From: Alphaproteobacteria bacterium
GTDB taxonomy: Bacteria; Pseudomonadota; Alphaproteobacteria; Rhodospirillales; Casp-alpha2
Length of the DNA stretch: 64,000 nt
Direction: 5' to 3'
Assembly (NCBI GenBank): GCA_024279135.1
Contig: JAJRRU010000031.1
Location: forward strand, 1 to 64,000
The position numbers and the translations under genes are program-made. The number at the start of each line of letters is the position of its first letter. The stretch's first letter is position 1. Positions 1 to 64,000 of the stretch are shown in pieces. The notes under the pieces are model-generated. The model saw nothing but the letters and a program-made list of their open reading frames with translations, ran no database searches and was not told the DNA's origin.

Positions 1-29
1 CCTATCCAGGTTCACAAGAATTGGACGAA

Positions 30-65
30 GCAACAGTCATCCGGGCATGCCCGGATGACTGTTGC
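30..65. repeat. 36-bp perfect palindrome
   Basis: Positions 30-47 are exactly reverse-complementary to 48-65, with centre GGGCATGCCC and no loop. It lies just downstream of the serine recombinase gene (which reads leftward) and close to the tRNA-end core at 141. No T-tract follows on either strand, so a simple Rho-independent terminator is not obvious. It could be a cruciform, a recombinase or regulator site, or a terminator-like hairpin. Only the symmetry is seen. Confidence 0.85.
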
Positions 66-108
66 AATAACCGCCCCAAAAGGGCATCAATTGGAACAGG
101 GGCTCTGC

Positions 109-1736
109 TTATGAATGGTAGGAAGTTGGGGAACAGGTCACCCCCGCAACCACCGAAAGTTGACTCTCTGCTTTTTTAAGGGAGTTATCTTCGTTAATAG
201 CCAGTATTCCTGCCAATTCCCCATAGAGCTCAGCATTTAATTCTCGGGGATTATTACCGGGAGAGAGAACAACCTTGTCAACGAGGTTGCGAATAATCTG
301 CGAGGCTTCGTTCCGAACACCCTTGTCATCCAGAGCCTTCCCAAGATTCTTAACTATCTTTGCGTAAAGCGCTGGCAGGTTCGGATGTATATAGATTGGT
401 GCAGGGTCTGGTTTTTTGAGTTCTTGTAGAAGGGTAGATTTATGATTCTCGAGCGTCGCCATCCGCTTTTTCATAGAGGCTGAATACATTCCGTCTTCTA
501 TGGCTTTTAACATACCAGCAATTTTACGTTCGATACGGTTTAATTCTTTTTCCAGAGTCTTACGTTTCTGATTAATGTTTTTATGCAGTAATTTGATCTC
601 GGCATTGTAGTTCTTAACGAATATATCAAGCAGGTCTGGCGTCATTAGTTTATCGCCTAACCCTGAGAAAATACGTTCTTCAATTGCCTGACGGGTGATT
701 GTGATTTTATTTGTACAGGTGCCTTTGGTGCGGCGGGTTGAGCAACTGTATCTATCTTTTCCAGACATGGTGTAATTGTCACCACATTCGCCACATTTAA
801 GAAGGCCACTGAAGATAAACTTCTTTCGATGCGCCCTGTTTAATGCATTGCCTTTTTCATCGCGGCCAATTTCTATGTGAACTTCGTGCTGACGTATTTT
901 TACACGCTCCCAAAGCTCATTGCTGATGATACGCAAGTCTGGAACGTCAACGACTTCCCACTTATCTGGTGGGTTCGGACGGGCAAGGCGTTTTCCTGTG
1001 CCTGGGTCTTTTATAAATGAACACCGGTTCCATTCCAGCTTTCCAATATAGGTGGCATTATTCAAAATGCCGGTTTCTCGGGCCACTTGACCACGAATCG
1101 TCGTATCTCTCCATGGTCTGCCTCCTGGGCCTGGAATATTTTCGAGATTTAAATCCTTGGCAATAGCCCTCGGGCTTTTACCCTGGGCAAAGTCTTTATA
1201 AATCCTGCGTACTATTATTGCTTCTTCAATGTTGATTCTGCGCTTGCCACGGTCATCATCAGATCCACCACCTATAATGTCATATGCATACGCCTTCCCA
1301 CCTGCAAGCCGTCCTTGCCTGATTCTGCCGAGTTGTCCTCTTTTTGTCTTATCTCGAAGGTCGGCTAGAGTAAGTTGAGCCATCGTTCCCAGTAGGCCGA
1401 TGTGCATGGGTGTAATCTCACCGGTATTGACGGCATCACTTTGACGTTCCTGAAAGTCAGCCTGTCATGAAGATCAGCAATATCTGCAAGCTTACGGCCC
1501 AGACGGTCGAGCGCTTCAGTGACAATTACGTCGAAATTTTTTGTGCGGATATCTAAAAGTATTTCCTGATATCCAGGGCGTAGTGTTGTTGACCCACTGA
1601 TAGCGGCATCAGAATAAATTTTTGAAAGTGACCAGTTCTCCCGTTGAATATGTAAAGTGCAATCACGTGCTTGATCCTGAATTGAAGATTCTGATTGCAG
1701 TTCAGACGAATACCGGGCGTATATAGCCGCACGCAT
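109..1736 (-). pseudogene. large serine recombinase, frameshifted
   Basis: The N-terminal part (start ATG at 1736, 7 nt after AAGGAGAG) has the resolvase signature: RAAIYARYSSELQ with the catalytic Ser, then EALDRLGRKLADIADLH. After codon LTFRNVKVM the frame is lost, and the protein continues in another frame with the recombinase domain (GQLGRIRQGRLAGGKAYAYD), a zinc ribbon (LKCGECGDNYTM, then SCSTRRTKGTC) and a C-terminal coiled coil. One base is missing between 1433 and 1434; restoring it gives VMxVNTGEITPMHIGL, which is normal for the family. The gene follows the 61-aa ORF, as part of a leftward recombinase operon. Its 3' end runs through the tRNA-end core at 141. Functional only if the frameshift is a sequencing error. 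Confidence 0.85.
141..152 (+). other. attachment-like core, initiator tRNA 3' end (copy A)
   Basis: The 12-mer CCCCCGCAACCA equals the 3' terminus, CCA included, of bacterial initiator tRNA genes. No tRNA body precedes it here. The same 12-mer recurs at 23524 and 54801, all in the same orientation. I infer a recombination junction of an element inserted at a tRNA-fMet 3' end. Confidence 0.55.
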
Positions 1737-1737
1737 G

Positions 1738-1923
1738 TTAACTCTCCTTGCTTAATAGGCTCTCGACTTCGCTCAAGAGCAAATAGGCTTGATCGAGTGC
1801 GCGAGTATCGCCGTGCTCCTTGACTAGATTGGTTCGGTCTTGCGCATATTGAAGAGCCGCCTTGCCAAGGCGCTCGATCAGTTCTCTGGCTTTATGGTGT
1901 ATGGTGTCGTTATCTTTGCTCAT
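1738..1923 (-). CDS. small hypothetical protein in recombinase operon
   Basis: A 61-aa charged, helical-looking protein (starts MSKDNDTIHHKARELIERLG, ends LLSEVESLLSKES) with no recognised motif. It ends 1 bp before the serine recombinase start and begins 51 bp after the second tyrosine recombinase ends, so it is probably co-transcribed with both. Small genes next to integrase pairs (for example TnpC of Tn554) can be recombination accessory factors; that role is only a positional analogy here. Confidence 0.6.
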   Translation of the reverse strand: MSKDNDTIHHKARELIERLGKAALQYAQDRTNLVKEHGDTRALDQAYLLLSEVESLLSKES

Positions 1924-1974
1924 TTACATGCATCCACCTTGTTCATGGCCTTTGCTGTAGCCTTTCTCATTATG

Positions 1975-3048
1975 TTATTCCCGGCTCCAGTGTTGTTTAT
2001 CATCTGGCTGATTCCTAATATCGGCAAGGACTTTATGAAGGATATCTACAGCTGCAGTCATCTGGGATTGATTGTAATGACGCTGGGTCGTTGTAATGGA
2101 TGCATGGCCGAGAATGCGCGCTATAGCCAAAATATGTTCCGGGTCTTCTGTGGCAAGGGCAGACGCCGCACAATCTCTGAACAGATGTGGATTAATACGT
2201 TGTCCAAAAAGCTCCTCGCTCAGGCGGCATATATCCCAATAAACTGTTTGTTCACTCATGCGCTGTCCCCGGATTGATATCCACAAGTCACAACTATCCT
2301 TGCCCTTGAGAAGAACGGGCCGGTAAATATCAAAATAGATTTCAAGATAAGGGACCAGACGCTCAGGGAATGAAAATGCAAGTGGACGGTTGTCTTTCAT
2401 CTCATCAGCTTCAAAGCTGCAATGCCATCGCTCATTATGAAGGATTAACTGCTGGCCCAGGGATATACTGGTTATGTTCGCAAGACGAATAGGTCGGCAG
2501 GTGAGGAAGGCAATGATTAGCCCGTCGCGATATTTAGTGGCCTGGCAGGTATTGTTGCTGAACTTGGCATTAGGGACATTATCTAACAATGCTAAAGCAC
2601 CTGAGAGCAGGACATCAGGATGCATAATCCTTGTATGTTTTACCCGTACCGGTTTTTCTCTGGCATGAAGAGTTATGGTAAGCTCTGTAATCAAGCCTAA
2701 ATCGGCATCAGGCTCCATAACACGAAGGGCTTCTCTCAGATCACGGATACACGATGAGATTGTGGTTGATGCGTTACTCCTTGCTTCTAGCCACCCTACA
2801 TAACCGGTCAGGGAGTCTTTGCTGAGGCGCTCAGATGGCTTGCTGTCATCTACCAGTAAATCAACCGAGGTAAGGTATCCAAGCCATAAGCTATAGCGTT
2901 TTATGACCCCATTGCGGGTCTTTGTTTTCCAGTGAGCCGCTTTTCCATCAGGCTCCAGGAATTTTCCGCTGCTGTTCGCTGCTTTCCAGAGGTCTTGATC
3001 AAGCTCAAGCCATTCCGATAGGTGTAATGCTGTTCGTTTGCGTATCAT
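1975..3048 (-). CDS. tyrosine recombinase (357 aa)
   Basis: Phage-integrase-family site-specific recombinase. The catalytic series is visible: Arg in TCRPIRLANITS, HxxR in NPHLFRDCAAS, His in ILGHASITTTQ and the nucleophile Tyr in RHYNQ. The N-terminal ~160 residues look like the SAM-like core-binding domain (LTGYVGWLEARSNASTTISS). Its start overlaps the end of the upstream 545-aa recombinase by 4 bp (ATGA-type coupling), so the two are probably made together and may act as a hetero-complex, as in Tn554 or RIT-type elements. Full length for the family. Substrate sites are unknown; the tRNA-end cores are candidates. Confidence 0.9.
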   Translation of the reverse strand: MIRKRTALHLSEWLELDQDLWKAANSSGKFLEPDGKAAHWKTKTRNGVIKRYSLWLGYLTSVDLLVDDSKPSERLSKDSLTGYVGWLEARSNASTTISSCIRDLREALRVMEPDADLGLITELTITLHAREKPVRVKHTRIMHPDVLLSGALALLDNVPNAKFSNNTCQATKYRDGLIIAFLTCRPIRLANITSISLGQQLILHNERWHCSFEADEMKDNRPLAFSFPERLVPYLEIYFDIYRPVLLKGKDSCDLWISIRGQRMSEQTVYWDICRLSEELFGQRINPHLFRDCAASALATEDPEHILAIARILGHASITTTQRHYNQSQMTAAVDILHKVLADIRNQPDDKQHWSRE

Positions 3049-4682
3049 CGCCGTGCTCCTTTCAAAAATGGATTGAAGGGATCAAGGAAGGGGGCGTCAT
3101 CATTTACCTCAGCCTTGCCCGACCGGCCGTGTTTGCGCTCCAGTATCACCCGATCATAAAGATCGATCGCGGCTTGCGTTTCCGCACCGGCGTAATGTTC
3201 GTATGTGGTCGCCATGCTCATGTGGTCAAGGAGTTTGCGGGCGACCTCATAGTGTCCATGTCGATCGTCGAGCAATAGCTTGGCTGCGACATGGCGGAAC
3301 TGGTGCGTTGTGAGGTGAATGCCTGTGCGATCGAACAGGATGTTAGATATATGCCTTCGAAGGGCTGAATCGTCCTTGGGACCACCGTTGCGGCCAGGGA
3401 AGAGAAATGGATTGGCCTCGGGTCTGAACATGGACCGAAAGCGGTCAATATATTCACGGACCATAATTGACGGTTCGTGTGGAAGGATGAAGTTCAGTTC
3501 CTCATTGTTTTTTACTTTTTCGGCTGGGATATTGATGTGAAGACGGTCATCTATCCAATTCAGGTTCTTGTCGATGTTGAGCTCTTGTAGATTCTTGAGG
3601 CGCATGGGAGCGAAGATGAGAATCAGGGTGGCGACGGCGGTCTGGGCAAGCAGGGAGGCTTTCTGGCCGGTGGATTTTTTGGCGACCTCGAACAAATCGT
3701 CAGGGTAATTTAAAAATCGGAAAACGGCTTTTTTATCATCAAATTGCTTGAGGGTAGCGGTGTTCTTTACGCTGAGCCATATTTGGTGAACACGTAAAGA
3801 TTCAATCGCCTTTTTATATAATTGCGCCGTCGCATCATCACAATCTAGGTGTTTTACGGCGATGCAACGGACGGTCCAGGAAATCCCACTAATCGAGCAC
3901 GATGTCTTGTTGTTATTCCGCTCCCAAAGCCATTCCATAGCCCGTTTGAAGACAGGGAAGGCAACCATACCCTCAAGGCTGCGGAGCGACATGACGTCAA
4001 ACCCACTATGGTGCAACGCGGAGAGGTAACGGTGAATATTACCCTTGGTCGAGGAAATGCTGGAGGGACGAAAAGGTTTGGGGAGGCCCCCGAAGAGCTT
4101 GCTGCCTTCTAGGAATTTCAGATAGCTATCATTGGCACATTGCAATTCTGGGTGGATCAAGTCGGCATCGATCGCGTAGGTGCGGTCTATATCATAACAC
4201 TTCACGGTAAGTATGGTTCGGGGCCAGTCTTCGTCGGCCTTAGCCATCTTGTTCCACAGTCGGCAGACGGATTGGTAAAGTACTTTCGGGTTCTTTGTCA
4301 GGCTTTCAATTTTAAGTGCCTCTAGGAAAGACTCCAGAACAGCATTATCCACTTCGCTCGGTAATATGCTCTGCTTTGAGCAATACCGCATAAACCGGGA
4401 AAGGGTTGTTCTGAAGTAACGGTCAGGCAGGGTATCGTATCGACCTTGCCAATCCTTAGACATGGTGAATTGATAAGGTGCCAGTTTTGTAGAGAGACCG
4501 ACCGTACGCATCGACCGTAGCGCTAATGACTTGACATTCCGCACGCGTCGCTTGGTTACGCCGGCCTGAATATGGCGAAAGTTCTTGAACTTTTGACGGA
4601 GAAACTCACCATTCGCCGGGATCATGGAGAGCGGCAAACTGAAGCATTTCTCTAGTACATTGATGCCCGATACAAGATCCAT
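3045..4682 (-). CDS. tyrosine recombinase (545 aa), N-terminus uncertain
   Basis: C-terminal integrase fold with Arg in FAPMRLKNLQEL, HxxR in TTHQFRHVAAK, His in LLDHMSMATT and Tyr in YEHYAGAE. The longest open frame starts at 4682, but that ATG has no Shine-Dalgarno sequence. In the same frame an ATG at 4781, preceded by GAAAGGA, opens MTCDNPFSNASIPSFE, then a TAG at 4731-4733, then 16 more sense codons into the ORF. The true start may therefore be 4781, with an amber mutation truncating the native protein. The gene overlaps the 357-aa recombinase by 4 bp and lies downstream of the HTH gene at 4960. Family assignment is firm; activity is doubtful. Confidence 0.85.
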   Translation of the reverse strand: MDLVSGINVLEKCFSLPLSMIPANGEFLRQKFKNFRHIQAGVTKRRVRNVKSLALRSMRTVGLSTKLAPYQFTMSKDWQGRYDTLPDRYFRTTLSRFMRYCSKQSILPSEVDNAVLESFLEALKIESLTKNPKVLYQSVCRLWNKMAKADEDWPRTILTVKCYDIDRTYAIDADLIHPELQCANDSYLKFLEGSKLFGGLPKPFRPSSISSTKGNIHRYLSALHHSGFDVMSLRSLEGMVAFPVFKRAMEWLWERNNNKTSCSISGISWTVRCIAVKHLDCDDATAQLYKKAIESLRVHQIWLSVKNTATLKQFDDKKAVFRFLNYPDDLFEVAKKSTGQKASLLAQTAVATLILIFAPMRLKNLQELNIDKNLNWIDDRLHINIPAEKVKNNEELNFILPHEPSIMVREYIDRFRSMFRPEANPFLFPGRNGGPKDDSALRRHISNILFDRTGIHLTTHQFRHVAAKLLLDDRHGHYEVARKLLDHMSMATTYEHYAGAETQAAIDLYDRVILERKHGRSGKAEVNDDAPFLDPFNPFLKGARR

Positions 4683-4810
4683 GCGCGGTTGGTGCGGGAT
4701 AGAGTAGTCAGACGCAATCTGATCTCGGACCTATTCGAAGGAGGGGATGGAGGCGTTAGAAAAGGGGTTATCGCAGGTCATGGTGGCATCCTTTCGTGAA
4801 GAAGTATAGT

Positions 4811-4856
4811 AGACAATGATAGACAAGTGAAGACAAGCTAAGACAAATATAAGATA
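4811..4856. repeat. 10-bp-phased AGACAA direct repeats
   Basis: AGACAA begins at exactly 4811, 4821, 4831 and 4841, with a degenerate AAGATA at 4851. The 10-bp period puts every copy on one DNA face. The array sits between the excisionase-like HTH gene (ends 4960) and the recombinase start region (4781), where an Xis-type or autoregulatory protein would bind cooperatively. Confidence 0.85.
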
Positions 4857-4959
4857 TAGTGAATATAGGCAACAATTAACCGTGCTATTTACTTGTGTAA
4901 TATTTTCACTAATACTTATGAATTGCATTCAAAGCAGCGACAAAGCATGACAAATTACG

Positions 4960-5163
4960 TCAACCATCGCCACCAAATCGATTTTGTTTTATTGTTTCCA
5001 ACAAATCATCCATGATGAAACGTCTTGTCCCACCCAGGCGCACAATGGCAACAATGCCTTGTGCCACCAGGCGGTCTAAAGTGTGATTAGAGATACCCAG
5101 AAAACGGGCAGCCTCCGGTTTAGTCAGTAGGCGTGTTGGTCGAAATTGTTCAGTGTTTTTCAT
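4960..5163 (-). CDS. excisionase-like helix-turn-helix protein
   Basis: A small (about 67 aa) MerR/excisionase-type DNA-binding protein. It begins with LTKPEAARFLGISNHTLDRL (winged-helix HTH), then VRLGGTRRFIMDDLLETI, the usual wing and second helix. The start is probably ATG 5163, overlapping the preceding ORF. It is first in line before the two tyrosine recombinases, and the 10-bp AGACAA array lies directly downstream. It is likely a directionality factor or repressor for the recombinase module. Confidence 0.8.
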   Translation of the reverse strand: MKNTEQFRPTRLLTKPEAARFLGISNHTLDRLVAQGIVAIVRLGGTRRFIMDDLLETIKQNRFGGDG

Positions 5164-5341
5164 CACCAATCTCGCTTTGGGGTGAATTTATGGACGTATC
5201 CACAACGGTATCTGACATCACTTCACGGGCTGCCTGGCGGGCGAGAAGACGGGCTAATTGCTTCAATGAGGTAATGTCGAGGTCACCCGATCGTCGGGCC
5301 TGATGATTGTCGGAATACTGATTGTGGTTTTTAGTTTCCAT
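5150..5341 (-). CDS. small hypothetical protein
   Basis: About 63 aa from METKNHNQ (an upstream start at 5374 is possible). It contains a helical basic stretch, LKQLARLLARQAAREV, and an otherwise polar tail. No family recognised. Its 3' end overlaps the start of the HTH gene, suggesting translational coupling. An 11-bp inverted repeat lies just upstream. Confidence 0.5.
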   Translation of the reverse strand: METKNHNQYSDNHQARRSGDLDITSLKQLARLLARQAAREVMSDTVVDTSINSPQSEIGDEKH

Positions 5342-5376
5342 CTGCTGATTATATTGCAGGTGTTTAGGAAACATGT

Positions 5377-5413
5377 CGTCACAACCGGTACGGATTTTGG
5401 TGCGGTTGTGACG
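5377..5413. promoter_or_regulatory. 11-bp inverted repeat, possible operator
   Basis: CGTCACAACCG (5377-5387) and CGGTTGTGACG (5403-5413) are perfect inverted copies separated by 15 bp. They lie between the 274-aa gene and the next small gene. No T-tract follows, so an operator is more likely than a terminator. Confidence 0.6.
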
Positions 5414-5425
5414 ATTCAGGAAATT

Positions 5426-6250
5426 TTATAGATCAAGGCGGGATAGAGTGCGGTCAACAGCACTTTCTACTCCGCCTGTATCCATATCCAGTGTGCTCAG
5501 AACCAATTCGCAAAGAAGCACAAATTGACCAGTTTTAGGGATCGTGGTATTTTTAGATAATCGGCCTGGTCTCGTTCGGGTTGGTTCTTTCTCGAAAATA
5601 TCCTGATACAGAATGGCTAATTGCTGGATAACGTAGTTTAGATATCTTCGACCAGGATTACCACCTTTTGCCTGGCGTTCGATTTCAAGAAATTTAGCTA
5701 GGGGCGTATTTAGCGCACCAGCCAACCTTTGGAGGAGAATATGAGTGGTATTCTGCGCAATACTTTCACGCTCAAAAATGTAATGGACATCGTCAAGTGC
5801 ATCGTAAAGCCCGTCACGGCTCTCAGCATCATGGCTGTCCAGATCATGAATTGTTGGAGGATGTGGTTTTGGGTGTCCAGGCAAGAGATGTGCCAGCCCT
5901 CGGTTCCCGAGAAGCTCGGCAAGCTCACGGCTGAAAATAATCGATAGCGTTTTGTTGCTGTTAGGGTCGCTGTTGGTAAGGGTTGTCTCAAGCTTTTCGA
6001 GAGGTTTTGAAATATCATGGAAGTATTTAAGTATTTCCGTCCGATCACGCCCCTTTGAAACTTGGGTATCGAAAGCAATATTTTTATTAATGGCTTTGAC
6101 GATCTCTACAACACCATTGCACAATTGCTCTGCTCGGGTTTTTGAAAGATCAAAATTCTTGATGACCTCTTCCCAGTTATCATCATCAGGAGGTTCGAAA
6201 AAGATAGAGATGAGGATTGTTTGGGCATTGATATCCAGGGTATGTGCCAA
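5426..6250 (-). CDS. hypothetical protein (274 aa)
   Basis: Acidic and largely helical by composition; no signal peptide, membrane segment or catalytic motif that I recognise. It starts 6 bp after the end of the (interrupted) HU reading frame and is transcribed in the same direction, so the two form a unit upstream of the recombinase module. Notable segments are RELAELLGNRGLAHLLPGHP and RRYLNYVIQQLAILYQDIF; the latter resembles helical stretches in small element-encoded proteins of unknown role. Function unknown. Confidence 0.65.
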   Translation of the reverse strand: MAHTLDINAQTILISIFFEPPDDDNWEEVIKNFDLSKTRAEQLCNGVVEIVKAINKNIAFDTQVSKGRDRTEILKYFHDISKPLEKLETTLTNSDPNSNKTLSIIFSRELAELLGNRGLAHLLPGHPKPHPPTIHDLDSHDAESRDGLYDALDDVHYIFERESIAQNTTHILLQRLAGALNTPLAKFLEIERQAKGGNPGRRYLNYVIQQLAILYQDIFEKEPTRTRPGRLSKNTTIPKTGQFVLLCELVLSTLDMDTGGVESAVDRTLSRLDL

Positions 6251-6256
6251 TATGGA

Positions 6257-6604
6257 TTAGATTGAGCGCTTCAACTTTTGCCCAGCTTTAAAGCGGACTG
6301 CCTTTGAATCTTTGATTCGAAATGCTTCGCCTGTTTGTGGATTGTGACCTTAGCGGCCTGCACGCTTTGCAACTGTGAACGATCCGAAACCAACAAGTTG
6401 GAGTTTCTGATTTTTCTTAAGAGTGCTTGTGATCGTACCGATCAAACTATCCATAGTCTCTTTAGCAGCTTTAGTCGTACAACCGGTACCTGTCTGGATA
6501 ATATTGTTTAGGTGGTGGCGGTCACTAATACCTTCAGGTTTCGCTTTATATCGTTTTACCGGTTCCTTGGCTGGTGTAGTTTTTGTCGTGGCAGCCTTCT
6601 TCAT
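6257..6604 (-). pseudogene. HU-family DNA-binding protein, in-frame stop
   Basis: The product starts with a Lys/Ala/Thr-rich tail, then the HU/IHF fold (TTKAAKETMDSLIGTI, then LQLVGFGSFTVAKRAGR). A TAA at 6350-6352 stops it exactly where the DNA-binding arm begins. The same frame then continues GHNPQTGEAFRIKDSKAVRF and KAGQKLKRSI to a stop at 6257, which is the expected HU arm and C-terminus. A single substitution (for example CAA or AAA to TAA) explains it. The truncated product would lack the DNA-clasping arm. The next gene (274 aa) follows immediately. Confidence 0.85.
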
Positions 6605-6679
6605 AGTTTTTTTGCCATCCTGTATTTACTCCTTTTCAAATTTGTTATTACGCTAGCATGGTACCAGTCCCACTGGCCA

Positions 6680-6700
6680 GTTCTCAGTGTAGTTGAGAAC
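6680..6700. promoter_or_regulatory. 7-bp inverted repeat upstream of HU gene
   Basis: GTTCTCA (6680-6686) and TGAGAAC (6694-6700) form a hairpin with a 7-nt loop, about 75 bp upstream of the HU start. Possible operator; only the symmetry is seen. Confidence 0.4.
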
Positions 6701-6789
6701 CGGACGTACGTCATCACTGTTCGTGGTCAGGGTATTTAGACAGATGAGGGTTTGAATTAAGAAAGATACTGGCTCATCTGTTGTTTGTA

Positions 6790-7103
6790 TTATGCGGCAG
6801 TTTTGCGGTATTGCAAACGCCGTGCTTCAATGGTCTTTCGTTTGATCCTTTTCCTTCGATTTAAGATTATTTGTCCACGCTCGAAGTAGATATCTGCAGG
6901 AGTGATATTTTGCAGGCTCTCGTGGTATCGTTGATGATTGTAATATTCGATGGAAGCCTCGATCTGCTGATTTAAGTCGCCTAGTAGAAAGTAATTTTCT
7001 AACAGGATGCGATTCTTCAGGGTTTGATGCCAGCGTTCTATTTTGCCCTGGGTGTAAAGCCCCCTTGTTATGTACCACTTTGCTGTAGAGTTTCTGGCAC
7101 CGG
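6790..7103 (-). pseudogene. IS3-family transposase C-terminal remnant
   Basis: The leftward frame ending at 6790 reads TQGKIERWHQTLKNRIL, then EYYNHQRYHESLQNITPADI and RIKRKTIEARRLQYRKTAA. This is the recognisable end of an IS3-type integrase core, including the E of the DDE triad in KIERWH. The N-terminal two thirds are missing: the fragment stops where the next IS begins (7104), so it was probably cut by that insertion or an associated deletion. Confidence 0.85.
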
Positions 7104-7158
7104 TGAGCCGCTACCATTCCTTGGACCACCCGGCACAGGAATTTTCCGGGGTAATCGC

Positions 7159-8014
7159 TCAAAGCGGTGGTGCCGCTTGTGAGTCATTCAACAATGATAT
7201 CGGTGGTTTATTCCCGATAGCACTGTGTGGTCGGACTTCATTATAGTCCTTACGCCAATTCTCCAGTTTTGAGCGGGCATCGTCAAGGCTCATGAACCAA
7301 TGTGTGTTCAGACATTCCGCCCTGAACTTCCCATTGAAGGACTCTATGAAGGCATTATCGGTCGGTTTGCCGGGACGTGAGAAGTCCAGAACAACATCTC
7401 TTTGATAGGCCCACAAATCCAGATCGCGGGAGATAAACTCGGAACCATTATCCACACGAATGGATTTTGGATAGCCAATTTGCCGACAAGCATGTTCGAG
7501 AGTTTGCACGACATCTTCTCCTTTATAGCTGAACCTGGGATCTACGATTGGCGAGAATCGCGACCAGATATCAATAACTGTTAAAATACGCAGTTTGCGA
7601 CCCGTTGCCAGTTGATCATGGACAAAATCCATAGCCCAAACTTGATTACTATGTGTCGCATCCTGGCGATCTTCTCTCAGCTTTGCCTTAACTCGCCGTT
7701 TAGGTGTTTTATTGCGCAATTGCAGGCCCATCTCCGTATACAGTCGATAAACTTTCTTGGCATTTACCATCCAACCTTCTCGTCGTAGCAAAACATAAAT
7801 ACGTCGATAGCCGTAACGGACACGTGATTGTGCTATTTCCTTGATCCGGTCTTTAAGAACGGCCTGATCGCTACGCTTAGACTTGTAATGATAGGTGGAC
7901 CTTCCGAACAAAAGTGCCAAACAGGCGCGTCGGATCGATACTTTCCAGTCCTGTTTGATCTCATCTACAAGTTGGCGTTTGCGAGCAGGCCTTAGAGCTT
8001 TCGCTTGAGGACAT
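7159..8014 (-). CDS. IS3 transposase OrfB (integrase core)
   Basis: The catalytic part of the element. The DDE residues are seen in WAMDFVHDQL (D), IRVDNGSEFIS (D) and NAFIESFNGKFRAECL (E), with an N-terminal RVRYGYRRIYVLLRREGW HTH_21-like segment. The open frame continues upstream of the first convenient start into QAKALRPARKRQLVDEI, in -1 relation to orfA. Production as an OrfAB fusion by ribosomal slippage near the CGAAAG at the orfA end is therefore expected, as is usual for the family. Confidence 0.9.
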
Positions 8015-8258
8015 CCTGTAGCATTGCCTTGTCCAGTGACAAATCGGCAACCAGTCTTTTCAACCGATTGTTTTCTTCATCAAGTTGCTTCAAACGCCTC
8101 ATCTCTGAAGGCATCAAGCCTGCGTATTTCTTGCGCCAATTATAAAAAGTAGCATCCGAAATGCCGGCCTTGCGGCAAACTTCCGCAACCGCCGTGCCTT
8201 CTTCTGCCTGGCGCAAAATAAAGGCCATCTGTGACTCCGTAAACTTTGACTTCTTCAT
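7992..8258 (-). CDS. IS3 OrfA (HTH)
   Basis: An 88-aa DNA-binding protein beginning MKKSKFTESQMAFILRQAEE after GAAGGAGAG, with HTH VAEVCRKAGISDATFYNWRK and a C-terminal leucine-zipper-like helix (MRRLKQLDEENNRLKRLV). Ends DVLKRKL just past the OrfB overlap. Standard for IS407-group elements. Confidence 0.9.
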   Translation of the reverse strand: MKKSKFTESQMAFILRQAEEGTAVAEVCRKAGISDATFYNWRKKYAGLMPSEMRRLKQLDEENNRLKRLVADLSLDKAMLQDVLKRKL

Positions 8259-8378
8259 AGAACTCTCCTTCCGCCCAAAGGGCATCATAAATGGAAAATT
8301 CCTGTGCCGGGTGGTCCAAGGAATGGTAGCGGCTCAATAACTAAAATATTTATACCACAAGTGGCTCAGTTATAGGGG

Positions 8379-8900
8379 GCAGGACAGGCGGACTTTTATA
8401 ACCAAAGAATCCAGCAACTCAGCGCGGACGGAAAATTCATCCGGCAATGGGGCACAACGGGCGTGGTTGGTATCCGCTCCGGTGAGTTTAACTATCCCAA
8501 CGATGTTGTTCTGGGCCAGGGAGGCGTTATTCTTGTCGGCGACGGTTATAATGACGGGGTGCAGGCATTCGCCCCTGATGGCCGTTTCTTACGCAAGTGG
8601 GGCGGGCCTTTTGGCATGAACATTTTCGGCCCGTTCAACGGTTGGTTCGCCACGGTAACGAGCTTAGCAGTTAATGGAAGTGGAATGGTCTTCGTTGCTG
8701 ACTTTTATAACAATCGAATTCAAAAATTCACCCCGGATGGAACCTTCCTGTCGTCATTCGGAGATAAAGGCAACGCCGCCGGGCAGTTTTCCTATGTGAC
8801 GGCTGTCGCAGTGGCGGACAACGGAACCGTTTTCGTCGTTGATTTCGGCAATAACCGGATCCAAAAGTGGCGGCCCCTGGCGGACAAGGTAGGGCAATGA
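8379..8900 (+). pseudogene. NHL-repeat protein, 5' truncated
   Basis: The reading frame is open from 8376, right after a stop at 8373. It reads QADFYNQRIQQLSADGKFIR, then further repeats with FVADFYNNRIQKFTPDG and FVVDFGNNRIQKWRPLAD. These are six-bladed NHL beta-propeller repeats with the usual D-x-x-N-x-R-I-Q-x-F core. The N-terminal part and any signal peptide are missing, cut where IS debris ends (8337-8375). A GTG at 8463 could start a fragment, but no native start is present. The role of the parent protein is unknown. Confidence 0.85.
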
Positions 8901-9050
8901 TGGTGGATGATGATAGGCAGAAAGTGGGATTTAAGGAGGTTCTTTCGGTGACCCGTTCGCCGGAGATATCTGGGGGGAATCGGGGTAAATTATAAGTCGC
9001 CTATCCCCTGGACAGTCATAATTATGAAGTTGTTTGTACTGAATCCATTA

Positions 9051-9096
9051 TTGACAACATTAAATATATCCAGTAATCATGATATATGGATATATT
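9051..9096 (+). promoter_or_regulatory. arsR promoter and operator
   Basis: Consensus-like -35 TTGACA (9051-9056), a 17-bp spacer and -10 TAATCA (9074-9079). A perfect 10-bp inverted repeat, AATATATCCA (9063-9072) and TGGATATATT (9087-9096), brackets the -10 and the ArsR start codon at 9086. The predicted +1 falls at or next to the ATG, so the mRNA may be leaderless. The layout fits ArsR autorepression by blocking polymerase. Confidence 0.75.
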
Positions 9097-9418
9097 AGAT
9101 GCTACTACGATTTTTTCAGCTTTGAGTCAGCATACACGACTCGACGTTTTTCGCCTTCTCATAAAAGCGGGCCCTGAGGGGGCTTTATCTGGCGAGATAG
9201 GCGATATGCTAAATGTTCGTCAAAACACCATGTCAGCCAATCTCACTGTCTTGTTGAACGCAGGACTTGTGCAAAATGAGCGGCAAGGCAGAACAATTCG
9301 TTATTTTGCAAATTTTGAGGCTGTACGTCGCCTGCTTGCGTTCCTGATGGAAGACTGTTGCGGGGGTAATCCAGCTACTTGTCAACCTATCATTGAAGAA
9401 ATTGCCTGTGATGGCTGA
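9086..9418 (+). CDS. arsR: ArsR-family arsenite-responsive repressor
   Basis: 110-aa winged-helix repressor: [17 protein letters not shown], the recognition helix region [19 protein letters not shown], and the wing [11 protein letters not shown]. It lacks the classic ELCVCD metal motif. Instead the C-terminus carries Cys91-Cys92 and Cys99 ([11 protein letters not shown]), close to the C-terminal As(III) site described for Acidithiobacillus ferrooxidans ArsR; a further Cys is at 108. It starts the arsR-acr3-81aa-arsC cluster and ends 10 bp before acr3. The start at 9086 has no ribosome site, consistent with leaderless expression. Confidence 0.92.
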
Positions 9419-9428
9419 GGGTGAAATT

Positions 9429-10484
9429 ATGAAGGACAATATAGGAGATCCGCTGGTTATCGGTGTGTTTGAAAGATGGCTGTCTATTTGGGTCGCTCTT
9501 TCAATTTTTTTGGGAATTCTCTTGGGTCAGGTTTTTCCCGATCTTTTTCAAGTGTTCGCTAGCATCGAATATGCTCATGTTAATCTTATTGTAGCGATTC
9601 TCATATGGGCGATGGTCTACCCGATGATGATATCAGTTGATTTTGGCAGTATCACTCATGTCACTGATGAACCTAAAGGCCTTATTATCACTCTTGTTGT
9701 CAATTGGCTGATAAAGCCCTTTACCATGGCGGCACTCGGCGTGTTGTTCTTCAAATACCTTTTCGTGGATTTCGTGTCTACAAGCGATGCGGACTCCTAC
9801 ATTGCTGAGCTGATTTTACTTGGCGCAGCGCCATGTACGGCTATGGTTTTTGTTTGGTCACAACTCACACGCGGAGATTCAAACTACACCCTCGTTCAGG
9901 TCAGCGTTAATGATTTGATTATGATTTTTGCCTATGCTCCCATCGTCGCTTTGCTACTTGGCGTTACTGATATTCCTGTGCCATGGAATACGCTTGCTCT
10001 TTCTGTTATTCTGTACGTCGTCGTGCCGTTGCTCGCAGGCATAATTACCCGCCGAATGCTTATTGGGGGCACCGGCAATATTGAAGCGGTTTCCAGCTTT
10101 ACCGCCAAGCTAAAACCGTTTTCAATTGTTGGCCTCTTGGCAACGGTTGTTCTGTTATTTGGCTTTCAGGGCAGTGTGATTCTGTCACAACCTCTTCTCA
10201 TTGTTCTAATAGCAATACCTCTTTTGCTTCAATCGTATGGCATCTTCTTTATTGCCTATGCGGCAGCATGGTTCATGCGCGTTCCATTCAGGATAGCAGC
10301 CCCGTGTGCCATGATTGGAACATCTAATTTTTTCGAACTTGCAGTAGCTGTGGCAATCAGCCTTTTTGGGCTCAATTCGGGCGCGGCACTTGCGACGGTT
10401 GTTGGTGTGCTGGTTGAGGTGCCTGTGATGTTGTCGCTGGTCGCATTCGCAAACAAAACCCGCAATCATTTTCCACAAAATTAA
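9429..10484 (+). CDS. acr3: ACR3-family arsenite efflux permease
   Basis: About 351 aa from ATG 9429 (preceded by GAGGGTGA), with ten hydrophobic segments. The conserved ACR3 segment [20 protein letters not shown] carries the essential Cys of TM4; the TM9 region ([20 protein letters not shown]) is also typical. It exports As(III) across the inner membrane using the proton gradient. It lies directly behind arsR and is presumably repressed by it. Full length for the family. Confidence 0.93.
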
Positions 10485-10505
10485 ATCAGAAAAGATGACT
10501 ATATC

Positions 10506-10751
10506 ATGACCAAATATAAAGACTGCTATGGAACGATGTTTCACGACAGCTTGCACTTTTCAAGGAACCGGAACATGCAAGGTAAGGTTTTCGGATTTGA
10601 GTTAGATACAAAAGGATTGGTATCCTCCGACAAAAGCATCAGTTTTGACGTAGCGGAATGGGATGAATGTCAAAAATGCCCTGAATTTGAGCATTGTTAC
10701 AAGTTGTGCATGGCAAAGTTGGCATTGGAAACCGCGATTTCAAAGGGTTAA
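10506..10751 (+). CDS. Cys-rich small protein in ars operon
   Basis: 81 aa, unrecognised. A C-terminal cluster, ECQKCPEFEHCYKLCM, has four Cys (C-x2-C-x5-C-x3-C), and one more Cys lies near the N-terminus. It sits 21 bp after acr3 and ahead of arsC on the same strand, so it is probably part of the arsenic response. The Cys spacing could bind a metal(loid) or a small Fe-S or zinc site; that is inference from composition and context. Confidence 0.7.
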   Translation: MTKYKDCYGTMFHDSLHFSRNRNMQGKVFGFELDTKGLVSSDKSISFDVAEWDECQKCPEFEHCYKLCMAKLALETAISKG

Positions 10752-10774
10752 GGTTACCAAAACGGAGTAAACAT

Positions 10775-11170
10775 ATGACCACTGTAATCCATCACAACCC
10801 GGACTGCGAGACTTCACGAAACACACTTGAAAGATCCGTGCGTCCGGAGAAGAGCCAATAGTAATTGAATACCTGAAAACTGGATGGACAAAATCGCAAT
10901 TACAAGCCCTGTTTGCTGCGGCAGATATAACGCCAGGGTCCGCCCTCCGAACAACTAAATCGCCGGCTGGAGACCTTGGACTTCTAGAAAAGGAAGTTGA
11001 TGATGAAACGATTCTACAGGCAATGCTGGAGTACCCAATATTGGTGAATCCCCCAATTGTATGTTCACCCAAAGGCGTTAAGTTGTGCAGGCCATCTGAA
11101 ACAGTTCTCGATCTTCTCGCCATTGTAAATATCGCTTCATTTACCAAAGAAAGAAGTGGCTCGGGAAATC
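10775..11170 (+). pseudogene. arsC: arsenate reductase (glutaredoxin type), frameshifted
   Basis: The N-terminus MTTVIHHNPDCETSRNTL is the ArsC active-site segment with its catalytic Cys; the residue after it is Glu where Gly is usual. One base is then missing near 10830. The other frame continues KIRASGEEPIVIEYLKTGWT, AGDLGLLEKEVDDETI, ILVNPPIVCSPKGVKLCRPS and SETVLDLL, typical of ArsC through the RP-type substrate-binding loop (here NPPIV rather than NRPIV). The 3' end runs into an IS at 11171. Arsenate reduction from this locus is probably lost; arsenite export remains. Confidence 0.85.
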
Positions 11171-11238
11171 TGAACAGTTAAGATAAGTGGATTTTTGGTT
11201 TGTACCTGGCATACTTTGCCATCAACAGGAGAACCATA

Positions 11239-11552
11239 ATGACACGACGTCCACGCCGGAATCACACACCCGTTTTCAAATCCAAAGTTGCCCTTGCAGC
11301 TGTTCGCGGAGAACAGACGCTCGGCGAACTTGCTCAACAGTTTGATGTTCACCCCAACCAAATTAAACAATGGCGCGATCAACTTCTTGCTGGAGCAGAT
11401 GATATTTTGGCCGTGATAAGAAGCCGTCATCAGATGATGCACCTGTCGATGTGAAAACACTGCACGCCAAGATTGGCGAACTGACCCTGGAAAATGATTT
11501 TTTAGAAGGGGCGCTCACCAAGGCGGGGTTGCTGAGCGCAAAACGATTATAG
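11239..11552 (+). pseudogene. IS3 OrfA, frameshifted
   Basis: Starts MTRRPRRNHTPVFKSKVALA, with HTH LGELAQQFDVHPNQIKQWRD. After ADDI one T is missing (11404-11408). The second frame continues FGRDKKPSSDDAPVDVKTLH and then ELTLENDFLEGALTKAGLLS to a stop at 11552, the usual OrfA zipper region. The broken frame ends early at 11454. Confidence 0.85.
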
Positions 11553-11593
11553 ACCGTACCCATCAACTCTCCATCACCAGGCAGGCAAAAGCT

Positions 11594-12376
11594 TTGGGGA
11601 TCAGCCGTGGCAGTACCTATTATACACCACGCCCTGTACCCAGCGTCAATCTGGCCCTGATGCACCGGGTCGACGAGTTGCATCTGGAGTATCCATTTGC
11701 TGGCAGTCGGATGTTGCAAGGGCTGTTGATTGGCGAAGGCTACAAGGTTGGCCGCTTGCACGTTCGCACCTTGATGAAGCGCATGGGAATTGAGGCAATT
11801 TACCGGCGCCCGAATACTTCAAAGTCTGTGCTGGGACACAAGATCTACCCCTATCTCTTGCGCAAGCTTTCCGTTACTCGGCCCAATCAGGTCTGGGCAA
11901 TGGATATTACGTACATTCCCATGGCTCGTGGCTTTGTGTATCTGGCCGCTGTTATCGACTGGTTCACACGTCGGGTTTTATCCTGGCGGCTTTCCATTAC
12001 CCTGGAGACGGACTTTTGCATTGAAGCGGTTGAGGAGGCACTGGCCCGGCATGGCAAACCGGATATCTTCAACACCGATCAGGGCAGCCAGTTCACATCC
12101 ATTGCTTTTACCCAGGTGCTGAAGGATGCCGAAATCGCCATTTCCATGGACGGCAGAGGAGCCTGGCGGGATAATGTGTTTGTGGAAAGGCTGTGGCGAA
12201 CAATCAAATACGAAGAGGTTTATCTACACGCCTATAGCAACGTTCCCGAGGCTCGCGCCGCCATCGGGAAATACCTGATCTTCTACAATACCAAGCGTCC
12301 ACATTCATCGCTTGACGGACAGACACCCGATCAGGTTTACTTCAATGTGCAGCAACCAGTACCGTCTGCAGCATAA
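11594..12376 (+). CDS. IS3 transposase OrfB
   Basis: Integrase-core transposase with DDE residues in WAMDITYIPMARGF (D), FNTDQGSQFTS (D) and NVFVERLWRTIKYEEV (E). The frame is open upstream from about 11540 (TIIDRTHQLSITRQAKALG), so the natural product starts earlier or as an OrfAB fusion; 11594 is only a TTG. It ends 42 bp before the right terminal repeat. Probably inactive as an element because orfA is broken. Confidence 0.9.
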   Translation: MGISRGSTYYTPRPVPSVNLALMHRVDELHLEYPFAGSRMLQGLLIGEGYKVGRLHVRTLMKRMGIEAIYRRPNTSKSVLGHKIYPYLLRKLSVTRPNQVWAMDITYIPMARGFVYLAAVIDWFTRRVLSWRLSITLETDFCIEAVEEALARHGKPDIFNTDQGSQFTSIAFTQVLKDAEIAISMDGRGAWRDNVFVERLWRTIKYEEVYLHAYSNVPEARAAIGKYLIFYNTKRPHSSLDGQTPDQVYFNVQQPVPSAA

Positions 12377-12503
12377 CAAGGGCCAGCATCCACTTATAAA
12401 ACCCCTTCATACTGTTCAAACAAACCGAGCCACTTCTCTCTTGCAACTCTGCAGTTAATCAATCCTATAGGTCACTTGAAAAGAAAAATGACCTAACCGT
12501 TTC

Positions 12504-12569
12504 CAGCTAAGCCATTGAAAACATTGGTGGGCGCAGCAGGACTCGAACCTGCAACCCGCTGATTAAGAG
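12504..12569 (-). repeat. tRNA-Lys(CTT) 3'-half fragment, att-like direct repeat (left copy)
   Basis: Read leftward, 12569-12525 is the 3' part of a tRNA-Lys: anticodon loop CTCTTAA, variable region, T-arm GCAGGTTCGAGTCCTGC and acceptor end with CCA. No 5' half follows. With 21 bp beyond the CCA it matches 23310-23375 at 62 of 66 positions, in the same orientation. Not a functional tRNA. Likely the trace of integration at a tRNA-Lys gene. The stretch 12570-12727 holds nothing else I can identify. Confidence 0.8.
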
Positions 12570-12727
12570 ACCGAGGCAAATGAATGGCCAGGATCACCCC
12601 AGATCGATAACGATAATGAAAATATTGAGTTAACTGAAATCGACTTTCACCCTGTATCCCCCTTATTCACCCGTTTTCATCAGCAAGTGCACCATGAGTG
12701 CACCACGATCTTTAACTCCTTGCTTCA

Positions 12728-12874
12728 ATTTTTAAACTGCAAGGTATCTACAAATCCAGAGGCTATTCAGGGAAACCATCCAAAGTCGCCATTACCGCAG
12801 TTATGCAAAAGCTTATTATCCTGGCAAACACTCTCGTGAAAAATAATCGAATGTGGTCTGAAATCAGGACTTGA
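12728..12874 (+). pseudogene. IS110/IS1111-type transposase C-terminal remnant
   Basis: An open frame reads IYKSRGYSGKPSKVAITAV, then MQKLIILANTLVKNNRMWS and a stop at 12874. This matches the C-terminal segment of IS110-family transposases (GKPxKVAxTAxMRKLxxLxN). Only about 48 codons remain; the catalytic DEDD domain and the Ser motif are absent. Confidence 0.75.
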
Positions 12875-12976
12875 TTAATACGGATACTCTAGCGTTTTTC
12901 ACAGGAAACCAAATATAGTATGAAAATATTCGTTACAGCTCTTTGTTTGCTTTCTCACGGTCATGCAGGGCAGGGC

Positions 12977-15211
12977 TCAATGAAACAATGCTGCGCGTTC
13001 CATCAATTCATCCAGATTAGGCTCGCTCATATCACGCGGTTTTCCGGGATGGATAATTGAGACCTGGCAATTCTCAGCCGCCTCGACCAGCTGGCGATAA
13101 GTACCAGCCGAAAGATCAGCAAGAAATGCCTGCATATTATCGTTGTAGGAGAACATCTGTGGATTGATATCGGTACACTCATTGCACGTTGTGCAGCGTG
13201 GTGTTTCGATGACAGGATCGTCGGTGGAAACGCTCTGGGCCTGCTCCGGCTCATCGGGTGTTTCCGGCTCACTCGGTGCGGCTTTCTGATCGCTGATTTT
13301 CGTGGTACTGTCTGCTAGTGCCGTCGTTCTAAGTTTTGCTATTTCACTGTCTTTTTCGGCCTGCCAGAGTTCGCGTTCAAGCTCCAGAAGGTTCCGGGCG
13401 TGGGAATTATGGACGCCGCCCATTTCTTGAAGGCTATGCCACATTTCACGACAGCGCCGTGCCGCACGGATCAGCCTGTCATCAACAACGAGCCGGTGCA
13501 GAATATGATTTTCATCGACCATCAGAACATAGGGGATGGTCTTGCCCTGCTCATCAGAGTTCGCTTCCAGGTATTGGCCAGCCGGCACCATGGCTTCGCT
13601 CCATTCCCTCCGCGGGACCCGGGCGAAGAAGTTTGAGAACCTTTTGTCACTGGCGACAAACTCGATAAAGGTAAAGACAATATCTTCCGATAACCGCTGT
13701 AAGTCTTCATCTTCATAGGAAAAGCTATGGACCGGCCAGTCCTTATCCAGTTGCGGATTGTAACTAATGGAAAGCCGGGAAGCCCAGTCAGGGCCTTTTG
13801 AGGGATCATATGACAGGGTTGGGAAAGCCCGCGATTCTGTTGCTGCGGCCGATACCAGATAAGATGGTAACCCGGGGCCGTTGAGGTCTCCACTAGAGAA
13901 CACACAAAACAGCGCAGGCCCATAATATGTCAAACCGTCCCAGAGCTTGTCGCGCACCTTGTAGAGGTTTGCACTGCTCGATTGGAGCACGAATACGTCG
14001 TTGAGGCTAATAGCCATATTGGCAAGTTGCCAACTCTTGTCGCCAAAAGGCAACCGTTTTTTGGATCCCGTCAAACTATCCAGGATATCCTCGTTTTGCG
14101 CCAAAATCTTGACTGGCATACCCGAAGAAAGCAGTTTGAGTATCCGGGCTTTGTCTTTTGCACCTTTGGGTCCCCCATCGAGCCAGATCAGATAGGTCGG
14201 GAAAAAGGCCAGATCTTCCGGCAGCAAGGAGGATTCATCGAACTTCGCAAAGAATGCATCATGCTTTGCCGGTTCATAGCGGTTTGCGATTTCGAGCTCG
14301 GCGATGGAGATTACCCTGATCAATTCGACCATATCCGAAATACGACTTTCAATCGCCCTTAATGCTGAAGCAGCACTTTTAAACAGAAACGAAAAGGGAC
14401 CGGCACGACGGCTTTTCTTCTGACTCCATTTTGCCGATTTAAAGAACCGCTGGGATTGCAGAACTTTAAGGGTGTCAAGGATGCGTTGGCGGCGGCCTTC
14501 GGGTAACCGGTCTCGCGGATTGGCCGGTGTCAGAACTCGTGACATGACCTCGAAATCAAACGCATTCTCGAAACTTGAGCCCACCGAGCCCTTCAGGCTG
14601 TTAGGCGAAAGAGTTTCCTTGGATTTTTTTATTTCGGCTCCAAGAATGTGCTCCAGCCTGAGGATCAGTTCATCCACTCTTTTCCGGGAGGCGTATGCCT
14701 TCTTCCTCTGATCAATCGCCCACGCCTGTCGCAACATGGCTATGGGTAACGCAGCATTGCAATCGATGATCTGGCCATCAAATTTTAGGGCGCCCCAGAT
14801 ATGTTCCAGGCATTTATCGAAGGCCTTTAGCAAGTTGTTATCGATACGAGAACGGAGATTATGAGTGGCGGTCACCCATGCTTCCATCAGGGATAAGCCA
14901 GCACTGCCAGCGATGTTTTCACGAATTTCCTGTTCGATGTTCAGGATTTGGCACCGCATGAATTCGCCTTCCGAACCCTGCGGGGCATTTTTCTTGAGAA
15001 TGTCGTTGACGATGGCCGAAAGGGAACGAGCGAATGAACCCGCATCATCATAATTACCAAGCACCACTGGGAAGTCGTGACGGAGCTTATTCAAATCCGT
15101 GAAGCCAGCATAAAGAGCAGGTTGAAGGTCCAGCCCGCTAATGTCATCAAGTCCGCTTTCTGCGGTCTTTCCGATAAGGTTAAAGGCGATAAGGTTGATC
15201 GTTTTGTTCAT
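12977..15211 (-). CDS. large protein with C-terminal ferredoxin domain, Kor operon
   Basis: 744 aa from ATG 15211 (a GTG at 15235 is possible). The first ~670 residues match no family I know; they are soluble, helix-rich, and contain an Arg/Lys-rich stretch near the middle (SQKKSRRAGPFSFLFKS). The C-terminal ~70 residues form a ferredoxin-like domain: RCTTCNECTDINPQMFSYND, with a further Cys in AAENCQVSIIHPG, as in single-cluster ferredoxins. It follows korB by 27 bp in an operon that otherwise lacks a ferredoxin, so it may be the electron acceptor or docking partner of KorAB. That role is inferred from position and the Fe-S motif only. Confidence 0.75.
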   Translation of the reverse strand: MNKTINLIAFNLIGKTAESGLDDISGLDLQPALYAGFTDLNKLRHDFPVVLGNYDDAGSFARSLSAIVNDILKKNAPQGSEGEFMRCQILNIEQEIRENIAGSAGLSLMEAWVTATHNLRSRIDNNLLKAFDKCLEHIWGALKFDGQIIDCNAALPIAMLRQAWAIDQRKKAYASRKRVDELILRLEHILGAEIKKSKETLSPNSLKGSVGSSFENAFDFEVMSRVLTPANPRDRLPEGRRQRILDTLKVLQSQRFFKSAKWSQKKSRRAGPFSFLFKSAASALRAIESRISDMVELIRVISIAELEIANRYEPAKHDAFFAKFDESSLLPEDLAFFPTYLIWLDGGPKGAKDKARILKLLSSGMPVKILAQNEDILDSLTGSKKRLPFGDKSWQLANMAISLNDVFVLQSSSANLYKVRDKLWDGLTYYGPALFCVFSSGDLNGPGLPSYLVSAAATESRAFPTLSYDPSKGPDWASRLSISYNPQLDKDWPVHSFSYEDEDLQRLSEDIVFTFIEFVASDKRFSNFFARVPRREWSEAMVPAGQYLEANSDEQGKTIPYVLMVDENHILHRLVVDDRLIRAARRCREMWHSLQEMGGVHNSHARNLLELERELWQAEKDSEIAKLRTTALADSTTKISDQKAAPSEPETPDEPEQAQSVSTDDPVIETPRCTTCNECTDINPQMFSYNDNMQAFLADLSAGTYRQLVEAAENCQVSIIHPGKPRDMSEPNLDELMERAALFH

Positions 15212-15238
15212 AACAACACAGGTTCTTTCACGCACAGG

Positions 15239-16192
15239 CTAGATCGTAAATTTATCAAATTCCTCATTGAGAACCGTTTTGATCATCTGCGGTGTTCCCA
15301 GCTTGTCGGGATACTCGACATCCTCATGACGCGGAGCATCGGGATTATGATAGAGAATTCCGATCGGTATACGATCCGTCATCGCCGCTATTTCCCTTGC
15401 CCGGTCAGCATTGCTGGGGTCGTGTTTTTCCTGGTTGCGATAGACTTTGGAAAGGTCAGCGCTGATCTTGAGTCCATTTTCATGGCTGAGCAGGAGAATT
15501 TTTGAAGGGTCTTTGACCGCTTCTTCAAACAGAACCGGGACATATTCCGGACACCGCTGCAAGATACGCACGAAGGAAAATCCCTTGTGATGGAAAGCCC
15601 GCGAGATCGTCTGATACAACAGATCCGGTATCCAGTCGACGGCTTGGGCAACAAAGGACGCGTTGGCAACCCCGAGGGTGACGCTGAGAGGGTTGATCGG
15701 CTGTAACTGCGTACCGCGTGGACTGGTATTACTGATCAATCCCAATGGTGAGGTTGGAGAAGTCTGCATCTTGGTCAGGCCATAAATATTGTTGTCGTGC
15801 ATCAGGACGGTCATGTCCATATTGTATCGAATGGCATGAATCCAGTGTGCCGTGCCGATGGAGCAGCAATCGCCATCACCGGTATTGACGAAAACATGGA
15901 GGTCCGGGCGGCGCATTTTGATGCCCTCCGCGATCGGTAATGCGCGGCCATGAAGACTGTGGAAGCCATATGTATTCATATAATGAGGGAAGCGGCTTGA
16001 GCAGCCTATGCCCGATACAAAAACCGTTTTCTCCCGTGGCAGGCGCTCATCGCGGCAAAGTTTTTGCACGGCTGTCAGGATCGCGTTGTTCCCGCATCCC
16101 GTACACCATCTTGGATCACAGCGTTGATAATCCTCAATCGGGAGACGGTCGGTATCAGATTTCAACAAACGGTCGGTTGTGGCTGATGACAT
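15239..16192 (-). CDS. korB: 2-oxoacid:ferredoxin oxidoreductase, beta subunit
   Basis: 317 aa. TPP-binding half of a 2-oxoglutarate (or other 2-oxoacid):ferredoxin oxidoreductase. Visible: CDPRWCTGCGNNAIL near the N-terminus (conserved Cys region), IGCSSRFPHYMNTYGFHSLHG, and the TPP/Mg motif GDGDCCSIGTAHWIHAIRYN followed by DNNIYGLTKMQTSPTSP. It begins 2 bp after korA ends. Substrate preference cannot be read with certainty; length and the IYGLTKGQxSPT-like motif favour Kor. It acts with KorA in the cytoplasm, passing electrons to ferredoxin. Confidence 0.9.
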   Translation of the reverse strand: MSSATTDRLLKSDTDRLPIEDYQRCDPRWCTGCGNNAILTAVQKLCRDERLPREKTVFVSGIGCSSRFPHYMNTYGFHSLHGRALPIAEGIKMRRPDLHVFVNTGDGDCCSIGTAHWIHAIRYNMDMTVLMHDNNIYGLTKMQTSPTSPLGLISNTSPRGTQLQPINPLSVTLGVANASFVAQAVDWIPDLLYQTISRAFHHKGFSFVRILQRCPEYVPVLFEEAVKDPSKILLLSHENGLKISADLSKVYRNQEKHDPSNADRAREIAAMTDRIPIGILYHNPDAPRHEDVEYPDKLGTPQMIKTVLNEEFDKFTI

Positions 16193-16194
16193 AA

Positions 16195-18162
16195 TCAGCT
16201 CCCTTTCAGATTTAGTTTTTCTTGTATCATCGCGCAGATGGCGCCGGGTTTTAAGGGCTGGCCCTTAACCTCGCCCCAGCAATCTATGTCGACCAGGTAT
16301 CGGCTCCTGAGAATCAGCGCCAAATTTGAAATCCGGCGGTTATCCTCATCAATGAGGTCGCTCTCCAGGTCGTCATTCCAATTGCTTTCCACTGTCATCA
16401 CCTTATTGAAACGCTGAAAGATGTTCTTCAGTCCAGATGGCAGAGGTTGAATGAATTTCAAATTCAGCGACGATACCTTCAAATCCTCGGCCCGCGAGCG
16501 CTCGACGGCCTCCTGGATAGCCCCCTTGGAACTGCCCCATCCAACGATCAGCAAATCACCATCACCACCGCCATACACCGGAGGTGTTTTCAGGGTTTTC
16601 TGAAAAGCCGCCAGCTTCAGGCTGCGATGGCGCATGCCTTCCTGATTAATTTCAGGGTCGTAGGCGACGCGACTGTTACGATCATGCGCCAGCCCGGTAA
16701 TACAATGCATCCCATGTGGCTGGCCTGGAACCAGCCGACGTGCCAGTCCGGTCTGGCCATCCCAGTCATAGGGTGTCGTACCTTCAGGCAGGCTGTTTTG
16801 GTCGACCGGTTCGGCGACCCAGTTTTCTGAGAATTGCGGGCGTACGAACGGTTGTTGAGCCGTTGCAAGATTGGCGTCCGTCAAAACAACAACGACCATG
16901 TGAAACGTTTCGGCGATACGCCGTGCGGTGATCATTGAATAGAAACAGTCTTCGATGGTCGATACCGCCATGACGACTTTCGGGGCGTCGCCGTGAGAGC
17001 CGTAACAAGCTGTCAGCAGATCACTTTGCTCTCCCTTGGTCGGTTGTCCGGTGCTTGGACCACCACGTTGAACATTAATCACGACCAGCGGTATTTCGGC
17101 CATCACCGCCAGACCGATGGCTTCCTGTTTGAGGGAATACCCCGGACCGGATGTAATGGTCAGGGCACACTTGCCTGCATAGGAAGCGCCGATGGCAAAA
17201 GCACAAGCGGCAATTTCATCTTCCGCCTGATGGACAACGCCGCCGACTCTCTGGAAAACCTCGCTAAGATAATGCGAGGCAGAGGTCGCGGGTGTGATCG
17301 GGTACATCGCACAGACCCGCATGCCCGATGCCATCACGCCCAGCGCAAGTGAGGTGTTGCCGTTTACAACGATTTGAGTCTCCTCGGACTTGGTCGTCGG
17401 GATCTGGTATTTAATATCAAGATTGCTCTCGGCCCATTCATAACCGGCCTGTAGAAGGACATGGTTTGATTCCACCACAACCTTGCTTTTTTTACGGAAT
17501 ATGAAGGCAACCTGCTCGCGCGCCATATCCATATCCATGCTGTAAATACTGCACAGCATACCAAGGACGAACATGTTCTTGCCTTTTTTGGGATCCTTGA
17601 CGTAGCGCAGGCATTCTTCTTCCATTGGAATTTCGAAAACATTATAGCCTTGTTCGATAATCTCATCACGGGTTTGGCTATACGATGCGATGATTCCCGG
17701 ATCCCGGTCATGGAGCCATTTGTTTTCTAACAAAATGGTACAGCCAGGCTTGAGTTCCTTGGCCCGCAGGCGTCCGATCAACACCTGCTCGTTGAAAGCG
17801 ACAATCAAATCCGTTTCATCGCCACCGTTGGATATTTGTTTTGAGCCCACCCGAATTCGATTTCCGCTGGCTCCTTCAATGCTGCGTGCCGGTGGTTGGA
17901 TTTCGGCCGGAATGATCTCTACGGTCCATATCCCATTGCCCATTCGTGCGGCAATGGCGGCAAAGGTCTGGCCGCATTTCTGAGCCCCTTCACCTGAATC
18001 ACTCAGTATCTCGACAATGTGTTCGCGCAAGATCTCCACAGGTTTTTTCATGGGCTTTTCTGTCGTTTTTTTTACCGCTTTTTTCGTCGACGTTTTTAAA
18101 GGAGCCGTCATCGGTTTTAATCTTGTAGTCAAGGCCACATCCGAATTTGTTTTCGTATCCAT
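16195..18162 (-). CDS. korA: 2-oxoacid:ferredoxin oxidoreductase, fused gamma-alpha subunit
   Basis: 655 aa. An N-terminal Lys/Thr/Ala-rich extension (about 45 aa), then a gamma domain (EGAQKCGQTFAAIAARMGNG), then the alpha pyrimidine-binding domain (GMRVCAMYPITPATSASHYL, HQAEDEIAACAFAIGASYAG, RGGPSTGQPTKGEQSDL). The fused gamma-alpha architecture is that of the two-subunit KorAB/VorAB class, which has no built-in ferredoxin. The enzyme interconverts 2-oxoglutarate and succinyl-CoA with ferredoxin. It lies between the NfnB-like gene and korB in one operon. Confidence 0.9.
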   Translation of the reverse strand: MDTKTNSDVALTTRLKPMTAPLKTSTKKAVKKTTEKPMKKPVEILREHIVEILSDSGEGAQKCGQTFAAIAARMGNGIWTVEIIPAEIQPPARSIEGASGNRIRVGSKQISNGGDETDLIVAFNEQVLIGRLRAKELKPGCTILLENKWLHDRDPGIIASYSQTRDEIIEQGYNVFEIPMEEECLRYVKDPKKGKNMFVLGMLCSIYSMDMDMAREQVAFIFRKKSKVVVESNHVLLQAGYEWAESNLDIKYQIPTTKSEETQIVVNGNTSLALGVMASGMRVCAMYPITPATSASHYLSEVFQRVGGVVHQAEDEIAACAFAIGASYAGKCALTITSGPGYSLKQEAIGLAVMAEIPLVVINVQRGGPSTGQPTKGEQSDLLTACYGSHGDAPKVVMAVSTIEDCFYSMITARRIAETFHMVVVVLTDANLATAQQPFVRPQFSENWVAEPVDQNSLPEGTTPYDWDGQTGLARRLVPGQPHGMHCITGLAHDRNSRVAYDPEINQEGMRHRSLKLAAFQKTLKTPPVYGGGDGDLLIVGWGSSKGAIQEAVERSRAEDLKVSSLNLKFIQPLPSGLKNIFQRFNKVMTVESNWNDDLESDLIDEDNRRISNLALILRSRYLVDIDCWGEVKGQPLKPGAICAMIQEKLNLKGS

Positions 18163-18207
18163 TTTTTTTCCGTTCGTAAATCCTGCGTTCGTACGTCCGG
18201 TGATTGC

Positions 18208-19710
18208 CTATGCCAGGCGGGCGCGAACGAAGTTCTTTTCTTCAATTTCTATGCCGAATAACATATCGTTCATATCTTCTGGTTGCTGAGCGTAAACAAA
18301 GCTGTTGTCGCGGACACCGAGGTAGGCTTTCATGTTGTTCGCAGCCTTGCGGCCCGCCCCCATTGCCAGGATAACCGTGGCCGCTCCGGTTACGATATCT
18401 CCGCCTGCGTAAACACCGGCAATCGATGTGGCGAGTGTTTCATCGGTCTCGATATAGCCCCATTTGTTGAGTTTGATCTTGGAAGTCTGGCCGATGATGG
18501 GGTTGGGGTTGGTGCCGATGGCATAGACCACCATATCGGTTTTGAATTCATATTCGCTCTCGGCGATTGGGTTCGGTCGCCGCCGGCCGGAGTCATCGGG
18601 TTCGCCAAGTTCCATGCGTATACACCGCATGGCCCCGACATTTCCCTCACCATCACTCAGTATTTCCACCGGCGCGGTGAGCCAGTGAAACTCGATGCCT
18701 TCTTCCTGGGCATGTTCCAGCTCTTCAATCCGTGCCGGACATTCGGCTTCGGTGCGCCGGTAGACGCAATAGACGTTGTCCGCGCCAAGTCTCTTTGCGA
18801 CCCTCAAGGCATCCATCGCCGTATTGCCAGAGCCGATTACCGAGACATTCTTGCCGAGACCAAGCGGGGTATCATGGTATGGAAAATCACCGGCCCCCAT
18901 CAGGTTACAGCGGGTCAGCAGTTCATTGGCCGATAGCACGCCGTTCAGGGTCTCGCCGGGAATTCCCATGAATGTAGGGGACCCGGCTCCAGTGCCGATG
19001 AACACCGCATCAAAGCCCATCTCTTCACGCATTTGCTCGATGGTAAACAGCCGGCCCACCAGGGTATTGCATTCGATCTTGACGCCTAGTTTTATAAGAT
19101 TGGCAAGTTCTGAATCGATAACCCGGTTGGGTAGCCGGAATTCGGGAATACCATATCGCAGGACACCACCGGGTAGGTGCAGGGCCTCAAAAACCGTCAC
19201 ATCACAACCAGTCTTGGCCATATCGGCCGCACATGCCATGCCTGCCGGGCCGGAACCGATGATTCCGATCTTGAATTCAGATGGTTCCTTGTAGGGGTTT
19301 GCGGCCCATTTTTCCTTGATGGCAAGATCGCCGAGCCAGCGTTCCAAACGTCCGATAGCTACCGGCTCAAGTGTGTCGCCGACCGGGCAAACGCCCTCGC
19401 ACTGATCTTCCTGGGGGCAGACCCGCCCACAAATAGCAGGTAGAAAATTGGCGTTGCTGAGGATATCGTATGCCTCGCGAAAGTTCCCGTTCGAAATTTC
19501 CTTGATGAAGCCCGGTATTTCAATGGCAACCGGGCATGCCTTGACGCAGGCCGGTTCCGGGCACAGCAAACATCGCTCGCACTCATTCAGGGCTTCGCTT
19601 TCGGTGTAGCCGAGTGCCACTTCGTCGAAATTCCCGATTCGCTCTTCGGCATCCTGTACCGAGATCGGAGTCCTTAGTTGTGGGATTGTCCGAATTGTTT
19701 TTTTTGCCAT
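18208..19710 (-). CDS. NfnB/GltD-like NADPH oxidoreductase subunit
   Basis: 500 aa, GltD family. The N-terminal Fe-S domain has CERCLLCPEPACVKACP and CGRVCPQEDQCEGVCP; then the FAD site IGIIGSGPAGMACAADM and the NADP(H) site VSVIGSGNTAMDALRVAKRL with VYRRTEAECPAR. No glutamate synthase large subunit is nearby. The NfnA-like gene ends 22 bp upstream, so the pair resembles NfnAB/SudAB, which couples NADH, NADPH and ferredoxin. In this operon it would feed or drain the ferredoxin used by KorAB. Bifurcation itself is not proven by the sequence. Confidence 0.88.
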   Translation of the reverse strand: MAKKTIRTIPQLRTPISVQDAEERIGNFDEVALGYTESEALNECERCLLCPEPACVKACPVAIEIPGFIKEISNGNFREAYDILSNANFLPAICGRVCPQEDQCEGVCPVGDTLEPVAIGRLERWLGDLAIKEKWAANPYKEPSEFKIGIIGSGPAGMACAADMAKTGCDVTVFEALHLPGGVLRYGIPEFRLPNRVIDSELANLIKLGVKIECNTLVGRLFTIEQMREEMGFDAVFIGTGAGSPTFMGIPGETLNGVLSANELLTRCNLMGAGDFPYHDTPLGLGKNVSVIGSGNTAMDALRVAKRLGADNVYCVYRRTEAECPARIEELEHAQEEGIEFHWLTAPVEILSDGEGNVGAMRCIRMELGEPDDSGRRRPNPIAESEYEFKTDMVVYAIGTNPNPIIGQTSKIKLNKWGYIETDETLATSIAGVYAGGDIVTGAATVILAMGAGRKAANNMKAYLGVRDNSFVYAQQPEDMNDMLFGIEIEEKNFVRARLA

Positions 19711-19732
19711 GCCAGTTTCCTATGCCCGTTCT

Positions 19733-20662
19733 TTAGTCCTTGAGTTTTTCCTGGCGGCAGTGCTCCGACCATTTTTGTACTGAGAGTTTTTCTTCATCCA
19801 GGAACCGACCCAAACGGTTCATCAGATCATCGAAATTTACTTTGTGGCCGTCAAAATCCGGGCCGTCGACACAGGCAAACTTCTGTTCACCGCCGACAAT
19901 AACCCGGCACCCCCCGCACATCCCGGTACCGTCGACCATGATTGGGTTCAGGCTGACTATGGTTTTGATTTTATGGGTGCGCGTTGCCTCTGCGGCGAAC
20001 TTCATCATTATAGGTGGCCCAATAACCACGACTTCATCAATGTCGCTATGTTTATCAATAGCAATTTTGATGCCATCGGTTACCAGGCCCTTGATGCCCA
20101 TGGAGCCGTCATCGGTACAGATGATGAATTCATCGCACACATCTTTGAATTTATCGTGCCAGAAAACCAGGTCTTTGGAGCGAAAGCCGACGACACCGAT
20201 GACGTAGGCTCCGTTTTCCTTGAAGCCACGAGCCTGCGGGAAAATTGGTGCCACACCGAGCCCGCCCCCAACGCAGATCACTTTCCTGGCTTTACTGATC
20301 TCCGAAGGAATACCCATGGGGCCGACGACCCCGAACAGCTTTGTACCAACCTGGCAAATCTGCTGCATTTCTCTGGTTGTCTTTCCAACGGTCTGGATAA
20401 CAAGCGTTACGGTTCCCCGTTCACGGTTAAAATCCGCAATAGTCAGGGGAATTCGTTCGTTATGTTCGCAGGCGATGACGATTACGAATTGTCCTGGATG
20501 AGCCGCTCTGGCCATTTGCGGATGGTGGAATTCAATGAGGAACGTCACATCGGAGAAATCTTCGCGTGTAACAATCTCAAATTTATCCATTTCGGCGACT
20601 TCATTGGCGGCGATGGAAACATCCACACAATGTTTTTTATCGACAATTGTCGTGTGGCTCAT
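19733..20662 (-). CDS. NfnA/SudB-like flavin and NAD(H)-binding subunit
   Basis: 309 aa. Ferredoxin-NADP reductase-like fold: FAD region HPGQFVIVIACEHNERIPLT, nucleotide site VICVGGGLGVAPIFPQARG, and a C-terminal [2Fe-2S] motif MCGGCRVIVGGEQKFACVDG, as in dihydroorotate dehydrogenase electron-transfer subunits and NfnA. The start at 20662 follows GGGGATGG. First gene of the leftward nfn-kor operon; an FNR-like box lies 68 bp upstream. An N-terminal ~24-residue extension precedes the usual start of the family (MDKFEIV). Confidence 0.88.
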   Translation of the reverse strand: MSHTTIVDKKHCVDVSIAANEVAEMDKFEIVTREDFSDVTFLIEFHHPQMARAAHPGQFVIVIACEHNERIPLTIADFNRERGTVTLVIQTVGKTTREMQQICQVGTKLFGVVGPMGIPSEISKARKVICVGGGLGVAPIFPQARGFKENGAYVIGVVGFRSKDLVFWHDKFKDVCDEFIICTDDGSMGIKGLVTDGIKIAIDKHSDIDEVVVIGPPIMMKFAAEATRTHKIKTIVSLNPIMVDGTGMCGGCRVIVGGEQKFACVDGPDFDGHKVNFDDLMNRLGRFLDEEKLSVQKWSEHCRQEKLKD

Positions 20663-20729
20663 TGTCGGCCATCCCCAAACAACATTGTAAAATATCCATT
20701 AAACTTAACATTTGGCGATCGATCCCGCA

Positions 20730-20743
20730 TTGATCTCAATCAG
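20730..20743. promoter_or_regulatory. FNR/ANR-like box
   Basis: TTGATctcaATCAG matches the FNR/Anr consensus TTGAT-N4-ATCAA at 9 of 10 positions. It lies in the 257-bp divergent region between the nfn-kor operon (start 20662) and the citrate synthase gene (start 20920). From the nfnA side the spacing allows activation at about -41.5. It suggests oxygen-dependent control of the redox operon. Confidence 0.6.
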
Positions 20744-20919
20744 TTATTCTGAAAATAAGGGAATATTTGCAAAGGAAAATAATAATAAAACCCTACTATT
20801 TTTATGGTTTTAAAAAGTGTATGCTCATAGCATCTGAACGCAAATTCTTACAGAGGGAAGTTTAAAAATTTAAGCTGTTTCCCGTGGATCAAAATCGATA
20901 GTTTTTGAGAAGGTTAGAT

Positions 20920-22254
20920 ATGTCCAAAATACATAACCGCGTCTCCGAACAGACGGTTACATTTACAGACAACAGAAACGGTAACAATTGGGAGTTCCCA
21001 ATCATTTCAGGCACGATGGGGCCCGACGTAATCGATATTCGACGGTTTTATAATGATACCGGTATGTTTACCTATGACCCAGGCTATACCTCGACGGCAA
21101 GCTGTGAATCGGCAATTACCTACATCGATGGTGATGAGGGAATATTACTCCATCGTGGGTATTCGATTGAGGAACTCGCCGATCAATCAGATTATCTGGA
21201 AGTCTGCTATTTGCTGCTTGAAGGTGAATTACCGAACACTTCTGAAAAAAGTGAATTTATAAATAATATAACCTATCACACCCTGCTTCATGAAAAACTT
21301 AATCACTTTTTCCAGGGCTTCCGGCGTGATTCGCATCCTATGGCAATTATGTGTGGTGTCGTCGGAGCATTGGCGGCGTTCTATCCTTACAGCTATGAAA
21401 ATAGTGAGCCGGGACAACGAAAACTGGCAATTCACAGACTCATAGCAAAAATGCCGACCATTGCAGCCAATGCCTACAGATATTCCAAGGGGCTGCCGTT
21501 CGTTTTTCCGGACAACAGCCTGGGATTTGCTGAAAATTTCCTGCATATGATGTTTTCGACGCCTTGTGAAGAATACAAGGTTAATCCGGTAATGGCGAAC
21601 GCCATGGATCGCATCCTGGTCTTGCATGCCGATCATGAGCAGAATGCCTCAACTTCTACTGTAAGGCTGGCCGGGTCGTCACACGCCAACCCGTTTGCCT
21701 GTGTTGCATCGGGTATCGCATCGTTGTGGGGGCCAGCGCATGGCGGCGCCAATGAAGCCGTCCTGAACATGTTGATGGAAATCGGCAGTGTCGATCGTGT
21801 CCCGGAATATATTCGCCGCGCCAAGGACAAGGACGATCCATTCCGGCTGATGGGGTTCGGGCACCGGGTCTATAAAAATTATGATCCGCGTGCCGCGATT
21901 CTAAGGGGAAGCTGCCATGCTGTGCTCGAAGAGGTCGACACTAAGAATGAGCCTTTACTGGAACTGGCCGTTGAACTAGAGAGGATTGCGCTTGAAGATG
22001 ATTACTTCATTGAAAAGAAACTTTTCCCGAATGTGGATTTCTACTCTGGCATTGTTTATCGCGCCATGGGTTTCCCGATATCAATGTTTACCGTCTTGTT
22101 TTCCATTTCGCGTGTCGCCGGATGGATCGCCCAGTGGAATGAAATGACACATGACACAATACAGAAAATTGGCCGCCCCCGGCAACTTTTCAATGGCTCA
22201 ACGCCACGCAAGTTTGTGCCGATTAACAGGAGGGCCGGGTTAAAGCATAGCTGA
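20920..22254 (+). CDS. gltA: citrate synthase (type II)
   Basis: 444 aa from ATG 20920 (AAGG upstream). Catalytic residues in context: His in [20 protein letters not shown] (first) and [15 protein letters not shown] (second), Asp in [17 protein letters not shown]. The segment [19 protein letters not shown] is typical. Condenses oxaloacetate and acetyl-CoA. It is divergent from the kor/nfn operon rather than in a sucCD/acn cluster, so the same promoter region may control both. The length and N-terminal domain with [20 protein letters not shown] fit the proteobacterial hexameric type. Confidence 0.94.
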
Positions 22255-22414
22255 CGAACAACCCTACAGCCATCACGAGTTTTAAGTTATTTACCAATGC
22301 TTTTCATATTTTTTGCGCAATTGTATCAATACACCAAAGTTACTGATTGTGTGTATGGGTTTGTAACTTCCGATAAGTAAATATTATTGGAGGTTAGATG
22401 CTGTGCCATCTCCA

Positions 22415-22924
22415 TCACTCCTTACCTGCTATATCGGTTCTGATCTGATTTAGTAAGGGTAACTCAGCCCCCAAAATGTCGGTGGCTTCGGGAATATGGT
22501 CCACAGAGATACCCGGACAGCACAGGCCAGCGCGTATCTGAATATCGCCCCCTAAATCCCATTGCATCCGGTTCGCCATCAAACCGCCCTCGATGGTAAA
22601 TAATATGGCGGTGATAATTTTCGGCCAGTTCTTCTCCAGTGCCTTCCCATCCAGATATTCCCGCAACCTTGGTGATTGTTGCACCAAAAACCTAATAGAT
22701 TTTCTGCCACTTCTGGTAAAGCCATCGAGAACACAACTGGGCATCCCCCTGATGGTTGTTTCATGCGGGAATTTATCGGACACGGGCTTGCGGGTTTCTG
22801 ACTGTGCTTCGTGCCAAACCAACGGCAGGAGAACAGGCAGTGGATACCTGATCGCATTATCCGTGCCCCTGAACGCCGCAAGCTCGTACCTTTCAGCGGT
22901 ATGCACATCTGGCGTCTTGAACAA
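22415..22924 (-). CDS. hypothetical protein (169 aa)
   Basis: No family recognised. Protein-like composition through the middle (RYPLPVLLPLVWHEAQSE, RGMPSCVLDGFTRSGRKSI). Its 5' 114 bp lie antisense to the AlpA-like gene, so the start may be internal. It lies next to AlpA and a primase stub, genes typical of small integrative elements, and may belong to the same relict. Function unknown. Confidence 0.5.
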   Translation of the reverse strand: MFKTPDVHTAERYELAAFRGTDNAIRYPLPVLLPLVWHEAQSETRKPVSDKFPHETTIRGMPSCVLDGFTRSGRKSIRFLVQQSPRLREYLDGKALEKNWPKIITAILFTIEGGLMANRMQWDLGGDIQIRAGLCCPGISVDHIPEATDILGAELPLLNQIRTDIAGKE

Positions 22925-23056
22925 TCTGGGGTCTTTCCAAAGCGTATCAAATTAGGCCCGAACAGTGTTGGCTGGTCTTTGAGTGAAATCATGGACTGGA
23001 TTGATGCACGTAAATCTGAGCGCGATCTTTCCAAAATTGGGGGCGGTCATGCATAG
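22811..23056 (+). CDS. AlpA-family regulator
   Basis: About 70-81 aa. An HTH of the AlpA/CP4-57 type: LVPFSGMHIWRLEQSGVFPK, then the wing RIKLGPNSVGWSLSEIMDWI. The exact start is unsure because the family usually begins nearer residue 14. Such proteins activate integrase or excision genes in P4-like elements. It overlaps the start of the primase stub (ATG at 23049) and lies 250 bp before the right tRNA-Lys fragment, as expected for an element end. Confidence 0.75.
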   Translation: MPNQRQENRQWIPDRIIRAPERRKLVPFSGMHIWRLEQSGVFPKRIKLGPNSVGWSLSEIMDWIDARKSERDLSKIGGGHA

Positions 23057-23237
23057 TATTGCCTCTGAAATCGTTCGCTCTCTAGGCGGTCGTAATGGCG
23101 TCTGTCGCTGTCCGGCCCATGACGATAAAAACCCCAGCCTGTCGCTAATTGATAGCGATGACGGTGATGTTATTCGCATTGCCCTGAAGCATTTGCTTGA
23201 TTGTTTGCCAGCCGGGGGATGTGGTGCATTAAAGTGA
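23049..23237 (+). pseudogene. phage/plasmid primase N-terminal stub
   Basis: About 62 codons. Zinc-finger-like start CRCPAHDDKNPSLSLIDSDD is typical of P4/CHC2-type primases, but the sequence then departs (RIALKHLLDCLPAGG) and stops. The Toprim and helicase parts are absent. The stub is cut 70 bp before the tRNA-Lys repeat, pointing to deletion of an integrated element. Confidence 0.7.
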
Positions 23238-23309
23238 CTATGAAAGTGCTATTGTTACCCCTGGCGTTACCCCGATCCTAATTTCAAAATCAAAAGGCTC
23301 AGTAATTTT

Positions 23310-23379
23310 CAGCTAAGCCTTTGAAAACAATGGTGGGCGCAGCAGGACTCGAATCTGCGACCCGCTGATTAAGAGTCAG
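23310..23379 (-). repeat. tRNA-Lys(CTT) 3'-half fragment, att-like direct repeat (right copy)
   Basis: Read leftward this begins with the full anticodon arm (CTGACTCTTAATCAG) and runs to the CCA end at 23331, then 21 bp of shared flank. The D-arm and 5' acceptor strand are missing, and one T-stem pair is lost. The 66 bp 23310-23375 match 12504-12569 in direct orientation with four mismatches. Confidence 0.8.
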
Positions 23380-23456
23380 AAAGCCTAATCCCAATTTTTC
23401 ATCCATTATGAGTAAATCAAGGTAGTTGCATCGTAAACTCTCGGTGGTTTGGTGCC

Positions 23457-23535
23457 TCCGCAACCAACTATGTCGTTGAATCGACGAATGCAGAAATTGG
23501 TGTACGAAATCATTGGTATCGAGCCCCCGCAACCA
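23457..23535 (+). other. attachment-like cores, initiator tRNA 3' end (copy B)
   Basis: CCCCCGCAACCA at 23524-23535, and a one-mismatch copy, CCTCCGCAACCA, at 23457-23468. No tRNA body precedes either. Copy B lies at the left edge of the repC/conjugation region and is identical to the cores at 141 and 54801. Read as the junction between two tandem elements. The rest of 23380-23650 shows nothing convincing. Confidence 0.55.
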
Positions 23536-23655
23536 CCTATTCTCGATATGTATGATGGATTCTCTATAACACAGCTACAGATTGAAGGTCAAGACCCGGT
23601 TCACGGAGGCGCTTCCAGAGAAAGGAGGCGGCAACTTAACTTCCCCCCACAAAAG

Positions 23656-23725
23656 CAAAAACCCCGCAGCGACAACTGCGAGGTTATGCGGGATAGAATC
23701 CCTTAAGAATATTAGCCTGTTCTTG
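23656..23725 (-). ncRNA. repABC-type antisense RNA (ctRNA)
   Basis: On the minus strand a -35 TTGACA (23759-23754), a 16-bp spacer and -10 TAAAAT (23737-23732) predict a start near 23725. About 35 nt downstream is a hairpin pairing CCCGCA (23692-23687) with TGCGGG (23668-23663), followed by a U-rich run (23661-23651). This gives a ~70-nt RNA antisense to the repC leader, the position and form of the ctRNA that sets copy number and incompatibility in repABC plasmids. Confidence 0.75.
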
Positions 23726-23752
23726 AGTTGCATTTTATCTCAATGGAGACGT

Positions 23753-25027
23753 ATGTCAATAGTAAAGCGCAGGTTTGTGCGGTTTATTGATAATCAGCTT
23801 CGGGTGGAATTAGCCGAAAACTATATGCAACTTCAATCCATTAGAGATGAAAATATCCCCCCGCGTGGAGCGGAAATTCTTGATGAAAATTATTTCAACG
23901 ACAAGAATATAAGGCCTTTTGACCTGTTGCGCCTGGTCCGTGATATAGGGCATCAGATCGGCTTGTCCGGTGGTGATATTCAGCACCTGGACTACCTTAT
24001 CAGTCATACCAGAGAAGTTGACTGGGTAGCGGGAGAGAGACCGATTGTCTATAAATCTGTCTGCAAGATGGCCCGTGAAAGGGGTGTCTCGGAGCGGCAA
24101 ATTCACCACCGCGAGGCCAAGCTCCACGCCCTGGGTTGTATTGCCTGGAACGACATGGGGAACTTCCGGCGTACTGGCGGACGGAAAAAAGACGGGCGAA
24201 TCGCTTTCGCTTACGGCGTAGATTTATCGCCCCTCGCTCGTCGATACGACGAGTTTGCGATTATGAAGGAGAAACAAATTGAAGATTTAGCCGCTTTTGA
24301 TGCGGCAAGACGGTCTCTCTCATCCACGCGAAGGCGCATACTCGTGAAGATCACCCGCGCACAAGACGCTGGGGTGGACGTTTCAGACACCGTAGAGCAG
24401 TTTTCTGCCCTTGCTCAGGTCCGCGCCCGGACATCATCAGGTTCTCTTGATACCATTCTGACTTGTGCAAATGACCTCGAAACGACCCTTGATGAAACCC
24501 TTCTTTCCTGTGGATTAACCCAAAAAACTTCCGACCAGCCGGAAGAAAACTTCCGACACATACAGCCTACAAACAATCCTCAATCATCTAAAGATGATAC
24601 TTGTAACCCGCGCGTTGATGACGGCAAGGAAGATGTAGGTAAAAAATCAACAGGGTCAGAGCACCTTGAAATTCGTCAGGTCATCAATGCTACCGGTGAT
24701 AATTTTATCGCCTATATGCGGCCCATCGGTCGAAAGGTCTGCATATCCGACGTTGTGGATGCGGCGGGCCGCCTTTGTCATGATCTTGGCGTTCACAAGA
24801 GTGCCTGGGCAGATGCCTGTTCAGTTATGGGGCGAATGGCGGCGGCTATTGCGATCATCATCATCGACCGCAACATGAGCCACCCTGAATGCCCCATTCA
24901 GAACCCCGGCGGGGTGCTTCGTGCTATGACGGCCAGAGCGCGGATCGGCGAGTTGCATCTGCACCGGTCCATCTTCGGAATCCTCGAACGAGATAGAAAA
25001 AGCGGGATGAACGGTGGTATGCGATGA
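23753..25027 (+). CDS. repC: plasmid replication initiator RepC
   Basis: 424 aa from ATG 23753 (GGAG five bases upstream). Matches alphaproteobacterial RepC: LSGGDIQHLDYLISHTREVD, GERPIVYKSVCKMARERGVS (winged-helix DNA binding), GRIAFAYGVDLSPLARRYDE, and a C-terminal domain after a polar linker (ending RIGELHLHRSIFGILERDRK). In repABC plasmids the origin lies inside repC, so this region may carry the origin. repA and repB are not present next to it; a ctRNA precedes it. It overlaps the thermonuclease start by 4 bp. It marks 23.5-54.8 kb as plasmid-derived. Confidence 0.9.
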   Translation: MSIVKRRFVRFIDNQLRVELAENYMQLQSIRDENIPPRGAEILDENYFNDKNIRPFDLLRLVRDIGHQIGLSGGDIQHLDYLISHTREVDWVAGERPIVYKSVCKMARERGVSERQIHHREAKLHALGCIAWNDMGNFRRTGGRKKDGRIAFAYGVDLSPLARRYDEFAIMKEKQIEDLAAFDAARRSLSSTRRRILVKITRAQDAGVDVSDTVEQFSALAQVRARTSSGSLDTILTCANDLETTLDETLLSCGLTQKTSDQPEENFRHIQPTNNPQSSKDDTCNPRVDDGKEDVGKKSTGSEHLEIRQVINATGDNFIAYMRPIGRKVCISDVVDAAGRLCHDLGVHKSAWADACSVMGRMAAAIAIIIIDRNMSHPECPIQNPGGVLRAMTARARIGELHLHRSIFGILERDRKSGMNGGMR

Positions 25028-25473
25028 GCGGAGTTTTAAAACGAGTCTTTCTGTTTGTCGTAATTCTGATTTTTTCAATACCTCGCGCCAACGCCGGAGA
25101 AATAACCTATGGGATCGCCACAGTCTCACAGATCAAATCGGTTTATGATGGAGATACTTTCCGCGCAGATATTGCCGGTTGGCCGGATATCATCGGCAAG
25201 AATATTCCCGTGCGTGTGGCCGGGGTGGATACACCCGAGATTAACGGCCAATGTGAGGCTGAATCCCAACTTGCTATTCAGGCGCGTAATACGGCGGCGA
25301 CAATACTACAGAGCGGGGAGGCTGTTGTTCTGTTAAATCTGCGCCGAGGTAAATATTTTAGAATTGTTGCTGACGTCTGGGTTGGCAATATCAATCTGGC
25401 AATGGCATTGATTACCCAAAGACTTGGACGGCCATATTATGGCGGCAAAAGGAAGGGGTGGTGTGATGGTTAG
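25024..25473 (+). CDS. secreted thermonuclease-like (SNase) protein
   Basis: 149 aa with a signal peptide (residues 1-24, hydrophobic core VFLFVVILIFSI, cut after ANA). The SNase OB-fold is visible: YDGDTFRADIAGWP (Asp, Thr), VRVAGVDTPEI (Arg-Asp), and a degenerate third motif around RIVADVWVGN. SNase proteins are common on conjugative plasmids, where they may degrade DNA outside the cytoplasm; the specific role is unknown. Coupled to repC by a 4-bp overlap. Confidence 0.85.
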   Translation: MSGVLKRVFLFVVILIFSIPRANAGEITYGIATVSQIKSVYDGDTFRADIAGWPDIIGKNIPVRVAGVDTPEINGQCEAESQLAIQARNTAATILQSGEAVVLLNLRRGKYFRIVADVWVGNINLAMALITQRLGRPYYGGKRKGWCDG

Positions 25474-25479
25474 ATTAGC

Positions 25480-25508
25480 TTGCAAAGTGTACGGCAATGC
25501 CGTATAGT
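25480..25508 (+). promoter_or_regulatory. brnTA promoter with operator palindrome
   Basis: -35 TTGCAA (25480-25485), 17-bp spacer, -10 TATAGT (25503-25508). The perfect 15-bp palindrome TACGGCAATGCCGTA (25490-25504) fills the spacer. The toxin ATG at 25514 is only 5 nt past the -10, so the transcript is probably leaderless. Layout fits antitoxin autoregulation. Confidence 0.75.
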
Positions 25509-25513
25509 GTCCT

Positions 25514-25786
25514 ATGATTGAATTTGACCCGAATAAAGACTTTGCCAATCAAGCTAAACACAAGGTCTCACTGGCTTTTGGTGCCAAAATATTAGCCGAT
25601 ATTAACCGGCTGGATATACTTGATACACGTTTTGGCTACGATGAGGACCGGTTTGTTTCCTATGGCATGGTTGATGGTAGAATCTGGGTCTGTGTTTTTA
25701 CATCACGCGATGATGTAGATCGTATTATCAGTGTAAGGAAAGCCAATGGTCGAGAAATATACCGCTACGAAAACACCCCGCGATAA
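25514..25786 (+). CDS. brnT: BrnT-family toxin
   Basis: 90 aa. IEFDPNKDFANQAKHKVSLA and DTRFGYDEDRFVSYGMVDGR, ending RIISVRKANGREIYRYE, are hallmarks of BrnT, a RelE-fold ribonuclease that stops translation when free of its antitoxin. Its last 41 bp overlap the antitoxin gene in another frame. It may act as an addiction module for the plasmid-like element. Confidence 0.88.
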   Translation: MIEFDPNKDFANQAKHKVSLAFGAKILADINRLDILDTRFGYDEDRFVSYGMVDGRIWVCVFTSRDDVDRIISVRKANGREIYRYENTPR

Positions 25787-26042
25787 GCCCGATGTTGACG
25801 CGCCACTTACGGACGATGAATTTGAACGTGGCCGCACCGCAATGTTAGCCAGGAAAGCGCGTGCTGAGACTGGTCTTTCACAGACCGAATTTGCATCCCA
25901 ATACGGTATTCCTGTTGCTTCATTACGTGATTGGGAACAAGGTCGCCGAATGCCTGATAATGCCGCACAAAGCTACTTACAGGTTATTACCGCTATGCCT
26001 GATGATGTTGCACAAGCATTACACAGCACAGAAGCTGCTTAA
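25746..26042 (+). CDS. BrnA-type antitoxin with HTH
   Basis: 98 aa. An N-terminal polar segment with LTDDEFERGRTAMLARKARA, then an XRE-like HTH (GLSQTEFASQYGIPVASLRD, WEQGRRMPDNAA). This HTH variant partners BrnT toxins in many proteobacteria. It should bind BrnT and the palindrome at 25490. It ends 19 bp before the end of the convergent serine recombinase gene. Confidence 0.85.
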   Translation: MVEKYTATKTPRDKPDVDAPLTDDEFERGRTAMLARKARAETGLSQTEFASQYGIPVASLRDWEQGRRMPDNAAQSYLQVITAMPDDVAQALHSTEAA

Positions 26043-26061
26043 CGGGCTGGATTGTGCAAGG

Positions 26062-27666
26062 CTATCGCAAATCCAAAAACAATTTAAACCAATTATACTC
26101 AACCGCAATGCCCTGGTTATTCGTGATCGTGAAGCGGTTGAACCACGGGAATATCTCTGGGATTATCTTCTGGTCGTTTGGGGTTGTATACAGTGGTGCT
26201 ATGGTTTTGTTCAGGGCATTGAGGATGGCTTTTGCCTCATTGTCCTCAATGTGGGCAATGGGGGCGTATTGTTTGTTTAGCTTGTCCAGATCGTACTTGA
26301 TCTTGAGAATGGCCGCTTCCCGTTCGTCCAGGTACTGCGTTGCTTCCGGCACGGTGCGCCGGTTGGCAAGGGCATCGTAGATATTGCGCAGGGACTGTCT
26401 GGCGGTTTCCAGCTCACTTTCCTTTGCCGTGATTTTGACCTTCAGGTCATAGCTGCGCTGGCGTTGCTCCTTGATTGCCGCTTTGATCTTGGTGATGTCG
26501 TTTTGCTTTATAGCTAGAAGGGCCAGACGCATGAGGCTGTCATGTTTCAGGTTTCGGTGTATGCACGGCTTTACAGAGCAACTGTATAGTTTCTTGCGTA
26601 CCACCGAGATCGGTCTGTTGTGTTCCAGGCACCACAGTTTGCCAGAAAACAGATACAAATTAACCTGACGTTGTTTTCGCCGGGGTTTGGCCTGGCGTGA
26701 TCTGATTTGCCGTTCTCGTTTTTCAATTATTTTTGGTTTGTCAGTTTGGTCCAGAACCTGGTTCAATCGCCGCTTTTGATTGCGCAGGTATGAACGTTGT
26801 TCGATCATGTCCTGGACGTGATCAAAGGTGTCATCGCTCATGATAGCAAGTTCTGGTACGGGAACCTGAATCCACTCGCTCTCAGGGCGCATGAAAGATT
26901 GCCTGAGACCTGTTTCCGGGTTTTTGCGATACATCATGCGATTAAAGGTTACTACGCCCTTATAGAGGGTTTGGCGTAGCAGACCGGTTCTGCGCGCCGC
27001 CTGACCAATCAGGCTACTATTGCCCCAGGAACCGCCCTTGGGGGCGGGGATGCACTGGTGATTTAGACTATCGCAAATTTGCGCCAGTGTTGCGCCTCTG
27101 GCGTATTGATCAAATATCAAGTTTACTGTTTCAGCCTGATCCGTATTGATCTTGCGAATGCCGCGCACTAATTCCTGCTTCTCATCCAGTTTATGTACCA
27201 CATCATAACCATAGGCTCTACCGCCGGGGATGGAGCCCTTCAGTACAGCGGCGATCATGCCGCGCCGGGTCTTGTGTGCCAGGTCCTTCAAATAGAGCGC
27301 GTTCATGGTTCCTTTGAGGCCAATGTGCAGCTCATTGATTTCTCCCTCTTCCAGAGTTTCCAGCTCGATACCGAGATATTGCAGTTTACGATATAAATTG
27401 GCAATGTCGCATTGATCCCGGCTGATCCGTGAGAGGTCTTCCGATATAACCCGGTCAAAGTAACCGGCGACCGCCTCATCGATCAGATTCGAGATACCTG
27501 GTCGGTTGATGATGGAGGCACCAGAGATTGCCTCGTCCTGGAAGACCTGGACGATTTCATATCCAGCGTTCCGGCAATGATCTTTACAGCATGCAATTTG
27601 ATCTTCTGTGGAATGGGATTGTTTGTCGGTCGAATGCCGTGCGTAGATGGCCACAGAAATTGGCAA
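26062..27666 (-). CDS. large serine recombinase
   Basis: 534 aa, apparently intact. Catalytic domain: SVAIYARHSTDKQSHSTEDQ (nucleophile Ser) and VISEDLSRISRDQCDIANLY; recombinase domain GMIAAVLKGSIPGGRAYGYD; a zinc-ribbon-like segment KLWCLEHNRPISVVRKKLYS with later Cys residues; and a long C-terminal coiled coil (KIKAAIKEQRQRSYDLKVKI). Likely the integrase/excisionase of the plasmid-like element or of a smaller cargo unit. The 513-bp region behind its start carries the ATCTCT array. Distinct from the broken recombinase at 109-1736. Confidence 0.93.
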   Translation of the reverse strand: MPISVAIYARHSTDKQSHSTEDQIACCKDHCRNAGYEIVQVFQDEAISGASIINRPGISNLIDEAVAGYFDRVISEDLSRISRDQCDIANLYRKLQYLGIELETLEEGEINELHIGLKGTMNALYLKDLAHKTRRGMIAAVLKGSIPGGRAYGYDVVHKLDEKQELVRGIRKINTDQAETVNLIFDQYARGATLAQICDSLNHQCIPAPKGGSWGNSSLIGQAARRTGLLRQTLYKGVVTFNRMMYRKNPETGLRQSFMRPESEWIQVPVPELAIMSDDTFDHVQDMIEQRSYLRNQKRRLNQVLDQTDKPKIIEKRERQIRSRQAKPRRKQRQVNLYLFSGKLWCLEHNRPISVVRKKLYSCSVKPCIHRNLKHDSLMRLALLAIKQNDITKIKAAIKEQRQRSYDLKVKITAKESELETARQSLRNIYDALANRRTVPEATQYLDEREAAILKIKYDLDKLNKQYAPIAHIEDNEAKAILNALNKTIAPLYTTPNDQKIIPEIFPWFNRFTITNNQGIAVEYNWFKLFLDLR

Positions 27667-27752
27667 TTTAAATTTTCCAAAGTTATTTTAAAAATATTTA
27701 CGCGAAGTCTAATCTAATATTATTAAGAAGCAAGAAGGCTACAAAGTTTTAA

Positions 27753-27897
27753 ATCTCTGTTTATCTCTAAGTATCTCTGTGTTTAATTTGGAAATATTCT
27801 AAAATATAAAAAATCTCTAAAAGTTTCATAATATCTCTATTTATCTCTATGATTTTTATATTTAGTTACCCATCTCTGTTTATCTCTAAGTATCTCT
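27753..27897. repeat. ATCTCT iterated array, 10-bp phased
   Basis: ATCTCT occurs at 27753, 27763, 27773, 27813, 27833, 27843, 27872, 27882 and 27892. Within clusters the period is exactly 10 bp, and the first six copies keep 10-bp phase overall. The outer triplets (27753-27780 and 27872-27899) are identical over 28 bp. The array fills the AT-rich gap between the divergent serine recombinase and GHKL ATPase genes. The rest of the gap (27667-27752, 27900-28179) shows only AT-rich DNA with an SD before 28180. Confidence 0.9.
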
Positions 27898-28179
27898 GTC
27901 GTTAAGAGGGCAGGATAGGTAAAGTGGTACCACATTTACACCTGCCCAACCAAAGGTTAGGTTTATTCGCACCGGAGGTGCTCAACAATTTAAGATGGAA
28001 AATCGGCAAAAATAGAAATTTGGAAAGTGATTGCAAATAAAATATTCATACAATTTATAAGAAACTATCATTCTTTAAATTCGCCTACGTATTTGGCTAA
28101 TAAGTGCAGACGATGGACAAGCTTGATATTACATTCTTCAAAATGATATAAATACATTAATTACGAATAGGGGAAAGTC

Positions 28180-30339
28180 TTGGCTAACGAGCTAAAATTT
28201 AATCCAAAAGCCCGCATAATTCGAACCATTGGTGATCAATTGATCAGTGGACCGGAAGCGGCTGTCATTGAACTTGTAAAGAATTCATACGACGCTGATG
28301 CTTCTTTTGTACGTATAAAATTCATTCCTCCACTGAATAAAGGTAAAGGCCGAATCATTGTATCCGATGATGGCCACGGGATGAGCCTTGACGATATACA
28401 TAGCAAATGGATGGAACCGGCAACCGCATCCAAAACCAAAACACGTAAATCCCCTAAGGGTCGCATATTGCTGGGTTCAAAAGGTATTGGACGTTTTGCT
28501 GCTGCCAAGCTTGGAGAGTTTATGGCTCTCAATTCTAATGTACAAATTGGTAGTTCTGGAAAAGAAGTCATTATTCCTGAAATTGACTGGTCAATCTTTA
28601 ATGAGGACACATATCTTTCAGACATAACCATTGAATATCTGGAAGAAGATACGGAATCGCCTTCAAGCACAGAAATTGAAATTTCCGGCTTAAACGAGAC
28701 GTGGGCCGAAGACAAAATCCATCGTCTCCATCTTGAACTGAAAAGATTGATTTCTCCAATGGATGTATCCAAAGAAGATACATTTTCGATATATTTGGAT
28801 TTATCAGAATGTACAATAAAAACCGCAGGGTTTGACGGATATAATCTATTTAGTGCTGCGGATTCAACTGATAACTTAAAACATGAATATGAAGTTACTT
28901 CTTTTCCTCTTTTAACTGCATGTGATTATGAAGTTGAAGGGGCATTTGATTCAGAAGGGAATTTTACTGGATCGATTTCAATCCATAGGGGCAATCAATC
29001 ACCTACAAGTTTATTATTATCTGTACCATTAAGTGAAGAAGAAGATGAATGTGGTGAATTACAAGTTCATTTCTATATATTTGATCGTGAAGGACAGACA
29101 TTAAAGTCAACCATGCGCAAAGCTGGTATGGGAGATGTCACTGTCAAGAAAGCTAGGGAAATACTGGATGCTGTTTGTGGCGTTGCCATATACAAAAATG
29201 ATTTTCGAATTCGACCCTATGGTGATCCAGAAAATGACTGGCTGACTCTCGATAAACGAAGGGTGCAGAATCCTTCACTGAGAATTGGTCATAACCAGAT
29301 TGCTGGATACGTTACTGTACACGATGAAGAAACTTCTGGTTTGTTGGAGAGAAGTAGTCGAGAAGGATTTGAAGAAAATTCAAATTTCAAGCGATTGCAA
29401 AGATTAATCTTTACTTTATTGACAAATGAAATCGAGCCGCGTCGGTATACTTTCCGCGAAAAAGCAGGAATCGGTCGTGGTAAAGGCTCTACTTTCCCGG
29501 AATTACGCCAACTGGCTGATCTGAAGAAAATTAAGGAACTTATAAAAAAATTTCCTGAGGTGGAGCGCGAAAAAGCAGAAACTATCATTGATCATCAAGC
29601 AACTGAATTGAGCCAGAAAATCAATGCTCTTGAGGATCGACAGGCTGCTCTGGAAGCAAAATCTTCTCTTGGTTTAATTGTGGGTGAAGTACTTCACGAA
29701 GGAACATCGTCAGCGACTTATATATTCAAAACAAGCGGAAAACTTTGGGGATGGCGCCTCAAAATGGCTGATGGGGGAGCCGAAGGGGAAGAAATCCGTC
29801 AACTGCTACCCAAAAAGCTAAGGTTGTTACGAGAAAATGCTAACAGTTTGAATACCCTGTTCAACAGCCTGAAACCACTTGCCGGAGGGAAAAGAGGGCT
29901 CGTAAAGGAATTCAACCCCATAAATGTTGCATTGGATGCCAAATATATCTTTGAGGAACATGGCATTAGCATCCAGATCATCAATCCTGGAGGATGTTCT
30001 GATATAATAGGCTACCCTCAAGACCTGTCAGCGGCATTTGTTAATTTACTTGTTAATTCCCTATATTGGCTGGAAGAGTCTAAAACAGAAAACCCAGAAA
30101 TTATTATTCGTTTTGAATCTGATGAAAGCCATATAAGAATTTTTGTAGAGGACAATGGCCCTGGAATTCCGGTTGAATTTGCGGATCAAATTTTTGATAT
30201 TGGGTTTTCGCTTAAGGAAGGTGGAACCGGGTTGGGGTTGAATATTGCTCATGAAGCAATATCAAGGTCTGGCGGTGTTTTGCAACATCATCCCTCTTTT
30301 AAAGAGGGTACAAGATTCGAATTATGCTTTAAGAAATAA
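28180..30339 (+). CDS. double-GHKL ATPase / histidine-kinase-like protein
   Basis: 719 aa, TTG start after AGGGGAAAG. The N-terminal Hsp90/MORC-like ATPase has EAAVIELVKNSYDADAS (residues ~26-42), VSDDGHGM (61-68) and GSKGIGRFAAAKLG (~99-112). The middle is beta-rich (~170-430), then a coiled coil (EREKAETIIDHQATELSQKI). The C-terminus is a sensor-kinase module: a possible phospho-acceptor His in LIVGEVLHEGTSS, N-box AFVNLLVNSLYWLEES, VEDNGPGIP and GTGLGLNIAHEAI. No signal peptide or membrane helix, so a cytosolic signal is expected. It is 10 bp upstream of a receiver-domain gene, forming a two-gene signalling unit next to R-M genes. Defence is an inference. Confidence 0.88.
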   Translation: MANELKFNPKARIIRTIGDQLISGPEAAVIELVKNSYDADASFVRIKFIPPLNKGKGRIIVSDDGHGMSLDDIHSKWMEPATASKTKTRKSPKGRILLGSKGIGRFAAAKLGEFMALNSNVQIGSSGKEVIIPEIDWSIFNEDTYLSDITIEYLEEDTESPSSTEIEISGLNETWAEDKIHRLHLELKRLISPMDVSKEDTFSIYLDLSECTIKTAGFDGYNLFSAADSTDNLKHEYEVTSFPLLTACDYEVEGAFDSEGNFTGSISIHRGNQSPTSLLLSVPLSEEEDECGELQVHFYIFDREGQTLKSTMRKAGMGDVTVKKAREILDAVCGVAIYKNDFRIRPYGDPENDWLTLDKRRVQNPSLRIGHNQIAGYVTVHDEETSGLLERSSREGFEENSNFKRLQRLIFTLLTNEIEPRRYTFREKAGIGRGKGSTFPELRQLADLKKIKELIKKFPEVEREKAETIIDHQATELSQKINALEDRQAALEAKSSLGLIVGEVLHEGTSSATYIFKTSGKLWGWRLKMADGGAEGEEIRQLLPKKLRLLRENANSLNTLFNSLKPLAGGKRGLVKEFNPINVALDAKYIFEEHGISIQIINPGGCSDIIGYPQDLSAAFVNLLVNSLYWLEESKTENPEIIIRFESDESHIRIFVEDNGPGIPVEFADQIFDIGFSLKEGGTGLGLNIAHEAISRSGGVLQHHPSFKEGTRFELCFKK

Positions 30340-30349
30340 GGGGAATAAA

Positions 30350-31438
30350 ATGGCGGAAAGATTATTATTGGTCGTTGAAGATAACGAAGGTCAATTTGAT
30401 CTCCTTCAAGATGTAGTTGTGGAATTAAATAAAAAGGACGGTGATAATTTTAAGATTTCCCAAGTTGCTGATGCTGCGTCAGCGGCTAAGGCCTTGAAAG
30501 AAATAAGACATGATTGCGCTATTGTCGACCTGAGGATCCCAACAACTCAGCATGTACGTGCCAAAAAACCATTAGGGATAGATATCGCTTTGTCTGCGAT
30601 CAAAGAATATGGGATACCCGTTGTTATCGTCAGTGGACATATCGATGAAATTGGGGATCGACTAGATAACTATCCAATGATTGAGAAATTTGACAAAAAC
30701 GACCATCAGGCTTTTGAGAAAGCACTCGATTGGCTTCAGGAGCAGGGTCCAATGATGACATCGCTGGCACATGCTCGCGGAAAAATTCAGAATTCTGTGG
30801 CTGATATGTTTTCAAAGCGAATATGGAATCAATGGTCTGATTATTTAATGATAGCTGACTCAGATCAGCCTAAACTGAATGAGATAGTGACTCGCCAAAT
30901 TGTGACCCATATTGCAGAAATACTTGGACTCGACCACAATACCAATCCTGACTGGCATCCCTTTGAGAGCTACATTCGCCCCCCTCTTCATGCAGATCGT
31001 GCACAAACGGGAGATATTTTCGAATTTAATGATGGTATCTGGGTAGTCCTTACACCTCAGTGTGACATGGCAACAGGAACAGTTGACAATATCATTTTGG
31101 CTAAATGTGAGCCTGGAAAAATTGACGGCTGGGAGCAAAAATGCACTGAAGCGAAAGATAATACGTCCGCAAGGCAGGAAAAATCTCAAAAATTCATACG
31201 AAAGCATACAAATCAGGATTTACCTGTTTCTCAACATTTCTTGCCTCCATTAGATGCAAGAGGCCCGCTGATAGTTACATTCAAAGTTTTGAAAACAGTT
31301 TCCAAAGATAATTTAGCGGATTTGCTTGATAAAAGAACGGCGTCAATGGCCGCGTCCTTTACCCCCAATCTAACGCAAAGATTTGGCGCGTATATAAGTA
31401 GACCTGGGCAGCCTAATCTTGATCCAGAACATTTCTAG
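30350..31438 (+). CDS. receiver-domain protein with uncharacterised C-terminal domain
   Basis: 362 aa from ATG 30350 (GGGG at -9). Residues 1-130 form a response-regulator receiver: acidic pair E10/D11 (LLVVEDNEGQ), acceptor D60 (CAIVDLRIP), Ser in VVIVSGHIDE and Lys in IEKFDKND. The remaining ~230 residues have no DNA-binding domain I recognise; they contain SVADMFSKRIWNQWSDYL and a beta-rich core with GIWVVLTPQCDMATGT. It may be the effector of the kinase 10 bp upstream. It ends convergent to the EcoRII-like gene, 40 bp away. Confidence 0.85.
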   Translation: MAERLLLVVEDNEGQFDLLQDVVVELNKKDGDNFKISQVADAASAAKALKEIRHDCAIVDLRIPTTQHVRAKKPLGIDIALSAIKEYGIPVVIVSGHIDEIGDRLDNYPMIEKFDKNDHQAFEKALDWLQEQGPMMTSLAHARGKIQNSVADMFSKRIWNQWSDYLMIADSDQPKLNEIVTRQIVTHIAEILGLDHNTNPDWHPFESYIRPPLHADRAQTGDIFEFNDGIWVVLTPQCDMATGTVDNIILAKCEPGKIDGWEQKCTEAKDNTSARQEKSQKFIRKHTNQDLPVSQHFLPPLDARGPLIVTFKVLKTVSKDNLADLLDKRTASMAASFTPNLTQRFGAYISRPGQPNLDPEHF

Positions 31439-31478
31439 GAAAGCAATATTTGGAATAAAGACGCCTCATTGGTTGGAA

Positions 31479-32717
31479 TCAAAATAAATTCTGCGCATAT
31501 GAATTTTTGGCATTTCGCTCTTTAACATGCCCCAAAAATTCTTCCAGATTCATAAGCCAGTTTAATTGAGCAGAGCGGTAAGTGGTATGAAGTGCTGTGG
31601 GTAAAACCAGTTGTAGTTTCATAGCCTGCATTTCATTTGTCTGGTTTTCCGATATACCGGGCTCAAGGGTTATCAGGTGTTTGTGTTCAATACGCGCCGC
31701 TTCGGCAAGAACCTGCCGCCATCTGTCCTTGCAAGTGGTCTTGGCACCCAGCATTACCAGGCTTTCAATGGGAAAAACCTGGTCATTGTAAGCTTCCACA
31801 GACGGGAATAGAAAATCCGGCCTTGAGTTGTCTTCCGTTTTCTTTCCTCTGGTATTTTGGATGTTATACAGGGCGAATATTGCTTCAAGATGATTTTCAA
31901 ATGCCAGACCGGCCCTGACCATACGTCGGTTAAGGACGCTCCGGGATAAATCAATAAAGCTGTCAACATCAATCCCGTCAATACTGGCAAAGCCGTCTTT
32001 CAACTGGTTTTCAAGAATATGTCGCTCCATCCTTCGGAAAAGAACTTCTTCCCGTTCCATCCAGGTCATGAGGACTGAATCCGGGTTATCGGTAGCGCTG
32101 ACATCATCCAGTGTTGATCTTGCAAATTCCGAGAAGATACGTGTGTCAGGCAGCTTGCCTCCAAAGCGTTCCAGCATTAAATCAAGATGGCCGGTCTCCG
32201 GTTCTTCCGGTTCCAGCCCCAGCTCTTCAAGTATATAACGCGTCGCGAAGTCTGAATCTGCCCGACTGTCGTTCTGAACTTCTTCATAAATAAACTGTAA
32301 TTCCAGTTGCTCCCGGACACCAAAAAGCCAGGCAAGCTGATTTTCCATCGTGCTGTTTGCTGGCGACAGGATAACCATCATAGAGCCGTCAGGACAGGTG
32401 CCGAAAAAAACGGCATCACCTTCACTGGCCATTTCCATAACTGTTGTCGTCTTGAAATACAGCCGGTACTCATCACGAGGGGGTTTTCGTGATTGATACC
32501 AGGTCATAAAACCATCTTCTGAAATTGCTTCCTGTTCTCCTCCTATCCATAAAAACTGCGTCTGGATGCCCTTTCTGTCTTCAGTGCCTAAAAGCTGTTT
32601 AAGCGCTACGACACCATTAAATTCATGCTGGTTTGACTTATGAGGGCTTGCCTCTACTGCCCTCAATCTCTTGATGGCAACACCTGTAAAACATTTTGCC
32701 AGTAACCCTTGCGTCAT
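31479..32717 (-). CDS. EcoRII-type restriction endonuclease
   Basis: 412 aa from ATG 32717, overlapping the vsr stop. The C-terminal catalytic domain is clear: NSRPDFLFPSVEAYNDQVFP, then MLGAKTTCKDRWRQVLAEAA (catalytic Lys/Arg region) and RIEHKHLITLEPGISENQTN, as in EcoRII. The N-terminal ~170 residues would be the effector (DNA-sensing) domain. EcoRII cleaves CCWGG only when several sites interact. The neighbouring Dcm-type methylase should protect the same sequence. Length is normal for the family. Confidence 0.9.
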   Translation of the reverse strand: MTQGLLAKCFTGVAIKRLRAVEASPHKSNQHEFNGVVALKQLLGTEDRKGIQTQFLWIGGEQEAISEDGFMTWYQSRKPPRDEYRLYFKTTTVMEMASEGDAVFFGTCPDGSMMVILSPANSTMENQLAWLFGVREQLELQFIYEEVQNDSRADSDFATRYILEELGLEPEEPETGHLDLMLERFGGKLPDTRIFSEFARSTLDDVSATDNPDSVLMTWMEREEVLFRRMERHILENQLKDGFASIDGIDVDSFIDLSRSVLNRRMVRAGLAFENHLEAIFALYNIQNTRGKKTEDNSRPDFLFPSVEAYNDQVFPIESLVMLGAKTTCKDRWRQVLAEAARIEHKHLITLEPGISENQTNEMQAMKLQLVLPTALHTTYRSAQLNWLMNLEEFLGHVKERNAKNSYAQNLF

Positions 32718-33175
32718 GTGTTTACCCCCCCGGTGATTTCCCTGAAAGCTATGTCGCTTTCCAGCCACATAGATGTTTCTTTCAGTACGTCATTAACCAA
32801 TTTACGTGTTTGGCCTTTGAGAGCACACTCCCATATGTGGAGTGTGCGCCAGTCGAGTTTGGCTAGAGCTTCAAGATTTCGAGAGTCTCGATCCTGATTG
32901 CCAGTAATTTTTGTTTTCCAGAAATCCCGCCGCATGTAAGGCCACTTGAAAAGGTGACAGTCATGGCCATGCCAGAAACAACCTTGCACCTGAATAACGG
33001 CCCTGTATTTCGGGAACACCAGGTCCGGTTTGCCAGGGAGGTGTTTGCCGTGCAATCGAAAGCGATACCCCATACGGTGCAACCCTCGACGAATTATCAA
33101 CTCAGGTTTTGTGTCCTTACCCTTAATCCCTGCCATCATTCGGCTGCGGGTGGATTTGCTTACAACATCAGGCAA
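32714..33175 (-). CDS. vsr: very short patch repair endonuclease Vsr
   Basis: 153 aa. SKSTRSRMMAGIKGKDTKPE, then YRFRLHGKHLPGKPDLVFPK (catalytic Asp), AVIQVQGCFWHGHDCHLFKW (zinc/active site) and KTKITGNQDRDSRNLEAL. Nicks 5' of T in T:G mismatches that arise when 5-methylcytosine in the Dcm context deaminates. Overlaps dcm (8 bp) upstream and the EcoRII gene (ATGA) downstream, so the three are one operon. Confidence 0.95.
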   Translation of the reverse strand: MPDVVSKSTRSRMMAGIKGKDTKPELIIRRGLHRMGYRFRLHGKHLPGKPDLVFPKYRAVIQVQGCFWHGHDCHLFKWPYMRRDFWKTKITGNQDRDSRNLEALAKLDWRTLHIWECALKGQTRKLVNDVLKETSMWLESDIAFREITGGVNT

Positions 33176-34427
33176 TACGTTGCGCGGCTTTCTGATCCTG
33201 TATGACCTCTTCCAGAAGCCACGGGACTAAATGTCGTGCTACAGCTTCCACAACCGGTACGGCAACGGCATTGCCAAACTGTTTATAGGCCTGTGTATCA
33301 GAAACCGGAATTTTAAAATCACTGCCGTTCAGGCTGTCAAAGCCCATCAGTCTGGCGCATTCGCGTGGTGTCAGGCGACGCGGGTTCTTGCGTGACCCCT
33401 GGTCCACAAGAATTTCGGATCCATCCTTGTAATAACGGGCAGAAAGTGTGCGGGAAACACTGTCAGGATAGACAAGACCAAAACCAAATCCGTTGCCTTT
33501 TGCCTCGTGCTTTGCCTTGTAGTTTTGCAGGTATGCCCAGAGCTTGTCAGAGAGTGTATATTTATCAAGAACCTTTCTCTTTGGCCCGCCAGTAAACTGG
33601 GCATCAAATGGTTCAGTTCCGTCTCCTGGATGAAGAATATCTTTCATGCGGGGGCCAGTGGCTGATGCAGGAATTGCGAGATCATCAATGTCGAAGTCGT
33701 TTGCATCACGGAAGCCAATAATGAAAATACGTTCCCGGTGCTGGGGAACGTAGGCCTTCGCATCAATTACACGTGTCTGAACCTGGTATTCCAGGTCATT
33801 TTCAAGTGTGTTCATAATACGTTTGAATGTATTGCCTTTATCATGGCTCGCCAGATTTTTGACGTTTTCAAGCAGAAAGACCCGAGGTTGATGGTACTCG
33901 ATAATGCGAGCAACATCAAAAAACAGGGTGCCTTGTGTATCACAATGAAAACCATGTGCGCGACCCAGTGAATTTTTCTTGGATACTCCGGCAAGTGAGA
34001 ATGGTTGACATGGAAATCCGGCCAATAACAGATCATGCTCTGGGATGTCACAGGCCTTGATATCCGTTATGTCGCCATCAATAATATGGTTGTCGTCAGG
34101 GTAATTCTCACGATAAGTTTGCGCAGCGTATTTGTTCCACTCGCTGGTAAAAACACATTCCCCGCCCAGAGGCTCGAAACCCCGGCGGAGCCCGCCGATA
34201 CCTGCGAACAGGTCGATAAATCGGAATTTTGAATCTAGTTTGGGTGCTTGCCGATCCTTAATGATACTTTTAAGGGTATGAATAACAGCAGGGCGAGGCT
34301 CTGACTCTCCGCTTTCAAAGCGATAAAGCATACGAGTTGAATAGCCAAGTTTCAAAGCCAAACCTTCATCTATATGAAGATTAGCCTGTTCGCGGAGTTG
34401 AGTAAATTTTGTCATTAATTTTTGCAT
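33168..34427 (-). CDS. dcm: DNA (cytosine-5) methyltransferase, Dcm type
   Basis: 419 aa from ATG 34427 (AGGGGA ten bases upstream). The frame is open further to 34718, but that part is IS3 orfA debris. Motif I FIDLFAGIGGLRRGF; motif IV LLLAGFPCQPFSLAG with the catalytic Cys; motif VI VFLLENVKNL; motif VIII QHRERIFIIGF; motif X QFGNAVAVPVVEAVA. An N-terminal ~75-residue segment resembles an HTH (LREQANLHIDEGLALKLGYS, RMLYRFESGESEPRP), as in other Dcm/EcoRII methylases, and could autoregulate. Expected to methylate the inner C of CCWGG. Confidence 0.92.
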   Translation of the reverse strand: MQKLMTKFTQLREQANLHIDEGLALKLGYSTRMLYRFESGESEPRPAVIHTLKSIIKDRQAPKLDSKFRFIDLFAGIGGLRRGFEPLGGECVFTSEWNKYAAQTYRENYPDDNHIIDGDITDIKACDIPEHDLLLAGFPCQPFSLAGVSKKNSLGRAHGFHCDTQGTLFFDVARIIEYHQPRVFLLENVKNLASHDKGNTFKRIMNTLENDLEYQVQTRVIDAKAYVPQHRERIFIIGFRDANDFDIDDLAIPASATGPRMKDILHPGDGTEPFDAQFTGGPKRKVLDKYTLSDKLWAYLQNYKAKHEAKGNGFGFGLVYPDSVSRTLSARYYKDGSEILVDQGSRKNPRRLTPRECARLMGFDSLNGSDFKIPVSDTQAYKQFGNAVAVPVVEAVARHLVPWLLEEVIQDQKAAQRIA

Positions 34428-34587
34428 TTTCGGTATCCCCTGGGACGATTTTTGACAGTATGGCACGTATGAGTCCCAGAAGGCAACATAAAAATGAGTA
34501 CAAACAGGGAACAAATTACTATTGATCGAACATCCTCTGAAGCCGACTGGTCGATAAGTTAGAAGGCAGGGAGAATGTCTAAGATTA

Positions 34588-34786
34588 GTGTTTGATCTGG
34601 TTGGGGTGAACATCGAACTGTTGGCGAGTTCGCCAATCGTTTGCTCCGCACGAACGACTGCAAGGGCAACCTTCAATTTGAAAACGGGTGTGTGATTACG
34701 GCGTGGACGTTGTGTCATGATGGTTCTAATGTTGATGGCAAAGTAAGCCAGATATAGGTCAAATACCCACTTATCTCAACTTTTCA
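34588..34786 (-). pseudogene. IS3-element end and orfA relict
   Basis: Read leftward from 34786, the end TGAAAAGTTGAGATAAGTGG and the orfA start MTQRPRRNHTPVFKLKVALA match the IS at 11171 (there TGAACAGTTAAGATAAGTGG and MTRRPRRNHTPVFKSKVALA). After about 40 codons the frame is shifted (ELANSSMFTPTRSN for LAQQFDVHPNQ), and the homology stops near 34588. The reading frame remains open into dcm. The other end supplies the last codons of the relaxase gene. Confidence 0.8.
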
Positions 34787-35826
34787 GATTTCTTCTCCTG
34801 CATACTCAGCCCCTCAATCAATTTCTTTTGAGCATGGATAATTGCCATAGCCAACGGATCCTCGATGGCATTGTAAAGTAGGAAATCCCGCCAGGTCTTG
34901 ATTGCGTTGGTCGTGAGGCTATCGCGACCTTTACGAGTAGCCAGATAGCGCCGCCATAGACGGCTCTGACCTCGTTGTTTGGTGATTGGTGTGCGCTTGT
35001 ATTGCTTTGTGGGTTTGGTGCGCTCTTTGGCCTTATCTGGGGGCCGGTAGGGGCCAAAGCGTTTCTCCAAAGCAGATTTTGAGCAGGAGCGATCCAGGGC
35101 ACTGGCCTTGATGTGGTGGGTTCGAGTGGCGTTGCTGATGATCAGGCCATTGCCGCGCTTTTTGAGGCGTAGATCGTAGGTGTCAAATGCTTTATGGAGG
35201 TCTTGCCAGTCTTTGGCTTTATCCAGTGCATTCAGTAATGGCTTCTTGTGGCCCTGGACGTAGCTATAGAAGCTTTGCTCCCAGGTGTGAGCTTCCATGT
35301 TGCGGGCGGCTTCCGGCTTGCGGTCCGTGACCTGTTTGTCTTCCCGGCCTAGATCGACACTCAGGCTGTGCTTTTTCTCCATGGCACGGCTGACCTTTTC
35401 CAGGGCTCGAAAATCCCTGTGCGGCGTGTGAATCCTTGCTGTCGTTGGGTGGATTTTGTTGAACGCGATATGCATGTGGTAGTTATCGGTATTCTGGTGG
35501 GTTGCCGCCACGCGCTGGTGATCGGCGAAGCCCAGGGCGGCGGCGTATTCGCGCTCGATATCCTTGAGGGCTTCCGGTGTCGGTTGCTCGTCTCTGAATG
35601 ACACGACCAGGTGGTAACTTTTATCACCTTTGACACGGGTGTTTAGGCCTTGCGTTGCCTCAATCTCAAGGATGGCCATCTCCAGATCGGCGGGGCTGTC
35701 ACCGGCGGCGGCATTGACGATCCAGAGCTGATCGAGCTTTTCGCCAGGGTCTTTGGCCGCTGCGATGTATTCTGCCAAACGGCCATAATTACCGCAGGTT
35801 TCACGGTTGATGCGTTTGGCGATCAT
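34771..35826 (-). CDS. conjugative relaxase (MOBP/TraI type)
   Basis: 351 aa. A relaxase domain at the N-terminus: a candidate nucleophile Tyr near residue 20 (YGRLAEYIAAAKDPG), KSYHLVVSFRDEQPTPEAL, and the metal-binding HxH in NTDNYHMHIAFNKIHP (H117, H119; H110 upstream). It nicks oriT and pilots the strand. The last codons (SEKLR-stop) lie inside an IS3 end, so the native C-terminus has been replaced. It follows mobC with a 4-bp overlap as the last gene of the transfer unit. Confidence 0.88.
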   Translation of the reverse strand: MIAKRINRETCGNYGRLAEYIAAAKDPGEKLDQLWIVNAAAGDSPADLEMAILEIEATQGLNTRVKGDKSYHLVVSFRDEQPTPEALKDIEREYAAALGFADHQRVAATHQNTDNYHMHIAFNKIHPTTARIHTPHRDFRALEKVSRAMEKKHSLSVDLGREDKQVTDRKPEAARNMEAHTWEQSFYSYVQGHKKPLLNALDKAKDWQDLHKAFDTYDLRLKKRGNGLIISNATRTHHIKASALDRSCSKSALEKRFGPYRPPDKAKERTKPTKQYKRTPITKQRGQSRLWRRYLATRKGRDSLTTNAIKTWRDFLLYNAIEDPLAMAIIHAQKKLIEGLSMQEKKSEKLR

Positions 35827-36146
35827 AGCTCTCTGATCTTTGTTTTGAGTTCGATTTGAGTGTCGCGGATGTCTTCATACAGCTTCTCAATATCCAGATT
35901 GCTTGGAAGCAAGGAATCGTCTTCATCCGTAAGGGCCATGCGTAGAAGGTTTCCTAGACGAGCAAGGTCTGCATTAATTTTGACCATCTCAATGACCATC
36001 TTGTGACGGTTGGTATCGGGCAACCTTTGCCCAAGGACAAGGCGGCGGATCAGTTCAGAAACAGAGAGACGCGCCTGTTCTGCAAGCGCGTCCACTTCTG
36101 CTTTTTCCTTGGCCGTAACGTAAGATTTGATTTGCTTTCGTGTCAC
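35823..36146 (-). CDS. mobC: relaxosome accessory protein, MobC/TraJ-like
   Basis: 107 aa. An N-terminal ribbon-helix-helix-like segment (KSYVTAKEKAEVDALAEQAR, LSVSELIRRLVLGQRLPD) and a helical tail with INADLARLGNLLRMAL, the MobC signature. It binds oriT and recruits the relaxase encoded just downstream (4-bp overlap). It shares one base with the DUF736 gene upstream. Confidence 0.85.
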   Translation of the reverse strand: MTRKQIKSYVTAKEKAEVDALAEQARLSVSELIRRLVLGQRLPDTNRHKMVIEMVKINADLARLGNLLRMALTDEDDSLLPSNLDIEKLYEDIRDTQIELKTKIREL

Positions 36147-36442
36147 TACCGCACCCAGATCAATGTATGCCCATCGTCTTGCTCGACCAGGTTGGCGTAG
36201 ATCGGGGCAGGCAACGTGGGGTCTTCCAGTTTTACCGCAAGATACGGTTTGTCGTCTTTATTTGTTTTGCGCCAGGCGGCACCCAGATCGACGCCCTGGT
36301 CATTGACCAGGCGAAAGTCCGGGGCCTTGTCGTTGTCGTCGCTCTCGACCTCTTCAAACGTGCAAGGCACGTTCAGGGTCATGCTGTGGATATTGCCGGA
36401 GTAGCCGGTCGCTGTTTGTGTAAAAGTTCCAATATTCGCCAT
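36146..36442 (-). CDS. DUF736-family protein
   Basis: 98 aa. Begins MANIGTFTQTATGYSGNIHS and ends LPAPIYANLVEQDDGHTLIW, with KAPDFRLVNDQGVDLGAAWR between; this is the DUF736 pattern. Such genes recur beside transfer and ArdC genes on alphaproteobacterial plasmids; no biochemical role is known. It lies between the ArdC-Toprim gene and mobC. Confidence 0.88.
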   Translation of the reverse strand: MANIGTFTQTATGYSGNIHSMTLNVPCTFEEVESDDNDKAPDFRLVNDQGVDLGAAWRKTNKDDKPYLAVKLEDPTLPAPIYANLVEQDDGHTLIWVR

Positions 36443-36477
36443 ATGTCCGTTCTTTCCTGTTTTGGTGGTGAGGTTGA

Positions 36478-38685
36478 TTACATACCGAGGCCAACGGCCT
36501 TCTGTTTGTCTTTGGTCTTGTCCGGGGTTTTGTTCTGGGCTTTGTCCTGAACCTGTCGCTGCCTGATTTGGCTTTGTATTTGGCGAACCACTTCCACGCT
36601 ATGCGAGGCGTTTGCAAGATCGTTCCAGTCGCTTAAACCTTCGGCTTTTTGTTTGCCGTTAAACACAGGGGCCACAACGTAGCCATCGACCGCATGGGCG
36701 GCCTGGATAGACTTGATAATGCCCACATTTCCCATGGGGCGGCTTTCCAGCTTGTGATCGTTATCCGCTGCAATGACGATATGAGCGTTCGGATGTTGCT
36801 TGCGGATAGCTTCGGCAACCGGCTTGAGGTTGCTGGCATCAAAGGCCACGACCGTGGGGCGGCTCATAGCCTCATAGACACTTGCGGCGGTGCTGTATCC
36901 CTCGGCAATGAAGATCGTGCCGGTGTCGATCCCGGTCGAACGCTTCGGCCCCGGATTTTCATCCATGAGCTTGAGAGGATCAATAACATGCATCAAGCCG
37001 CTCTTGCGACCGCTGATCGTAAACCGCTTTAAGCCGTCCTCGGAGATGCTCTGCACCGACCACAGTTTGCCGTCCGTATCGCGCAATGGCACCAACGTGC
37101 GGCCCTTGCTGTCTTCTCTTAGATCATACCCATCGACCTTCTTGCCTGTTAGGTAAGTCGTCATTTTATCACCTATGTTGACAGCCTTGTCCCATTTGCC
37201 TTGGGCAACGATTGCCGCTTCTTTCTGTGCAGCCAATCGTTCACTGGTTCGTTCTGCCGACCGTTGGGCGGCTTCGGCCTTCAAAGCAGCACGTTGCTCA
37301 TCGCTCAAACGTTCGCCGCGTGAAACCCAGCGGATCAATTCGCCAGATTTAAAGTTCTGAATTTGACCGTTAGGAATACCATCGAGGAAGGCGCGATAAC
37401 TGGCGTTGTTTTCACCCTTCTTGTCGTCCTCTAAAGAAACCCGGTGCCATTTTCCATCCATAACGGGCGTGGCCTTTATCACCACACCGGCGGCTTTCAG
37501 CTCGTCGGTAAACTCGGCAACAGGATCATGCTTTTTTTCATTGAGCACCGGCTGGTTTTCCGGCAACCATTTATGGAGTGACTTCCAGTCAATCCCGACC
37601 GGCATATACCAGCTCTTGGCCTTACGGTCCCATTTGGCCCCACCCGCTTTAGCCTGGTCTTTCTCTTCAAAAGGAACATCAAGGTAGACTCGATTAGCCT
37701 TTGAGGGCGATGGTCCGGGTGGAATATATTCGGCTTCATGCTCTTGTTTGGTTTCCATGACTATACCCTTTCGATTGTCCTGGGCCTTGCGTTCTATCTC
37801 GGCCCGCAATTCTGGTTCTTTGATCCAGCTTGCGATTTGGTCGGCATCACGTGCGGCCTGAAACAGCACGTTTCGATCTTCCTTGATGGCCTTGAGCCAA
37901 TTTCCCACATATGAAGCGTGTCGCGCCGGGTAGTGACCAAGGCCCAATTCGCGGCTAACCATGTAGCTTGCCATTTCAGCGCGAAGCTCTTCCTTGGCAT
38001 AGATCTCGGAACCAAATGGTCCGAAGTCCCGCGCCATGCGGGAACTGTGGCCCGTGGCATGACCCAGCTCGTGCAGGGCCGTGGCGTAATACTCATAAGC
38101 ACCCTTGAACGATGATTTATCGGGCAGATGGATTTCATCATGGGCAGGACTGTAATAAGCCCTGTCAGCCTGGTCATGTTTGATAGGAACATTACCACCC
38201 GCAAGCAGCTCTTCTGCTTTCTCAATAGGATCAAACCCCGGTTCAGGCGCGATGTAAGGCTCCAGGCCGTCAATCTGAGAGGCGTTGAAGACGTTTGCAT
38301 AGAATACCTTGGGGCGATCCAGCTTATATGTGATCTTTTTGGCGTTGCCATGCTCATCGAGCACCGGCTTGCCTTTGTCGTCTTTGAGAACGGCGGTTTC
38401 ACGCCACTTCCAGTATTCGACCTGGCAAGATTTTTCACCGGCGCGTATCTGAGCGTCCAGGCTTACGGCCTGTTTGTAGGTCAGCCATCTAGGATCGTCA
38501 TGACCTTGCATGTTCAGCCATAAAGCGTTGATGCCCTGGTAGGCCCGTTTGCTGATTGGATTGTGCGGTGCGTTGGTAATTACGCCATGTTTCCAGGGCT
38601 TTTGAAACGGTGCAGTTCCTGCCTCAATCTGGCGTATCATTTCCTCGGCAACATTTTCCCGCCACGGCTTGCGATTTTTACTCAT
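36478..38685 (-). CDS. ArdC-like antirestriction protein fused to Toprim (TraC-like)
   Basis: 735 aa from ATG 38685 (GGAGGG upstream). Order: ArdC N-terminal ssDNA-binding domain (NVAEEMIRQIEAGTAPFQKP), a metalloprotease-like segment with HELGHATGHSSRM (HExxH-like, residues 205-209), a DUF5710-like unit (VYLDVPFEEKDQAKAGGAKW), a charged linker, and a Toprim domain (FIAEGYSTAASVYEAM, then HIVIAADNDHK). ArdC protects incoming plasmid DNA from restriction, and Toprim suggests primase activity in recipient cells, as in TraC of IncP/IncW plasmids. Probably delivered with or expressed early after transfer. Confidence 0.85.
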   Translation of the reverse strand: MSKNRKPWRENVAEEMIRQIEAGTAPFQKPWKHGVITNAPHNPISKRAYQGINALWLNMQGHDDPRWLTYKQAVSLDAQIRAGEKSCQVEYWKWRETAVLKDDKGKPVLDEHGNAKKITYKLDRPKVFYANVFNASQIDGLEPYIAPEPGFDPIEKAEELLAGGNVPIKHDQADRAYYSPAHDEIHLPDKSSFKGAYEYYATALHELGHATGHSSRMARDFGPFGSEIYAKEELRAEMASYMVSRELGLGHYPARHASYVGNWLKAIKEDRNVLFQAARDADQIASWIKEPELRAEIERKAQDNRKGIVMETKQEHEAEYIPPGPSPSKANRVYLDVPFEEKDQAKAGGAKWDRKAKSWYMPVGIDWKSLHKWLPENQPVLNEKKHDPVAEFTDELKAAGVVIKATPVMDGKWHRVSLEDDKKGENNASYRAFLDGIPNGQIQNFKSGELIRWVSRGERLSDEQRAALKAEAAQRSAERTSERLAAQKEAAIVAQGKWDKAVNIGDKMTTYLTGKKVDGYDLREDSKGRTLVPLRDTDGKLWSVQSISEDGLKRFTISGRKSGLMHVIDPLKLMDENPGPKRSTGIDTGTIFIAEGYSTAASVYEAMSRPTVVAFDASNLKPVAEAIRKQHPNAHIVIAADNDHKLESRPMGNVGIIKSIQAAHAVDGYVVAPVFNGKQKAEGLSDWNDLANASHSVEVVRQIQSQIRQRQVQDKAQNKTPDKTKDKQKAVGLGM

Positions 38686-38905
38686 GGCTACCCTCCGTGC
38701 CTTTAGAATCATCGAGGACGATGCCGGTTGCCGGGTCCACGTCGAAGCGAGAATTGTCGGCTTCAACTGCACTCAGGGCGGCTTCCTCAAACGCGCCCAT
38801 GGTATCGGCGACATCCGGGTCCACACTCACCGGCACACCGCTTGTGGTTGCGCGTTCGATGGTTTCAATTTCAGCCTGGGTATGATCGTCATTTGGCATT
38901 TTCAT
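38678..38905 (-). CDS. small acidic hypothetical protein
   Basis: 75 aa, strongly acidic, no recognised motif (MKMPNDDHTQAEIETIERAT, ends LDDSKGTEGSHE). It overlaps the ArdC start by 8 bp and begins 3 bp after virD4, so it is translated as part of the transfer unit. Its charge and place before an antirestriction gene could suggest DNA mimicry, but there is no direct sign of it. Confidence 0.65.
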   Translation of the reverse strand: MKMPNDDHTQAEIETIERATTSGVPVSVDPDVADTMGAFEEAALSAVEADNSRFDVDPATGIVLDDSKGTEGSHE

Positions 38906-38908
38906 GAC

Positions 38909-40744
38909 TTATTCCTTTTGGTCTGCAAGTTGTTTAAGGGTTGATTGATAGAGAGAGGGGTCAGCTTGCTCTGGGCCTGGCTGAATTGTTGCCGGCGTAA
39001 TTGCCGGCGTTACCGGAGCGGGTAGTGTTGCCCGGGTTTTTAGAATTTTGTTTTGAAAATATAAACACTGTCGGCCATAAATAGGGCTATTACCGGCAAC
39101 AAATATGAGCATGTCGCCGGGGATGACCTTGCCGAACAGGTTCTTGCGTAGACCAGGCATGGTCATGCATTCATCCGGTGTCATAAGGGCACGAGCCACT
39201 TCACTAATTGAATCCGATACGTTGGTGCCACCCTTATTCATGGAGCGGGAACGCTTGCTCTGAACAATGGTGGTCTTGCCAGTCATTTCAGAAAGCAGTT
39301 TCGCGGTCTCAATTTTATTCGGGGCAAAGGCAATACGAATATGGCAATTGGATATAACCGCTTCTTCGCGCCCATATTCTTTTTGGAGCTGCGTTAAATC
39401 CTGAACAATAATAAAAGCTTTCAGGCCATACCCGGCCATGAATGCTAGAGCCTTCTCAAAAATCTCTAGTTTACCGATTGCCGTAAACTCATCGAGCATG
39501 AGCAATAAGCGATGTTTGTAGTGTTTTTTCGTCGCACCGCCCTCGAATTCCATTTCAGATGTTAATCGAGTGAGGAACTGGTTCATCAATATGCGGATTA
39601 AAGGCTTGAGCCGTTGGATTTCCGCAGGGGGGATAATGATATAAAGGCTTGTCGGATTTTCAGCGTTCATAAGGTCCGCTATACGAAAATCACATTCAGC
39701 AGTATTCCGCGCTACGATGGGATCAGAGTAAAGGGCCAGTTGCACGGTTGCAGAACTATGAACACCGCTTCGCTCCGAACCGGCGCGTTTGAGCATCCGA
39801 CCGGCAGCGCGGCGAATTTCTTCATTGACGCTGGCACGGCCATGATCGAACTGAGCCATATCATCGAGAAGATTATCGAAACCCTCATCGCCTCCGGAGA
39901 TTTCGCCGCCGCTATCATCCCCCAGAGACATAAACCCGTGAACGTCGGCAAGAGTTGCCGTGCGTCCATCATCACGCTCAATCCGGTAGAGAACATGCAA
40001 GATAGCCCCGGCCAGCCATTCCCAACCCGATTGCATCCAGAAATCCTTTAAACCCTTGCCGTCCGGGTCGATAATCATGGAAGCAATATTCTGGCAATCG
40101 GCAATCTCGTGATCGGTGCCAACGCGCACCTCGGCCAACGGATTATAGCGAACCGATCCAGATAAGGCCGCAGGATCGAAACGCAGCACGGTTTGCCCGA
40201 TTGTCTTACGCCAGCCGGACGACAGGGCATAGTTTTCCCCTTTGATATCGAGAACCAGGACAGACTCCTGCCATGACAGGAGGGTCGGCAAAACCAAAGA
40301 AACACCTTTGCCCGACCGGGTAGGTGCAAAGCACATGATATGTTCCGGGCCATCATGGAGCAGGGGCGTTGTGCCGGTGGCACGTTTAAAGCCGCCGACT
40401 GTGACACCGGTCTTATTAATTAACCCGGCCCGCTTCACATCCCGCCAGCTCGACCAGTGTGCCGATCCGTGGGTGTCGCGGGCATCCACCCCCCCTGTAA
40501 TGTTGCGTGTGCCGGGGCGCAACATTACAAACATGGATACCGCAATAGCCACAACCATGCCTGCACCGGCCCAATATATTGGATGCAGTAACTCATTCGG
40601 CAAGCCGCCTGTTTGCTCGATTACCTGAGCTATCCATACCCACCACCGGGTATCAAACGGATCGAAGCCGACCGCTAGATGCCAACCAATCAGGATTGAA
40701 ACAAAGCAGCTCAGGATGATGAGTGATAAAATTAATCTTTTCAT
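38909..40744 (-). CDS. virD4: type IV coupling protein VirD4/TraG
   Basis: 611 aa. Two N-terminal membrane helices (residues ~5-25 and ~55-78), Walker A FAPTRSGKGVSLVLPTLL, Walker B region LLLMLDEFTAIGKLEIFEKA, and the conserved KAFIIVQDLTQLQKEYGREE. Hexameric inner-membrane ATPase linking the relaxosome to the channel. It lies 10 bp after the DnaA-like gene and before the ArdC region. Full length. Confidence 0.93.
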   Translation of the reverse strand: MKRLILSLIILSCFVSILIGWHLAVGFDPFDTRWWVWIAQVIEQTGGLPNELLHPIYWAGAGMVVAIAVSMFVMLRPGTRNITGGVDARDTHGSAHWSSWRDVKRAGLINKTGVTVGGFKRATGTTPLLHDGPEHIMCFAPTRSGKGVSLVLPTLLSWQESVLVLDIKGENYALSSGWRKTIGQTVLRFDPAALSGSVRYNPLAEVRVGTDHEIADCQNIASMIIDPDGKGLKDFWMQSGWEWLAGAILHVLYRIERDDGRTATLADVHGFMSLGDDSGGEISGGDEGFDNLLDDMAQFDHGRASVNEEIRRAAGRMLKRAGSERSGVHSSATVQLALYSDPIVARNTAECDFRIADLMNAENPTSLYIIIPPAEIQRLKPLIRILMNQFLTRLTSEMEFEGGATKKHYKHRLLLMLDEFTAIGKLEIFEKALAFMAGYGLKAFIIVQDLTQLQKEYGREEAVISNCHIRIAFAPNKIETAKLLSEMTGKTTIVQSKRSRSMNKGGTNVSDSISEVARALMTPDECMTMPGLRKNLFGKVIPGDMLIFVAGNSPIYGRQCLYFQNKILKTRATLPAPVTPAITPATIQPGPEQADPSLYQSTLKQLADQKE

Positions 40745-40754
40745 AAACGGTTCC

Positions 40755-41192
40755 TCAATAATTCACTTCTGAGTGAATTTTTTGGATTAATTTATGGTCT
40801 GGAAGCAATAGAAGTTGTTTCATTCTGTTACGTAAAAATTTGATCAGCACCGCATCTACGAGCTGAGGATCAGACTGTGCTTTCAGCTTTTTTCTGAGGC
40901 TGATTTCAAATGAATTGATTTGGCTTTTAAATTCTAGTTCCCGCTCAAACCGATCATTCATTCTTTTTGCGGCAAATATTACGCTTGTATGATTTAAGCC
41001 GCCAAAATGACCAGCGATCATACATAAGGAATAGGGTGTTAGTTGTTTTGTCAGATAGATAGCAATGTGGCGACACATTACATCATGCGCCTGGCGAGAC
41101 CTGGACGTGAAAACGGTCTTAGAAACATTAAGTTTTCGGGCTATAAAATTTTGTATGATTTCCCAATGGGGTCTGATGATTGGTGTTGTCAT
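40755..41192 (-). CDS. stand-alone DnaA domain IV-like DNA-binding protein
   Basis: 145 aa. Residues ~10-82 resemble only domain IV of DnaA: ARKLNVSKTVFTSRSRQAH, DVMCRHIAIYLTKQLTPYSL, and the DnaA-box-reading motif GGLNHTSVIFAAKRM (GGRDHTTV in DnaA). There is no AAA+ domain; the C-terminal ~60 residues are a basic helix. It lies between virB11 (3 bp) and virD4 (10 bp). It could regulate the unit or bind DnaA-box-like sites at oriT/oriV. That role is inferred. Confidence 0.8.
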   Translation of the reverse strand: MTTPIIRPHWEIIQNFIARKLNVSKTVFTSRSRQAHDVMCRHIAIYLTKQLTPYSLCMIAGHFGGLNHTSVIFAAKRMNDRFERELEFKSQINSFEISLRKKLKAQSDPQLVDAVLIKFLRNRMKQLLLLPDHKLIQKIHSEVNY

Positions 41193-41195
41193 GGC

Positions 41196-42146
41196 TCACA
41201 CCGCCTTGTCATATTTGAGTACATAATTATCAGTGCGTGGCTCGTAGATATCGGTGATCTGCCGCCAGCCGTCTTTGTTACGGCGTATCTGGACCACCAC
41301 GTCCACAAGCTCGCTCAGGAACTCAGGAACCCGTGGCATGGTTTCTCCGGCCCAGGCTATGTTCTGATCAAATTTGCGGTGAATGGCCTGATAGGGGCTT
41401 TCTGCGTGAATTGTACACATAAAGCCGGTGACACCGGAGTTCAGGGCGGCAAGGGCTGCAAATGCGTTCTGGGTAGAGATTTCACCGAATAGAATATGAT
41501 CCGGCGTGACCCGCATAAGATGATCATAGAGCTGTCGCCAATCGAGCATACCAGACGCACCGCTGGCTTCTCGTTCGGCCAGCAAACCTACACCGTCCCA
41601 GAACCGTTCAATGTACAGCTCCGGCGTATCCTCTACCGCAATAACCCGCTGATCATCGGGCAGGGTTTCAATCATCATATTAAGCAAGGTTGTCTTGCCG
41701 GTATTGGTAGCCCCCGATACGATGATATTCTTCTCTGTACGCACTGCGGACAGTAAATAATTCTTGATATGTTTATCAGCTCCAACCTCTTCCCAGGTCG
41801 GCGTAAAGGGGTGTTTACAGCGAATAGCTAGAGACACACCCGATTGAACACTGGCACCAACCAAGCATTCAAATCGGTGACCGCCCGGCAGGACACAGGA
41901 CAATTTAGGGTGCGAGTCCGAATCAAACTTGATCCCGTGTCGTGTGGCAAGGGCCGTACAGATGGTTTCAATTTCTGCCAGATTGAGTTCTGGCGCGAGA
42001 ACGGCCATTTTTCCTTTCCCTCGCAGATCGGTAATCACCTGACCCGACTTAACCATACGCAATTCGATAGTATCAAGACCACTATAAAACGCGCTTAAAG
42101 GTTCAAGAACCCGGTGGAGTAATGCTTCATTTGATTGAATAGACAT
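41196..42146 (-). CDS. virB11: T4SS ATPase VirB11
   Basis: 316 aa from ATG 42146, which shares one base with the stop of the upstream gene. Walker A ISGATNTGKTTLLNMM-like (VSGATNTGKTTLLNMMIE), Asp box VIAVEDTPELYI, Walker B region PDHILFGEISTQNAFAALAA, His box GFMCTIHAESPYQAIHRK. Hexameric cytoplasmic ATPase for pilus assembly and substrate transfer. The length fits VirB11. Confidence 0.93.
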   Translation of the reverse strand: MSIQSNEALLHRVLEPLSAFYSGLDTIELRMVKSGQVITDLRGKGKMAVLAPELNLAEIETICTALATRHGIKFDSDSHPKLSCVLPGGHRFECLVGASVQSGVSLAIRCKHPFTPTWEEVGADKHIKNYLLSAVRTEKNIIVSGATNTGKTTLLNMMIETLPDDQRVIAVEDTPELYIERFWDGVGLLAEREASGASGMLDWRQLYDHLMRVTPDHILFGEISTQNAFAALAALNSGVTGFMCTIHAESPYQAIHRKFDQNIAWAGETMPRVPEFLSELVDVVVQIRRNKDGWRQITDIYEPRTDNYVLKYDKAV

Positions 42147-44335
42147 TAGTATAATGTCCACCCCTGTGCGGTGTTCCAATTTAAAGAGGTTGGTGATCCA
42201 ACAGTATTTTGGCATGAGGGCGGTACAGCACCAGCTCCTGTTGGATACCATTGATTAAATTCATCAACGCCATTTATGTAACAATAACTACCTGTTCCAC
42301 AGTTTCTATTGCTGGTTGCAGTTGAATTAGTGATTACAGCACCATCTTCACGACTTACAACATATGTACCCTCGTATACACCAGTTCGTCTTGCTTGCGC
42401 TCCACCAGATTGAACGCAATTAGTTTGAACACCTGAAACATTACTGCTTATTAAAGTCCATACAGAAGGCCAGGTTGTTACGGAACACGCAGTCGTCGGG
42501 CCTATCTGTGAACCGGCACCAATCGCTTTTTCATAGATAGTATTGTCCGGACGCTTCCATTGTTCAAAATTGCTGGTTTCTGCAAACTTGGAACAACCTT
42601 CATAGGAAACAGTGCCATTTTCCCTTTCTTCTGTACCTGTTAAAATATATGGCATTTGCACAGCACCAGATAGAACCTGGCTGACAGCAATATCGTAACG
42701 TCCGGATGCTGGACTAATATAAACTGTGGAAAGCTCATATGAATAAAGTTGATCGTTGTTATCTTGCCAGCCAGCGACCTCTACTTGGTGGGCATAAACC
42801 TCCGTTGATTGCTGGCAGTAGGTTACATAATCACGGAAGCCATTATTCATATAATAAAATCGCTCCATGCCATAACTGGCCCCGGCAGTTAAATCATGTT
42901 CCCATGTTGATGGTGCATTACATGTGTCAGTGGTGGAAACAACTGAAGTAGATGAGGTTGGATCAGGTGTGCATTCAGAAATGTATTCAATAGCACCGTT
43001 AATGCTAATTTCCGTTCGATACTGGAACGTCGTTTCCATGGCAGTCATGTCTACAATTTCAGTGCAAATATTATTTCCTGCTGAAGTTGTGAAGGCTTTG
43101 TTATGAACATAAGTAATGCCGGTTTCAATGCAGGGTGTCGCCTGATAAACGAGCCCTGCATCTGAATACACCCACATAGCAAGCTCATAAGAAACATTCG
43201 CATTATAATCATGGCGCATGGTGCAACCATCTATGGTCTGTGCCATAGGCAAGGCTACTTCAATGGTAGAAGCTTCACAGCCACGCACCTGTATTTCTAC
43301 ATTGCTATCATCTTGATAGATAAGAGCCGCTTGAGGCACCGCCTCAAATGCAGCGTAATCAAGATAAATGGAACAGCTTTCTGGTCTCTCCACAATGGGA
43401 AATACTTTTTCACTATCATCAGCACACGATGTTACTTCCTGTCGTGCTCCACCGGCATCGGTGTAGTACAGCACATATTGAGCCGTGGCCGTAAATGCGG
43501 CCAGATCAACATTTTCAGAACACACCGAATAACTATTTTGCAACGGGAATGCATTGCTTAAATCGTCGGTACATTCAGACGTACTGATCACGGCACCGTC
43601 CTTGACAGTCTCGGTGCGGCTTTGCTGGTAGGCTTGCATTTGTGGAATATCAATCCGTACCGAGCAACCCGCTACGGTCACATTAATGACCTCTTCGCCG
43701 TCAGGAGCTACGTAAACAGATTCCGGTGCCTGGTACGCGCCCGCCAGGTCGTTGCTCTGACCACTGCCACTGTTTTGTTGCTGAGAACCGGGATCATTCT
43801 GGGTGATAATGGTTTCTTGCTCTACGGCCTCGTCTTCTTCTTGTGCCACAGTTTCGGTTTCAGCCAGCTTTTCCAAAGCGGCAATTAAAGAAACCGCATC
43901 GCCTTCTACAATAATATCCTGTCCTGGTTCCAAACGTGTTTGGTCCATGTTGAATTGGGCATTAAAGATGTTTGATGGCAGCAGTTCCCGCGCACCGTTC
44001 TTTTCAACCGCTGTGAGGACCAGTTGACCGATACGTTGACCTTCATATTCCACGTATCGAGTAAAGGCTTTGACGGTAATGCCCGTGGTCAATGAGGGAG
44101 AAATACCAGTAACAGACAACCCGCCCAGGTCAATGGCAACCGGCTCGTTCAAGGGAACGTCTGTAATCAAAAGAGGCCGTACCAGTATTTGAGTTTTCTC
44201 GATGATTAAACCCGGGGACACTCCTTCCGGAGTTTGCTCACCTTGCGTTAAGGTGATTTGTGCGAATACAAATCCATTCATGACAATAAAGCCCAGGCTA
44301 ACAATCAATATTGATATGATTTTTTTAATAATCAT
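42146..44335 (-). CDS. secreted six-repeat Cys protein in T4SS operon
   Basis: 729 aa, unrecognised. A signal peptide (residues 1-25, core IISILIVSLGFIVMNGF, cut before QITLTQ). A beta-rich N-terminal domain (~26-150) and a Gln/Ser/acidic linker (~160-200). Then six ~50-residue repeats, each with a Cys pair about 31 residues apart: 224/255, 272/304, 321/353, 371/402, 424/455, 472/507. Repeat starts look like CSVRID, CSENVD, CSIYLD, CTMRHD, CTEIVD. The C-terminal ~200 residues hold more Cys and aromatic residues. Disulfide-linked surface repeats would fit an adhesin or pilus-tip protein. It lies between virB10 and virB11 with one-base overlaps. Confidence 0.85.
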   Translation of the reverse strand: MIIKKIISILIVSLGFIVMNGFVFAQITLTQGEQTPEGVSPGLIIEKTQILVRPLLITDVPLNEPVAIDLGGLSVTGISPSLTTGITVKAFTRYVEYEGQRIGQLVLTAVEKNGARELLPSNIFNAQFNMDQTRLEPGQDIIVEGDAVSLIAALEKLAETETVAQEEDEAVEQETIITQNDPGSQQQNSGSGQSNDLAGAYQAPESVYVAPDGEEVINVTVAGCSVRIDIPQMQAYQQSRTETVKDGAVISTSECTDDLSNAFPLQNSYSVCSENVDLAAFTATAQYVLYYTDAGGARQEVTSCADDSEKVFPIVERPESCSIYLDYAAFEAVPQAALIYQDDSNVEIQVRGCEASTIEVALPMAQTIDGCTMRHDYNANVSYELAMWVYSDAGLVYQATPCIETGITYVHNKAFTTSAGNNICTEIVDMTAMETTFQYRTEISINGAIEYISECTPDPTSSTSVVSTTDTCNAPSTWEHDLTAGASYGMERFYYMNNGFRDYVTYCQQSTEVYAHQVEVAGWQDNNDQLYSYELSTVYISPASGRYDIAVSQVLSGAVQMPYILTGTEERENGTVSYEGCSKFAETSNFEQWKRPDNTIYEKAIGAGSQIGPTTACSVTTWPSVWTLISSNVSGVQTNCVQSGGAQARRTGVYEGTYVVSREDGAVITNSTATSNRNCGTGSYCYINGVDEFNQWYPTGAGAVPPSCQNTVGSPTSLNWNTAQGWTLY

Positions 44336-45420
44336 TATTCAGCTCCTATTTTGTGGATATACCAGTCTTTGGCCGGACGGATTTGTACCCGTGTGCCTTG
44401 AGCAATGGTAATAATTGGGGCAAGATTTACGGTTTGCTCCAGGACAGAAGCGGTGATTTCACCGAGTTTCTGGCTCAGTTCTTCTGAACCCTTGTCAGCA
44501 ACGTTCCCTAAAGGGCTGTTTTCTGAGTTAGAGGAAGCAAAGGCAGTGGCAAAGCGCACGGCTGTAGAAATACCAGTTAGCAGAAACGCCGTGCCGTAGC
44601 GTTCCCAAAAGCGATTATCTACTTCACCAGAAACTCCGGCGCGGCCCTGCACATCACCTGCCGTGGCACTCAGTTGGAGAATTTCTGCCCGGTGACCGCC
44701 CATTAAAATTCGGGTGCATTTAAAGGCAATACGGGTATCGCCCTGGCGACCAGGAGATTCATAATTACAGATCAGGCGTGACCCCTTGGGGATCAGAACG
44801 TTACGGCCATGATAGCCGAATACATCCCTTGTGGTCTGTATAATAGCCTGACCACCTGACCCACTATCGAGCTGGCTGTTCAGGCCGGTTTCCAGAATAC
44901 CGCTGATATAGCGATCTGCGGCCAGAATCCGGCTGTTGTCCACCGGCAGACTGGAAAGCACCCCGTCTGCGTCATATTTTTCTTGCGTGGTTTTCGGTTG
45001 TAGTGACAGCGCGTCACCGGGCAGGGTCAGCGCGGCAGGTTCAATCAGGGAAGCAGTTTGCACTGCCGGTATAACAACTCGCTCACCCCTTATACTTCCT
45101 ATAGAAAAATTGGTCGCATCTGACGTGGTAAAGACCGCCTCCAAAGCCAACCGATAAGGATTTGGTGGCTTTGGAGGCGGGGCCGTGACTGCTACAGGGA
45201 CAGTCAACGGAGGGAGAGGCGGCGGAGACTGGGCGGCTTGCCTGATAATAACGGCAGGGAATGGTGGCACCGCCTGTATTGGTTCAGGTGTGGGCGGCAA
45301 GGCAGCCCATGCCTTTTTATCATCATCGGGAAGAGTCGGGATTGTTGAAGCATCATTCACGGCACAAATGCCGCCAAAGGCAAGGTTGAGAGCGACCAGG
45401 GCTTCGCAGAGAATACTCAT
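44335..45420 (-). CDS. virB10: T4SS core protein VirB10
   Basis: 361 aa. One N-terminal hydrophobic segment (LVALNLAFGGICAV), a long Pro-rich stretch (residues ~30-90), then the VirB10/TrbI barrel domain: ILAADRYISGILETGLNSQL, FGYHGRNVLIPKGSRLICNY, GEVDNRFWERYGTAFLL and IAQGTRVQIRPAKDWYI. Spans the periplasm and forms the outer-membrane pore with VirB7 and VirB9. Overlaps virB9 by 4 bp. Confidence 0.93.
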   Translation of the reverse strand: MSILCEALVALNLAFGGICAVNDASTIPTLPDDDKKAWAALPPTPEPIQAVPPFPAVIIRQAAQSPPPLPPLTVPVAVTAPPPKPPNPYRLALEAVFTTSDATNFSIGSIRGERVVIPAVQTASLIEPAALTLPGDALSLQPKTTQEKYDADGVLSSLPVDNSRILAADRYISGILETGLNSQLDSGSGGQAIIQTTRDVFGYHGRNVLIPKGSRLICNYESPGRQGDTRIAFKCTRILMGGHRAEILQLSATAGDVQGRAGVSGEVDNRFWERYGTAFLLTGISTAVRFATAFASSNSENSPLGNVADKGSEELSQKLGEITASVLEQTVNLAPIITIAQGTRVQIRPAKDWYIHKIGAE

Positions 45421-46442
45421 GCCTTGCCCTCATACTGAATGCAAATATATGACAATCCTGATTTGAGAGTGATCAAGGCGCGAGTACTCTCAATGATAAA
45501 GGTTTGTCCCTGGACACGAGTATTGACCAGCTCGTCAATATCATCGACCACCACATAGGCTGTCGGTAGCTCTAAATCTTTCCAGCGATTCCCGAAACGA
45601 ATATAGGTAAAATGATCATCACGAAACACGGTTTCAGGTTCGAGCAAGGCACCGTCCGGGCCACCGGCCCATAGTTTGTATTGCCCCCATCCACGAAGAG
45701 AATTTATATCGAAGGGGGCTTCCTGGACAAAATCGTCCGCTTTACGCTCCGGCTCCGGGGTTTTCATCCCTTCGACGGCTGCTTTTTGCGCGTCCGATAA
45801 AACCCCCGTTTGTAATGGTGGAAGTGCCGTTTTCGGGCTTGCAGAGGGCAAGCCTTCGATGCCATCAATGGCAATATCTGTGATCGTTACTCGTCCTGTA
45901 ATTCGCACGATCAGGTCCGGCACATTGACAGAGTTAAAACTCTCCGCACGTAAATAAATTGGGTACACCGCCCCTGATGCACCATAAATAATCAGGTTGC
46001 TATCCACGCCAAAACCAAGCGGTTTAACGGCAAGGCGGCGCGTTCCCCTGGTTTTTACATCGAACGATCCACTATCGCCAATATCGGCCCGCTCAATGAC
46101 CTCACCGTCTGGGAGTTCAATGACCGTAACCATGTGTTCGCGGGTACGCACCTTATAGGTGCAAATGCTACACACGGGATATAAAAATACCCCGATTTCA
46201 TTATCTGTATCGTCCCAGGCATCCTGTATCTGACCGCCCACACCGGCACGGTTCATGCTACCGAATTTACCGTTAGCCTGATCTTCGGCCTGTTGCACAA
46301 CACTATCTGCGATAGGGCGCATTGCCTGAGCTGGCTGTGCTGCCGAGGGTGTAGGCGGCAATGTCTTGATGGTTTGCGCGTTGGCCTGTGAAGACAGGGC
46401 AAAAACACAGACTAACAGTAAAAAAAGAATACAATGTTTCAT
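45417..46442 (-). CDS. virB9: T4SS core protein VirB9
   Basis: 341 aa with a signal peptide (CILFLLLVCVFALSSQANAQ). CagX/VirB9 features: FLYPVCSICTYKVRTREHMV, a beta-rich N-terminal domain, and a C-terminal domain with VFRDDHFTYIRFGNRWKDLE and ELPTAYVVVDDIDELVNTRV. A Pro/Ala linker near 215-250. It pairs with the VirB7 lipoprotein and VirB10. Overlaps both neighbours by 4 bp. Confidence 0.92.
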   Translation of the reverse strand: MKHCILFLLLVCVFALSSQANAQTIKTLPPTPSAAQPAQAMRPIADSVVQQAEDQANGKFGSMNRAGVGGQIQDAWDDTDNEIGVFLYPVCSICTYKVRTREHMVTVIELPDGEVIERADIGDSGSFDVKTRGTRRLAVKPLGFGVDSNLIIYGASGAVYPIYLRAESFNSVNVPDLIVRITGRVTITDIAIDGIEGLPSASPKTALPPLQTGVLSDAQKAAVEGMKTPEPERKADDFVQEAPFDINSLRGWGQYKLWAGGPDGALLEPETVFRDDHFTYIRFGNRWKDLELPTAYVVVDDIDELVNTRVQGQTFIIESTRALITLKSGLSYICIQYEGKA

Positions 46443-47170
46443 GAATTCCCCCTTGGTTTAAGAATTAGATCAAGAACCGTTACACCGAGAGGATTCTCGA
46501 AACGATCTGTGCCGGTGGCACTTTGTGGCCTCGTGGTCATGTTGAGATAAACCCGAAGTTTTTTCTTCTCCACAAGCTCCTGTTTGCGCATATCCGTTTG
46601 CACAATATCCACGGCATATTTGTAGGTGCCGTGGGTGTTCTCAATGAAGTCTATGCTTTCAACGGTTATGGATCGTGTCAGTCCGGAATTGATGGCTTTT
46701 TGCACTTCGCCCGATTCAATGCGTTCCTTTTGAAAACGCCTATAAAATTTATCGTCTGTCATGCGGAAGGCTTCGCGGAATCGTTCGGTTTGAGTGATGC
46801 TATCAATCTCCAACAGCAACCGTACATAGCGTCTCGCCATGCTTTCCATGAGCAGATCGAACCCCTGAACTGTCAGTGCCCTGGCCGGTTCAATGCGGTA
46901 AAGCCTGTCGTCGGACGGATCGGCCCGCACCAGGGCGATCTCCGTTGTCTTGAGGGGAAGCAGTGCGGACCAGGCAGATAGCGATATTATTAAACAGGCA
47001 CCCAGAATTATAATAATCCCGGCCTCAAGTCGGGCAATCCATGCCAGACGTCGGTAGGCCACGGCAGAGCTATAAGGATCAGCCAGGCGCACGGACTCGT
47101 GGCGATCAAGGTCGAGAGGCTCGACAGCCATGTTTTCTTTAGACTGATTTATAGAACTCAACCACGCCAT
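46439..47170 (-). CDS. virB8: T4SS inner-membrane protein VirB8
   Basis: 243 aa (a start at 47131 is also possible). A short cytoplasmic part with DPYSSAVAYRRLAWIARLEA, one membrane helix (GIIIILGACLIISLSAWSAL) and the periplasmic NTF2-like VirB8 domain (YVRLLLEIDSITQTERFREA, SGEVQKAINSGLTRSITVES). Nucleates channel assembly. Overlaps the virB7 end by 13 bp. Confidence 0.92.
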   Translation of the reverse strand: MAWLSSINQSKENMAVEPLDLDRHESVRLADPYSSAVAYRRLAWIARLEAGIIIILGACLIISLSAWSALLPLKTTEIALVRADPSDDRLYRIEPARALTVQGFDLLMESMARRYVRLLLEIDSITQTERFREAFRMTDDKFYRRFQKERIESGEVQKAINSGLTRSITVESIDFIENTHGTYKYAVDIVQTDMRKQELVEKKKLRVYLNMTTRPQSATGTDRFENPLGVTVLDLILKPRGNS

Positions 47171-47331
47171 TCAAAGCCGCTCCCGTTATAGTCTTCAATT
47201 TGTTGACAGGCACACGGACTAAGCCGCATATAATCGGAACCACCGCTATTATTGACGGGCATTTCTGTTCGTTTACTGCCACAGGCTGAAAGCAGGAGAG
47301 TAAACGTTAATATTACAATTATATTTTTCAT
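47158..47331 (-). CDS. virB7: VirB7-like lipoprotein
   Basis: 57 aa from ATG 47331. Lipoprotein signal with lipobox LLLSACGSKRTEMP; further Cys residues in LSPCACQQIED could pair with VirB9. The position between virB6 and virB8 fits VirB7; the sequence itself is too short for homology alone. Confidence 0.75.
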   Translation of the reverse strand: MKNIIVILTFTLLLSACGSKRTEMPVNNSGGSDYMRLSPCACQQIEDYNGSGFEWRG

Positions 47332-47339
47332 AGATAACC

Positions 47340-48476
47340 TCATTTGGTTTGTCCGTAATTTTTGGCTTTGTTTATCAAGTCCTGGACCTGAGAGGCCGTA
47401 TTACCGGCAGCTTGTGAGAATGCGCTGCCAGCTCCCCCAGGATTAGTTACAACTCCTGCCGCTCCCCAACCGGCAGCAGAACCGACAGATTTAGCACCCC
47501 CCACTAAAGCACCCACAGCAGGGTGATTTTTCATAGCAATAGCCGTTGCGACTGATCCTGCCGTAATCACAGCGGCGGCTGAGTTTGTCAGGGATGATCC
47601 AGCGATAGAGTTCGCCATGCCGGTCGCCTCGGTCATGAAGGCAGTTCCAAGCCAGCCCATGGCTACAGCAAGCAGAAACGTGGGGTTCGTGATACTCACC
47701 AGCTCGTAAGCGGCCTCTTCGGAGGTAAGGCCAATTTCAAGCCCACTTACGCCGTAGAGCATGACGGCCAGTGCCGCCGTTGCACCGAACAGCACCATGA
47801 AAGCAGATATAAGTGTCCGGATACCGGCTTTCATCATGTCACGACCCCAGCCGAAGCCGAAACCAAGCATTAAAAATGGACTGAGAGTAGCCAGCATCAT
47901 GATACGGAAAATTGAGACAACCACTTGTGAAAAGTAGACGATCAATACGAGAAAATACGGCAGGACAAGAACCAGGGCGTAAAGCGATGGCATCCAATCT
48001 GTTAAGGTTGTAAGTCGGGAAATACTTCCGGCAAGTCTAAAAACAGCCATAACTCCTAACTCAGCCGCACGAACCAGAGCAACCATACCTTCGTCAAGCG
48101 GAATTGCGCCGTTTGATGATGTGACCATGACGGAGCCATGATCGCCAACCAGGAGAGCCAAACTAGCCGCACTGCCCATCATTCCAAGAGAGGCAGAATA
48201 AATGTTATTAACCAGTTCTGGACCCTGGCCCGAGAGCAGAAAACCTGCTATTAATACAAACATAAACTCTTTGGAAATGTCACCAAGAGTTGTCTGGACA
48301 AGAACCAATCGGAGGGCCTGAATGACTATCCATAAACCGGCAAATGATAAGAATAATAACCACATTGGACCGAGCAGGGTTTCGCTCAAATCCTGGGTAA
48401 ACTGGTTCGCCAGTTCCACGTATTCACTGACGATTTTACAGGTGAAGCAATTGTCGCTAGGAGTATTAACGGCCAT
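47340..48476 (-). CDS. virB6: T4SS polytopic membrane protein VirB6/TrbL
   Basis: 378 aa from MAVNTPS. About six membrane segments (LLFLSFAGLWIVIQALRLVL, YALVLVLPYFLVLIVYFSQV, SAFMVLFGATAALAVMLYGV and others), a conserved central region with SIFRIMMLATLSPFLMLGFG, and a Gly/Ala-rich C-terminal tail. Forms part of the inner-membrane channel. Its 5' end overlaps an oppositely directed ORF. Confidence 0.9.
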   Translation of the reverse strand: MAVNTPSDNCFTCKIVSEYVELANQFTQDLSETLLGPMWLLFLSFAGLWIVIQALRLVLVQTTLGDISKEFMFVLIAGFLLSGQGPELVNNIYSASLGMMGSAASLALLVGDHGSVMVTSSNGAIPLDEGMVALVRAAELGVMAVFRLAGSISRLTTLTDWMPSLYALVLVLPYFLVLIVYFSQVVVSIFRIMMLATLSPFLMLGFGFGWGRDMMKAGIRTLISAFMVLFGATAALAVMLYGVSGLEIGLTSEEAAYELVSITNPTFLLAVAMGWLGTAFMTEATGMANSIAGSSLTNSAAAVITAGSVATAIAMKNHPAVGALVGGAKSVGSAAGWGAAGVVTNPGGAGSAFSQAAGNTASQVQDLINKAKNYGQTK

Positions 48477-48987
48477 AATTAGCATCCTTATTATTTCTAC
48501 TGAGGGGCACGCTAAGGTTAGTAAGGACGAGGATTTTTTTGATTTTGAAAATGCAAAAAATATGTGGGTAGAGATTGAATCCTACGATCAAATTCTTTCT
48601 TATTATGACCGGCATTGTCCTGCTGAAACTGGTTTTAAAGGTTGGTATAAAAAATTTAAAAGAAACTCTCAAAAAGCTTTGAATGATTTGCAAAATCATC
48701 CAAATGTAGATGCAATAAAACTTTGCTACGATTGGGAACTTCTGACTGATCAATGGAATGAAATATATGGGACATGGCGAGACAGTCTTTACGCCTATGG
48801 GGGTGAAGGCTGGAATGTGAATGATAATCACCGGATGCGGGGATTGATCGAATACTTGAATATCTTTACGGGTGAAATCAACGATCTGCCGGATTGGAGA
48901 CACCCTAATAATAAAGCCGATGATATTAAAAATATGGCAGTTGGGAATGCTCGATGGTGGAACAAAAGAACCAATGCTGGTAACTAA
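48442..48987 (+). CDS. AT-rich antisense ORF with signal peptide in T4SS operon
   Basis: 181 aa from GTG 48442 (or TTG 48451 after AGGTGA). An N-terminal signal peptide (SLGVLTAIISILIISTEGHA, cut before KVSKDED) and a mature part of ~155 residues with Trp/Tyr-rich segments (YDQILSYYDRHCPAETGFKG, GTWRDSLYAYGGEGWNVNDN). No family recognised. It fills the gap between virB6 and virB5 on the opposite strand and is visibly richer in A+T than its neighbours, so it looks like an inserted cargo gene. Entry exclusion is a guess from position only. Confidence 0.65.
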   Translation: MKQLSLGVLTAIISILIISTEGHAKVSKDEDFFDFENAKNMWVEIESYDQILSYYDRHCPAETGFKGWYKKFKRNSQKALNDLQNHPNVDAIKLCYDWELLTDQWNEIYGTWRDSLYAYGGEGWNVNDNHRMRGLIEYLNIFTGEINDLPDWRHPNNKADDIKNMAVGNARWWNKRTNAGN

Positions 48988-48992
48988 GGAGT

Positions 48993-49772
48993 TCATTCTG
49001 TAACCCCGCCTTCTTCATCGCTCAGATCGACCAGTCCCACGACCGGCACACCGGCCCGCATCGAGAACACAGCTTGGACTTTCAGCATTTGTGCAAGTAT
49101 CTGGTTTTGCTTTGCCAGGGCTCTGGCGATAACCACCTGGCCCTGCCCTATGACCTGTAAGCGATCATTGCTATCAACAGACGATGCAAGAGAGCTTTCC
49201 AGCTCATTTGCAGCTTTGTTGGTTTGCTCCACATCCTTTGCGGCAACGTCAGCATGAGCCATGGCTTTTGTAATGCTATCAACGAATATCCGTTCCCGGC
49301 GTTCCTTGACGACTTTCTCTGCGGCTTCGCGCTCATCCCAAGTTGGCATTTCTGTAAATTTTTTAGGATCGACCCACAGTGTGTCGCGGTAGATCGGCGC
49401 ACCCTCACACACACTGTTAATTTCCAAATCCTTGAAATCAATATTTGGCATGAGCTTTGAAAAGTCAGGTTTCAGGCACTGCATGTCACGCCGGATTGCC
49501 GAGCCTAGAGCATCGAGACCAAAGGTAGGTATTGATATCTGGCCCATTTTGCCAACAGCATTAATTTGATCCTGCACCTTGTTAGATACATCATTTATTG
49601 CATCTAATTGCTCCTGCAATTTTGTGAGTTGGCTACTCAATTTGCCTATCGCCGCAGAATCAATAACGGCCATAGCTGCCCAAGCGGTTGCCGGTAGCCC
49701 CATAACCAGGACAGTTGATAATACAAAGGCTTTCAAGCGATGCTTTCTGATTTTTAAAGGTGGTCTTGCCAT
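48993..49772 (-). CDS. virB5: T4SS minor pilin VirB5/TrbJ-like
   Basis: 259 aa from MARPPLK. Signal peptide (AFVLSTVLVMGLPATAWAAM), then coiled-coil heptads (AAIGKLSSQLTKLQEQLDAI) and a C-terminal helix with GQVVIARALAKQNQILAQML, the VirB5/TrbJ layout. The periplasmic pilus-tip role is known for the family. Its start overlaps virB4 by 19 bp. Confidence 0.85.
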   Translation of the reverse strand: MARPPLKIRKHRLKAFVLSTVLVMGLPATAWAAMAVIDSAAIGKLSSQLTKLQEQLDAINDVSNKVQDQINAVGKMGQISIPTFGLDALGSAIRRDMQCLKPDFSKLMPNIDFKDLEINSVCEGAPIYRDTLWVDPKKFTEMPTWDEREAAEKVVKERRERIFVDSITKAMAHADVAAKDVEQTNKAANELESSLASSVDSNDRLQVIGQGQVVIARALAKQNQILAQMLKVQAVFSMRAGVPVVGLVDLSDEEGGVTE

Positions 49773-52129
49773 TTGTTCCCCCACTGATTTTTCAGGTTTT
49801 CAAGATGTTGATTGGCGTCCACACCGGCGCGGTAAAACCGTAAGGCATCCCCGAATGGTGTAAGATCAACGTCGATGATGGCACTCTCATCGAGGCCCGC
49901 CGCAGCATCACGCTTGATAACAAGTGCCTGGCGAACATCAGCCATGCCGGTGCCACAAGTGATAAAAGAAATCTGTTCTTCGTTGAGATTGAACGGCTCA
50001 AGACTCGGTATGCTAACCTGGCTGTTTGGCAAAAATATAAGCGTTGCGGTGTTCTCTAAAAACGCCTCGGCAGCACCGGAACGGTGCAGAGCTGCCGGGT
50101 CCTGGAACGCCAGGCCAACCGATCCGTTCAGCTTGCGGTATTCGCGGAACATTTCTATAGCCAGAGACTTGAAACTATCGTTCTGTAGCAGCTTTGCGGC
50201 CTCATCAATGAAGATACAAAAACCCCGTGAATTATTTGCCGCCGATTTCGATATGGCTTCGGCAATATGTGCCACCACCGGCGGGCCGAGAACCGGATCG
50301 TCCAGGGCTTCATTCATGTTAATACCCACCATGTGAGCCGTAGAGAGGAATCCGGCCAGACTGTCATGGGCTGCATTGAAGACGTGGGCGTTACGCCCTA
50401 CCCTTCCCTTGCCGTCAACGACCCAACGGGCAAAAGCCCTGCGAAGCGGGGTTCGTTTGGCAAATGACATTTCAAATATCTGGTTGAGGGTTCGTTCAGG
50501 TGTATCCAGCTTGAAAGCCATTTCTACAGCATGATTGAAAACCTGATCATCATCCTCATGTGGGGTGGAGTCTGCGGACATAGCCCGCAGGATCATATCA
50601 ATACGGTGACGGTTTTTGGGTGTGTCTTCGCCTACATCGAGCGGGTTAAGTTGCAGATCATCATAGCCTTGATAAATACCACCCATGGCTTCCACCATGA
50701 ACCTTGCCCCTTCCTTGGAATCAAATATATAACTTCTGACGTTATCAAACTTGGCAAGCCCGCCTAGCAAGTGCATGAGTAAGGTTGATTTACCGCCACC
50801 CGAAGGGGCAAACACCAGATAATTACCGATGGATTGAGGACGGCCTGAAACATGGAACTGGAAGGCATAGGCTTGACCACTTGGGGTATTGAAAAACCGG
50901 GTTGGCCTATCCCCAAAGGGGCTTTTCATCATGCCGCCTGGGGAGCTGGAAAAGGTCCAGAGAGCGGCAATATTATCGTTACGCAGGGTCAGAGGGCGCA
51001 ACAGCCCACTGGCCCCGTTTATCTTGTTTACGCCCGTGGGAAGCCGATTAAACCAGCAAATAGGTGCGCCGGTGGTTTCTACGCTATAAGAAATCCTGAG
51101 CCTACCCAGAATGTCGCTTATTCTGGTAACGATTTCCTTGAGTTCAACCTCGTCTTCACTTCGAGCAATAATTTGAAGTTGTGTGTGAAATAGTGTTGTT
51201 TCGCCTTCTGATAATAACTGGATAGTGGCGTCACACTCATTGGCTAAAGTTGCATTACCAATAAAGCCTTTCCGTTGCTCATTTGATTTTCGTTTGAGCA
51301 GACCAATACTAAGCTCGGTATCCCAGGGAACACAGATTTGAGAGATTTCAAGGTCCCCGGGCAGGGCCATAAGATCAACAAGAATTTTACCATTTACAAC
51401 TTCCGGCCATGCGCGGATAGCTATGACCTTGTGCAGTTTTTTTGTGGGCGTAAAAGTCTCGATTATGCCGTTCTTATGAATATGCAAATCACTGGCCGGG
51501 ATATTGCCTGAAATGTTTTCAGATACAGCCAGAAGGTCGTCACGCAGATCGCCGCACACGAGGAAGTTCATAAACCCGGTGAGCGGGCAGGGTTGATCTT
51601 GCTTAATTGGTTTTTCCAACAATTGAGGTGCGTATTCCCCGGCCATGGCTATCAGCTTCTTGGACGATTCAACAAGTGGCATGACCGATGAGCTGGAAAT
51701 CAGCACATACCAGTCAATATAATAACTTGATTGAAATTGTTCCCGTTCCGCATCGCCAATTTCTTGCAAGGCCTGGGACGGCCAGGTGGCGTTAAAGCTT
51801 ATGTCCCGGTTGCGCTTTATGCCAAACAAACGGATCGCACAGCCCAGCATTCCCATACCATGCAGTAACTCAGATCGGACCTTGAGCATGGAATCTTGTT
51901 GTACCTGGACCTTGGCATCATAACTGACACCATCCAGTTTAAAGACACGGAACATCACGCCGGATTTAAGCGATACCGTACTACCGTCAGGCTCGATGCA
52001 ATCCAGATCAAGCTCTTCGGCAAGCCAATCATGTTCAATAGTGCCTAACATCCAGTTTCGGGCAACGGGATTAATCAAGGCACCCGCCGCCACCGCACTT
52101 AGTCCGGTTATGAGTAGGTCACTCCACAT
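49754..52129 (-). CDS. virB4: T4SS ATPase VirB4
   Basis: 791 aa. Begins with a short hydrophobic segment (LLITGLSAVAAGALINPVAR). Walker A LVFAPSGGGKSTLLMHLL; SYIFDSKEGARFMVEAMGG; Walker B region GFCIFIDEAAKLLQNDSFK; VGLAFQDPAALHRSGAAEAF. Inner-membrane ATPase energising pilus assembly. Shares one base with the virB3 stop. Full length. Confidence 0.93.
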   Translation of the reverse strand: MWSDLLITGLSAVAAGALINPVARNWMLGTIEHDWLAEELDLDCIEPDGSTVSLKSGVMFRVFKLDGVSYDAKVQVQQDSMLKVRSELLHGMGMLGCAIRLFGIKRNRDISFNATWPSQALQEIGDAEREQFQSSYYIDWYVLISSSSVMPLVESSKKLIAMAGEYAPQLLEKPIKQDQPCPLTGFMNFLVCGDLRDDLLAVSENISGNIPASDLHIHKNGIIETFTPTKKLHKVIAIRAWPEVVNGKILVDLMALPGDLEISQICVPWDTELSIGLLKRKSNEQRKGFIGNATLANECDATIQLLSEGETTLFHTQLQIIARSEDEVELKEIVTRISDILGRLRISYSVETTGAPICWFNRLPTGVNKINGASGLLRPLTLRNDNIAALWTFSSSPGGMMKSPFGDRPTRFFNTPSGQAYAFQFHVSGRPQSIGNYLVFAPSGGGKSTLLMHLLGGLAKFDNVRSYIFDSKEGARFMVEAMGGIYQGYDDLQLNPLDVGEDTPKNRHRIDMILRAMSADSTPHEDDDQVFNHAVEMAFKLDTPERTLNQIFEMSFAKRTPLRRAFARWVVDGKGRVGRNAHVFNAAHDSLAGFLSTAHMVGINMNEALDDPVLGPPVVAHIAEAISKSAANNSRGFCIFIDEAAKLLQNDSFKSLAIEMFREYRKLNGSVGLAFQDPAALHRSGAAEAFLENTATLIFLPNSQVSIPSLEPFNLNEEQISFITCGTGMADVRQALVIKRDAAAGLDESAIIDVDLTPFGDALRFYRAGVDANQHLENLKNQWGNKWQDHL

Positions 52130-52443
52130 TACTGGCGGTCTCCTTCTGAGGGTGGCAAGCCGGCAATCAAATGACGGACCTTGCGACCCCGCCAGAATTT
52201 AGACGGCACCAGAAGGGTGTAGACAAAGTGATGGTCCTGTCGGGTTTTGCGATAGGAAACCATGAGCAGATATACCAGGAGAATGACGGAAATCGGAATT
52301 GCCAGAAACACTTGCTTTATGGAAACCAACACAGCAAAAGACACGCTCACGACAGCAGTTGACATCATGAGCAACATTGGCGGTATGCCAAATAAGGTCA
52401 TTGGTTTATGAAGACCGGTGTAGATGTAACTCTCTGCTTTCAT
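52129..52443 (-). CDS. virB3: T4SS protein VirB3
   Basis: 104 aa from MKAESYIYTGLHKPMTLFGI. Two membrane helices (MLLMMSTAVVSVSFAVLVSI, VFLAIPISVILLVYLLMV), then a conserved HHFVYTLLVPSKFWRGRKV tail. Inner-membrane partner of VirB4, whose gene follows directly. Confidence 0.9.
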   Translation of the reverse strand: MKAESYIYTGLHKPMTLFGIPPMLLMMSTAVVSVSFAVLVSIKQVFLAIPISVILLVYLLMVSYRKTRQDHHFVYTLLVPSKFWRGRKVRHLIAGLPPSEGDRQ

Positions 52444-52457
52444 GGGAGCCACCAGAT

Positions 52458-52772
52458 CTAGCTTGTAGCTTCAAGCAGCAGAGCGATACTTTCTGGCCCT
52501 GCTATGATCAACAGACCGCCAAAGATAATCATGCCGAGTCTTTTGAAATTTGGCTCACCGGAAAAGGTGATATAGATACCAACACCAATCACGGCCAGAC
52601 CAATGACAATCGCACCGATCTGCACCAGGCCGGAGCGCAGGGCTTCAATCAGGCCTGTGGCTGGTTTGACCCATTCAGAATTTTGAGCATGTGCAACTTC
52701 CGGCATAAGAAGTACCACAGCGAAGAGGCTCAAAGTTGTTAAGACAGATAAATTTATTGATTTAACAATCAT
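52458..52772 (-). CDS. virB2: major pilin VirB2 (copy a)
   Basis: 104 aa from ATG 52772. A signal region ending LLMPEVAHAQ, then VirB2 core: two hydrophobic helices (IGAIVIGLAVIGVGIYITF and LGMIIFGGLLIIAGPESIAL) around FSGEPNFKRL. The canonical copy. It lies 10 bp after copy b. Confidence 0.88.
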   Translation of the reverse strand: MIVKSINLSVLTTLSLFAVVLLMPEVAHAQNSEWVKPATGLIEALRSGLVQIGAIVIGLAVIGVGIYITFSGEPNFKRLGMIIFGGLLIIAGPESIALLLEATS

Positions 52773-52782
52773 GTGAGGGTTC

Positions 52783-53118
52783 CTATTTGAGAATGATAAA
52801 AGCGAGAATGGGGATGCAGATAAGAGCTGCAAACATACTGATTGCAGACAAAGTTCTGACAGGGCCGTGGTGCCGAGCAAGCCGTAATAAATTGGGTTCC
52901 CCAGAAATAATGATGCAAATACCAGCTCCAATTATGAAAAATCCGATGATAATCGCACCAATCTGGTCCATGTTGGAGCGCAAGACTTCAATGAGGCTAG
53001 TCTCTGCGTTGACCCATTCAGCATTATTTTGAGCCAGAGCAACTTCCGGCATAAGAAGTACCGCAGCAAAGATGCTCTGGATTACGACGACAGGCGGGGT
53101 TAGAAATTTAGGCATCAT
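52783..53118 (-). CDS. chimeric VirB2-like pilin (copy b)
   Basis: 111 aa. The N-terminal ~75 residues match VirB2 copy a (LLMPEVALAQNNAEWV, then IGAIIIGFFIIGAGICIIIS, GEPNLLRL). The tail (VRTLSAISMFAALICIPILA-FIILK) instead matches the C-terminal anchor of the gene just upstream (ARILSAINIVAGLICIPVLV-FLFLK). At the DNA level 52783-52860 resembles 53129-53210 at a 346-bp offset. This is the expected product of a tandem duplication across the two genes. Whether it is assembled into the pilus is unknown. Confidence 0.8.
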   Translation of the reverse strand: MMPKFLTPPVVVIQSIFAAVLLMPEVALAQNNAEWVNAETSLIEVLRSNMDQIGAIIIGFFIIGAGICIIISGEPNLLRLARHHGPVRTLSAISMFAALICIPILAFIILK

Positions 53119-53128
53119 GAGACAGTTC

Positions 53129-53545
53129 CTATTTGAGGAAGAGAAAAACGAGAACGGGAATGCAGATAAGACCTGCAACAATATTGATTGCAGACAAAAT
53201 TCTGGCGCGGGTGTATTGCCGAATGAACTCCTGTTCAATCCTGTCTGCCAAACGTACCTGGTTCTCAAGGTGATCAGAGAGAGCCTTTTCCGTGAGGCCC
53301 GATATTGCCGATCCGATCACGGTGGTGATAGCCTGGTTATGACGGGTGAGCATGGCCTCATAATCACCCATAAAACCTTCGTGCAGCGTGACCATCATCA
53401 ATAACGGATCATCCGCATCCAGGCCGCTACTGTGACGCTCCATTATCAGCTTGCGGGCAGCTTCAATACTGAAGATGGCGGGAAAGGATGGATTGCCATC
53501 TTCACCCTTTACCTCTCCAGTTTCAGGATCGTATTTATCAACCAT
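53129..53545 (-). CDS. TraM-like tail-anchored conjugation protein
   Basis: 138 aa. A soluble N-terminal part (YDPETGEVKGEDG, LDADDPLLMMVTLHEGFMGD, YEAMLTRHNQAI), a helix, and a C-terminal membrane anchor (ILSAINIVAGLICIPVLVFL). Position after a TraL-like ATPase and TraK-like protein matches the traK-traL-traM order of IncP Tra1. The family call rests mainly on order and shape. Confidence 0.65.
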   Translation of the reverse strand: MVDKYDPETGEVKGEDGNPSFPAIFSIEAARKLIMERHSSGLDADDPLLMMVTLHEGFMGDYEAMLTRHNQAITTVIGSAISGLTEKALSDHLENQVRLADRIEQEFIRQYTRARILSAINIVAGLICIPVLVFLFLK

Positions 53546-53557
53546 GACAAATACGCC

Positions 53558-54283
53558 TTAAAGATTTGCGGCTGTAATTTGGGAGTTTATATCTCGCCAG
53601 ATCATGGCAAGGCGCTGGCGAGCCATGATGGACAGGCTCTCATTACTGGCCGCTTCTGCAAATGTTGATTTATCGCGTAGCACCTGGTCGAGGTCAGCAC
53701 CGAAAGTTTCTTTTCTTCGTGCAGATATACGGATGAGGGAACGAATGCTTTCTGAGTTCTTCTTGAACAGTTCGGATTGCTCGAAGCTCTTGCCATTGCG
53801 TTCTGTCTTGCCGAAAAACTCATTCAACCAAACAACAGAAGGAGTATTTTTAAAACTTTTGAGAAGGTTGTTAAGCCCAACGAGTGTATCTCCCATGGCC
53901 TGACCACCGGTCAGAACCGAATGCAAGATTAATTCAACACCGGCTTCTTTGAAGAATGAAACGGCATCGTTTTCTAACATCCATGAGCAGAGCGGCACAA
54001 AAGTAGAGGCTCCACTGTCCACAATAAATATGCTGTCGTCTTCCGCGTTCATGACCAGTTCGACCAACTGATCAAATGCTCGCGGGTCAAGATCGTCGCC
54101 AACCATTAATTCAAGCCGTGTAACAGGGAGAGCTTTATAACTGGCAAAGGTGGCATTAACCGGATCGGTGTCAATGCAGATAGGCGTGATCCCCTTAGCC
54201 TGATAATGTTGTGCCAGAAATGAAGCGACCAGGCTTTTACCTACGCCGCCTTTGCCTTGAAGAATCATGTGCAGTTGTTTCAT
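53558..54283 (-). CDS. traL: TraL-like ParA/MinD-type ATPase
   Basis: 241 aa. Deviant Walker A at the N-terminus (LQGKGGVGKSLVASFLAQHY), switch-like ICIDTDPVNATFASYKAL, and SIFIVDSGASTFVPL in the Walker B position. The fold is ParA/MinD, but the gene sits in a transfer unit next to traK and traM, as in IncP plasmids, where TraL is needed for transfer. It is not paired with a parB, so partition is less likely. Confidence 0.82.
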   Translation of the reverse strand: MKQLHMILQGKGGVGKSLVASFLAQHYQAKGITPICIDTDPVNATFASYKALPVTRLELMVGDDLDPRAFDQLVELVMNAEDDSIFIVDSGASTFVPLCSWMLENDAVSFFKEAGVELILHSVLTGGQAMGDTLVGLNNLLKSFKNTPSVVWLNEFFGKTERNGKSFEQSELFKKNSESIRSLIRISARRKETFGADLDQVLRDKSTFAEAASNESLSIMARQRLAMIWRDINSQITAANL

Positions 54284-54328
54284 AGTATTGCTTTCCTTGT
54301 TGTCTAAAATTGTGAGTGCAAGATTCAG

Positions 54329-54688
54329 TTACGAGTCATCACCCCAGATTTCGGAAATTGTTTCTTCCGTTGCCTCAGGTGAATGGTTGAAGTGTGAGGG
54401 GGGGCTATCTGTGCTTGGTCGTAATGGTTTGGGTGCCGGTGTGCTTGCTCCCAATATTCCATTAACTAGGCGCGAGGGCGTTGGCCGGTTCGTTATGTCA
54501 GGTAAATGGTGTTCGGCCTTGATAATGGCCGAGGCGTGTCGCTTGAATGTGCTTTTGCCGGTTGTCAGACGCGTAGAAAAGGAATGAAATATTTCTTCAA
54601 GGTTTTGCCCCTGTAGATGCAGAGTCAAAATCTCACTTTTGAGCGCGTAAACTACTACCTTTGCTTTGCCCCACGATGCTCGTGTCAT
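54329..54688 (-). CDS. TraK-like oriT-binding protein
   Basis: 119 aa. An N-terminal helical DNA-binding-like part (WGKAKVVVYALKSEILTLHL, TTGKSTFKRHASAIIK) and a disordered Pro/Ser C-terminus (RPSTDSPPSHFNHSPEATEE). It is first gene of the leftward transfer unit, before traL and traM; IncP TraK binds and bends DNA beside oriT. If the analogy holds, oriT lies in 54690-54800. I do not recognise a nick site there. Confidence 0.6.
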   Translation of the reverse strand: MTRASWGKAKVVVYALKSEILTLHLQGQNLEEIFHSFSTRLTTGKSTFKRHASAIIKAEHHLPDITNRPTPSRLVNGILGASTPAPKPLRPSTDSPPSHFNHSPEATEETISEIWGDDS

Positions 54689-54800
54689 TCGGCCAACCTT
54701 TGTTAGTTGACAGAACCGAGAACTTTGTGGTTATTTTGTTAAGGATTTCCAAGTAGATTCGCTTGGGTATCCATTAAGGAAGCACTTTAACCAAATCGCG

Positions 54801-54812
54801 CCCCCGCAACCA
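54801..54812 (+). other. attachment-like core, initiator tRNA 3' end (copy C)
   Basis: A third exact CCCCCGCAACCA. Nine bases downstream starts a Rho-independent terminator, as would follow a genuine tRNA gene. The upstream DNA (54690-54800) is not tRNA. Read as the right junction of the integrated plasmid with the original sequence downstream of tRNA-fMet. Confidence 0.6.
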
Positions 54813-54821
54813 AACTTTTAG

Positions 54822-54849
54822 CCGCTATCCCAATTGATTAGCGGTTTTT
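54822..54849 (+). terminator. Rho-independent terminator
   Basis: CCGCTA (54822-54827) pairs with TAGCGG (54839-54844), 11-nt loop, then TTTTT. It lies directly behind the tRNA-end core and has no plus-strand gene to serve, which fits a relic of the tRNA transcription unit. Confidence 0.7.
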
Positions 54850-55046
54850 CTGTGTCTGAAATTCAGCTTGAGATCATTGAGATCATTGGGGTCAGTGTGA
54901 ATCGATAATGGTTTATTACGCTGAGAGCGAATCATGGTGGCACGTAACAAGTGCATGTCACCATAATTCTTACGTTCCACAATGACCGCTACAGGTCTCA
55001 AGCAGGCATAAATACACGGTCCCAATGACGTACGCTTTGCCTCCAT
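54825..55046 (-). CDS. small hypothetical protein
   Basis: 73 aa, basic (MEAKRTSLGPCIYACLRPVA, then RATMIRSQRNKPLSIHTDPN), no recognised family. Its 3' end overlaps the terminator hairpin, which weakens the case for a real gene. It may be a fragment of an element-encoded protein. 55047-55219 holds the puuB-like upstream region. Confidence 0.35.
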   Translation of the reverse strand: MEAKRTSLGPCIYACLRPVAVIVERKNYGDMHLLRATMIRSQRNKPLSIHTDPNDLNDLKLNFRHRKTANQLG

Positions 55047-55219
55047 ATAGTAGACATTAAGCGCGGAAATGTAGTTTGACGTTGTTTGTGTATTAATTCA
55101 GAATCGCTTTTGTGAATTTACAGGGTCTTCTGAATTCTCTTTACTAATTAATTTGCTCTGCAATAAAGTATCCCTATACTCACGTCACATATTTAACGAA
55201 TTACCGAAGAAGCAGCCCT

Positions 55220-56515
55220 ATGCTAGAAAGCACGTCCTACCCAGAGTCCTGGTACACTGCAACCCGAAATCTGGACATTAATTATCCTGCGTTGGAAGAA
55301 GAAATCACAACGGATGTGTGCATCATCGGTGCCGGATTCTCCGGGTTAGCAACGGCATTGTTTCTAGCGGAACAGGGAACCAATGTCGTCCTGATTGAAG
55401 CAGAAAAAATCGGCTGGGGAGCCTCGGGGCGCAATGGCGGCCAAATCGTTTTCGGTTATGGCCAAAACACCTCAGAGCTTCTTTCAAAAACCATCAGCAT
55501 TGAGGCAGGCGAGAGGGCCTGGCAACTGGGTCTTGATTGCAACACCATCCTGAAAGATGTCATTCATCGTTATGAAATTGATTGTGATCTGAGCTGGGGC
55601 TATTTGCGGCTGGCTATGACGTCCCGTCAGGAACGCCACCTTCATACAATGATGGAAACCTGGAATAAACGTGAGATGCCGGGTAAAACGACCTTTATCG
55701 AGAACCGGGTCTTACCCAATTACATCGGCTCAAGTTCCTATAATGCGGGGGTCTACAGTGACTTTGATGGCCACCTGCACCCCCTCAACCTGGCCCTTGG
55801 TGAAGCCAAGGTTCTCAATGATCTCGGCGTTAGAATTTTTGAAGACACAATGGCGTTGAATATCGAAGATGCCACACAGTCAAAGAAGGCCCGCATTACA
55901 ACACCCCATGGCATTGTGAATGCCGATACGCTGGTACTGTGCGGCAATGCTTATCTGGATAAGGCAGAGCCCCGCATTCGCTGGGGATTGATCCCGGGGT
56001 ATAGCTGCATGATTGCGACGGAGTCGCTTTCCGATGAGACCGCTCACCGCCTGATCCCGCAAAATACAGCCGTTAGCGATATGCGAACCGTGCTCGATTA
56101 CTATCGTTTGTCCCGGGACAAACGTATGCTCTGGGGTGGCCTCGGCCACTGGTCAGGCAATGACACCCCCAATCCCGGACCGCATTTGTATGCCAGAATG
56201 CTCAAGATTTTCCCTGAGTTGGAAGGTGCAAAAATTGACTATACCTGGTCCGGGCGTATAGGCATCAGCTCCAATCTCAACCCTCAGATCGGCAGACTCG
56301 CCCCCAGCACCTATTACGCCCAGGCCTATTCAGGCCACGGTGTGGCCTCGTGCCATCTCTCTGGAAAGATGATCAGCGATGCCATTTTGGTTGGCTCAGA
56401 AGACTTCGAGATGTTTTCCAAATTGCTACCCATCAAGGTGCCGCCTATTAAGTTGGTCCAGCAGGTAGCACGAGCCTGGGGTATGAATTCACGACGCATG
56501 ATGGAGTGGTTTTAA
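55220..56515 (+). CDS. FAD-dependent amine oxidoreductase, PuuB-like
   Basis: 431 aa, DAO family. FAD dinucleotide site DVCIIGAGFSGLATALFLAE (residues 32-51), then IGWGASGRNGGQIVFGYGQ, the GASGRNGG motif typical of PuuB (gamma-glutamylputrescine oxidase) and relatives; C-terminal RIGISSNLNPQIGRLAPSTY and YAQAYSGHGVASCHLSGKMI. Oxidises an amine or amino-acid derivative with O2. No other puu genes are adjacent, so the substrate is uncertain. Full length; its stop is followed at once by IS6 debris. Confidence 0.9.
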   Translation: MLESTSYPESWYTATRNLDINYPALEEEITTDVCIIGAGFSGLATALFLAEQGTNVVLIEAEKIGWGASGRNGGQIVFGYGQNTSELLSKTISIEAGERAWQLGLDCNTILKDVIHRYEIDCDLSWGYLRLAMTSRQERHLHTMMETWNKREMPGKTTFIENRVLPNYIGSSSYNAGVYSDFDGHLHPLNLALGEAKVLNDLGVRIFEDTMALNIEDATQSKKARITTPHGIVNADTLVLCGNAYLDKAEPRIRWGLIPGYSCMIATESLSDETAHRLIPQNTAVSDMRTVLDYYRLSRDKRMLWGGLGHWSGNDTPNPGPHLYARMLKIFPELEGAKIDYTWSGRIGISSNLNPQIGRLAPSTYYAQAYSGHGVASCHLSGKMISDAILVGSEDFEMFSKLLPIKVPPIKLVQQVARAWGMNSRRMMEWF

Positions 56516-56846
56516 TGGTAGATGAGAGATTTCCCATCTGTTGTTTTTCCATCGCCCTATTTCTTGCTTTTTAACGTCGTCAGTTAATTTCGCAGCAGCC
56601 CGATAAGATCGCAGTCTATCTGTAGCAATTGCATGAGGTTGACCATAGCGTTTCAAGTTTTCCTGAGGAAAACCAGAACTGTTTCACGGCCTCCAAGCTT
56701 GCTAATAAAGGCTTCCAGAACCTAACATACATCATCACAGCCAGGCGGATAACCTCAGGTGATGTAATATAGTAGCGAAATGGGTTTTCTTCTGACAGCA
56801 TCCCCGGATGTTTTCTAATAACCTTGTAGACACGCCATGGCGACAC
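56516..56846 (-). pseudogene. IS6-family transposase remnant
   Basis: Read leftward: LSEENPFRYYITSPEVIRLA and VMMYVRF, the start of IS6/IS26-type transposases; then, in another frame near 56640-56530, GQPHAIATDRLRSYRAAAKL and QEIGRWKNNRWEISHL, from the C-terminal half. The catalytic middle is deleted. The relict separates the puuB-like gene from the truncated MurD-like gene and has probably replaced the 3' end of the latter. Confidence 0.85.
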
Positions 56847-57729
56847 GGGGTTCTATGCCAACGGACAGGGCCGCAGTATAGGCGAAGGCAGCCAGTCTTT
56901 TTTGCTCTGCAGTGGCGTATGTCTCTAATGCCCCAAGGTCGGTTACAATGACGGCCTTGTCGTTAATGTCATCGATCAGTTGTGAGTCACGGATATAGAC
57001 ACCGCCAGATACGGAAGAATGCCCCGATACAGGTACAACAACCTGCTCATCCGCTAATTTAAGGCCTTCGTATATATCACGGCTGATGGGGTCATCGACA
57101 GAAATGATCGCGGTTCGTGGTATGGTCTGGCGGTGGAATATTTCTTTCATGCTGCTCAGGGTATGGTCTGTCATGGTGTTTTCTGCACCCAGCCAGACCG
57201 CCGTATCAAAAGTGATTGATACCGTCATGTTCAGTTTCTCTGGCGGCATCAATAAGACGTACTGACCGCCCAGGTCCAGAGGGTGTGTGCCCAGTATCGG
57301 GTGCATTTCGGTCCCACCCAACTCGATGTCTTTACCTGCCACTTCCAGAACCTGGGTTAACATGGAACACAGAAAAGCATCATCGCCGACCCCGGTAATG
57401 CCCATAAAAGTAGCATCCCGCTGTGTTCTCGCCAGAAGCTCCGCATCACTGATGACCTCGCCTCCGGCTTCACGCACACGACCGACAACAGGGTCATGAT
57501 GGGCAATGTCTGGTTCGATAACCAGGCTGACAATTTCACGGATGTCACAGTCATATAAATCAACCAGTGTTATATCTTCTGCCTCGGCCTTGTCGCGGCG
57601 TTTTTTGTCCTGGTCCCAGGCCCAGACTTCCGCGCCACTTAACTGTAAAGCGCGAGCGGTCATTAATCCATGGTCGCCCAATCCCAGAACGCCAATAATA
57701 AACCCCGAAAAGGGAAACAGATCGATCAT
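56815..57729 (-). CDS. MurD-like protein without P-loop, C-terminally truncated
   Basis: 304 aa against ~450 for MurD. The fold can be followed: FIIGVLGLGDHGLMTARALQ, DPVVGRVREAGGEVISDAEL, then GITGVGDDAFL (residues 110-120) where MurD has the ATP-binding GITGTNGKST. Later AENTMTDHTLSSMKEIFHRQ replaces the PDHLDRH and YxxxKxxIF region, and IISVDDPISRDIYEGLKLAD, VVPVSG follow. The P-loop Lys and Ser/Thr are gone, so ligase activity is not expected. The end (MACLQGY) runs into the IS6 relict, removing the C-terminal domain. It follows DUF6352 by 13 bp. Confidence 0.8.
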   Translation of the reverse strand: MIDLFPFSGFIIGVLGLGDHGLMTARALQLSGAEVWAWDQDKKRRDKAEAEDITLVDLYDCDIREIVSLVIEPDIAHHDPVVGRVREAGGEVISDAELLARTQRDATFMGITGVGDDAFLCSMLTQVLEVAGKDIELGGTEMHPILGTHPLDLGGQYVLLMPPEKLNMTVSITFDTAVWLGAENTMTDHTLSSMKEIFHRQTIPRTAIISVDDPISRDIYEGLKLADEQVVVPVSGHSSVSGGVYIRDSQLIDDINDKAVIVTDLGALETYATAEQKRLAAFAYTAALSVGIEPRVAMACLQGY

Positions 57730-57742
57730 ATTCCGGCCTCGA

Positions 57743-58780
57743 TTAATTTAATGCAGATAACAGCGGCATATTGAAAAGTAAATTCTGCGGCTTAAAAAGT
57801 ACACGTTTATTTGAATCCATACTTAACGCCATATAAACAGGCCGGCCCACAATATCTTTACGGATAGCGGCAGTATCACTGAATTCAAGTCGGAACAGGG
57901 AGAGTATCTGTTCTTTACGGTCATTGGAAATTTCATGATTTTGATAAAGGTCATTCAATAAGGCAGAGCTGTTTATATCCAGGCCCGTATGCCAGACCCA
58001 GTGTTCGTCAATAATTTCACGAAGTGGCGATATGGTTACATCGACCATCAGCAAATGGCGCATCCATTGTTCCATAACCCGACACAAAGCACCCAGTCCC
58101 GGACGCTCAAAGGTTAAATCCAGAACAAAATCGAAGTGCTTGCTTCGTTGGTGGTATTGTCCGGCATTATCATCGTTCAAGACATCCATTTCGTTGGGGT
58201 TTGGTATGACGCCGTCTTGTATGATAGAGCGCCCAAGGATGCCCAGGTTTGAGTTTCTTTGTTCCAGCTTCGAAGCTGTTTCATGATCAATGGATAATAT
58301 TGCACCTTCATGAATGTTAATGGCCTGTTTGCGAAATAACAACTCACTGGCCCGTAACCTGTAGGGATCGCCTTGACCCTGAAAGATGCTCTGGCATATC
58401 AGGGCGACCATATGATTGAGAAATACGAACGGAATGGATTTTTTAGTATTATTGAAAGCCGAAAGGTAACATCCTTCGATGGTTTCTGCGCCAAGCAACC
58501 GGTCGCGAAATTCCAGCATGACGGCATAGTTTTCCGCAACATCCCTATCGGACAGCGCATTCAACTCTGATGTAGGAACGGTACGGTATGGGGCTTCCAG
58601 CAAGGATGCATGCAAGGTTCGCTCTGCCGGGCACGATTCCGCCACAAGGTTCAACTCCGGGCGCAAAAAGTATTCTCGCAGGAATTCATCCGTTATGCAC
58701 AGAAATCCACTGTCCTGTTTTTTTAGTAAGTGAAAATTGGACTCTGGCCATAACTCCAGAAATGGGGAAGCGGGCATCAT
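57743..58780 (-). CDS. DUF6352-like protein
   Basis: 345 aa. FHLLKKQDSGFLCITDEFLR, ELNLVAESCPAERTLHASLL, FDFVLDLTFERPGLGALCRV and DEHWVWHTGLDINSSALLND fit the DUF6352 family as I remember it, genes often near formate dehydrogenase in alphaproteobacteria. No catalytic motif is evident; cytosolic. Overlaps DUF6505 by 4 bp. Probably an accessory to the FDH system, from context only. Confidence 0.75.
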   Translation of the reverse strand: MMPASPFLELWPESNFHLLKKQDSGFLCITDEFLREYFLRPELNLVAESCPAERTLHASLLEAPYRTVPTSELNALSDRDVAENYAVMLEFRDRLLGAETIEGCYLSAFNNTKKSIPFVFLNHMVALICQSIFQGQGDPYRLRASELLFRKQAINIHEGAILSIDHETASKLEQRNSNLGILGRSIIQDGVIPNPNEMDVLNDDNAGQYHQRSKHFDFVLDLTFERPGLGALCRVMEQWMRHLLMVDVTISPLREIIDEHWVWHTGLDINSSALLNDLYQNHEISNDRKEQILSLFRLEFSDTAAIRKDIVGRPVYMALSMDSNKRVLFKPQNLLFNMPLLSALN

Positions 58781-59253
58781 TCTTCAACCAATTCCCAGAT
58801 CCGGTCAACATTTTCGACACTGTTGGGATTGTTAATGCTCCGGACAACTTCACGCAGACCGTCCGGGCCGGGTTCGCGAAACAGGGAAAGCAGGACGCCA
58901 TCGTCAAAATCACATAAACCAGCGACGTAGAGAACCTCATCTCGTGCAACGGGAAAGGCTGCTTGCCTGTCTGGTGCACCGTAGTGCTGTACGAACATGT
59001 CGGTCAACATGGCTGTGACAAAATCAACATCGGCTTCTGATGCAGTTACAACCTGGACAAGTGTGGAATGTCCACCGGATTCTATCCCCATCCAACCCGA
59101 CCGATAGGCAATAAGCTGCTTGCTGTTCAAATCTTCAATACGGGTATCACTGAAGGAAAAGCTGCCCGTAACGGCCCATTCTCCGGGTGTTGCAGCCGCT
59201 TCGAAGACGTTGATATCAGAGATATCTAACTGAATTGTTTTTGGTAACTTCAT
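58777..59253 (-). CDS. DUF6505-like protein
   Basis: 158 aa. IQLDISDINVFEAAATPGEW, YRSGWMGIESGGHSTLVQVV and DMFVQHYGAPDRQAAFPVAR resemble DUF6505 proteins. Such small proteins accompany DUF6352 and FDH genes. First gene of a leftward unit with DUF6352 and the MurD-like gene. Function unknown. Confidence 0.7.
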   Translation of the reverse strand: MKLPKTIQLDISDINVFEAAATPGEWAVTGSFSFSDTRIEDLNSKQLIAYRSGWMGIESGGHSTLVQVVTASEADVDFVTAMLTDMFVQHYGAPDRQAAFPVARDEVLYVAGLCDFDDGVLLSLFREPGPDGLREVVRSINNPNSVENVDRIWELVEE

Positions 59254-59442
59254 ATAGTTTTTTACCTGAATTCATTAATAAAAACGTACCATACGAATGA
59301 TAATGGGACATTGATTTTTTTTGGACACGGTAGAACATAGCTTATCACTGTTTTGTATATACCTGTTATATTGCAACAAGATACAGCTTATGGTAAAATA
59401 TTTATATACTGTATATCTTTAAATTCAGGGCAGGAGGTTTTT

Positions 59443-59565
59443 ATGAAAGCAATATGGGCAGGAATATTTTGTGCTGTTGCAATCGCATTTGTGGCGGGGC
59501 TGGTGCTGGACGCAACTGATTCTACAACGCGTCAGGAATTCAGCTCTTCAAGTACACGTCTCTGA
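59443..59565 (+). CDS. 40-aa single-pass membrane peptide
   Basis: Starts 6 nt after a strong AGGAGG. One hydrophobic helix (AGIFCAVAIAFVAGLVLDAT) and a polar Ser/Thr tail ending TRL. Convergent to fdhC, 10 bp away. The size, strong ribosome site and clean TM pattern argue for a real microprotein; the role is unknown, perhaps membrane-complex associated. Confidence 0.65.
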   Translation: MKAIWAGIFCAVAIAFVAGLVLDATDSTTRQEFSSSSTRL

Positions 59566-59567
59566 GT

Positions 59568-59597
59568 TAAACCCGTTATTCAGCGGGCTCACTTTTT
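59568..59597 (+). terminator. weak hairpin-T terminator after the 40-aa gene
   Basis: CCCG and CGGG pair with a short loop about 10 bp past the stop, followed by a run of seven T. The stem is short. It overlaps the last codons of fdhC on the other strand. Confidence 0.35.
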
Positions 59598-60667
59598 TTA
59601 TTCTGAATTTCTTCAAGCCACAGACTATGATGTTCGCGTGCCCAGTTCTCGTCGACTTCGCCCGTCGTCACGGCCTCAATAGCACCATCCATCCCTACGG
59701 AACCGATATAAATATGACCGATGATGAATACAATCATACCGATGGCCACAAGCGGGTGAGCCAACAAGGCGATCTGTGCTTCCAGCACGGGTGATAAATT
59801 GGTTGGCAAACTAAATCCAAAGAGGTTCAACACAGCGGTTATCGTGCTGATCGGGGCAAATTCGAAGGGAAATAATAGGCAAATTCCCGTAAAGCTCATG
59901 GATAACCCGCCCACGACCACCGCCCAGAAGATCAACTTCTGACCTGCATTAAACTTTTTGGCAGGCGGATGGACATTCTTGCTGAACAGGCCGCCCGCCA
60001 CGGATATCCAATTAAGGTCCAGGCGGTTGGGGATATTATCACGCACCCAGATAACAATCATCAGTATGATGCCCACAAAAAAGGCAAAGCCAATATAGTT
60101 GTGGCTCAGTTTTCCGTAATAGGAGAGGGCTGCAAAGGCGCTTTTCCCGATGAGCGGCATCAAAACAAACTTGCCGTACAAGGTATTTAACCCGGTTATT
60201 GCGAGAACGATAAACGAGGATGCCGTCAACCAGTGGGTAAACCGTTCGAAAAAATTAAACCGTGTTACCGTTCGTCCCGAGCGGCCCGAATCAATTTGAA
60301 TCCGCCCACGCATGGTGTAGAAAAGAACCAGGACGATAAAGATACCAAACATTGACCATCCACCAATGCTTGACAAGGGACCATTGCGAAGTTCGCGGAA
60401 CTGATCGCCTTCCGATTGTACGAGGGTGCCTGCCTTTTTATCGGGAATTGATACCTTTCCGGTTACCCCTTTACGTATCATCCGCCATAATTCGGCATCA
60501 TTAAGATTGCCGGCACTATTACCGGGAACTTTACCCTGTTCCTGAGCAAGCACAGCTTGCGGCTCAAGGGCTATACTTCCGGTTATACCGATCGTTAATC
60601 CGTATACGACAGCAAAAACCGCAATAGTATTTAACAGACACCTGCGGAGACACCCTGCATTCATCAT
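59576..60667 (-). CDS. fdhC: formate dehydrogenase gamma subunit (cytochrome b)
   Basis: 363 aa from ATG 60667 (GAGG just upstream; an upstream ATG at 60685 is in frame). An N-terminal signal/anchor (TIAVFAVVYGLTIGITGSIA), a periplasmic segment, then four membrane helices with haem-binding His candidates in FERFTHWLTASSF, KLSHNYIGFAFF, LLAHPLVAIG and IIGHIYIGSVG. Passes electrons from FdhB to quinone. It is downstream of fdhB by 95 bp. The long N-terminal extension is usual in the alphaproteobacterial form. Confidence 0.92.
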   Translation of the reverse strand: MMNAGCLRRCLLNTIAVFAVVYGLTIGITGSIALEPQAVLAQEQGKVPGNSAGNLNDAELWRMIRKGVTGKVSIPDKKAGTLVQSEGDQFRELRNGPLSSIGGWSMFGIFIVLVLFYTMRGRIQIDSGRSGRTVTRFNFFERFTHWLTASSFIVLAITGLNTLYGKFVLMPLIGKSAFAALSYYGKLSHNYIGFAFFVGIILMIVIWVRDNIPNRLDLNWISVAGGLFSKNVHPPAKKFNAGQKLIFWAVVVGGLSMSFTGICLLFPFEFAPISTITAVLNLFGFSLPTNLSPVLEAQIALLAHPLVAIGMIVFIIGHIYIGSVGMDGAIEAVTTGEVDENWAREHHSLWLEEIQNKKSEPAE

Positions 60668-60762
60668 GCACCTCGTACGCATCAATATTATGATTTGGTT
60701 CTGTTAGAAATTGGGGGCATTGGCTTTATGTCATGAACGAGGCCAACACCCCCTTATTTCTA

Positions 60763-61359
60763 TCAGGTTCCAGATTTAAGTTTGTAGGCTGTGCCCCAAC
60801 CCCAAGCCCCAGACCCAAATCCACGGGAGACAATACGCTCGCGATAGATGTTGGAAACCATGTCTCCATCACCACCGAGCAATGCTTTCGTAGAACACAT
60901 TTCTGCGCATATGGGCAGTTTTCCTTCGGCCAGTCTGTTGCGACCGTATTTCTGGAATTCTGCTGTGGAATGAGTTTCTTCAGGGCCACCGTTGCAGAAT
61001 GTACATTTGTCCATTTTGCCACGACTGCCATAGTTGCCCACTTGCGGGAATTGAGGAGCCCCGAATGGACAAGCATAGAAACAATAACCGCAACCAATGC
61101 ATAAATCCTTCGAGTGCAACACCACACCGTCTTCGGTGGAGTAAATGCAATCAACCGGGCACACCGCAATACACGGCGCATCAGAACAATGCATACAAGC
61201 CACGGAAATTGAACGCTCGCCGGGATCACCGTCATTAATCGTCACCACACGTCGGCGGTTGATGCCCCAGGGAACTTCATGTTCATTTTTACAGGCCGTG
61301 ACGCAGGCGTTGCATTCAATACACCGTTCGGCGTCACACAGGAATTTCATTCGTGCCAT
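60763..61359 (-). CDS. fdhB: formate dehydrogenase beta subunit (4x[4Fe-4S])
   Basis: 198 aa. Four cluster motifs: CIECNACVTACKNEHEVPWG, CMHCSDAPCIAVCPVDC, CIGCGYCFYACPFGAPQ and KCTFCNGGPE with a distal CAEMC. Relays electrons from the molybdenum site to FdhC. It begins 16 bp after fdhA ends. No C-terminal membrane anchor is present, unlike FdnH; this is the FDH3 (Fdh3B) type. Confidence 0.95.
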   Translation of the reverse strand: MARMKFLCDAERCIECNACVTACKNEHEVPWGINRRRVVTINDGDPGERSISVACMHCSDAPCIAVCPVDCIYSTEDGVVLHSKDLCIGCGYCFYACPFGAPQFPQVGNYGSRGKMDKCTFCNGGPEETHSTAEFQKYGRNRLAEGKLPICAEMCSTKALLGGDGDMVSNIYRERIVSRGFGSGAWGWGTAYKLKSGT

Positions 61360-61375
61360 TGTTTATCTCCCTATC

Positions 61376-64000
61376 TCAAGCTGATTCAACACGACACAGG
61401 GTGACTTTAGATTCCTGCATTTGTGTCACCGAGTCATAACCATACGTTCCACACATGTTGGAAGCTTCACCAAGTACATATGGGTCGGCACCATCAGGAT
61501 ACTTGTCGCGAAGATCCTTTCCTTGCCAGTGTCCGCCAAAGTGGAATGGCATAAAGGCCAAACCAGGGGCAACACGATTAGTCAGCATAGCCTTGACCAG
61601 CACCTTGCCGCCTTCAGGACTGTATATCCAGATATCCGAACCTTCCCTGATGCCCAGATTGTTAGCGTCACGTGGGTTGATTTCTGCAAACATATCCTGC
61701 TGTAACTCTGCAAGCCATTTGTTGGCGCGGGACTCATCACCACCACCTTCGAATTCCACGAGGCGCCCGGATGTAAGGATAATCGGGAACTCTTTGGAAT
61801 AGTCGTTCTTCTGAATCGACTCATACAGGGTGGGCAAGCGATAGGCCTGTTTGTCCTTGTAGGTTGGATAATCAGCCACCAGATCGCGTCTCGGCGTATA
61901 AAGAGGCTCGCGGTGCAGTGGTACCGGATCGGGGAACGTCCAGACTACGGTTCTGGCCTTGGCATTACCAAACGGAGCGCAACCATGTTTAATCGCGACA
62001 CGCTGGATACCACCGGACAGATCAGTTTTCCAGTTGGTCTTGTCACCGGCGATCTTGTCGATCGTTGCACGTTCGGCCGCCGTCAAGTCACCATCCCAAC
62101 CAAGCTTTTTCAGCATGGCCATGGAGAACTCCGGATAACCATCCTTGATCTCCGAGTCTACCGGGTATGAGCCTTCGGCAAGCAGATTGGTGCCATCTTT
62201 TTCAACACCAAACCGTGCCCGGAAGCAAAGCCCGCCTTTTGCGACAGGTTTGTGTGTGTCGTAAAGGATCGGCGTGCCCGGATGGCCCATTTCGGCCGTG
62301 CCCCAGCAAGGCCATGGCAAACCGTAATATTCGCCGTCACAGGGACCGCCATTGGCCAACAGGGTTGTTCTGTCGAAAGTAATCTGATTGGCCATATGTT
62401 TCTTCATACGGTCCGGCGACTGGCCGGTGTAACCGATGGTCCACATTCCCTTGTTGAATTCCAGGGTAATGTCTTCGATCAGTGGTTCGTTATCCGTGAC
62501 CTTAATGTTTTTAAACATCTGTTCTGCAAACCCTAGTTTCGTCGCGAACCGGTGCATGATCTCGTGATCGGTTTTTGCTTCGAACATGGGCTCGAACACT
62601 TTGTCACGCCACTGCAATGAACGGTTTGACGCCGTCACGGAGCCATAAGTTTCATACTGGGTTGTCGCAGGCAGAATATAGACACCGTCCTGGCGGTCAG
62701 GAATGACGGAAGCAAACGTCGGAACCGGATCGATGATAACCATCAGGTCCAGTTTCTCCATGGCTTTCTTCATTTCGGGTAAGCGGGTTTGCGAGTTCAC
62801 TGCATGACCCCAAAGAACCATGGCCCGCAGGTTGTCAGGTTGATCGATATTGTCCTTGTTTTCGAGAACACCATCAATCCAGCGACTGACCGGAATACCT
62901 TTTGATTCCATCAGCTTCTTGGTGGCAAAGCGTTTGAGCAGATACTCATAATCCGCATCCCAAACCCGTGCCCAATGTTTCCACGACCCTGTTTTCAGGC
63001 CGTAATAACCAGGCAACGAATGGCTGAGGATACAGAAATCGGTTGCACCTTGCACATTATCATGGCCACGGAAAATATTAGCGCCGCCGCCTTCAACACC
63101 CATGTTACCAAGCACCAGCTGCATGATGCAGTATGCCCGGGTGTTGTTATTACCCGTTGTGTGTTGTGTGCCACCCATGCACCAGATAAATGTACCGGGG
63201 CGACTGTTGGACATCGTCCGTGCGACACGACGAAGCTGTGTGCCGGGAACGCCTGTGACACGTTCGGTTTCTTCTGGCGTCCATTTTTTAACTTCGGCGC
63301 GAATTTGTTCCAGACCCCAGACACGCTGGCGAATGTATTCTTTATCTTCCCATTCGTTTTCGAAGATGTGCCATAGAATACCCCAGATCAAGGCCACATC
63401 CGTACCTGGACGCAATCTGACATATTCATCAGCGTGGGCCGCCGTGCGGGTAAAGCGGGGATCACAGACGATCAGCGCCGCATTGTTCTGTTCCTTGGCT
63501 TTCAGAATATGTTGAACCGCAACCGGATGAGCCTCTGCCGGGTTGGACCCGATCAGGAACATGGCCTTGGAGTTGTGGATGTCATTGTACGAATTGGTCA
63601 TCGCACCATAACCCCAGGTGTTCGCCACGCCAGCAACCGTTGTCGAGTGACAGATACGGGCCTGATGGTCCCCGTTATTGGAACCCCAGAAGGCGTAGAA
63701 TTTGCGGAACAGATAGGATTGTTCATTGCTGAATTTAGCCGAGCCGAGCCAGTAAACAGAATCAGGGCCGGACTTCTCGCGAATATCAAGCATCTTGTCG
63801 CCAATTTCATTGATGGCGTCATCCCAGCTCATTTTAACCCATTTTCCGCCGGACAGCTTCATGGGATATTTCAAGCGACGGTCATTATGCGCATGTTCGC
63901 GGACAGCGGCACCTTTTGCACAGTGAGCACCAAGATTTATCGGGCTGTCGAAACCGGGTTCCTGACCAACCCAGACACCGTTGTCCATTTCTGCAATAAT
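61376..64000 (-). CDS. fdhA: formate dehydrogenase alpha subunit (molybdopterin), partial
   Basis: The 3' ~875 codons; the start lies beyond the window, so the Tat signal and first Fe-S motif are not seen. INLGAHCAKGAAVREHAHND, then DHQARICHSTTVAGVANTWG with a Cys (TGT, not selenocysteine) at the metal-ligand position, CMGGTQHTTGNNNTRAYCIM, GGGANIFRGHDNVQGATDF and a C-terminal molydopterin-binding domain (FPIILTSGRLVEFEGGGDES). Oxidises formate to CO2, probably periplasmic. fdhA-fdhB-fdhC are transcribed leftward together. Confidence 0.95.
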   Translation of the reverse strand: MIAEMDNGVWVGQEPGFDSPINLGAHCAKGAAVREHAHNDRRLKYPMKLSGGKWVKMSWDDAINEIGDKMLDIREKSGPDSVYWLGSAKFSNEQSYLFRKFYAFWGSNNGDHQARICHSTTVAGVANTWGYGAMTNSYNDIHNSKAMFLIGSNPAEAHPVAVQHILKAKEQNNAALIVCDPRFTRTAAHADEYVRLRPGTDVALIWGILWHIFENEWEDKEYIRQRVWGLEQIRAEVKKWTPEETERVTGVPGTQLRRVARTMSNSRPGTFIWCMGGTQHTTGNNNTRAYCIMQLVLGNMGVEGGGANIFRGHDNVQGATDFCILSHSLPGYYGLKTGSWKHWARVWDADYEYLLKRFATKKLMESKGIPVSRWIDGVLENKDNIDQPDNLRAMVLWGHAVNSQTRLPEMKKAMEKLDLMVIIDPVPTFASVIPDRQDGVYILPATTQYETYGSVTASNRSLQWRDKVFEPMFEAKTDHEIMHRFATKLGFAEQMFKNIKVTDNEPLIEDITLEFNKGMWTIGYTGQSPDRMKKHMANQITFDRTTLLANGGPCDGEYYGLPWPCWGTAEMGHPGTPILYDTHKPVAKGGLCFRARFGVEKDGTNLLAEGSYPVDSEIKDGYPEFSMAMLKKLGWDGDLTAAERATIDKIAGDKTNWKTDLSGGIQRVAIKHGCAPFGNAKARTVVWTFPDPVPLHREPLYTPRRDLVADYPTYKDKQAYRLPTLYESIQKNDYSKEFPIILTSGRLVEFEGGGDESRANKWLAELQQDMFAEINPRDANNLGIREGSDIWIYSPEGGKVLVKAMLTNRVAPGLAFMPFHFGGHWQGKDLRDKYPDGADPYVLGEASNMCGTYGYDSVTQMQESKVTLCRVESA

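Follow-up and report, generated by a model that had tools for sequence, protein, structure and literature searches.

For a 729-residue protein encoded between virB10 and virB11, in a stretch of alphaproteobacterial DNA of 64,000 nt (hereafter, the window), there is strong support for the view that it is exported and is a part peculiar to a single T4SS lineage. The gene, designated X here, starts with an ATG, lies at 42146-44335 on the minus strand and encodes a Cys-repeat protein that constitutes a new protein family. On sequence features and by analogy, X is probably a T4SS-attached stalk at the donor surface whose variable tip contacts the recipient, similar to TraN in function while unrelated to it in sequence. 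Partner choice and stabilisation by VirB/VirD4-type (MPF_T) machines are far less understood than in F plasmids.

The X gene and its place in the virB operon

The strand opposite X (plus) contains stops throughout the interval when read forward. On the coding strand, X is joined to each neighbour by the sequence TAATG: the virB10 stop (44337-44335) shares one base with the X initiation codon (44335-44333), and the X stop (42148-42146) shares one base with the virB11 ATG (42146-42144). The initial annotation had pointed to these overlaps and to the absence of any standard VirB protein from this slot, and was right on both counts. The upstream partner, virB10 (44335-45420, minus strand), matches TrbI with an E value of 2.8e-43; virB11 (41196-42146, minus strand; longest ORF 41196-42251) matches TIGR02788 (E 1e-43). 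Like these two, the surrounding VirB9, VirB8, VirB4 and VirD4 proteins were assigned by Pfam/NCBIfam matches. The VirB2-like pilin of the operon was recognised by a TrbC match, and a VirB5-like protein (48993-49784) by a weak Pfam/NCBIfam match in the right position. A virB7-like lipoprotein gene (47158-47343, minus strand) specifies the lipobox LLLSAC and its product resembles the lipoprotein in the same slot of pMSR-1. A relaxase of the MobA/VirD2 type is found near the operon.

Relatives of X comprise 43 distinct complete sequences from Alphaproteobacteria, Betaproteobacteria and Desulfovibrio. In alphaproteobacteria the gene is carried by many plasmids and islands. They occur in six plasmid-bearing genera, among them Nitrosospira (Betaproteobacteria) and Desulfovibrio, and the host genome itself carries a second T4SS (L007, G000:C8) with its own X, 48% identical overall and 55% identical in the tip. 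A profile search with a three-sequence alignment detected 17 X loci on named genome contigs; the same contigs scanned with the single X protein as query gave no match. Within the host's order, relatives are present in 47 of 317 genomes and in 21 of 115 genera. Outside the order they are rare: sampling across the phylum yielded them in four of 398 genomes, three of which belong to the host's order.

At every locus where both flanks are visible, X lies between virB10 and virB11 and on the same strand, in agreement with the claim that the protein is particular to this T4SS lineage; the refuting outcome named in the initial annotation, homologues confined to places outside T4SS loci, did not occur. 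Conversely, in the host's order X adjoins 47 of the 49 VirB11 places of the lineage (defined by E <= 1e-74, the X and VirB11 tables being compared by eye), and the remaining two are at contig ends. Plasmid pMSR-1, which carries an X homologue, is typed as MPF_T by MOB-suite. Two marks of an MPF_T T4SS component, a conserved operon position and co-occurrence with the machine, are thus found for X. Given this linkage and the near-universal co-occurrence with VirB11, X is a constant part of the machine in one MPF_T lineage and has gone unannotated there. In one genome (G052; L006 1381-4035), X runs at about residue 420 into a serine recombinase, generating an 884-aa fused ORF with Resolvase/Recombinase domains; the fusion is an insertion into X.

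Several other genes of the window are worth recording. The VirB2-like pilin gene (52458-52931) is overlapped by an ORF at 52783-53268 (minus strand), the N-terminal halves of the two products being similar; this ORF is a tandem duplicate of the pilin gene and may be degenerate. Between virB11 and virD4, a 145-aa product (40755-41192, minus strand) has as its only domain the C-terminal one of DnaA, which binds DNA (Pfam E 9e-15). Adjoining the relaxase, at 36478-38772 (minus strand), is a fusion of ArdC-type anti-restriction, zincin-like metallopeptidase, DUF5710 and Toprim domains. Genes for an EcoRII-type restriction endonuclease, a Vsr endonuclease and a C5 cytosine methyltransferase adjoin one another near the transfer region (31479-34718, minus strand), and beside them (28180-31438, plus strand) a protein with a HATPase domain at each end is followed by a response-regulator-like protein. 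This last segment, matched weakly by type II restriction models in PADLOC, possibly encodes a defence pair. The presence of a RepC replication protein (23582-25027, plus strand) suggests a repABC-type replicon, which the contig probably is; citrate synthase and ferredoxin-oxidoreductase genes are also found on it.

Domains, cysteines and predicted structure of X

The X protein begins with a signal-peptide-like stretch, MIIKKIISILIVSLGFIVMNGFVFA, within residues 1-25 (44261-44335, minus strand, as for all segments of X). This stretch has no lipobox and is also seen in the homologues inspected; beyond it, no segment of X reaches transmembrane level in hydropathy plots. There follow a Cys-free N-terminal beta domain with a long helix at its end (residues ~45-165; 43841-44203; AlphaFold pLDDT ~85-95) and a linker rich in acidic residues, Gln and Gly, predicted to be flexible from its composition and low pLDDT (residues ~166-214; 43694-43840). 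Six disulfide-type beta repeats, the putative stalk, occupy residues ~215-516 (42788-43693), as judged from Cys spacing, repeat alignment and a pLDDT mostly above 90. They are followed by a post-repeat beta domain containing the conserved C581 and C617 (residues 517-617; 42485-42787) and by a hypervariable, exchanged C-terminal tip of 112 aa (residues 618-729; 42146-42484), although divergence may start some 50-60 residues earlier.

The repeat cysteines form the pairs 224/255, 272/304, 321/353, 371/402, 424/455 and 472/507, spaced by 31, 32, 32, 31, 31 and 35 residues, with 17-22 residues separating successive pairs. Each of the six repeats, ~49 aa long, holds one pair, and the repeats align with each other. 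The reading frame, the Cys positions and the aligned repeats therefore bear out the original description of a signal peptide followed by six repeats with Cys pairs 31-35 residues apart. Six more cysteines (581, 617, 640, 679, 685 and 708) are found after the repeats, bringing the total to 18. A nine-sequence alphaproteobacterial alignment shows no variation at any of the 12 repeat cysteines, and the layout is found again in the 43 distinct complete homologues; for both reasons, the pattern cannot be ascribed to chance. After the last repeat, the next two cysteines likewise follow at conserved intervals, of 74-78 and then 35-37 residues, except in the two most distant proteins.

The 150 residues preceding the first repeat are Cys-free in 43/43 homologues. 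In their mature form, 42 of the 43 have an even number of cysteines, a count taken over related sequences that are not independent of each other; evenness is to be expected if all cysteines pair as disulfides in an oxidising compartment. The number of repeats varies: it is usually six, but rises to seven in Desulfovibrio, eight in Roseibium, nine in L026 and eleven in L025. The Insolitispirillum homologue (L030 5749-9312), of 1187 aa, has 15 repeats, 2.5 times the usual number.

An AlphaFold model of X was built with 15 homologues. The structure prediction called for by the initial annotation thereby reached pLDDT >90 for most of the repeats and the post-repeat domain, while the linker and parts of the C-terminal tail, including the tip, were of low confidence. 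A separate model covering the N-domain and two repeats had a mean pLDDT of 84.5. No significant match to X was found in Pfam, NCBIfam, PHROGs or PDB sequences, and even at E <= 1 Pfam and NCBIfam returned no family, hence no TraN, VirB5/T4SS or TrbI model. Sequence and fold searches showed no similarity to known adhesins. Fold searches with the whole model returned E values down to ~3e-5, mostly at probabilities below 0.6, with TM below 0.12 and rmsd above 30 A; these alignments were put down to the elongated beta rod and dismissed as meaningless. An origin from phage tail fibres was likewise discarded, relatives of X being absent from phage records and viral contigs.

One lead came from the N-domain/two-repeat model, which Foldseek aligned over 80 columns with the C-terminal domain of TrwE/VirB10 in the R388 O-layer (probability 0.80, E 0.33). 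As this match is sub-threshold and a profile comparison of X with VirB10 found nothing, kinship with VirB10 was not accepted and the match is kept as a lead only. In the literature, no description of the gene was found among open-licence papers, and a keyword search of the unified-nomenclature review (PMC12857230) did not turn up the phrase 'between virB10'.

Exchange of the tip and the proposed role of X

Comparison of homologues identifies the C-terminal ~110-150 residues of X as an exchanged module. In the Magnetospirillum loci L008 and L023, the X bodies are 75% identical, the VirB10 proteins 72% and the VirB11 proteins 79%, with no similarity between the tips (last ~100 residues; z = -1). 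The L023 tip instead matches those of L025 (z 28.8) and of the far more distant L009 (z 10.8) and L004 (z 7.8). Grouping the tails of 40 X proteins gave three large types and three singletons. When tip types are placed on the body tree, at least 10 changes are needed, where five would do without exchange. The borders of the module are visible in DNA: between the Thalassospira-type loci L051 and L052, identity is ~85-94% through virB10 and the repeats, 35-52%, a background level, in the tip and ~90% in virB11.

Protein identity medians were calculated for eight closely related Thalassospira-type operons. While VirB2-VirB11 and VirD4 have medians of 87-97%, and the N-domain and repeats of X 92% and 95%, the two halves of the post-repeat domain give 87% and 51%, and the tip falls to 45% with a minimum of 24%. 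These figures bear on an alternative that we consider unlikely, namely that X adds a periplasmic or embedded structural subunit to the outer-membrane core complex, is needed for assembly and not for touching the recipient, and has a tip that varies under weak constraint. A body conserved like the core proteins, translational coupling to virB10 and the weak resemblance to the TrwE/VirB10 C-terminal domain would all suit such a subunit. However, abrupt DNA breakpoints and the recurrence of tip types in distant bodies are signs of module exchange and not of drift, the profile comparison with VirB10 is empty, and an array of 6-15 repeats is ill-suited to tight assembly.

The preferred reading, recognition or mating-pair stabilisation by a surface stalk, is drawn from the combination of a fixed T4SS gene, export, a disulfide-stapled stalk that differs in length between homologues, and a tip swapped amid conserved surroundings. 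The signal peptide would export X, and the conserved Cys-free N-domain would most likely dock it at the outer-membrane end of the T4SS. The flexible acidic linker and the disulfide-stapled rod of beta repeats would raise the tip off the donor, and the tip would bind a receptor on the recipient; X would thereby stabilise or select the mating partner. The sequences themselves show the fixed T4SS locus, the export signal, paired cysteines, differing repeat numbers and repeated exchange of tips; that X lies on the outer surface, docks to the core complex and binds the recipient is what we infer. The proposal agrees with the part of the initial annotation that saw in X a surface adhesin or recipient-binding factor, which receives indirect support from the tip exchange, the varying number of repeats and the even-Cys rule. 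Its suggestion of a pilus-associated tip appears less likely. Indeed, it is very improbable that X resides on the extracellular pilus, as a tip or minor subunit, instead of being anchored at the cell surface: the export signal, elongated shape and variable tip would suit such a place, but VirB5 and VirB2-like pilin genes already occupy their usual places in the operon and X, large and multi-repeat, is unlike known VirB5.

Apart from X, the eight operons have a single variable gene, an ORF that runs antisense between virB5 and virB6 and has a median identity of 58%. In the window it lies at 48322-48987 (plus strand) and encodes a putative export signal; the same slot is filled by a related ORF in pMSR-1 (E 2e-8) and in Thalassospira-type operons (E ~1e-20). 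The family is hypervariable, with two main C-terminal types, and its member in the window is a candidate entry-exclusion gene. With a plausible exclusion gene at hand, X might be pictured as what entry or surface exclusion acts on in the donor, its tip variants marking plasmid exclusion groups. Against this, tip type and antisense-ORF type assort independently in the eight operons (Spearman rho -0.21, p 0.27), and we hold the idea to be very unlikely. Still less credible is the idea that X rides in the operon as a phage-defence element or a variable decoy at the surface, for example by masking pilus-specific phage receptors; surface hypervariability is also common under phage pressure, yet the fixed core-operon position and the conserved body point to a part of the machine. 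Turnover of the tip of a recipient-binding stalk could also answer phages or exclusion.

In a more specific version of the proposal, distinctly unlikely in our estimate, the N-domain of X would be VirB10-like and X would form a second outer-membrane-core subunit, with one disulfide-stapled stalk rising from every copy in the ring. The machine would then be surmounted by a crown of exchangeable tips, with a reach set by the number of repeats (6-15). Were this so, X would give MPF_T conjugation its first modular determinant of recipient specificity, one that arose independently of TraN. Whichever reading holds, recipient choice in these plasmids is directly testable, since nature supplies sets of operons whose main difference is the tip.

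Comparison with known systems

X resembles VirB10/TrbI in the adjacency of their genes and in the weak fold lead of its N-domain; it differs in having neither a TrbI domain nor sequence-profile similarity. The contact factors that a recent review names for MPF_T systems are VirB5 and KikA/Pep (PMC12624023). The VirB5/TraC pilus-tip adhesin and KikA-Pep of pKM101 act on the donor side, as proposed for X. Unlike VirB5, for which the operon has a separate gene, X is large and multi-repeat and matches no VirB5 model.

The closest functional parallel is offered by TraN of F-type plasmids, in which a conserved base carries a variable tip that sets recipient specificity (PMC13104618). X itself is not a TraN: it matches no family, and hhalign against R100 TraN, which is present as two ORFs in its record and was compared piece by piece, gave probabilities below 1%, in a comparison of limited sensitivity with a single TraN sequence. 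It also differs from TraN in belonging to an MPF_T operon, between virB10 and virB11, in the C-terminal position of its variable region and in its variable repeat number. Nevertheless, X shares with TraN (MPF_F) the character of a large, exported, Cys-rich protein of a conjugation operon, having a signal-peptide-like N-terminus and 18 cysteines (the R100 TraN pieces are Cys-rich too), and it combines, like TraN, a conserved base with an exchangeable tip. That two unrelated proteins share this base-plus-exchangeable-tip logic would indicate that partner recognition has evolved convergently.
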